A stretch of DNA of 32,571 nucleotides from an uncultured Verrucomicrobiales bacterium (GTDB lineage Bacteria > Verrucomicrobiota > Verrucomicrobiia > Verrucomicrobiales > DEV007), in NCBI GenBank assembly GCA_913058215.1, contig CAJXQE010000037.1:1-32571 (forward strand), given 5' to 3'. The notes below the pieces were generated by a model. It saw nothing but the letters and a program-made list of their open reading frames with translations. It had not been told where the DNA came from and searched no databases. The first letter of the stretch is position 1; the number at the start of each line of letters is the position of its first letter. Of this stretch, positions 1 to 32,571 are shown in pieces. Made by a program: the position numbers and the translations under genes.

Positions 1-47
1 GAGATCAGCCTCGGTCTCGTGGGCTCGGAGATGTGTATAAGAGACAG
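1..47 (+). other. Nextera Read 2 / P7 adapter remnant (artefact)
   Basis: This is not genomic sequence. Bases 1-5 match the end of the Illumina P7 oligo, 6-13 (CAGCCTCG) look like an i7 index (from memory, the N710 adapter orientation), and 14-47 are the Nextera Read 2 transposase adapter. The 19-base Tn5 mosaic end AGATGTGTATAAGAGACAG occupies 29-47. Genomic sequence starts at 48. Any reading frame that begins here encodes adapter-derived residues such as MYKRQ. Confidence 0.98.
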
Positions 48-323
48 ACGGTGTTCAACGTGCAGCGACTCGTTACAGGGATTTTGATCGTGATCGGAAT
101 TGCCACGATTGGAATCGGAGCCCTGGTATTCCTGCTCTCTTACCGACTACGGGCACAGGAATTTGAAAATCTGAACAAGATTGGAGCCGATCCAACGACA
201 ACGAAAGCCCTAGTGGTCTTTGAAGCCGGCTTTGTGATCGTCGCGAGCCTGGTAGCGAGTGGATTGCTTGTGATCCTGGTCGCCGCATTGGCACCGATCC
301 TCGTTCGGGTAATGTTGGGGTGA
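48..323 (+). CDS. Small membrane protein, 5' end missing
   Basis: The frame is open from the adapter junction to TGA at 321-323. The first native codon is ACG at 48, so the five residues read before it (from a GTG inside the adapter at 33) are artefactual. About 91 native residues remain. Two hydrophobic spans are visible, one near the start (TGILIVIGIATIGIGALVFLL) and one near the end (FVIVASLVASGLLVILVAAL), joined by a polar loop with EFENLNKIGADP. The real start could be GTG at 51 or 60, or lie beyond the contig. I do not recognise the family. It runs toward thiC, which is on the opposite strand, with about 107 bases between the two stop codons. Confidence 0.55.
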   Translation, partial: TVFNVQRLVTGILIVIGIATIGIGALVFLLSYRLRAQEFENLNKIGADPTTTKALVVFEAGFVIVASLVASGLLVILVAALAPILVRVMLG

Positions 324-430
324 CGGCAAAGGTAACAAAAGCCGAAGCCTGAGCGCTGGACCGATGAAATGACGCCCTGAAAAGAGCGCCCTGCTTATGG
401 ACGCCCTAAGATCAGTTTAGCATCCTATTC

Positions 431-2488
<2,058 letters not shown>

Positions 2489-2489
2489 T

Positions 2490-2590
2490 CATTTTGGACT
2501 CCCTGCGGCAGCATTATCTGCGTCAGGTTCAAAGGGTCTCACCGGTTTTCCGGTAATCTCAGCGATCGGAACGCCCCCCTGTCTGGACTT
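2490..2590 (-). promoter_or_regulatory. TPP riboswitch (THI element)
   Basis: On the minus strand the conserved TPP aptamer landmarks appear in order: GGGGG at the start, CTGAGA at about 2557-2562, a GGTGAGACCC segment, GAACCTGA with GATAAT after it (2512-2530 region), and GGGAGTC at the 3' end (2497-2503). The closing P1 helix can form from GAC at 2581-2583 and GTC at 2497-2499 but is short. The element precedes thiC, the most common TPP target. With the terminator at 2424-2458 it predicts transcription shut-off when thiamine pyrophosphate is plentiful. Confidence 0.95.
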
Positions 2591-2592
2591 TT

Positions 2593-2620
2593 AAAGTATC
2601 AGAAAGCTTGCCTGCGTCAA
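2593..2620 (-). promoter_or_regulatory. Candidate promoter of thiC
   Basis: On the minus strand TTGACG (2620-2615) is followed after 16 bases by TACTTT (2598-2593). Transcription would start just before the TPP aptamer, as required for the riboswitch to be in the transcript. The -35 box is good and the -10 box is weak. Confidence 0.6.
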
Positions 2621-2741
2621 GAGATCCCGATTTTTTTCACTCTTGCTGATTGCTTATTTGTGGAAGAAAATAGGCTTTCCTGAACAATCCAACCAATTCC
2701 CGTCCAAGATTCTGCAGCGTGATGCGTTTCAGACTCCGGTA

Positions 2742-3857
2742 ATGAGGCTCCTTGACCGATATATCCTGAAACAGGTACTGATCTCCGCGTTGTTTGCCAT
2801 CGCGGTCATCATCATCATTCTTGTTTTGGGGAATGTGTTTAAGGAGATTCTCCGGGAGTTGGCCAAGCGTCCGGATCTTGATCTCTGGTTTGTCGCGAAG
2901 TTCATCGCTCTGGTCATTCCGATTTCGCTGAGTCTGGCGGTGCCCTTTTCGTTCCTGACATCCATTCTTCTGACCTTCGGCCGCCTTTCTGCTGACAGTG
3001 AATTCGTTTCAATGCGGATGGCTGGACTCAGCATGGGTAGAATCTGTGTGCCGGTCTGGATTCTGGCAGCCTTCTTCACTGGCGTGTGTGCCTGGGTGAA
3101 CCTTTCCCTCACTCCAATGGCAAAGACGGAAATGGAGGGCATGAAAGACACCCTGATTAACAAAGCAAAAGTGGACCCGCTGATGCTGTTTCCGGACGAG
3201 CAGGTCATGGATGAGTTCGGCGATTATTTGATCTGGGCGCGAAAAGAGGATGGATTGCTACGGAATTTCCAAATGATCAAGATGGACAAATTCATGCCGG
3301 ACGCGCTTGCCATCGCCGACAGCGCCGAGATCACCGTCGATCTGGATTCTGATAAGCCGGCGATGCTGATGACGATGAAGAACGCGAACCTCATGATCAA
3401 GACGGGAGGAGATTCCTTCATGGAGTCTTCTCAGCCCCTCTTTATGGAGGAAGCGCAGACAGCCGTCTCTCTTGAGGACTTGAAGAAGAATGACGAACGC
3501 TTACAGCCAGAGAACCTGGGGCTGATTCCTCTCGTCGGTATGGTTGGCGATAAAACTCTTGAGAGCAATGTTAGGGCAACTTTGCGGACCGAGTTGAGTA
3601 TGCGAATGGCATTCTCGGTTTCCTGTATCACATTTGGATTGATCGGTGTTCCTCTCGGGATCACTGCTCAGCGTCGGGAGACGACCTCCGGATTTGTCCT
3701 GAGCATGGTGATCGCAGTGGTCTATTATGTGCTGCTCATCATTGCTCAGATGATGCGGGAGAATGAAAGCTTGTATCCCCATGTTTTAGTCTGGGTCCCG
3801 AATATTCTGTTCGTAGCACTGGGACTGATCATGTTCCGTAGACTGAGCAAAAAATAA
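2742..3857 (+). CDS. LptF/LptG family lipopolysaccharide export permease
   Basis: The 371-residue inner-membrane protein belongs to the YjgP/YjgQ (LptF/LptG) family. These permeases partner the LptB ATPase to extract lipopolysaccharide and send it along the Lpt bridge to the outer membrane. The start MRLLDRYILKQ is typical. Hydrophobic spans cluster at the N-terminus (about residues 13-33, 55-85, 100-125) and C-terminus (about 285-310, 320-340, 345-365), flanking a periplasmic beta-jellyroll-like middle part. The frame is open from 2643, but ATG 2742 gives the family start. No second permease or lptB is adjacent, so I cannot choose between LptF and LptG. No clear Shine-Dalgarno is visible. 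Confidence 0.9.
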   Translation: MRLLDRYILKQVLISALFAIAVIIIILVLGNVFKEILRELAKRPDLDLWFVAKFIALVIPISLSLAVPFSFLTSILLTFGRLSADSEFVSMRMAGLSMGRICVPVWILAAFFTGVCAWVNLSLTPMAKTEMEGMKDTLINKAKVDPLMLFPDEQVMDEFGDYLIWARKEDGLLRNFQMIKMDKFMPDALAIADSAEITVDLDSDKPAMLMTMKNANLMIKTGGDSFMESSQPLFMEEAQTAVSLEDLKKNDERLQPENLGLIPLVGMVGDKTLESNVRATLRTELSMRMAFSVSCITFGLIGVPLGITAQRRETTSGFVLSMVIAVVYYVLLIIAQMMRENESLYPHVLVWVPNILFVALGLIMFRRLSKK

Positions 3858-3880
3858 TCCCTATGCTTTCAGATTGAGTA

Positions 3881-4198
3881 ATGAAAGAACTGTTTAGCGA
3901 ACCGGATTTTTCCCTTGTGGGTTACTACAAATCAGTTTTGGATTCCGCTGGAATCCCGGCCTTGATTAAAAACGAGCACATCAATGGAAACGATAACGAA
4001 ATCACGCTCCCTGAGCTATTTCCCTCATTGTGGGTCGTCAACGATGAAGACCACAAACGGGCACTGCAGTTGATCGTCGACCACCTGCAGGAGGATGATG
4101 CAAAAGCAGAAACGGAAATCGAATGCGCGAGCTGTGGTGAATCCAACCCCGGGAATTTTGAAGTGTGTTGGTCCTGCGGTGGCAAGGTAGCAGGCTGA
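3881..4198 (+). CDS. DUF2007 domain protein with C-terminal zinc ribbon
   Basis: This 105-residue protein starts with a DUF2007-like fold (MKELFSEPDFSLVGYYKSVLDSAGIPALIKNE, then LWVVNDEDHKRALQLI). Proteins of this group were named putative signal-transducing proteins, but their biochemical role is not established. The tail carries two CxxC pairs, CASC and CWSC, spaced like a zinc ribbon. It starts 23 bases after the lptF/G-like gene on the same strand and probably shares its transcript. It ends 12 bases before the convergent sulfatase stop. Confidence 0.75.
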   Translation: MKELFSEPDFSLVGYYKSVLDSAGIPALIKNEHINGNDNEITLPELFPSLWVVNDEDHKRALQLIVDHLQEDDAKAETEIECASCGESNPGNFEVCWSCGGKVAG

Positions 4199-4210
4199 AA
4201 GGGGAGATGG

Positions 4211-5578
4211 TTATCGAACAGGTGCGACGTCCTCTTCCCAGGCCGCGTGCTCTTTCCGTAGCTTTTCAAGAATCGCTTTTTTGTCAGCCGGGAAATGATT
4301 CAAATCGAGAAGGCTTTGCAGTTCCCCTGGATCTTCCTGGATGTGGAAAAACCACTCGTCGACAGTGCCTCCATCGTTTCGTTTCACCCACTTGTATTCA
4401 TCGTTCCTAATTGCCCACCAGGTCCGGTCACCTCGCCTTGACCGCCAGTGAAGTGTTCTTGGATAATCCGGTTTCCCTTCGGCGACATGCGCGAGCAAAT
4501 CGTCGCCATCGAGTTTTGCCGTGACCGTTGAGACGGCGCCAGCTGCATTGAGAAAACTGGGTGTCAGATCCATGAGTGAGCCGAGCTGTTTTGAAACCGT
4601 TCCGGGTTTGATTTTGTCCGGCCACTTTGCAATGATGGGAACACGAATTCCTCCATCGAACAGGGTCCCTTTATAATCGCGCCCGGGGGTATTGAGTCCC
4701 GGCTTCATGGCGCCGTGATCACTGGCAAAAACAACAATCGTATTCCCTGTCAGCCCGTGAGTCTTTAGTGCACTGACAATTTCACCGACTGACCAGTCCA
4801 GTCTCTCGATCATTTTGACGTAGTCAGCACGGGTTCCCTTCATCCACTCTTCAGCCGTCGGGGGCTTTCCCGGATCGGCTCCGGGTGCCTGGAAGGGAAA
4901 GTGCGGCGCGGCATGCGGAAGATAGAGGAAGAACGGTTTCTTTGGGGACTTGGATCTTTTCTCCAAAAACGCCAGAGCATCTTCTGTGATCAGATCGGTG
5001 AGGTATCCTTCGCGCTCGATCGGTTTCCTACCGCTGACAAAGGCATCAATGTCCGACAACTCCGTATGCTGATAGTAGTCAACATTCCCGCCGAGGAATC
5101 CAGCGAACTCATCGAATCCCTGATCGAGCGGAGAAAAGTGATCATCGTATCCCAGGTGCCATTTCCCGAAAATGACGTTGGTGTAGCCGACTTCTTTCAG
5201 TGAAGGCGCAAGTAAAGCCATATCTGCCGGTAATCCCAGTTGATGCTTTTCAGCGAGACGAATCGCATCGTCGTAACGACCGACATTCCCCGTTCCGATA
5301 GCGCATTCCATTCCGCCGACGCGTTGTGGATAGCGCCCTGTCAGGATCGATGTCCGGGAGGGGGTGCATTCCGGACCCATCGCGTAGGTATTGGTGAATC
5401 GAACCCCATCGGCGGCAAGCTGGTCAATGTGTGGGGTTTTGGCATCGGGCGCGCCGAAGCATTGGAGATCGGCGTAGCCCATGTCATCGGCGAGGATGAA
5501 GACGATGTTGGGAGATGCTGCGGTGGCCGACAGAGCGGCGAGCAATCCAATCAGGATGGAGAGAATTCGATATTTCAT
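4211..5578 (-). CDS. Secreted type I sulfatase (CTPSR active site)
   Basis: A 455-residue arylsulfatase-family enzyme that would hydrolyse sulfate esters outside the cytoplasm. MKYRILSILIGLLAALSATA is a signal peptide. The core begins with NIVFILADDMGYAD (metal ligands D31, D32). CTPSRTSILTGRYP holds the cysteine (C71) that a formylglycine-generating enzyme must oxidise. GKWHLGYDD and SDHGAMKPG supply further active-site residues. The open frame extends to 5626, but the extra residues overlap the upstream gene's end and precede the signal peptide, so I start at ATG 5578. It lies 26 bases downstream of another sulfatase on the same strand, which indicates an operon. The sulfated substrate cannot be named from the sequence. 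Confidence 0.93.
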   Translation of the reverse strand: MKYRILSILIGLLAALSATAASPNIVFILADDMGYADLQCFGAPDAKTPHIDQLAADGVRFTNTYAMGPECTPSRTSILTGRYPQRVGGMECAIGTGNVGRYDDAIRLAEKHQLGLPADMALLAPSLKEVGYTNVIFGKWHLGYDDHFSPLDQGFDEFAGFLGGNVDYYQHTELSDIDAFVSGRKPIEREGYLTDLITEDALAFLEKRSKSPKKPFFLYLPHAAPHFPFQAPGADPGKPPTAEEWMKGTRADYVKMIERLDWSVGEIVSALKTHGLTGNTIVVFASDHGAMKPGLNTPGRDYKGTLFDGGIRVPIIAKWPDKIKPGTVSKQLGSLMDLTPSFLNAAGAVSTVTAKLDGDDLLAHVAEGKPDYPRTLHWRSRRGDRTWWAIRNDEYKWVKRNDGGTVDEWFFHIQEDPGELQSLLDLNHFPADKKAILEKLRKEHAAWEEDVAPVR

Positions 5579-5604
5579 TGCGGTATGTCTAATAGAATCG
5601 GGTT

Positions 5605-6966
5605 TTACGGGCTCTCCCGCTGCCACGGAACCTGTCCGGCTTTGTTGATGTGCATCATCAGGGCGTGAAACAGTTCATTATATTTCTTCGGAGCCTTCGC
5701 CTTCGGAATCGGATTCTCCTCCGCTGGATCAGCCGCGAGATTGAAGAGCTGATACGGTTCAAACCCCGTGTTCCGCGTCAGCTTCCATCCGCTCCGCTGA
5801 ATGGCATGATAGTGGATACCCCCGTATCTTTGATTTCCTTCGAGTCGCACCCAAACAAGATCGCGATCTTCTTCCTCCATCGGCTCTCCCTTCAGGATCG
5901 GCAAAAAGCTGCGTCCGTCGAGTTCGTGTTCCACCGGGACTCCGGCGATTTCGGCGAGAGTCGGATAAAAATCCATCGTCAGCGAAGTGTGATCTCTGTT
6001 GCGAACTCCGGCCTCGATCTGTCCCGGCCAGATCACACAGGTCCCGACACGGATTCCGCCTTCCCACATTTCCTGCTTACCGCCGCGAAGGGGAAGGTTC
6101 CGTGCTCCGACACTGGATTGCCCGCCGTTATCACTGGTGAAAACCACGACAGTGTCTTCCCAGAGACCTTCGCTTTTCAGCGTCTTGATGACCCGTCCGA
6201 TTCCATCATCGAGATGCTCGATCAAGGCAACGAGGCCAGCGCGTTTGTCGGTGATCCCTTCCTCGCGGGCTTTTACTTTTTCCAGCCAATCCTGTGGCGG
6301 CTGAATCGGAGTGTGGGGAGCATTGTATGCAAGGTAGAGAAAGAAAGGGTTCTCCTCATCTTTCCGTCCCTTCAGATAGTCGATCGACCAGTCCGAGAAA
6401 ATGTCAGTGGCGTGTCCTTCCGGGTGAACCGGTTCTTCATTTCGACGCATGTAGTGCTGGCCATGACGGAAATGCTTGTAGTAATCATCCATCATGTCGC
6501 CAAGGAATCCGTGAAAAAAGTCGAAGCCGACGTCCGTGGGCCGGTCCGGTTTTTCCAATCCGAGATGCCATTTCCCGACGATGGCGGTGTCGTAGCCGGC
6601 CGTTTTTAAATGGGAAGGCAGGGTGATGACATCATTCCTGAGATCACCCCAACTGGTGGGTTGTCCCTCGATGGGGGTGCGAATGACACCTGGAACGCCG
6701 GCATTGTCCGGATAGAGCCCGGTAAGAAACGAAGCCCGCGTCGGAGAGCAGACCGGGCAGTTGGCATAGAACTGATCAAAGCGCATCCCTGCCGCAAAGA
6801 GGCTGTCGATGTTCGGAGATTTCAAATCCGGGGCCCCGTAGCAGGAAAGGTCCCCGTAGCCGAGGTCGTCGACCATGATGAAAAGAATGTTCGGCTTTTC
6901 GGGTGCCGCCTGCAGAATTCCTGACAAAGACCAAACCGCCGCAAATAAGAGAGAAAAGAATTTCAT
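5605..6966 (-). CDS. Secreted type I sulfatase (CSPTR active site)
   Basis: A 453-residue sulfatase with signal peptide MKFFSLLFAAVWSLSGILQAA, metal-binding FIMVDDLGYGD (D33, D34), formylglycine site CSPTRASFLTG (C73), GKWHLG, and SDNGG. The C-P-T-R form of the motif is common in marine Bacteroidetes and PVC sulfatases. The reading frame continues 122 codons further upstream, but those residues are low-complexity, rich in Arg/Ser, lack a plausible start and overlap the divergent gene, so I reject them. It is the first gene of a two-sulfatase unit. The promoter must lie in the 6967-7190 divergent region. The pair with 4211-5578 suggests successive desulfation steps on one glycan; this is inference. 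Confidence 0.93.
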   Translation of the reverse strand: MKFFSLLFAAVWSLSGILQAAPEKPNILFIMVDDLGYGDLSCYGAPDLKSPNIDSLFAAGMRFDQFYANCPVCSPTRASFLTGLYPDNAGVPGVIRTPIEGQPTSWGDLRNDVITLPSHLKTAGYDTAIVGKWHLGLEKPDRPTDVGFDFFHGFLGDMMDDYYKHFRHGQHYMRRNEEPVHPEGHATDIFSDWSIDYLKGRKDEENPFFLYLAYNAPHTPIQPPQDWLEKVKAREEGITDKRAGLVALIEHLDDGIGRVIKTLKSEGLWEDTVVVFTSDNGGQSSVGARNLPLRGGKQEMWEGGIRVGTCVIWPGQIEAGVRNRDHTSLTMDFYPTLAEIAGVPVEHELDGRSFLPILKGEPMEEEDRDLVWVRLEGNQRYGGIHYHAIQRSGWKLTRNTGFEPYQLFNLAADPAEENPIPKAKAPKKYNELFHALMMHINKAGQVPWQRESP

Positions 6967-7059
6967 AGTTTCCGTGTTTCGGTTTTTAATCCAGAACATG
7001 AGAATCCGAAAGAAAGAAATCGAAATTGTAAAGCATGCCGCCTTTGTCTTTCGAGTGCT

Positions 7060-7220
7060 CCGACAGCTGTGTGGGTCGGGCGCTTCGCCTGATCTGGAAC
7101 CACTACCGCGCCGGCGGGTCGGGATTTTTGAGGATTTGGGATCGTGTTCTTCCGAAAGGATACAGCCCGCCAATGCGGGTAGATTTTCAATGGCAAGCGG
7201 AGCGCTCGCCCTACAAGTGA
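7060..7220. repeat. Palindrome-rich intergenic segment, REP-like
   Basis: Between the divergent sulfatase and SGNH hydrolase lie several short inverted repeats: GGGCG-ctt-CGCCt near 7080, CCCGC-caat-GCGGG at about 7166-7179, and the perfect 8-mer GAGCGCTC near 7200 set in a GGC...GCC context. The composition differs from the coding DNA nearby. It may be an extragenic palindromic repeat or a set of operators for the divergent promoters. I see no second copy in the window. Confidence 0.35.
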
Positions 7221-8380
7221 TGCTTGTTGTGTGCTTTCTGCTTTTCAGTAATTCGGTGATGGCGGAGCCGGCTGTCGAAATGGGAAGTCGTGGCGTTTCT
7301 AATTTTATTGCCACGATTGAAAAAGAACGCAAAGCCCATGTCGCCTTTCTTGGAGGTTCGATTACGCAGAATGCGACGGGTCATACGAAGATGGTGCCGG
7401 ACTGGCTTACCAAAACGTATCCGGACGTGGAATTCACTTTTACCAATGCCGGACTCAGCTCAACCTGCTCGACCACCGGTGCCTTCCGCTTTGATCGGGA
7501 CATCCTCTCCAAAGGCCCGGTCGATTTGTTGATCGTCGAATTTGCGGTGAATGACGATCAGGACGCGATGCACGATCGCACCACCGCAATCCGCGGTCTC
7601 GAGGGAATTGTGCAGCAGTATTTCCAGACGAATCCCAAAGGAGATATCATTTCCGTCCAGTTTGTGAATCCCGGAATTTTAGAGAAGATCCAGAAAGAGG
7701 AGAAGCCGCTTAGTGTGGATGCTCACAAAACCGTCGCGAGACATTACGATATTCCCATCGTGGATGTCGGTCAGGCGTTGGCGGATGAGATCGCAGCCGG
7801 AAAGATGACCTGGGCGGAAGACTACAAGGGAACCCATCCGAATAAAATTGGGTATCAATTCGCCAGCGATCTGATCACTTCCGTGATCGCCAAGACTGTG
7901 TCCGGCGAAACGCCGCAGGAGCTTGCAATCCCCGAGCCCATCGATCCTCTTTCCTATTCCAGGCCGAGCGCAATTGATCCACAGGCCATGAGTTGGCTCG
8001 GCGGATGGAAATTTGAGACGGTCAGTAAAGAACTGCTTCCTCTCGGAGCGATTCGCGGTGATTTCACCAAATACAAAGCCCTGCGTTCCGACGGGGCGGG
8101 GGACATGCTTTACCACACTTTTATCGGCAGCATGTATGGCGCCTTTATCCTCGCCGGACCGGATGCCGGCATTCTCGAAGTCGCCATTGATGGTGGCGAG
8201 TGGAAGAAGGTAGACCTTTTTCACAAACACAGTGGTGGATTGAACTATCCGCGCAGCGTCATTTTTGCTGACGGCCTTTCATCTACTTATCATCAGGCTG
8301 CGATTCGCGTATCCGCTGAGAAGAATCCGAAGAGTAAAGGGAACACGGCGACGATTTTGTTTATTGAATCAAACGAGTAA
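7220..8380 (+). CDS. Secreted SGNH/GDSL-family hydrolase
   Basis: The product (386 residues from this start) has SGNH landmarks: the nucleophile block GGSIT (S47), a VEFAVND block and a C-terminal catalytic pair in DYKGTHPNKIGYQ. These enzymes remove acyl or acetyl groups, often from glycans. After about residue 240 comes a second, beta-rich domain of unknown role. The open frame reaches back to 6875, overlapping the divergent sulfatase. I favour ATG 7220 because MLVVCFLLFSNSVMA reads as the signal-peptide core; ATG 7190 is the alternative, but its first codons lie in a palindrome. Neither has a convincing Shine-Dalgarno. Next to sulfatases, deacylation of a sulfated polysaccharide is a reasonable inference. 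Confidence 0.82.
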   Translation: MLVVCFLLFSNSVMAEPAVEMGSRGVSNFIATIEKERKAHVAFLGGSITQNATGHTKMVPDWLTKTYPDVEFTFTNAGLSSTCSTTGAFRFDRDILSKGPVDLLIVEFAVNDDQDAMHDRTTAIRGLEGIVQQYFQTNPKGDIISVQFVNPGILEKIQKEEKPLSVDAHKTVARHYDIPIVDVGQALADEIAAGKMTWAEDYKGTHPNKIGYQFASDLITSVIAKTVSGETPQELAIPEPIDPLSYSRPSAIDPQAMSWLGGWKFETVSKELLPLGAIRGDFTKYKALRSDGAGDMLYHTFIGSMYGAFILAGPDAGILEVAIDGGEWKKVDLFHKHSGGLNYPRSVIFADGLSSTYHQAAIRVSAEKNPKSKGNTATILFIESNE

Positions 8381-8435
8381 GGGATTCGTTAAACATGGAC
8401 CGTGGAGGCGACAGGGTCGAATTCGAAAAGATAAC

Positions 8436-9932
8436 ATGCCCATGAATTACAGACTTCTTTGTATCTCAGTTCTGACACTGTTTCTCAGTTTCACCGCCCG
8501 GGGAGACAAAATGCCCAATATTCTCATGATCGCGGTCGATGATCTGCGACCGATGCTCGGTTGCTATGGTGATGAGCGGATGCACACGCCGAACATTGAT
8601 CGTCTCGCAGCAGATGGTCTGGTGTTCGATCGTGCCTATTGCCAGTATGCGAAGTGTGGCACCTCCCGACTGTCTTTGATGACAGGGCTGCGACCGGATT
8701 CCGTCGGTGTCTTCTCAAACAATCACAATGATGTGCGCCGGTTTCGTGAGCGCCGTCCTGATGCAGTTTCGATGGCGCAGTGGTTCAAGGAGAACGGCTA
8801 TGACACGCGCGGCTTCGGGAAGATTTATCACGATGGATGGGATCGCGCGGAAGAGTGGTCTGTTCCGCCATCACCGGGACGGGATAGCGAAATGCTGGAA
8901 GTGGTGGATGCGAAAAATCCGACTGCGCCGACGACGATTGCGGTGAGAACTGCCTGTCCCGTTTTTCAGAGCCCTGATGTTGAAGACGATCACCTTTTTG
9001 CCGGCCGGATGACGAATAAGGTGATTGACGTTCTCAAACATAAAACGGAGAAACCTTTCTTTTTGGCGCTTGGATATCGTCGACCTCATTTGCCCTTTGT
9101 GGCACCTAAGAAGTATTTTGATCTGTATGAGCCCGACGAATCCTGGCTGACAAAAGTCCCGGAGCCTTCGGCAGGCATTCCGGTGGCAGCATGGTACAAC
9201 TCGGACGGATACGTGGGCACCGCGAAGAAGCTGGGCCTGACCATGCCGAAGCGACCAGAGCGAGAGGCCGCGGTTAGCTGGAACGGTTTTGAAATGCGGA
9301 GCTATCTCGGAGTTCCTCCCAAAGGGGAGATTTCAACAGAACTCCAACTGGATCTGATTCATGCCTATGCGGCCTGCATCAGTTATGTGGATGCACAGGT
9401 CGGGAAAATTCTCGATGTATTGGAAGCGCAGGATTTGAGAAAGAATACCACCATCGTTTTCTGGTCGGATCACGGTTGGCATCTGGGTGAGCACAGCGCC
9501 TGGGGAAAAATGACCAACTACGAAATCGCGACACGGGTTCCGTTTATCATTTCCTCACCCGCTCATTCCAATGGACGGACCGACAGCATCGCTGAGCTTG
9601 TCGATTTGTATCCGACCTTGTGTGATCTTGCAGGATTGGATTCTCCGAAGCATTTGGAAGGGGAGAGCCTGCTGGAGGTTCTTCAGTCTCCGGAGACGAA
9701 AGAGTCCAGTGTCGCGAGAAGCCAGTATCTCCGATTCAAAGACATGATGGGGAAATCCCTTCGAACAGATCAGTATCGTTATACAAGGTGGGAGAAGTCA
9801 GGCACGGGCGAACTGGTTTTTGACGAATTGTATGACCACCAAAATGATCCAGGCGAAACAAACAACCTGGTCAACTCGAAGAGCCCGGAACATCGGACTG
9901 CTCTTTCCCGCCTTCAGAAACTGCAGTGGTGA
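8436..9932 (+). CDS. Iduronate-2-sulfatase-like secreted sulfatase
   Basis: A 498-residue sulfatase resembling iduronate-2-sulfatases: MIAVDDLRPMLGCYGD (D35, D36), a LMTGLRPDSVGVF stretch after the active site, GFGKIYHDG, LGYRRPHLPFVAPKKY, SDHGWHLGEHSAWGK. A signal peptide precedes it (NYRLLCISVLTLFLSFTARG). The formylglycine site reads CGTSR (C74), with Thr where the usual motif has Pro or Ala. GAAAAG just upstream could serve as a ribosome site; ATG 8442 is an alternative start. It follows the SGNH gene by 55 bases on the same strand. Its last 62 bases overlap the convergent membrane-protein gene. The open frame extends to 8265 inside the previous gene and is not used. Confidence 0.92.
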   Translation: MPMNYRLLCISVLTLFLSFTARGDKMPNILMIAVDDLRPMLGCYGDERMHTPNIDRLAADGLVFDRAYCQYAKCGTSRLSLMTGLRPDSVGVFSNNHNDVRRFRERRPDAVSMAQWFKENGYDTRGFGKIYHDGWDRAEEWSVPPSPGRDSEMLEVVDAKNPTAPTTIAVRTACPVFQSPDVEDDHLFAGRMTNKVIDVLKHKTEKPFFLALGYRRPHLPFVAPKKYFDLYEPDESWLTKVPEPSAGIPVAAWYNSDGYVGTAKKLGLTMPKRPEREAAVSWNGFEMRSYLGVPPKGEISTELQLDLIHAYAACISYVDAQVGKILDVLEAQDLRKNTTIVFWSDHGWHLGEHSAWGKMTNYEIATRVPFIISSPAHSNGRTDSIAELVDLYPTLCDLAGLDSPKHLEGESLLEVLQSPETKESSVARSQYLRFKDMMGKSLRTDQYRYTRWEKSGTGELVFDELYDHQNDPGETNNLVNSKSPEHRTALSRLQKLQW

Positions 9933-10707
9933 AGTCCTTTTTCTGCCACCAGATCCAGAGCAGGAGAAGCGGCAGGAGAAAGTGAGGAGTTCTCTCCAGA
10001 AACTCCGGTATCCAGCGATTCAGAGTGCTGATTGCCGAATCTACCTGGAAGAATGCCCAGGGTCTGGCAAGGGCGGTAATGAAACCCCACAGCACCATGT
10101 AGATCAGCGCCGGAACTCTTGCGTATGGGAAAAAGATACAGATGGCGACGATGAAATCGACGATCCCGATGCTACGAAGAAGCTTCGCGGCAGCGATGAT
10201 ATTTTCAATTCCCAGGCAGTTCTGTACCAGCAAAACATAGTGTGCCGGTGTCTGATGATGAAGAATCCAGATGTGAGAAATGAAACCGTAAGCAAACAGC
10301 CCGTGACAAAAAAACGTCAGGCCGATACAGCGCTTCACCACTCCGTCAGTCTCCTTTGACCAGCCAGAGTCACTCCGAACCGCCATGAAGAGAAACATGG
10401 GAGCAAAGAACTGGGAGGCATGTTCCAGCAGTTGCCCGATACCGCGGCCGGAGTTGAGCCAGTTTGCCCAGGATATCCAGACGAGATTCAGGGTGCCCAG
10501 GACCAGCAAGGTCAGAAGGATCTTCCTGAAGCGAAGGGGGAGTAGGCTGGTGATAGCGAATACAGATAGAATCAAGCCCTGAACCAAATGCCAGGTCTCA
10601 CCGTAAGCCCGGCTGTGCAGATTTCCGTTGAACGATGTCCACGCGTAGGCTGCGAACACCATGAAACAGACTACGCGAAGCCAGAGAATGATTCGGTCAC
10701 GAAACAT
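9871..10707 (-). CDS. Multi-spanning membrane protein of unknown function
   Basis: This 278-residue protein is strongly hydrophobic, with about seven likely membrane segments (for example residues 6-23, 39-58, 63-82, 97-111, 127-147, two in 178-215, and 240-250). A His/Trp-rich motif WILHHQTPAHYVLL lies mid-protein. I do not recognise the family; it loosely resembles small DoxX-like or disulfide-type membrane proteins but no signature supports either. The tail (VSEGGKEQSDVPGSSS) overlaps the convergent sulfatase gene by 62 bases. It starts 30 bases after the end of the symporter gene upstream on the same strand, so the two may be co-transcribed. Confidence 0.75.
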   Translation of the reverse strand: MFRDRIILWLRVVCFMVFAAYAWTSFNGNLHSRAYGETWHLVQGLILSVFAITSLLPLRFRKILLTLLVLGTLNLVWISWANWLNSGRGIGQLLEHASQFFAPMFLFMAVRSDSGWSKETDGVVKRCIGLTFFCHGLFAYGFISHIWILHHQTPAHYVLLVQNCLGIENIIAAAKLLRSIGIVDFIVAICIFFPYARVPALIYMVLWGFITALARPWAFFQVDSAISTLNRWIPEFLERTPHFLLPLLLLWIWWQKKDFTTAVSEGGKEQSDVPGSSS

Positions 10708-10737
10708 GAAATGAGCTTGGAATGTTTTGCGCCAATA

Positions 10738-12486
10738 TCAGTCGTTTCCGCTTCCGCCTGAATCGATATCCTTCACATGAGAGAGGTAGTCGATCATTTC
10801 CCGCCTCACGACAGGAAGCAGGAAGTAGACTCCTATCAAGTTGGGAAGAACCATGGCAAACACGAGTGCGTCCGAGAGTTTCAGGATGTTCCCCAGTGTT
10901 GCTGAAGAACCGACAATGATCAGCAAGCAGAAGACCACTTTGTAAATGATCACGGGGATTTTAATTTTCTGTTCGTCCAGAAAGCTGAAGAGATAAATCA
11001 CTCCCTGCTCACCATAGTAAGACCAGGAGATCATCGTGGAGAAGGCAAACAGGACTACGGCAATGGCAAGGATGTAAGGGAACCATCCAATGACCGACTC
11101 GAAGGCCAGTGAGGTCACTCCGACACCGCCTTTTCCGGCAACGGACCCTTCGGCAACCCATCCGGTGACAGCGGTGGCTTCATGGTCGTCTCTCGATATT
11201 AAACCGATCACTTCCTTGAATCCGTCTTGCGATTCGCGGGTGTGAATATACTGCCCTTTCTCCAAAGCCTGAACGACCTCTGTAGATCCAGGGGCTGAAA
11301 CGAGATTGACACCATCGGCTGCGACTTCGGCGCTGACTTGCCAGGTGCCGGTGATAATGATGACTAAGGCGGTCAAGGTGCAGACGACGACCGTGTCGAT
11401 AAATGGTTCAAGGAGAGCAACGAACCCCTCGCTGGCTGGCTTGGTTGTCTTGACGGCCGAGTGGGCAATCGGGGCAGAACCCAGGCCGGCTTCGTTGGAG
11501 AAGGCGGCCCGTTTCACTCCCTGAATCAGAACTCCGATAAAACCACCTGCTGCGGCCTCAGGTCCAAAAGCGGATTTGAAAATCGTGGCGAAAGCAGGAA
11601 GGACTTCGCCAAGGTTGGATACGATGATAACCAGTGCAGCAATAGCGTAAATCCCACACATGAAGGGAACGAGAAACGCGGTAACCCGGGCAATCGAAAC
11701 GATGCCTCCAATGATCACCATCCCGACGAGAACTGCGAGAATGACGCCGAAGATCACTGGTGTATTCCCGGCCTCAGCTACGGTAGCGGGGAGGAAAGTG
11801 CTGCTGAACTGGCTGAATGCTTGATTCGATTGGAACATGTTCCCTGCTCCAAAAGCTCCGCCGATCACAAAAATTGCAAAAATAATCGCAAGAACGGCGC
11901 CGATCGGACCGGCCCCTATTTCCTTGAGTCCGTCCCGAAGGTAATACATTGCCCCGCCGCGAACTTTCCCGTGTTTGTCGAACTTCCGGTATTTCACCCC
12001 GAGGGTGCACTCAGCGAATTTGGTGGTCATTCCACAGAGCCCCATCAGGATCATCCATAGTGTAGCGCCTGGTCCTCCAATGCCGATCGCCACAGCGACG
12101 CCGGCAATATTACCAAGGCCAACGGTGGCAGACAAAGCCGCGCTCAGGGCCTGGAAGTGGGTGATTTCGCCGGGGGCATCCGGTTTCGTATATTTCAGCT
12201 TAGCTGTCCGCAGCGCCACTCCAAATCCTCGAAGATTGATAAACTTAAAATAAACCGTCAGGAAGATCGCGGTTACTGCCAGAATCACCAGGACGAGTGG
12301 GACCGTCATGCCCGTTTTAACTTCAGGTCCCCAGAAAACCCATTTGTCGGCAAAGTTGGCTACCGGCTCGACACCATTGTCGATCGACTCCGCCATTGTC
12401 GGCTTCGATTCTGTCTCCTGCGCAATACCGTGCGTCACTGATAAAATGAGAATGAGGACGGGTAAAAAGTGGCGAAAAAATGTCAT
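10738..12486 (-). CDS. Alanine/glycine:cation symporter (AGCS family)
   Basis: A 582-residue inner-membrane transporter that takes up alanine or glycine with Na+ or H+. Family hallmarks include ALSATVGLGNIAGVAVAIGIGGPGA, KFAECTLGVKYR and NEAGLGSAPIAHSA. Two features are unusual. A cleavable-looking signal peptide and about 35 polar residues precede the first transporter helix. A hydrophilic insert of some 60-75 residues (about 381-458) sits where most members have a short loop. ATG 12486 is chosen over TTG 12513. A promoter-like pair lies 17 bases upstream. The downstream unknown membrane protein may be in the same operon. Confidence 0.93.
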   Translation of the reverse strand: MTFFRHFLPVLILILSVTHGIAQETESKPTMAESIDNGVEPVANFADKWVFWGPEVKTGMTVPLVLVILAVTAIFLTVYFKFINLRGFGVALRTAKLKYTKPDAPGEITHFQALSAALSATVGLGNIAGVAVAIGIGGPGATLWMILMGLCGMTTKFAECTLGVKYRKFDKHGKVRGGAMYYLRDGLKEIGAGPIGAVLAIIFAIFVIGGAFGAGNMFQSNQAFSQFSSTFLPATVAEAGNTPVIFGVILAVLVGMVIIGGIVSIARVTAFLVPFMCGIYAIAALVIIVSNLGEVLPAFATIFKSAFGPEAAAGGFIGVLIQGVKRAAFSNEAGLGSAPIAHSAVKTTKPASEGFVALLEPFIDTVVVCTLTALVIIITGTWQVSAEVAADGVNLVSAPGSTEVVQALEKGQYIHTRESQDGFKEVIGLISRDDHEATAVTGWVAEGSVAGKGGVGVTSLAFESVIGWFPYILAIAVVLFAFSTMISWSYYGEQGVIYLFSFLDEQKIKIPVIIYKVVFCLLIIVGSSATLGNILKLSDALVFAMVLPNLIGVYFLLPVVRREMIDYLSHVKDIDSGGSGND

Positions 12487-12502
12487 ATCGGTGGTGAGAT
12501 GG

Positions 12503-12532
12503 ATGTTAAGCAATCCAAATCAATATTGGCAA
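12503..12532 (-). promoter_or_regulatory. Candidate promoter of the AGCS symporter
   Basis: On the minus strand TTGCCA (12532-12527) is followed after 18 bases by TAACAT (12508-12503), 16 bases before the symporter ATG at 12486. The boxes are moderate matches to the housekeeping consensus and the position is sensible. Confidence 0.4.
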
Positions 12533-12652
12533 ACCCTAATTCCTGCGATGAAATCATTGGAGAATCCAGAGATTTCTGGTAAATCCCTTCATATTTCACA
12601 ATCTGCGCGATATCCCTTTGCCAATTGCTGACGTATTGCTTAAGAAACCGTA

Positions 12653-13399
12653 ATGAATTCGCTTGGAAAATCTCTGTGCCGCTTTTGGCATTCCTCCATC
12701 GGTAAAAAAATCGTGGTCGCTCTGACTGGCGCGATGCTGATTCTTTTTCTCCTGGGACACGTTGTTGGTAATTTGCTCGTATTCGCCGGACGCGAAGCGA
12801 TGAATGACTACGCCGAGTTCCTCCTTCACATGATGCACGGCACCGGGATCTGGGTGGCAAGGATCGGATTGCTGGTCGCGCTTGTTCTGCACATTGTAGC
12901 GACAGTGTCATTGGTTCGGCAAAACCGGGCAGCTCGTGATGTCGATTATTCCTGTAAAGAAACGGTTCAGGCTTCGAAGAGTTCCCGAATCATGATCTGG
13001 AGCGGACTGACGGTTCTGGCTTTTGTCATTTTTCACATTCTCCATTTTACCGTTCGAGTCGATTCCGGCCTGGCCAATCTTCACGATCCGGCAAATCCTG
13101 ATCGCCACGATACTTTTGGAATGGTGGTTGCCGGATTTCAGAATCCACTGGTGGTTCTTTTCTACATCGTCGGCATTTCTCTCCTCTGTTCGCATTTGAG
13201 TCACGGGATTGCTTCTGTTTTTCAAACATTGGGATGGCGCAGCAAGAAAGTCGCCGGTCCTGAGAAGAAATTGGGATGGGCTATTGCCATTCTCTTGTGG
13301 CTGGGATTTCTTTCTATTCCTGTGGCGACAATGATGGGCTGCCTGGGAGACCCGCCGAAAATTCACGCAGCCGTGGAAGAACCCGCCAAAGCTGAGTAA
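12653..13399 (+). CDS. sdhC: Succinate dehydrogenase cytochrome b subunit
   Basis: The 248-residue membrane anchor of succinate dehydrogenase (complex II), passing electrons to quinone. It is the single-polypeptide, five-helix type (cytochrome b558) found in Bacteroidetes, epsilonproteobacteria and PVC bacteria, not the SdhC/SdhD pair. Helices and candidate haem ligands are visible: GHVVGNLLVF (H36), HMMHGTG (H59, H62), LLVALVLHIVATVSL (H80), VIFHILHFTVR, and ISLLCSHLSHGIASVFQ near the end. It leads the order sdhC-sdhA-sdhB on one strand, and there is no SdhD, consistent with the type. The start at ATG 12653 has only a weak upstream purine stretch. Confidence 0.95.
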   Translation: MNSLGKSLCRFWHSSIGKKIVVALTGAMLILFLLGHVVGNLLVFAGREAMNDYAEFLLHMMHGTGIWVARIGLLVALVLHIVATVSLVRQNRAARDVDYSCKETVQASKSSRIMIWSGLTVLAFVIFHILHFTVRVDSGLANLHDPANPDRHDTFGMVVAGFQNPLVVLFYIVGISLLCSHLSHGIASVFQTLGWRSKKVAGPEKKLGWAIAILLWLGFLSIPVATMMGCLGDPPKIHAAVEEPAKAE

Positions 13400-13437
13400 G
13401 CAGACCGAATACTCGAAACCTTTAAAAATTTCCTGAC

Positions 13438-15420
13438 ATGTCATCCAACGGTTCTCTCGACTCCGCCATTCCTCCGGGACCACTTGCTGAAAAGTGGACA
13501 AACTACCAGGCGAAAGCCAAACTGATTAATCCGGCCAACAAGCGGAAGTTCAATATCATTGTGATCGGATCCGGTCTCGCCGGTGGTTCTGCCGCGGCAA
13601 CCCTTTCGGAACTCGGCTACAACGTGAAATGCTTTTGCTATCAGGACAGTCCACGCCGGGCTCACTCGATTGCTGCTCAAGGTGGGATCAATGCAGCGAA
13701 AAACTACCAGAACGACGGGGATTCTGTCTGGCGCCTCTTTTACGACACGATCAAAGGCGGCGACTTTCGTTCCCGCGAAGCAAACGTGCACCGCTTGGCG
13801 GAAGTCAGCACGAACATCATTGATCAGTGCGTTGCTCAGGGAGTTCCTTTTGCCCGTGAGTATGGTGGATTGTTAGCCAACCGCTCATTCGGTGGAGCGC
13901 AGGTGAGTCGAACGTTTTATGCGGCAGGTCAGACAGGGCAGCAGCTCTTGATCGGTTGTTACCAGGCTCTTGAGAAAGAGATCAAAAAAGGGGGCGTCAC
14001 CATGTATCCCCGGACGGAAATGCTCGACCTCGTCAAAGTCGATGGCCATGCGAAGGGAATCGTTGTCCGCGATCTTACGACTGGTGAAGTTTCGAGTCAT
14101 GCAGCTGACTGTGTGATCATGGCTACCGGTGGATACGGCAACGTATTTTATCTTTCCACCAATGCGATGGGCTGCAATGTCATGGCGGCTTTCCGAGCAC
14201 ACAAACGCGGTGCCTACTTCGCCAACCCTTGTTACACGCAGATTCACCCGACCTGTATTCCGGTGAGTGGCGACTACCAATCCAAGTTGACTTTAATGTC
14301 GGAGTCGCTGCGAAATGACGGCAGGATCTGGGTTCCGAAGTCCAAAGAAACCGCCGCCAAAATCCGCGAAGGGAAGCTGAGCGGAAATGACGTTCCCGAT
14401 GAGGAGCGCGATTACTACTTGGAGCGGAAATATCCATCCTTCGGCAACCTGGCTCCGCGCGACATTTCTTCACGCTCTGCCAAAGAAGCCTGCGATGAGG
14501 GAAGGGGAGTTGCCTCGACTGGACTCGGTGTTTTCCTCGATTTCCGCGATGCGATTGCGCGGCTCGGTGAAGACACAATTCGCTCCCGCTACGGAAACCT
14601 TTTCCAGATGTATGAGAAAATCAGTGGAGACAATCCTTACAAGTCTCCAATGATGATTTACCCGGCCGTCCATTACACCATGGGCGGACTCTGGGTGGAC
14701 TACAATCTTCAGTCGAACCTCAAGGGACTTCACGTTCTCGGTGAAGCCAACTTCTCGGATCACGGAGCGAACCGCCTCGGCGCGAGCGCATTGATGCAGG
14801 GACTGGCTGACGGCTATTTTGTAATTCCATCGACACTTCCATCTTACCTTGCCGAAGTGACGCCGGGCAGTGTGACCACTGATGCTCCCGAATTCGCTCA
14901 GGCAGAGGCCGAGGTGAACGAACGCATCGAAAAGCTGATGAGTATCAATGGAACCCGAACGGTCGACAGCTTTCACCGTGAACTGGGTTTGCTAGTCTGG
15001 GACAAATGCGGGATGGCGCGCAGTGAGGAAGGTCTCAAGGAGGCTCTTGAGAAAATCCCGGCAATTCGCGAAGCGTTTTGGAGCGATGTCAGGATCCCCG
15101 GCAAAGCGGATGGGCTCAATATGGAATTGGAAAAAGCCGGTCGTGTTGCTGACTTTATCGACTTCGCAGAGCTAATGTGTCATGACGCACTGGATCGGGC
15201 TGAGAGTTGCGGTGGTCACTTCCGGGTCGAGCATCAGTTCACTCCTGAAGACGAAGCCGTCCAAAGCGGATTCACTAACGATGGAGAAGCCAAGCGTCAC
15301 GATGACGACTTTTGCTACGTCGCAGCCTGGGGTTACAAGGGGCCCGGTGAAAAGCCGGATCTTCACAAAGAGGAACTCGATTTTGAGAGCGTGGAACTTT
15401 CGGTGAGGAGTTACAAGTAA
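13438..15420 (+). CDS. sdhA: Succinate dehydrogenase flavoprotein subunit
   Basis: The 660-residue catalytic subunit oxidises succinate to fumarate using covalently bound FAD. The dinucleotide-binding motif [19 protein letters not shown] is at residues 42-60 and the flavinylated histidine is H76 in [27 protein letters not shown] and [21 protein letters not shown] are the substrate- and FAD-binding stretches typical of the b558-type enzyme. The length fits the family. It begins 38 bases after sdhC and is followed 41 bases later by sdhB, so the three form one operon feeding the TCA cycle and respiratory chain. Confidence 0.97.
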
Positions 15421-15461
15421 GAGGGATCGACCCGAATCTGAAATCTAATTTTTTGATCAGT

Positions 15462-16214
15462 ATGAATTTAACACTCAAAGTCTGGCGTCAGGAGAGTCCT
15501 AATGACAAGGGCAATATCGAAACCTACGAGGCAAAGGATATTCCTGCCGAAGCATCTTTTCTCGAGATGCTTGATATCGTAAACGAGGAGATCATCGTTG
15601 CCGGTGGCGATCCTATTCATTTCGATCACGATTGCCGCGAAGGAATTTGCGGGGCTTGTTCGCTGACGATTAACGGTGTTCCTCACAGTAAAGAGAACGG
15701 CATCACTACCTGCCAGGTTCACATGCGGAAATTCCGCGACGGAGACACGATCTGGATCGAGCCTTTCCGCGCCCGTGCTTTTCCAATTGTAAAAGATCTG
15801 GTGACCGACCGTGCTTCTTTTGACCGGATCATTGCTTCCGGTGGTTACATTTCTGTGAGAACCGGGTCGGCCGTTGACGCCAATTCCCTCCCGGTTAATT
15901 TCGAGGATGCCTCGGAATCTTTCAATGCTGCAGCCTGTATTGGTTGCGGAGCCTGTGTCGCGGCCTGTAAAAATGCCAGTGCGATGCTCTTTGTTGGAGC
16001 GAAGGCGGCCCACCTCAATCTCCTTCCACAAGGAGAGCCGGAAAAGGACAAGCGCGTTCTCGGAATGGTTCGCCAAATGGATGCCGAAGGTTTTGGTAAC
16101 TGCACCAATCAGTATGAGTGCGAAGCTGTTTGCCCGAAAGAGATCAGCACTGATGTCATAGCAAAACTCAATCGCGACTACGCTACGGCAGCGACCCGCG
16201 AGGCAGTGGAGTGA
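15462..16214 (+). CDS. sdhB: Succinate dehydrogenase iron-sulfur subunit
   Basis: A 250-residue subunit that relays electrons from FAD to the membrane anchor. All three cluster motifs are intact: [2Fe-2S] at C58, C63, C66 and C84 (CREGICGAC...C), [4Fe-4S] at C159, C162, C165 and C169 ([11 protein letters not shown]), and the third cluster at C214, C220 and C224 ([12 protein letters not shown]). In the third, the C-x5-C spacing with C-x3-C fits the [3Fe-4S] site. ATG 15462 is preferred over an in-frame TTG three codons earlier. It is the last gene of the sdhCAB operon, and a convergent acetyltransferase gene ends 53 bases downstream. Confidence 0.97.
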
Positions 16215-16267
16215 TCCGCACATCCCGAAAGGGAAGTTTCACGCGGCTGAGGATTTTGCTTATCCCG

Positions 16268-16726
16268 CTACAAGTCCAGAACCATTGATAAGTCACAGCG
16301 GGGTGACTGGTGGGGGCCTTCAAACGGGGAAAAACCAAATGCAGTGTAGAGATTCTTCGCTTCGACCAAAGCGTCTGCGGTCTCCAGCCAGATCCTCTTG
16401 TAGCCGAGTTTTCTGGCTTCATCAATCGCATGGCTGAACAGACGCTTGCCGTTCCCATGGCCCCTGGCGGTTTTGGAAAGATACATCTTCCGAAGTTCGC
16501 AAAGCTCATCTTCTGTTCGGTGAACAGCAACTGTCCCGACAATTTCGTTCTCTTCGTTGACCAGGACGTCAAATATTCCGCCGTTTTGAAAATAGATGGA
16601 CTCGATATCTGCCAGGTCGGAATCCGTTGATTCGGGGGAAGGCTTCAAGCCGTACGACTCCAGAATCGGAAAGATCAATCCCTCGATTGACTTGCGATCA
16701 GCATTGTTAGCATTCCGAAATCTCAT
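16268..16726 (-). CDS. GNAT family N-acetyltransferase
   Basis: The 152-residue protein has the GNAT fold elements: FDVLVNEENEIVGTVAVHR (strand pair), ELRKMYLSKTARGHGNGKRLFSHA with the acetyl-CoA loop RGHGNGK, and KRIWLETADALVEAKNLYTAFGFSP at the end. It would transfer an acetyl group from acetyl-CoA to an amine; the acceptor cannot be told. ATG 16726 is supported by a strong AAGGAG eight bases upstream, while an in-frame TTG at 16744 lies before that site. The gene is alone on its strand, convergent with sdhB. Confidence 0.88.
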   Translation of the reverse strand: MRFRNANNADRKSIEGLIFPILESYGLKPSPESTDSDLADIESIYFQNGGIFDVLVNEENEIVGTVAVHRTEDELCELRKMYLSKTARGHGNGKRLFSHAIDEARKLGYKRIWLETADALVEAKNLYTAFGFSPFEGPHQSPRCDLSMVLDL

Positions 16727-16734
16727 TGTGCAGA

Positions 16735-16740
16735 CTCCTT
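16735..16740 (-). promoter_or_regulatory. Strong Shine-Dalgarno of the GNAT gene
   Basis: The minus strand reads AAGGAG, eight bases before ATG 16726. It fixes the start of the acetyltransferase and is notable because nearly all other genes here lack a clear Shine-Dalgarno. Confidence 0.75.
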
Positions 16741-16903
16741 TCAAAGCAGGAGGGATGTCGCAATGTAATACCTATTTTCAATCATATACCAGAAGCATAT
16801 GAAAAAAATCTGTAGCGCGAACGGAATTGTCTTTGCCCCCTAAGATTCCTGCGACTTTACCAGAGTTACTATGGGAGGAAGGGACGGGATCAACTCCTTT
16901 TGA

Positions 16904-19900
16904 TCACTGCCCGGTAAATTTCCGTAGCACTTCAATTGCGGGAGCTCCTTTTGCTGATTCGATTCTCTCCAGAAGGATTTCGGGCGATGCCAGCATCGGA
17001 AGTTCATCCCGTTTGAACGGAGACCCTGATTTCAGCTCTTCTTCAACAGCACCAGGAATCCGGTTCAGTAATTCATCGAGTGATCTCAAATAATAAGTTC
17101 CGGTCTTGGAAGAAGGTGATAGCGGAATGTTGGTCCGATAGTGATTGCTCCAGCCAGTCCAGACAAAATTCTTTTCGAGATCGGCGGGACTTGCTCCCTG
17201 GAGTTCGAGGATAGAATTGGATGTATCAATGACGCAGTTGCTTGGGCTGAAAGCGAATTGGTGAAGAGCGCTGCTTGGAAACTTTGTCCCCAGATTCCTG
17301 GTGAAGACCGTGCTGCGGCGAAGTGAAAATTCAATCGGGTCAGACCCTTCTCTCCAACGCAGAAGAAACAGATTATTCCCCGAGACAAAACACTCCTCCA
17401 TTTTCACCCTGGAAACTCCGACTTTTTCGTCCATTTGAACAAGGTTTACAGCAGTTCCTGTTTTGAAGAGACAATCCCGAATCCTTGCCTCTTTTACGTC
17501 AGTCAGACTCAGCGCCGCACCTCTCGGTTCTCCGCCGGGCCCCGACTCATAGGATTCGAAATGACAATTCTCTACAACAACTTCTTCAATGGCTCCTTTG
17601 AAGCCAAGCATCGGAAGAGTCGAAGAAGGGGAGTAGAATCTCGCAAATCTCAAGCCGGAAACTTTAGCTGGATAGAAAAAGAAGATCGCGTGCGTTTCAG
17701 GGATCAAGGGAACCAGGGTCGGGCGTGTTCCAGGTGCATTCCTGATCGTGATACCAGACTTGTCCTTCACGAGAAGTTCGGGGCTACCCAGGTAGTGCCA
17801 GCCCGAAAGAAGAATTGTGCCGCCGGGTTCCACTGCATCAACCGCTTCTTTGATGGTATCGAACCTTTCTTCTGTCTTCTGAACGAGGGCGTAAGTCTCC
17901 TCATTGGATTGCAAAATCTCAAGGGGCAGCCGACCGTTGTTGGTTCCGGCAGGTCCTACGAGGATCTCATTTTTGCTCGTCGGAAATTGATCTCCGGTCG
18001 TCTCCCAGGAAACCGCATTTTTGAGAAGCGAGGGATGTTTGCCCTGAAACCAGAGTAAAGCATCCCGGGGACGAAAGGTGTTGCCGCCTCCGCTTACGGC
18101 AACTTTGTCAGAACCTGGATTGACCGGTCCCCGCAAAAACGTCTCCCCATCAAAGGTAAGGTGATCGCATACAATTTGAGTCAGTTTTTCGCCGCCCGAC
18201 CATGAGGAAACATCGATCCCGTAGAGTGCTTCCATCCTTGAATTCCGAATGGAAAGTCTGTTTTCATTTCCTTTTAAATTCAGCGCGCTACTATGCTTCA
18301 CAAAGAAACGGCAGTTATTAATTTTCGCATCGACGATATTCTTTAGCTCTACAGTTCTCGGGGTGAATTCCCCGTAGTGAACCTTTCTCGTTTCCAGGTG
18401 AGCAAACTCGCAGTCATCCATTTCGAGGGTCGTCCCATTCATGATTACGATCCCTTCGCCGTCCCGTTTCGGATTCAATCGAAAGTCGAGGCCACTCAGC
18501 CGTAAAGGGGAATAGCTGACGATACCGGGCGCGCCGGCAATCTGGGTGGTTAACACGGGGCGCGCACCTTTCAGGGAAGGCTGCAAAGTCAGCGGTTTTC
18601 CGGCGGGAATCTGAAGATTGTCCACCGAGATAGTCTCCTTGGCGGGCAGCATAATGATTCCCCCGGGATCAGCAGCTGCGACAGCGTCTGCGAGGGTGGA
18701 ATACGCTCCCAGTTTTCCAAGGATGTTAAAAGATTGTTCATGCCGAACTGCCAGCGCCCGGTTAACAAGTCTTTGAACCGGAGCAGTCTGAAGAAGTAAG
18801 AAGAGGGCCAAGGCAAGCGCACAACTTACCAAGGTGAAGATCAAGGCACTCTTCCTCCGCCGCGCTGTTCTTTTCGGCCGGGGGGAAAACTCATCCTCAA
18901 TTGCATGGACTACCAGATCCGCAGTTGCCGGGCGGTCCAATGGATCGTGCGCAATAAGGTTAGTCAGCAGCCTGCAAAAGTATCGGGGAAACATTCGCCC
19001 TGCGAACTCAATCTTTGTTTTCCCATCGGTCGCCAGCTCACCAAGAACAGATGCTGTGGTCCCTCCGGTCCGGAGAGCCCTGCCGCTTGCACAGCGGTAG
19101 AGAACTGCCCCCAGAGAATAGAGATCGCTTCGACCATCAAGGGTGGCTCCAGCAGCCTGCTCTGGAGACATGTATTTGGGTGTGCCTGCGATGGAACCTG
19201 CATAGGTTAATGAAGGATCGTCTTTACTCAATGCGATGCCGAAATCGCAAACCCAGATCTGCCCATTCTCCTCATCGAAAAGAATATTTCCCGGTTTGAT
19301 GTCACGGTGAACGATTCCATTCTCATGGGATACTTTCAGTGCCGATGCCACTTGAACCGTGATCGACTTAAGGGATTCAAGATCGAAGGTCTCGCCTTGA
19401 TCCAGCTTCTCTTGCAAAGTGCCTCCCGGGGCGAAACGCATCGCAAAGTAGGGGATGGCTTCGTCATAGACTCCGTAGATTGGGAGAATGTTATCGTGCT
19501 CCAACTTTGCGGACGCACGCGCCTCGCGAAGGAAGCGCTTCCGCGCGGTGGCGTTGGCAGAAAGCTCAGGCGACAAAACCTTTATCGCAGCAAGTCTGTC
19601 GAGTTCGGGATCCCGGGCCTTGAAGACGATACCCATTCCGCCCATGGCAATAAGCTCAATCACTTCATAGTCGCCTATCATCCCGAGGATAGAATCGTCT
19701 CCTTCGACAGGGGTGAGCACTTCCCTCCACGAATCCTCGCCAGGAGAGGCGCTCTCAGGTAGCGGAGTGCCGGAGACCCGGTCAATCAGAGCTGTCAGCG
19801 TTGGGTCGCCGGAGCGGGAGGAAATCTCAGCTAAATCGGCGAACTCTTCTTCTTCTGACGTCGAGGCATCAGGGAGGAAATCGGGATTCGCATCCAGCCA

Positions 19901-19987
19901 CAGCTCCAGATCAGAACTCTCCTCCGAAGAGAGGCTCCCAGAGAGCCATGCATCGATAACGATGTCGTCGGGCGGGGACTGCAGCAT
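16904..19987 (-). CDS. Hanks-type Ser/Thr kinase with extracytoplasmic beta-helix regions
   Basis: A 1027-residue receptor-like kinase. Residues 1-100 are acidic (DIVIDAWLSGSLSSEESSDLELWL, as in PVC regulators). The kinase domain spans about 105-370 with Gly-loop AMGGMGIVFKA, ATP lysine K136, HRDIKPGN (D229, N234), DFG (D248) and GTPKYMSPEQ; all catalytic residues are present. One transmembrane helix follows at about 381-400. The remaining 600 residues outside the cytoplasm look like two right-handed beta-helix units, each beginning with a matching motif: STLADAVAAADPGGIIML (430-447) and DTIKEAVDAVEPGGTILLSG (710-729). The sigma-factor gene ends 36 bases upstream. A perfect TATAAT lies six bases before ATG, so the kinase may also have its own leaderless promoter. 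The ligand is unknown. Confidence 0.92.
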   Translation of the reverse strand: MLQSPPDDIVIDAWLSGSLSSEESSDLELWLDANPDFLPDASTSEEEEFADLAEISSRSGDPTLTALIDRVSGTPLPESASPGEDSWREVLTPVEGDDSILGMIGDYEVIELIAMGGMGIVFKARDPELDRLAAIKVLSPELSANATARKRFLREARASAKLEHDNILPIYGVYDEAIPYFAMRFAPGGTLQEKLDQGETFDLESLKSITVQVASALKVSHENGIVHRDIKPGNILFDEENGQIWVCDFGIALSKDDPSLTYAGSIAGTPKYMSPEQAAGATLDGRSDLYSLGAVLYRCASGRALRTGGTTASVLGELATDGKTKIEFAGRMFPRYFCRLLTNLIAHDPLDRPATADLVVHAIEDEFSPRPKRTARRRKSALIFTLVSCALALALFLLLQTAPVQRLVNRALAVRHEQSFNILGKLGAYSTLADAVAAADPGGIIMLPAKETISVDNLQIPAGKPLTLQPSLKGARPVLTTQIAGAPGIVSYSPLRLSGLDFRLNPKRDGEGIVIMNGTTLEMDDCEFAHLETRKVHYGEFTPRTVELKNIVDAKINNCRFFVKHSSALNLKGNENRLSIRNSRMEALYGIDVSSWSGGEKLTQIVCDHLTFDGETFLRGPVNPGSDKVAVSGGGNTFRPRDALLWFQGKHPSLLKNAVSWETTGDQFPTSKNEILVGPAGTNNGRLPLEILQSNEETYALVQKTEERFDTIKEAVDAVEPGGTILLSGWHYLGSPELLVKDKSGITIRNAPGTRPTLVPLIPETHAIFFFYPAKVSGLRFARFYSPSSTLPMLGFKGAIEEVVVENCHFESYESGPGGEPRGAALSLTDVKEARIRDCLFKTGTAVNLVQMDEKVGVSRVKMEECFVSGNNLFLLRWREGSDPIEFSLRRSTVFTRNLGTKFPSSALHQFAFSPSNCVIDTSNSILELQGASPADLEKNFVWTGWSNHYRTNIPLSPSSKTGTYYLRSLDELLNRIPGAVEEELKSGSPFKRDELPMLASPEILLERIESAKGAPAIEVLRKFTGQ

Positions 19988-19993
19988 TTCAAA

Positions 19994-19999
19994 ATTATA
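19994..19999 (-). promoter_or_regulatory. Possible internal -10 box for the kinase gene
   Basis: The minus strand reads TATAAT six bases before the kinase ATG, so transcription would begin at or next to the start codon. A weak -35 (TCGAAG, 16-base spacer) is present. This could allow kinase expression independent of the sigma gene. Confidence 0.3.
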
Positions 20000-20023
20000 C
20001 TAGCTTAAGGATGAGCTTCGATT

Positions 20024-20656
20024 TCAAACTTTTTGCATTTTTTCTATCATCTCCGCTTCCCAATTTTCCGCGTCAACGGACTGGGCTTTCTCACGCAGTC
20101 TCTTCACAACTCTGAACTTCGCAAGGGTGACCGCGTTCTTGCTCATTCCCGTTTCCGTCGCAACATCTCCCGGCTCCCGCCCATGGAGAGCAGTCTGCTC
20201 GAACGCGTTCCAGATTCTATCGGCAAATTCTGATCGGATTTTTTCAATCGCCCATCCAAGCAATTCGCGACGGTAATCTTTCTCCCAGTCATGAATTTCC
20301 CGCTCATCCGGCTTATCCTCGATCTGTTGCAGCATCCTGGTTTCTGCTGCCGTAATCGGCCTCTTGGAAGCTTTTTTGAAATGCTTTCCGATCGCATTGC
20401 GGACTGCAGTGAACAGCCACCCCTTGAATTTTCCCTTTTGCGGATCGTATTCGAAACCCTTCATCGCGAGAGATACCGATCGCATGACTTCCTGAACAAT
20501 ATCAGCTGAATCCTGTTTCTTGATCTCCCGCTTCTGACAATACCGATAAAGAAGCGGGGTATAAATCTCCGCAAACTCACGCCACGACGCATCGTCCGCC
20601 GGATCGCGGAGCCGAAGCAAAAGTGTTTCCCGGGTAAGTAAAGGGTCTTCAGACAT
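20024..20656 (-). CDS. ECF-type RNA polymerase sigma factor
   Basis: A 210-residue sigma-70 family protein with region 2 (SWREFAEIYTPLLYRYCQK, DSADIVQEVMRSV, GKFKGWLFTAVRNAIG) and region 4 (DRIWNAFEQTALHGREPGDVATETGMSKNAVTLAKFRVVKRLRE, a helix-turn-helix). Regions 1 and 3 are absent, as in extracytoplasmic-function factors. It resembles the PVC groups encoded beside Ser/Thr kinases. There is no anti-sigma factor gene; the kinase gene starts 36 bases downstream and is the likely controller, perhaps by phosphorylation. A good promoter precedes it at 20702-20730. Confidence 0.9.
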   Translation of the reverse strand: MSEDPLLTRETLLLRLRDPADDASWREFAEIYTPLLYRYCQKREIKKQDSADIVQEVMRSVSLAMKGFEYDPQKGKFKGWLFTAVRNAIGKHFKKASKRPITAAETRMLQQIEDKPDEREIHDWEKDYRRELLGWAIEKIRSEFADRIWNAFEQTALHGREPGDVATETGMSKNAVTLAKFRVVKRLREKAQSVDAENWEAEMIEKMQKV

Positions 20657-20701
20657 GGAGGGCAGAGGGGACTTGATGATCGTATCACCGAAGCCATTTC
20701 T

Positions 20702-20730
20702 ATCATAATGGATTTCGGCTTTCCTTGCAA
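20702..20730 (-). promoter_or_regulatory. Promoter of the sigma factor-kinase operon
   Basis: The minus strand has TTGCAA (20730-20725), a 17-base spacer and TATGAT (20707-20702), 45 bases before the sigma-factor ATG. Both boxes and the spacing fit a housekeeping sigma promoter, so the operon may be expressed constitutively and not only by its own ECF factor. Confidence 0.6.
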
Positions 20731-20905
20731 GACGGGCGAAAGCAACAACAATATTGCAGTAGGGCCTCAGTCGGTTTCAGTGTGAATCGAGTCCACACTA
20801 TGGAAGTTTGACGTCCCGGGAGTTGATCTACTCACAAAAAGAGGACTTACTGGATCGACGCTACCATCCTGATACTTCCAATTTACCTGATCCCTTTACG
20901 CTGAA

Positions 20906-21616
20906 ATGAAAGACAAATTTGAAAGGATTCGGGTGATAGGATTTGATGCGGATGACACTCTCTGGATCAATGAAACCTATTTCCGCGACGCGGAAGATAA
21001 ATTCACAACACTCCTGGAGGGGTATGAAGCGAAGAACACAAGCGATCAGGAGCTTTTTAAAATGGAGATGAAGAACCTTGGGCTCTACGGCTATGGGATT
21101 AAGGGCTTCATGTTGTCTATGATCGAATCCGCCATCGATCTATCCAATGGTCAGATCTCGAACAAAAATCTCTCGAAAATCATCCAACTGGGAAAGGATA
21201 TGCTCGAACACCCTGTCCATCTCCTCCCCGGCGTCAGCGAAGTGCTCTCTCAGCTTCAGAGAAGCCATCGGCTCATCGTCCTTACAAAAGGGGATCTGCT
21301 GGATCAGGAGCGAAAGCTGAGAAAGTCAGGCCTCGAGAAACACTTTCATCATGTTGAAGTGCTCCATGAGAAAGAGGAGGGAAATTACAGCAAGCTATTG
21401 AATCAGCTCGATATCGATCCCGCTGAATTTGTCATGGTGGGCAATTCATTAAAGAGTGACGTCCTCCCTGTGATTGCGCTCGGAGGACAGGCCGTTCATA
21501 TTCCGTTTCACACCACCTGGAGGCACGAGGAGGTGGGCGATCATGAATCGGAGAACGATTACCTGACTCTTTCCTCGATCAGTGAGCTTCCTGACTATTT
21601 TAAGAGCTCCTCCTGA
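20906..21616 (+). CDS. HAD family phosphatase
   Basis: A 236-residue haloacid dehalogenase-type hydrolase with motif I GFDADDTLW (nucleophile D14, acid D16), motif II VLTKGD, a lysine in the GLEKHFHHVEVL-E-K region, and motif IV MVGNSLKSDVLP. An alpha-helical cap lies between motifs I and II. It probably removes phosphate from a small metabolite, but the substrate cannot be predicted. It stands 163 bases before the DUF116-prenyl synthetase gene on the same strand; whether it belongs with that locus is open. In its upstream region AGTGTG...CACACT forms a short inverted repeat near 20780. Confidence 0.85.
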   Translation: MKDKFERIRVIGFDADDTLWINETYFRDAEDKFTTLLEGYEAKNTSDQELFKMEMKNLGLYGYGIKGFMLSMIESAIDLSNGQISNKNLSKIIQLGKDMLEHPVHLLPGVSEVLSQLQRSHRLIVLTKGDLLDQERKLRKSGLEKHFHHVEVLHEKEEGNYSKLLNQLDIDPAEFVMVGNSLKSDVLPVIALGGQAVHIPFHTTWRHEEVGDHESENDYLTLSSISELPDYFKSSS

Positions 21617-21700
21617 CGAGGAAATATATCCTGAAACAGCCCCCTCATTACGCCGTCGGTTTCACTTGCCAAGATTCCGCTTTTCGAGACGCTGTCTCAT

Positions 21701-21754
21701 GTTAGGTTTGCGCGGAACTTTTTCCATCTGCCCCTGTTAAATCGGGGACCTAAC
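21701..21754 (+). promoter_or_regulatory. Potential structured leader before the DUF116-prenyl synthetase gene
   Basis: GTTAGGT at 21701-21707 pairs perfectly with ACCTAAC at 21748-21754, and inside it CCCC (21731-21734) pairs with GGGG (21744-21747). The fold ends 25 bases before the ATG at 21780. A further GAGAC-gct-GTCTC repeat lies just upstream. It could be an mRNA control element or an operator. No known riboswitch motif is recognised. Confidence 0.3.
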
Positions 21755-21779
21755 CCTCCTGAATCGAATAAAACCGGAC

Positions 21780-23501
21780 ATGTCTGATACGATCCAAACC
21801 ATTACCATTCCTAAGCCCGTTCCGGTGACGACGACCCGTATGCGTCCACCGAAGAAGAATATTCCTCAGACCAAGGGCGAACGGGACGAAGTTTTGCGCG
21901 TCATCAGAAATTATGTGGAATCGGATAATCCTGTTCCACCGATGCCCCTGGAAGAGCTGGATGTTCATGCCCGAAAGATTCTCGATGAGCTAAAATATCC
22001 TGACGATACTTATCTTCATTACACCGCAGTCTGTCTGAATAACGAGATGTGGCGGGAAACTCTTGCCGAGATTCCCTATGAGAGGCGTCTTCTCCTGATG
22101 CCTAAATGCCTGCGGGTGGAAGACAAATGCCCGGCTCCTTTTGATGAATTCGGCCTCCTTTGTAAACAGTGCGGACTTTGCTCGATTGAAGATTTTCAGA
22201 ATGAGGCTGAAAAGCTCGGTTACGCGGTGCTCGTGGCAGAAGGATCCGCTATTGTGATGTCTCTGATTCAAACGGGTCAGATTGAAGCGATCGTCGGGAT
22301 TTCCTGCCTTGCTGTTTTGGAAAGGACGTTCCCGTATGTGGAAGCGGCGGCAATTCCTTCTATCGCAGTCCCTCTCTTGCAGGACGACTGCGTCAACACG
22401 ACCGTCGATATCGATTGGGTCTGGGAATACATCCACCTCACCAGCGACGACAAGACCCGTCGACTTGATCTCACTTCTCTCCATGATGAAGTGAAAGAAT
22501 GGTTCACGCCGGCGGCGATCACAGAGATTCTCGGAGAGCCCGAGGGAAAGACTGAAGAAATCGCGCATGAATGGTTGGCTCGTGACGGAAAGCGCTGGCG
22601 CCCGTTTTTGACGGTGGCAGCTTTTCAGGCGCTTCGTGAAGATCGCGGAGAGCCGATTCCGGATGACATTAAGAAGATCGCTTTTGCTTCAGAGATTTTC
22701 CATAAAGCCTCACTCGTTCATGATGATATCGAGGATGAAGATCACGGCCGATACGATCAGCCTACCTTGAATGCTGAACACGGAGTGCCAGTGGCTCTGA
22801 ATGTAGGGGATTTATTGATCGGTGAGGGATATCGCCTTATCGGTGAGTGTGATGCGAGTGACGCCCGGAAAGTGGAAATGCTGAATGTGGCAGCTCAGGG
22901 ACAACGCGAATTGTGTCGTGGTCAGGGCGCGGAGCTTTGCTGGGCACAGAAACCGGTTCCACTGGATTCTAAACAAGTCCTCGAAATTTTCCGTCAGAAG
23001 ACTGCTCCGGCATTCGAAGTTGCGCTGAAACTCGGTGCCAGCTATGCGGGGCAACTGGAGGATTACGCCGACGTTCTTAAAGAGTATTCTGAAAATCTCG
23101 GGATTGCCTACCAGATCCGTGACGACATGGATGATCTTGGCGAAGATGCCGGTGACAACGAGTTGGAGCAAATGCGCCCCAGTGTTCTTCTGGCATTGGC
23201 CAGAGAGCGAGCCAAAGGCGACGACCGCGCGGTTCTCGATTCTCTCTGGAGCCACGAAGATCTCAAGGACATCGCTATTCACAAGATTCGGACGCTGGCC
23301 CATGAGCTGGAAGCTGATGATAAATGTATGCTCCTCTTGGAGACTTACAAAGAACAGGCTGTCCGCAGTCTTGCCGAACTCGACAATGCCAATCTGAAAG
23401 GTTTGCTACGCCGGGTGATGGGTAAGATTTTCAATGATCTCGAAATCAAAGGCTGGTGCCGCGAGTTCGAGATGACTCAGGGACTTCGCGAGGAAGCTTA
23501 G
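21780..23501 (+). CDS. DUF116-polyprenyl synthetase fusion protein
   Basis: This 573-residue protein joins two domains. Residues about 80-220 are DUF116-like with many cysteines: C85, C110, C117, C128, C131, C134, C176 and C204, including LMPKCLRVEDKCPAP and CKQCGLC, which suggests metal or Fe-S binding; the domain's function is unknown. Residues about 255-560 are a trans-isoprenyl diphosphate synthase: GKRWRP (270-275), first Asp-rich motif DDIED (315-319), QKTA, and second motif DDMDD (448-452), all intact for condensing isopentenyl diphosphate with an allylic primer. Small residues A310 and S311 before the first motif, where short-chain enzymes carry aromatics, point to a longer product. 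The gene precedes small membrane proteins, a Tes-like radical SAM protein and an Lgt homologue. Confidence 0.92.
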   Translation: MSDTIQTITIPKPVPVTTTRMRPPKKNIPQTKGERDEVLRVIRNYVESDNPVPPMPLEELDVHARKILDELKYPDDTYLHYTAVCLNNEMWRETLAEIPYERRLLLMPKCLRVEDKCPAPFDEFGLLCKQCGLCSIEDFQNEAEKLGYAVLVAEGSAIVMSLIQTGQIEAIVGISCLAVLERTFPYVEAAAIPSIAVPLLQDDCVNTTVDIDWVWEYIHLTSDDKTRRLDLTSLHDEVKEWFTPAAITEILGEPEGKTEEIAHEWLARDGKRWRPFLTVAAFQALREDRGEPIPDDIKKIAFASEIFHKASLVHDDIEDEDHGRYDQPTLNAEHGVPVALNVGDLLIGEGYRLIGECDASDARKVEMLNVAAQGQRELCRGQGAELCWAQKPVPLDSKQVLEIFRQKTAPAFEVALKLGASYAGQLEDYADVLKEYSENLGIAYQIRDDMDDLGEDAGDNELEQMRPSVLLALARERAKGDDRAVLDSLWSHEDLKDIAIHKIRTLAHELEADDKCMLLLETYKEQAVRSLAELDNANLKGLLRRVMGKIFNDLEIKGWCREFEMTQGLREEA

Positions 23502-23542
23502 GGTAGTCTCCGAAAAGTAGGACGGATTTTTATCCCCTCACC

Positions 23543-23728
23543 ATGATCCTGCTTCCCAGGCTTGGTATGGGGTTTTCCGGCTACTGTTCGGGAGAGTGGG
23601 TTTCCCGAAGAGTCCCTTTCAAGGAAGCGGGCCGGTTCGCGCCTGGAGTTCTTTGCGGTCTGACTGTTGGCGCCTCCTCCACCATTCTGCTTTTCGCGGC
23701 TTGTGTGATTTTGATGGACCTCTATTGA
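23543..23728 (+). CDS. Possible small membrane protein
   Basis: A 61-codon frame with one C-terminal hydrophobic span (LCGLTVGASSTILLFAACVILMDLY). It lies 41 bases after the prenyl synthetase gene on the same strand. No ribosome site or recognised family supports it. It may be a real short gene or a remnant. If it is not coding, 23502-23806 is a 305-base stretch in which I see nothing else. Confidence 0.35.
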   Translation: MILLPRLGMGFSGYCSGEWVSRRVPFKEAGRFAPGVLCGLTVGASSTILLFAACVILMDLY

Positions 23729-23806
23729 CCTTCGCCGCGAGAGAAGGTGTAATCATTTACCTGAAAGGTCCGAAAGCTTACCGCCGTATAATTTACCAGC
23801 CACTAT

Positions 23807-24103
23807 ATGAAGAAGTTTCTATTTTGCCTCGGGCCCGCGGTTCTCTGCATTTTCACAGCAATTTTCGCTGCCTACGGAGGGAGTAGCGGACCGAACGATA
23901 TTTTTCTTACCGTTTGCCTTGGCCTGCTGGCGATTGGGGCGATTGCATCAGGCATCTGTGTCGGTCGAAGCGTCTACGCCAAGTCGACTCTGGGAAAGGC
24001 CTGGAAAATAACCGTCAGTATTCTTTGTGGTGTGGCAACCGCATTTGGATATGGAGTATTCCTCTTCGGAGGTTGCTGCGCTCTTATTTCTGCATTTGCC
24101 TGA
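23807..24103 (+). CDS. Small hydrophobic membrane protein
   Basis: A 98-residue protein with about three hydrophobic spans: MKKFLFCLGPAVLCIFTAIFAAYGG, IFLTVCLGLLAIGAIASGICVG, and ITVSILCGVATAFGYGVFLFGGC. A lysine-rich start and clean membrane segments make it look real, but I do not recognise the family. It sits between the prenyl synthetase and the radical SAM genes on the same strand, so it may serve that pathway. Confidence 0.6.
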   Translation: MKKFLFCLGPAVLCIFTAIFAAYGGSSGPNDIFLTVCLGLLAIGAIASGICVGRSVYAKSTLGKAWKITVSILCGVATAFGYGVFLFGGCCALISAFA

Positions 24104-24181
24104 GAAGGCCGGGGGAGCATCGCTAGTTAACTCCGAGCCCATGTATTGATGAGAATGATAGTCCGCTCAAAACAATCGATT

Positions 24182-24209
24182 TTGAAAACTCCTGCGGTCT
24201 CTCTATTCT
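24182..24209 (+). promoter_or_regulatory. Candidate promoter before the small membrane protein/radical SAM genes
   Basis: TTGAAA (24182-24187), a 16-base spacer and TATTCT (24204-24209) stand six bases before ATG 24216. Transcription from here would be leaderless or nearly so. It could drive the 24216-26642 genes separately from the prenyl synthetase. Confidence 0.3.
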
Positions 24210-24215
24210 CGAGGC

Positions 24216-24533
24216 ATGGATCGATTTCGAAAATGGTGGATGATTCCCGCCTTCATTACTGCCTCGCTAATTGGGGGAGAGCTTGTCTGTTTGATTTACG
24301 GCATCCACCCGCCGATTCTGACCTGGGTCGGTCTCGGGGTAAGACTGATCCTGGGCATACTTCTACTGGTCAGCCTTTTCCTGGGACGGATAGGATTCAA
24401 GCGTTCAACCGGGCCGATGTGGCGGCGAATTGTTTGCGGCCTTCTTTGCTTCTTGATGAGCTATGCGGGTCTTTTCTTTTTCATCGTGCCCGCAGGATGC
24501 ACAATAATACTCTATGCTAGCTTTTCGCGATGA
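24216..24533 (+). CDS. Small membrane protein coupled to the radical SAM gene
   Basis: A 105-residue protein with three likely membrane segments: WMIPAFITASLIGGELVCLIYG, WVGLGVRLILGILLLVSLFLG and IVCGLLCFLMSYAGLFFFIVPAGC. I do not recognise its family. Its stop overlaps the next start as ATGA (24530-24533), a classic sign of translational coupling, which supports both that it is real and that it works with the radical SAM protein. Confidence 0.7.
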   Translation: MDRFRKWWMIPAFITASLIGGELVCLIYGIHPPILTWVGLGVRLILGILLLVSLFLGRIGFKRSTGPMWRRIVCGLLCFLMSYAGLFFFIVPAGCTIILYASFSR

Positions 24534-25888
24534 ACTCTACACTAACGAAACTTAAATCCACCACCAGCTTCTGTTCCCAATGCCGGGAAAAGGTTCCTGC
24601 CGATGTTGTGCAAACGGAAGCTTCAGAAGTGTGGCTACATAAGAAGTGCCCGACCTGCGGAGAGCAATCCGTGAAGATTTCCTCGGATGCCCGGTTTTAC
24701 TGGCTGTCGAAAGGACAGGATGAAAATGACTGCTCCGATGGAAGCTGCGGATGTGCCGTTCCTGCGAAAGGCGATCAGATTGGCTTCCTCGGGGGCAATG
24801 CGGTGATGGATTTACCGAAAGTGGATCCGCTGGAAAAATTGTCGACCTGCCTCGCGCTGATCGAGATTGTTGACTCCTGCAACTTGAGTTGCCCGACCTG
24901 TTTTGCCGACTCACCCCACGAATCACAAGTCGACGCCGTGCCGCTCGATGAACTCAAGTCGAGAATTCAGGGAGTGATTGACCGGAAGGGCGGTATCGAA
25001 ATTCTTCAACTGTCAGGAGGTGAGCCCACCTTGCACCCTCAGTTTTTTGAGCTGATTTCCTGGTGTCGAGAGAATGAGAATATTGATTACGTTCTCGTGA
25101 ATTCCAACGGTGTCCGGCTTGCCGGGGATAAGGAGTTTGGAGAGCAGTTGAAAGAATCAGTCGCCTACGGTCATTTCCAGTTTTACCTGCAATACGATGG
25201 ACCCGATCTTCCCGGGGAAGTCGAGCTTCGTGGTGCTGATCTCCGCAAAATGAAACACAAAGCGATCGAGCGGGCAGGGGAGTTGGGGATTCCCATGACC
25301 CTCGCCATGACGGTGATTCCGGAAAACATCGAGCAGCTCTGGAAGACCGTGGAATATGGATTGCAGTTCGAACACGTTCGCGGAGTAGCCTTTCAGCCGA
25401 TGTTCGGAAGCGGGCGCTCTCACGAAAAAGAAGCAGCACGACTCAATACTGCCGATCTGATTCTCGGATTGGTCGGGCAGTCGGACGGCCAACTTTCCTT
25501 CGATGATTTCACACCTCTTCCCTGCGGAGATCCCAACTGCGCCACGATTGGCTATCTCATGAAGATGGGCGGGGAAATCCATTCCATCAGTGAATTCGTC
25601 GATTTCGGAACTTTACAGGGGTTTATCAGCGACCGGGTTCGCTATCGACTCGAGGATCTCGCCAAGTGCGGATGCGAATCAGAGCCGCTTGGAAAACTAC
25701 TCCATGATCTGGAAATGGATGAGCGGCATACTTTTCGCCTTTTCATCAAACCCTTCATGGATGGCGAGGACTGGGATCAGGATAGAATTGACCGGTGCTG
25801 CACCCATGTGATTCGCCCCGACGGAGCCCTCGATTCCTTTTGCCGCTATTACTTAAAGGGTGGCGCGGCTGGTTGCGTGACTTCCTGA
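24530..25888 (+). CDS. Cysteine-rich radical SAM protein, Tes (MJ0619)-like
   Basis: A 452-residue radical SAM enzyme. The N-terminus has two CxxC pairs (C15/C18, C40/C43) that could hold a rubredoxin-like iron. The SAM cluster motif is CNLSCPTC (C117, C121, C124), followed by LSGGEPTLHP. Further cysteines (C332, C337, C380, C382, C423, C424, C438, C449) suggest auxiliary clusters. This plan, including CCTHVIRPDG...FC near the C-terminus, matches what I recall of archaeal tetraether synthase (MJ0619), which links lipid tails through sp3 C-C bonds, and its bacterial relatives. The assignment is by motif, not alignment. It is coupled upstream to a small membrane protein and followed 13 bases later by an Lgt-family gene. 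Another lipid or prenyl substrate is equally possible. Confidence 0.85.
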   Translation: MNSTLTKLKSTTSFCSQCREKVPADVVQTEASEVWLHKKCPTCGEQSVKISSDARFYWLSKGQDENDCSDGSCGCAVPAKGDQIGFLGGNAVMDLPKVDPLEKLSTCLALIEIVDSCNLSCPTCFADSPHESQVDAVPLDELKSRIQGVIDRKGGIEILQLSGGEPTLHPQFFELISWCRENENIDYVLVNSNGVRLAGDKEFGEQLKESVAYGHFQFYLQYDGPDLPGEVELRGADLRKMKHKAIERAGELGIPMTLAMTVIPENIEQLWKTVEYGLQFEHVRGVAFQPMFGSGRSHEKEAARLNTADLILGLVGQSDGQLSFDDFTPLPCGDPNCATIGYLMKMGGEIHSISEFVDFGTLQGFISDRVRYRLEDLAKCGCESEPLGKLLHDLEMDERHTFRLFIKPFMDGEDWDQDRIDRCCTHVIRPDGALDSFCRYYLKGGAAGCVTS

Positions 25889-25901
25889 TACTTTTTGAAA
25901 C

Positions 25902-26642
25902 ATGGTCGACTGGGAGAAAGCGATTCAGTCCGGTTCATTCGGGCTTTATGCCTGGATCATGCTGGGCGGCATCGTCATCGGCGGATGGCTTTGGTCGAGA
26001 CGGTGGAAAAAAGAGCCGCATCTTTTCGGAATTTATGTCGGCGGACTTTGCGGAGCCTTCATCGGGGCAAAAATCCTCTACCTGGTTTCCGAAGGCTATC
26101 TTCACTTCGATGATGAGAATTGGCTGTTCTATGTTGCCAGCGGAAAAACCATCGTAGGCGCTTTGTTAGGAGGGTATCTCGGTGTCGAGCTGACGAAGAA
26201 ACTACTCGAGCACAAAAAAGCGACCGGTGACTGGTTTGCTGTAATTGTCCCGCTAAGTATTGCCTTTGGTCGGGTGGGGTGTCTGCGATACGGTTGTTGT
26301 CTAGGAGAGAAATGTGATCCGGAGAAATGGTATGCGATGGTCGACAAAACGGGCATCGCAAGATGGCCAGCGGTGCCCCTGGAACTTGGTTTCAACCTCC
26401 TGTTTCTGGCTGCGATTCTCCCGATCAAGAAGGCAGGTGTCGGAAAAGGGCAGCTATTCCACGCCTACCTCGTTTCCTACGGAGCCTTCCGACTCTGGCA
26501 TGGTTTCTATCGGAATACTCCGGACCTTATTTTTGGACTTAGCGGCTATCAGCTCGGTTCGATTGGATTGATTCTGCTCGGAGGAATCATGGGATGGCGA
26601 CGGCACACGCAATCAGGGCCCCGACCGACCACGGTCGTTTAG
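25902..26642 (+). CDS. Divergent Lgt-family (prolipoprotein diacylglyceryl transferase-like) membrane protein
   Basis: A 246-residue multi-spanning protein with the Lgt fold: GKTIVGALLGGYLGV (81-95), GRVGCLRYGCCLGEKC (123-138) and YGAFRLWHGFYRNTPD (193-208), with R124 and R197 at positions corresponding to essential arginines of Lgt. True Lgt carries an HGGL motif, GRxGNFxN and an EFxR motif; here the HGGL histidine is missing, Asn is replaced by Cys, and the Glu of EFxR is Gly. Four cysteines cluster at 127-138. It is therefore unlikely to be the housekeeping lipoprotein enzyme and may move a lipid group to or from a different acceptor. It follows the radical SAM gene by 13 bases. Confidence 0.82.
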   Translation: MVDWEKAIQSGSFGLYAWIMLGGIVIGGWLWSRRWKKEPHLFGIYVGGLCGAFIGAKILYLVSEGYLHFDDENWLFYVASGKTIVGALLGGYLGVELTKKLLEHKKATGDWFAVIVPLSIAFGRVGCLRYGCCLGEKCDPEKWYAMVDKTGIARWPAVPLELGFNLLFLAAILPIKKAGVGKGQLFHAYLVSYGAFRLWHGFYRNTPDLIFGLSGYQLGSIGLILLGGIMGWRRHTQSGPRPTTVV

Positions 26643-26740
26643 TCATACCGATGAGATTGAAGCGCCTGGCCCCGCAAATCCACCGGCGAAGATCGAGTTC
26701 CGTCGGGATTTGATTCCCGAAAAGAAAGTTCTCCGAAAAA

Positions 26741-27211
26741 CTACTGTTTTGCCGGGCGTTTCATTTGAAATGCCCCGATTTCCTCTCCACCGTTCTTCTT
26801 GTAAGATGCGGAAAAGCGCGACGGCGTGATGATTGCATCGTGCTGAAATTCCCCGAAAGGGCCGAGATCTTCGGACCCGTTTACGAGATAGGAACCGCCG
26901 CGGCGTTTTGCGGCATAATTTACATTGAATGTTCCGGAGAAAAAGTTATTCCAGCTGGCCCTGTATTTAAAATCGTAGTGCCCCGGCTTATCCAGATCTT
27001 CGCTGACGATCGCCCGAATCGGGCCGGTGTGTCCGTTGGTCGATGTAGTCCAGGTTCCTTCCCAGGCACCTTCAGGAGATTTTACCTTACCGGCAGAATA
27101 TTCTGCAGCAGACTGGTCAAAAGCCTTGTTGTAGGAGGATGCGCAGCTGGACAGCAGCAGTGCTCCGGCGATTAAAGGAAGAATAAGCGAAATGCGAGCA
27201 ATAGGATTCAT
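26741..27211 (-). CDS. Lipoprotein of unknown function
   Basis: A 156-residue protein with a lipoprotein signal: MNPIARISLILPLIAGALLLSSC, lipobox LSSC, lipidated C23. The mature part is beta-rich (GAWEGTWTTS, GHYDFKYRASWNNFFSGTFNVNYAA, GGSYLVNGSEDLGPFGEF), resembling a small beta-barrel or lipocalin-like fold; I do not recognise the family. The open frame extends to 27316, but that part overlaps the upstream gene and lacks a signal. ATG 27211 is one base after the previous stop (TGATATG), so it is translationally coupled to the DUF4381-like gene and is the last of the operon. Confidence 0.82.
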   Translation of the reverse strand: MNPIARISLILPLIAGALLLSSCASSYNKAFDQSAAEYSAGKVKSPEGAWEGTWTTSTNGHTGPIRAIVSEDLDKPGHYDFKYRASWNNFFSGTFNVNYAAKRRGGSYLVNGSEDLGPFGEFQHDAIITPSRFSASYKKNGGEEIGAFQMKRPAKQ

Positions 27212-27212
27212 A

Positions 27213-27779
27213 TCAGGATTCGTTTTGCAGTGGTCCAATTTTGGAAAGGTATACAATGTTGTCGGCCATTTGAAAGAGTGACGCCATCTTTTTCCCGGCA
27301 TCAGGAGAGTGACCAAATTTAAGTTCTTCGCTCATTCTGACAAATGATTTCAGGTCCTGATGGACGGGAGCCGGAACATTCGAAGGTGGATTCGGTGCAC
27401 TGGCAAAACGGGTCAGGAACTCATCTGCAGTTTCGTATCGAATCCGGTCCTCAAACTTTTCGACGAGGAAATCCTTGAGCGTCTCGGAGATTTGAAGACT
27501 AAGTGCATTGGGTGGCAATGTTTCCTCCTTTTGATGTAGAGCCTTCAGCTTCTGCATAGCCTTCACTTCCGGCGGAATCATCGTTTTACCTTTTCCAAAT
27601 TTCACTAGCAGATACCAGACCATTCCACCTATGGCCATAGGAATAGCGAGAGCCAGCAAAACCCACAGCACGGTGGCCCAGATCGACGGCTCCGGCTCAA
27701 GCATGACGATACCTTTGATGTCCTCGATCTCTGCCGCGACCGGGGCAGTAGCTGCCTGTTGGAGGAAAAGAGAAATCAT
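27213..27779 (-). CDS. DUF4381-like membrane protein
   Basis: A 188-residue protein with a single membrane helix (about 33-60, SIWATVLWVLLALAIPMAIGGMVWYLL) and a cytoplasmic helical domain (LSLQISETLKDFLVEKFEDRIRYETADEFLTRFA...FVRMSEELKFG). This is the arrangement of DUF4381 proteins found in MoxR-DUF58-VWA (Bat) operons; their exact role is unknown. It starts six bases after the DUF58 gene on the same strand, which fits. No VWA-domain protein or MoxR ATPase is nearby. A short Gln/Ala-rich N-terminus outside the membrane precedes the helix. Confidence 0.8.
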   Translation of the reverse strand: MISLFLQQAATAPVAAEIEDIKGIVMLEPEPSIWATVLWVLLALAIPMAIGGMVWYLLVKFGKGKTMIPPEVKAMQKLKALHQKEETLPPNALSLQISETLKDFLVEKFEDRIRYETADEFLTRFASAPNPPSNVPAPVHQDLKSFVRMSEELKFGHSPDAGKKMASLFQMADNIVYLSKIGPLQNES

Positions 27780-27785
27780 GAGCAG

Positions 27786-28733
27786 TCAGACAGTCTCAAC
27801 TTTGTCACGGCGCTTAAAGAAAGAATGAAGGGCGGGGAGATACTCTTCGTCGGTTCGAAGCGAGATCTTATCAATGGAGAGGCGCTTGAATTCTGAATCA
27901 ATCTGCTCCTGCCACTTCCGGGCCTCCGCCGCATACGCATTGCGAAGGTGCTGGCTGCCGGTGTTGATTTCAATCTGTTTGCCAGTCTCCGGATCCTCGA
28001 GCCGCACCCGTCCCACTGCCGGTAGATCCAATTCAGCGGGATCACTGACCTGAATCGCTACGACATCATGTTTTCGACTGACGGTTTTAAGCTCTTTCCG
28101 AAGATCGTCAGTGAACAGGTAGTCAGAAATTAGAAAGACGAGCGAACGCTTGCGCACAGCATTTTTCAACAAGTGAACGGGAGCGTTCAGAGAGGTGCGA
28201 TGACCTTTCGGCTCGAAAAGAAGAATTTCCCGAATGAGGCGCAGTGCGTGGGCGGTTCCTTTTTTCGGGGGAAGGTAGAGTTCGATTTCGTCCGTGAAAA
28301 GAATCAGTCCGACTTTGTCTTTGTTCTGCAGTGCGCTGAAGGTCAGTAGCGCTGCGACCTCGGCCATGAGCTCCCGCTTGCTGGGGCCGTGACTTCCGTA
28401 ATTTCCCGATGCACTGATATCGACAGCAACGAATGCTGTCATCTCCCGTTCTTCGACAAAGTTCTTTACGAATGGATGACCCATCCTTGCCGTGACATTC
28501 CAGTCAATAGTCCGGACTTCATCGCCGGCTTGATACTCCCGAAAATCCTCGAAGTCGATACCTTCACCCTTGAAGCAACTGTGATATTCGCCTCCGAAGC
28601 TTTCTCGAACCAGCCCACGGGTGCGCAACTCGATCTTGCGAACTTTCCGGAGAATCTCGGAGATCTCCGAGCGGGATTCAGCCGTAGATTCACCGATAGA
28701 ACCCTGTTTCGCCTTTTTTCGTTTACCGAACAT
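27786..28733 (-). CDS. DUF58 domain protein (Bat/MoxR-associated)
   Basis: A 315-residue protein of the DUF58 family. Conserved stretches include GGEYHSCFKGEGIDFEDFREY, GDEVRTIDWNVTARMGHPFVKNFVEEREM (the DUF58 signature), a VWA-like core FVAVDISASGNYGS with a DxSxS metal-site form, VGLILFTDEIELYLPP and SLVFLISDYLF. These proteins usually work with a MoxR AAA+ ATPase in assembly or maturation of envelope proteins. It has no transmembrane segment. AAAGG six bases before ATG may be a ribosome site. It lies 16 bases after the DUF6807 gene. No MoxR gene is present in the operon or the window. Confidence 0.92.
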   Translation of the reverse strand: MFGKRKKAKQGSIGESTAESRSEISEILRKVRKIELRTRGLVRESFGGEYHSCFKGEGIDFEDFREYQAGDEVRTIDWNVTARMGHPFVKNFVEEREMTAFVAVDISASGNYGSHGPSKRELMAEVAALLTFSALQNKDKVGLILFTDEIELYLPPKKGTAHALRLIREILLFEPKGHRTSLNAPVHLLKNAVRKRSLVFLISDYLFTDDLRKELKTVSRKHDVVAIQVSDPAELDLPAVGRVRLEDPETGKQIEINTGSQHLRNAYAAEARKWQEQIDSEFKRLSIDKISLRTDEEYLPALHSFFKRRDKVETV

Positions 28734-28749
28734 TCAGAGCCTTTAAAAA

Positions 28750-29709
28750 TTAAGGAGCGAAATCATCGCTCATTCCGGAGATTTCGTCGGCGGACATTTC
28801 ACCCTTCCGTATCACAAGTCGGTAGTTTACCGTGAGCGGTTTTTTGGGAGTAAGATCCTTCACAAAATACGATCCAAAGCGTCCGTAATCTCTCTCGCTG
28901 AATCGGGCCGGTTTCGGATTCCCCTTATCATCAAGGTAGGCAACTGTGTAACGCTTTCCGCTTACAATAATGCTCATCCCTTTCCAGGGAAGGTCACGAG
29001 TCGCTTCACTGTCATTCTTCTTATCCCAGTTGATTGTCTTGCCTTCGGGAGCCTTGCCGCTTTCCGGACGGATATAATAGGTCTGCTTCGCAGTCTTCTC
29101 GGCTACCTCATTGGAAGCACGGAATTGAAAACCTGCATGCTGCGGATCACCATCGAGTTTCACTTTTGGAACGAGTGGAGTCAGAGTCGATTTGAAATCG
29201 ACAAGGAGGTCTTTTCCATCAAAAGAGAAGGTCAAGGTTCGAACCTCACTGGCGAAGGGCTTTTGATCATCACCGATCCAGTCAATTTTGGTAGAGAGCA
29301 TGGCGCTGTCATCGTTTCCCTTTTCCTCAAGAAACTCCGTGTGAATCTGGTGGGCTTTGCGACAATGCCAGGTGTCGATATTTTTTTGCTCCTCGCCCTC
29401 AGCATCGGTATAACTGCATCTGGAGAAACCGTAGTAAATTCCACGATGGTGAGTAAATTTTCCGCCGGCGCCCTTGGTGATAAAGCTCTTACTGCTGTCG
29501 AAATCGTAGATGTGATAAAACGGCTTGTAGGTTTCTTCACGCCGTTCCGGAGTGCTCTCATCAATCGTCTCGTACATGTAGCGCGCTACCAGTCGACTGT
29601 TGTGATAGAGCGTTTTGTGTTTTCCCTCTTCGTCCTCCCAGGAAAAGCCGGCGAAGGCGTTCGAAAGACAGAGAAGGGGTAAGGTGATGAGTAAGGTGTA
29701 TTTCTTCAT
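28750..29709 (-). CDS. Secreted DUF6807 (PmoA-like) protein
   Basis: A 319-residue exported protein with signal peptide MKKYTLLITLPLLCLSNAFA. The pattern THHRGIYYGFSR...DTWHCRKAHQIHTEFLEE, with DFKSTLTPL and HAGFQFRASNEVAE, is that of DUF6807 (formerly annotated PmoA family), common in PVC and Bacteroidetes glycan loci. The PmoA name is historical; there is no evidence of a methane mono-oxygenase role. It starts 19 bases after the sulfatase stop upstream and ends 16 bases before DUF58, so it belongs to the same operon. A role in binding or processing a sugar-derived compound is inference. Confidence 0.85.
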   Translation of the reverse strand: MKKYTLLITLPLLCLSNAFAGFSWEDEEGKHKTLYHNSRLVARYMYETIDESTPERREETYKPFYHIYDFDSSKSFITKGAGGKFTHHRGIYYGFSRCSYTDAEGEEQKNIDTWHCRKAHQIHTEFLEEKGNDDSAMLSTKIDWIGDDQKPFASEVRTLTFSFDGKDLLVDFKSTLTPLVPKVKLDGDPQHAGFQFRASNEVAEKTAKQTYYIRPESGKAPEGKTINWDKKNDSEATRDLPWKGMSIIVSGKRYTVAYLDDKGNPKPARFSERDYGRFGSYFVKDLTPKKPLTVNYRLVIRKGEMSADEISGMSDDFAP

Positions 29710-29728
29710 AGGGATGAAAAGAGTTCAA

Positions 29729-31291
29729 TCACGGTGCGACAAGACCGTCTTCGACCATTTCGGCTTTGGTTCGTCGAGGGCGGACCCGGGCGGGGGTCGG
29801 GACTCCTGTGACGCGGTCAAATTCATCTGCAGTTCGCAGCTCCGGAGCACTGTCCTCAGTGAGCTTTTCCCAATCCGCAAGCGCTGCGCGCATTGAAGAC
29901 AGAAGCGAAGAGAATCGTTCGTCTGCCGCAAGATTGTTGAGCTCAAAAGGATCAAGCTTGGTGTCATAAAGTTCCTCAGCCGGACGGGGAGCATTGAAAC
30001 AGGTCAGCTGATGGGGGAGCAATTCTCCGCTTTCCCGAAGGCGAAGAAGCTCAATGTAGGTCGGGCTCCTCACTGCGTCAGCCGGAGGAGTCTGCGGCAG
30101 GTCATTGTAGTAATTCCGGATGAATTTATAGCGCTCATTGCGAACTGCCCTGACATGATCTTCAAAATCGTGCCAGTTTTTCTCCGCATAGACATACTCC
30201 CGGATCGGGGTATTCGGATCGGTCAGAAGCGGGGCGAAATTGCGTCCCTGAAAAGTCGGCCCGATCTCGGTGATTCCGGCGATGTTCAGAAATGTCGGGC
30301 CAATGTCTACCGAACTCACAAGTCGGGATGATGTCGATCCGGGGATGATTTTCTCAGGCCACCGCACAATCCACGGAGTCTTGATCCCACTATCGTAGAG
30401 AGTTGTCTTATCGCGTGGAAACGGACGACCGTTGTCGCTGATGAAAAGCACTACGGTATTCTGGGATGCCTGCTGCTCCGCGAGTTTGTCGAGAACGAGG
30501 CCAACATATTTATCGAGACGGGTGATTTCGTCGTAGTATTGCTGATAGTCGACCCTCACGGAGGGAGTATCCGGATGATAGGGCGCCACTTTGATTTCAT
30601 CGGTCCGTGCGCCATCTTTAATGATGTTCTGGTGATAGGGGCGATGAGGATCCAATGCGGCCAGCCAAAGGAAAAATGGCTGATCTTTTGGCCGATTATC
30701 CATCAGAGCCATCCAATCGGCACAACCGCTTTGGGCTTCACCTTGCAGGGTCTCTTTGAATTTCCCCGCTTTCCCTGCTTCACCGGAAGGAAGTTGAAAT
30801 CCGGAAGTATCGACTTCGCGAACCTCATTGAAACGGTCTTTCATCGCGTCACCGAGATGCCATTTCCCGGCAGCGGCCGTCCAGTAGCCCTTGTCCTTCA
30901 ACTTCTCTACAAAAGTAATTTGATCCTCCGGAACCGGCCAATGAAGTTCCTCGGCGTTGGTACTGTGAGGGTAACGACCGGTGACAATACTGGCGCGACT
31001 CGGGCTGCAGGAACTGATAGTGAGAAAAGCGTTGTCGAAGCGCATCCCTTCATCGGCAAGGCGCTGCAAGTTCGGGGTCATGATCCGGTCGTGACCATAA
31101 GGAGCGCAATCGTCCCAGGCCATGTCGTCGGCGATGATGAGAACCAGGTTGGGAAGCTTCAGCAACTCTGCTTTCCTGGCCGCTTCTTCCGCAGCGACTT
31201 CTTCGGCAGTTTTCTCCTTCTTTTCGTCATCGTCTTGAGCGATGGCAAGGGTGAACAAGAGAGGAGCGAGGAGGAAATAGAATCGGTGCAT
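29729..31291 (-). CDS. Secreted sulfatase, heparan N-sulfatase-like
   Basis: A 520-residue sulfatase with signal peptide MHRFYFLLAPLLFTLAIAQ. An unusual charged stretch of about 30 residues (20-46, rich in Asp, Glu, Lys and Ala) precedes the core. Core residues: LIIADDMAWDD (D55, D56), formylglycine site SCSPSRASIVTGRYP (C95), AAGKWHLGDA and FISDNGRPFPRDK. The SPHSTNAEELHWPVP region and the overall pattern resemble N-sulfoglucosamine sulfohydrolases. The open frame extends to 31447, but ATG 31291 gives the signal peptide. It is the first gene of a minus-strand operon continuing to 26741. A weak promoter-like TTGACC lies about 50 bases upstream. Confidence 0.92.
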   Translation of the reverse strand: MHRFYFLLAPLLFTLAIAQDDDEKKEKTAEEVAAEEAARKAELLKLPNLVLIIADDMAWDDCAPYGHDRIMTPNLQRLADEGMRFDNAFLTISSCSPSRASIVTGRYPHSTNAEELHWPVPEDQITFVEKLKDKGYWTAAAGKWHLGDAMKDRFNEVREVDTSGFQLPSGEAGKAGKFKETLQGEAQSGCADWMALMDNRPKDQPFFLWLAALDPHRPYHQNIIKDGARTDEIKVAPYHPDTPSVRVDYQQYYDEITRLDKYVGLVLDKLAEQQASQNTVVLFISDNGRPFPRDKTTLYDSGIKTPWIVRWPEKIIPGSTSSRLVSSVDIGPTFLNIAGITEIGPTFQGRNFAPLLTDPNTPIREYVYAEKNWHDFEDHVRAVRNERYKFIRNYYNDLPQTPPADAVRSPTYIELLRLRESGELLPHQLTCFNAPRPAEELYDTKLDPFELNNLAADERFSSLLSSMRAALADWEKLTEDSAPELRTADEFDRVTGVPTPARVRPRRTKAEMVEDGLVAP

Positions 31292-31471
31292 GGAATCGGA
31301 AAACTGGAAGTGGCTAATCTTGCCATTTTGTCGGAGAGGGTCAACCAAAGAGAACAGCGGAAAAGAAAAAGGAAACCGTGCTAAATCGATCTTCTGCCCC
31401 TCTTGAATCGCACACTCGCGACTCGACAAGCTTCGAGATATTTGCATAGTTTAAGGAAAGAAAACTCCTCC

Positions 31472-32538
31472 ATGTTTCTCAAACTCACAGGGATATTGCT
31501 AATCGCGACGTGTTTCCTGCCTGCATTTTCACAGGCAGGAGATCTACCCGGGAATCGTTTGTGGAAGAATGGTAAAGGCCGTTCAATTGAAGCGAAGCTG
31601 AATTTTGTGGAAGGGGATTCCGTTCACTTGATTCTCACCGATGGCCGCGACGCTTCAGTATCGCTCGCAGCACTCAGCAAAGCGGATCAGGAATACATCA
31701 CCGGAATGAAGGAAAAGGGGCTGACCTACGCACTCCTTCCCATGCCGGACGAAACAAAGATTGAGACCTCGATCAAAGTCACAGGCGGCCCGGAACGATA
31801 TTATACCGAGCATTTTGAATTCACCAGCAGTCAGGCGGTCTCAACGGGTTTTGTGATGGAAGCCGGACGAGTTTTTGAAGGGACTCACGCAGCTGTTGCC
31901 GCTCTGCCACTCGGCCTGAAGATTGCACCCTCAGGGGATTCGAAATATTTCCAGACCAGTTTTCTGACAAAAGGGGAATTTGGCAAAGTGCTGTCGGACA
32001 GCACTGCCCACGGAAAAACAAAAGACGTGGCGGGAATCTACATCATGGCCAGGAAAAAGGTGTTCGTCCCTTATTCCCAGATGGGGGTGCAGAAGAACGG
32101 CAGCCAGCTCACTTTGCGCAAAGGGAGTGACACCTCAACCTTGATCCATGAAATCACCCATCAACTGATGCATGAATGGCTGGCGCTGATGCCGCTCTGG
32201 CTGGCAGAGGGAACGGCGGAGTACATGGCGTCGGTGCCTTATCAAAACGGGCGCTTCGAGTTTCGGAATGCGGAGAACGGAATTAAGGGGCGTCTAGTTA
32301 GCAGAGGAGTGAGCTCCGGAGATCATATCAAACTGCCGAAGCCCGGAGAGTTTCTTGTCATGAAACCCGGCGATTGGAAGGGGGGCAGTGAGGACTATGC
32401 GTCCGCTTTGACCTACGTTTACTATTTCATGCATCTCGATAGACCGGAAGCTCCGGGAGCCCCCCTGGCCGCTTATATCCGGCTCCTTGGAGAAGCGAAG
32501 GATGAGACCAATCAACTGATCACTGAATACAACAAGGC
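31472..32538 (+). CDS. SHD1-domain zinc metallopeptidase, 3' end missing
   Basis: The gene is cut by the adapter after about 355 native residues; no stop is reached. A signal peptide (MFLKLTGILLIATCFLPAFSQA) precedes an SHD1-like domain at about 28-75 (RLWKNGKGRSIEAKLNFVEG...LAALSKADQEYI), a module common in PVC secreted proteins. The catalytic part has the gluzincin motif HEITH (H226, E227, H230) and a downstream glutamate in WLAEGTAEY (E246). It would cleave proteins or peptidoglycan peptides outside the cytoplasm; the substrate is unknown. It is divergent from the sulfatase, with 180 bases between. The final residues CLLYTSDAAD read past 32538 are adapter. Confidence 0.85.
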
Positions 32539-32571
32539 CTGTCTCTTATACACATCTGACGCTGCCGACGA
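32539..32571 (+). other. Nextera Read 1 adapter remnant (artefact)
   Basis: Bases 32539-32557 are the Tn5 mosaic end in reverse orientation (CTGTCTCTTATACACATCT), and 32558-32571 continue as the reverse complement of the Nextera Read 1 adapter. This is library sequence, not genome. The true contig ends at about 32538. Confidence 0.98.

Follow-up and report, generated by a model that had tools for sequence, protein, structure and literature searches.

The question raised by this locus is whether a run of same-strand genes in an uncultured Verrucomicrobiales bacterium works as a single pathway and, if so, what that pathway acts on. The window, by which we mean the whole 32,571-nucleotide stretch analysed, is contig C37 of a 7.7-Mb assembly made up of 595 contigs. 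A first-pass annotation had read five or six of its genes as one unit in which a polyprenyl or lipid chain is made, altered by radical chemistry and transferred at the membrane. All of the ORFs that it named are present on the + strand at the positions it assigned, and domain matches bear out its family calls. The most upstream gene encodes a DUF116-polyprenyl synthetase fusion (21780-23501; polyprenyl_synt 5e-42, DUF116 5e-36). It is followed by a 61-aa ORF (23543-23728) ending in TILLFAAC plus 7 residues, tentatively a third, 5'-truncated small membrane protein, and by two small three-helix membrane proteins, one of 98 aa (23807-24103) ending in LFGGCC plus 7 residues (Cys90/Cys91) and one of 105 aa (24216-24533) ending in VPAGC plus 10 residues. 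Next come a Tes-like radical SAM enzyme of 452 aa with a zinc-ribbon N-terminus (24530-25888; Radical_SAM 9e-17) and an Lgt-like membrane enzyme of 246 aa (25902-26642; LGT 4e-22), a divergent member of its family; all six lie on the + strand. The ATGA coupling and 13-base gap reported for the last three genes are both real: the overlap at 24530-24533 is the junction of the 105-aa ORF and the radical SAM gene, and the gap at 25889-25901 separates the radical SAM and Lgt-like genes.

Comparison with other genomes showed a conserved unit of three parts: small membrane proteins, a Tes-like radical SAM enzyme and a divergent member of the Lgt family. The radical SAM gene was present at E 1e-30 or better in 10 of 122 same-class genomes: that of the window, six more at 57-63% identity and three distant ones at 30-39%. 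Each of the 10 also had a match to the Lgt family on the same contig, within about 500 bases of the matched radical SAM stretch, and the seven genomes with a close radical SAM gene were the same seven that held a close Lgt-like gene. A scan of public genomes, from which the best 80 radical SAM loci were kept (by their titles mostly Verrucomicrobiota and Phycisphaerae), gave a similar picture. A same-strand Lgt-like gene was found in 58 of these best 80 loci and in 57 of the 72 core loci, defined by a radical SAM score of at least 400 bits. Where there was room for it (2 kb of sequence, or presence of the gene), the Lgt-like gene was nearby in 57 of 63 core loci; in the six exceptions (L056, L078, L087, L089, L098 and L109) it is encoded elsewhere in the genome, at 225-270 bits. 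The search behind these scores took in five more genomes: at L060 and L080 the Lgt-like gene lies several kb from the radical SAM gene, and loci L050, L088 and L046 are near contig ends, the genome of L046 giving only 89 bits for an Lgt-like protein. Distances between radical SAM proteins and between Lgt-like proteins were correlated across 62 loci (r=0.85; maximum of 2000 permutations, 0.36), in a statistic that ignores the species tree. A second form of the unit, with the Lgt-like gene first and the small ORFs downstream, occurs at L034, L035 and L116. The unit is present in many Verrucomicrobiota and Planctomycetota, and no further neighbour family was common to most neighbourhoods of the fetched loci.

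The synthetase, in contrast, was not conserved with these genes. It was found in 19 of the 122 same-class genomes (E 1e-40), 16 of which have no radical SAM gene at E 1e-30. Only three of the 10 radical SAM genomes have both, which is no enrichment (P=0.19), and in two of the three (G056 and G011) the synthetase is on a different contig from the radical SAM gene. Of the best 80 loci, 60 extend 2.8 kb or more beyond the 5' end of the radical SAM gene; the synthetase was found in two of the 80, the close relatives L037 and L038. We therefore judge the DUF116-polyprenyl synthetase to be a neighbour outside the conserved unit. The route originally suggested, in which the synthetase supplies a polyprenyl or lipid chain to the two other enzymes, radical SAM and Lgt-like, agrees with the upstream position of the synthetase in the window and in those two relatives; the gene was not found in the remaining 78 loci, and together with the 16 synthetase genomes lacking radical SAM this makes the route very improbable, and we strongly disfavour it. 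The five- or six-gene cluster thus shrinks to the small ORFs, the radical SAM gene and the Lgt-like gene. What survives of the lipid-tailoring hypothesis is the tight linkage of Tes-like and Lgt-like genes in two phyla; prenyl chain synthesis as its first step does not.

The small membrane proteins, which had been mentioned only in passing, proved to be a core part of the unit and the best clue to its function. Small hydrophobic ORFs lie just 5' of the radical SAM gene, or between it and the Lgt-like gene. Counting ORFs with at least two predicted helices that end no more than 150 bases from the radical SAM gene, we found an adjoining small ORF in 56 of 90 loci (50 of the best 80, five of nine loci from further genomes, and the window). 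A Cys 2-16 residues before the end was present in 54 of these 56, and was preceded by G, A, S or T ([GAST]C) in 52 of 56. The motif had been noticed on six loci, and with those excluded the counts were 48/50 for Cys and 46/50 for [GAST]C, although the numeric rule was set with the other loci already in view, so that the count is not fully blind. Those 48 end in a membrane helix, the Cys and a short tail. A non-redundant set gave 45/47 and 43/47. Shuffling the last 45 residues produced [GAST]C in a mean of 9.9 and a maximum of 21 cases over 2000 trials, against the 46 of 50 observed. A control of ORFs far from the radical SAM gene, small and with non-genes included, held nine with Cys and three with the motif among 31.

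Over the 54 Cys-ended ORFs, the residue at -1 of the Cys is G in 35, S in seven, T in six and A in four; G or A stands at -2 in 33 and F at -3 in 30. The motif is not an N-terminal lipobox, since it lies 4-14 residues from the C-terminus, the tail being mostly of 5-11 residues. A strict form of this ending (helix, hydrophobic-x-[GAS]-Cys, 4-12 residues, stop) was carried by 57 of 5658 same-strand ORFs, all -1500 to +3500 bases from the radical SAM start, and by none of 6091 antisense ORFs. The strict form misses the window's own three ORFs; a relaxed rule finds them, and only them, among 369 window ORFs. Elsewhere the relaxed rule matched two of 4582 ORFs in a control genome (G119) and two of 4565 in 20 other stretches of the window's own genome, a scan of about 0.4 Mb in which the two contigs that gave the matches, C18 and C86, had been chosen on purpose.

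A small residue before Cys is also what signal peptidase II needs. After lipidation, that enzyme could cut before the Cys and free a short lipopeptide made of the Cys and the tail, and the residues at -1 agree with such a release. The tail is variable, however, and no dedicated peptidase is conserved nearby; we regard this reading as quite improbable.

Apart from their ends, the small proteins are divergent, with a mean column identity of 12% in an alignment whose members were chosen for Cys. Both that alignment and the 80 ORFs (of 132) used for topology were selected in this way, so that Cys conservation within them proves nothing. Most have three helices, sometimes one, and the same end occurs on longer or single-helix proteins at L046, L068 and L100; by eye, the N-termini are often proline-rich or zinc-ribbon-like. 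The 98-aa protein has homologues at the matching place in L037, L038, L039 and L041, and its structure model places helices at residues 3-23, 31-59 and 64-97 (mean pLDDT 77.5, pTM 0.48). The 61-aa ORF lacks the first membrane helix and has no homologue among the 89 fetched loci. The 80 ORFs with three helices have a mean of 3.1 Lys/Arg in the second loop, which precedes the last helix, and of 0.7 in the first; the second loop is the more basic in 74 of the 80, the first in one, and the two are equal in five. Because of this basic loop before the last helix, the positive-inside rule predicts that the C-terminal Cys faces the periplasm, the side on which Lgt acts. With a basic loop followed by a hydrophobic helix and then x-G-Cys at the periplasmic face, the C-terminus would be laid out like a lipoprotein signal peptide.

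Copies of these proteins are multiplied and scattered. A locus holds up to three non-overlapping [GAST]C copies, and four small ORFs stand in tandem at L116 and likewise at L073. A profile built from the 98-aa protein and four homologues was used to find relatives. The window's own genome (G000) encodes two unlinked paralogues of the 98-aa protein, that on C18 ending FAGCSLIAPIVSQ and that on C86 ending GGCSLVLGLT. In the genome of L038, a second copy lies 1.3 kb upstream and ends PAGCGLS; L163, one of four further profile matches, is without the motif. A broad profile was run on 15 genomes, two of which (G000 and G022) had supplied members to it; it also included one protein very like that of G111. 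With this profile, a protein with such an end was found in all seven genomes that carry the system and in none of eight related genomes without it, five of the eight sharing genera with two carriers. One of the finds is an unlinked small protein with a Cys end in G088, whose own locus had shown no small ORF; G119 gave three weak matches without the motif, and G111 and G084 a single one apiece.

Tandem, divergent and partly unlinked copies that share mainly their C-terminal end are typical of substrates, and we therefore consider that the small proteins, in the window those of 98 and 105 aa, are probably the substrates of the system. The same copies bear on a pathway that would make an unusual, possibly membrane-spanning free lipid, with the small proteins as scaffold or electron-transfer subunits and the Cys structural. 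Such a pathway would suit both the joining of lipid tails by Tes (PMC9433317) and the lipid-binding residues kept in the Lgt-like enzyme, yet highly divergent tandem copies and unlinked paralogues sharing mainly a C-terminus fit substrates better than they fit a subunit. We think a free-lipid product rather unlikely.

If the small proteins are substrates, the Lgt-like enzyme is the candidate for acting on their Cys. It has the Lgt fold and matches the family profile, with scores below the equivalog cut-offs (TIGR00544, 36.6 against 118.9 bits; NF000778, 58.9 against 334). Residues were numbered by matching the profile alignment to the published numbering of E. coli Lgt. Equivalents of R143 (=R124) and R239 (=R197) were kept in 68/68 and 67/67 sequences, and those of Y26, E202 and Y235 in 60/62, 66/67 and 65/67. 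Mao et al. describe R143 and R239 as essential, H103 as critical and the HGGL motif as the proposed peptide site; in E. coli Lgt, lipid binding and activation are ascribed to the arginines, and E151 belongs to the first phosphatidylglycerol site. Unlike Lgt, the enzyme studied here has lost H103 (of HGGL), N146 and E151 and has GRxGCxxxGCC instead. The place of H103 is taken by L (29), T (14), V (10), M (10), I (3) or A (2), with His in none of 68; N146 is replaced by Cys in 68/68 and E151 by Cys in 63/68. The GCC motif is not unique to the system, because the own genome encodes, besides a canonical Lgt (L137), a third family member of the GCC type (L138). Lipid residues kept together with a changed peptide site would be expected of an enzyme with another acceptor, although the absence of H103 means that it may not be a transferase at all. 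We give about an even chance that the Lgt-like enzyme lipidates the C-terminal Cys.

The radical SAM enzyme resembles Tes (MJ0619, GDGT-MAS, structure 7tol) in its rubredoxin-like N-terminus, radical SAM core and C-terminal cysteines. It matched 7tol at 3.9e-33, aligning in pieces from N-terminus to C-terminus. Conservation was read from 69 core homologues, the remainder of 81 near-full-length sequences after removal of 12 remote or variant rows: 15 cysteine positions were each kept in 68 or more of the 68 or 69 sequences aligned. These include the radical SAM CX3CX2C motif (C117/C121/C124, 69/69) and the rubredoxin-like N-terminal site (C15/C18/C40, 68/68), whose fourth ligand position is H in five and C in two (the window and L037) of seven core sequences. 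There are also differences from Tes. The Tes family score (NF045702) was 159.3 bits against a cut-off of 450; Lys407 and Val427 stand where Tes has Met439 and Tyr459, which are described as conserved among archaeal homologues; the partners are other; and there is an extra invariant CGC at 380-382. This CGC is missing from the six remote homologues whose loci have no Lgt-like gene, and the radical SAM proteins of the second form (L034, L035 and L116) lack both it and the last Cys. By score, the closest curated family was the radical SAM (seleno)protein TrsS (NF045646), at 213.8 bits over residues 105-443 and yet under its cut-off of 490.

The main rival to lipid chemistry is a RiPP-like pathway, in which the radical SAM enzyme would modify the small protein, for instance its C-terminal Cys or tail, and the Lgt-like enzyme would anchor the product or have another role. 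A small ORF directly 5' of the radical SAM gene in 56 of 90 loci resembles a precursor with its maturase, and hybrids of RiPPs and lipoproteins, the DAG-RiPPs, have been described (PMC12636315). Loci that lack the Cys-ended small ORF count against lipidation of that Cys. Under the first filter, no [GAST]C small ORF was recovered at 23 of the 72 core loci; a loose re-scan of those 23 and L033, read by eye, gave four with [GAST]C, eight with another residue before Cys and 12 without a Cys-ended small ORF. The neighbouring ORF lacks Cys at L087 and L084 and has another residue before Cys at L052 and L070. Six remote radical SAM relatives with no Lgt-like gene in the locus (L108, L110 and L112-L115) had no Cys-ended small ORF, which speaks for lipidation. 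In the six genomes whose Lgt-like gene is unlinked, such an ORF stands upstream of only two of the six radical SAM genes and within 1.5 kb of none of the Lgt-like genes; this counts against lipidation and in favour of the RiPP-like reading. Against this stands L143, an Lgt-like piece from the genome of L050, which has a Cys-ended small ORF alongside. Moreover, the small proteins strongly conserve nothing but the Cys, preceded by a small residue where a membrane helix ends, and Tes, the closest enzyme of known chemistry, acts on lipid tails. We consider RiPP-like maturation unlikely. That the radical SAM enzyme acts on lipid and not on peptide is a tentative assignment, possible on its likeness to Tes, and we hold it with less confidence than the roles given to its partners.

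Our preferred model, for which we would put the chance a little short of even, has the three parts acting together to modify the C-terminus of membrane proteins by Lgt-like lipidation and Tes-like lipid tailoring. The comparisons show the conserved unit, the motif, the predicted side of the Cys and which residues are kept or lost; the chemistry is inferred. The small proteins would present a helix followed by F-x-[G/A/S]-Cys, which resembles a lipobox, and by a tail that mostly has 5-11 residues; the Lgt-like enzyme would move a glyceryl lipid onto the C-terminal Cys; and the Tes-like enzyme would join or otherwise alter the lipid tails, either ahead of the transfer or once it is complete. The bolder part of the model is that the anchor is a tailored or cross-linked lipid, which is suggested because the closest known chemistry of the radical SAM enzyme is the joining of lipid tails. 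The radical SAM enzyme is expected in the cytoplasm and the Cys is predicted in the periplasm, and this counts against the model. In an extended version, the Tes-like enzyme would link lipids tail to tail across the membrane, and this product would be loaded on the terminal Cys by the Lgt-like enzyme, leaving a covalent anchor that spans the bilayer. To our knowledge, no system pins membrane proteins by a covalent bilayer-spanning lipid anchor, and we regard this version as improbable.

If the preferred model is true, the unit would be a second bacterial route of protein lipidation, at the C-terminus, in which a radical enzyme may make an unusual anchor. It would also give a function to a Tes-like subfamily otherwise mistaken for tetraether-lipid machinery, and would bear on the use of Tes-like genes as markers of membrane-spanning lipids. 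The small proteins, being short and very divergent, are easily missed by annotation. The parts are related to known families, and neither enzyme reached the NCBIfam cut-off of any family shown. Judged from titles and the beginnings of abstracts, searches of the open-licence literature turned up no description of the unit, which looks like an undescribed route of attaching lipid to proteins.

Apart from Tes, TrsS and Lgt, the closest known systems are the DAG-RiPPs and the MYXO-CTERM proteins with their myxosortase. Scores against the lipo-invert tail family (NF058595, cut-off 37 bits) were low: two of 83 small proteins reached E 1, the best at 0.0023, no protein in the 122 same-class genomes exceeded the cut-off, and one of 149 genomes of another phylum did so, with a translated stretch that has no membrane helix. 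DAG-RiPPs likewise combine peptide modification with lipoprotein-type Cys lipidation, but they use an N-terminal signal peptide, an MNIO enzyme and the general lipoprotein pathway, and the portions of that report drawn on here note no Tes-like enzyme (PMC12636315). MYXO-CTERM, like the ending described here, is a C-terminal sorting signal built around an invariant Cys, for which Lgt-like lipidation has been proposed (PMC11980579). In MYXO-CTERM proteins the Cys comes before the membrane helix, with an Arg-rich cytoplasmic tail behind it, whereas here the Cys lies near or after the helix end and the C-tail carries a mean of 0.47 Lys/Arg (80 ORFs); in contrast to the myxosortase system, no protease is among the conserved neighbours, no other gene being conserved nearby. 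On the preferred model, the unit also bears on the MYXO-CTERM field, in which an Lgt-like enzyme for a C-terminal Cys has been proposed but not pinned down (PMC11980579). We regard the unit as a variant among the protein lipidation and C-terminal sorting systems, and the chance that it is more than this is real.

An alternative form of the unit, in which the order of the genes differs, was found at three loci (L034, L035 and L116). At these loci the Lgt-like protein is without the GCC motif, and the radical SAM protein is without both the CGC of the core homologues (residues 380-382) and further cluster-type cysteines. At three other loci (L060, L080 and L081), the radical SAM gene and the Lgt-like gene were separated by 3.4-4.9 kb. 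Loci L052, L086 and L105 also have related units, perhaps through mis-binning or transfer; the titles of their genomes read delta proteobacterium, Parcubacteria and Paceibacterota.

Several other genes of the window were noted. The DUF116-polyprenyl synthetase fusion (window 21780-23501), a neighbour judged to lie outside the unit, is present in 19 of 122 genomes of the same class. At window 16904-20656, a sigma-factor-like gene adjoins one for a large protein which, by eye, begins with what we take to be a Ser/Thr-kinase-like domain and continues in repeats. Four sulfatase genes lie within this single 32-kb contig, at window 4211-9932 and 29729-31447. The contig ends in an adapter-like sequence, ctgtctcttatacacatctgacgctgccgacga (window 32539-32571), presumably the Nextera transposase end; the tail of the window's last open reading frame is therefore an artefact.

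Elsewhere in the same genome, an unlinked small protein (L161, contig C18) is encoded directly downstream of, and on the same strand as, a gene that appeared GroEL-like by eye. The genome's Lgt-family proteins number three, namely the Lgt-like protein of the unit, a canonical Lgt (L137, on contig C277) and another of the GCC type (L138, on contig C28).
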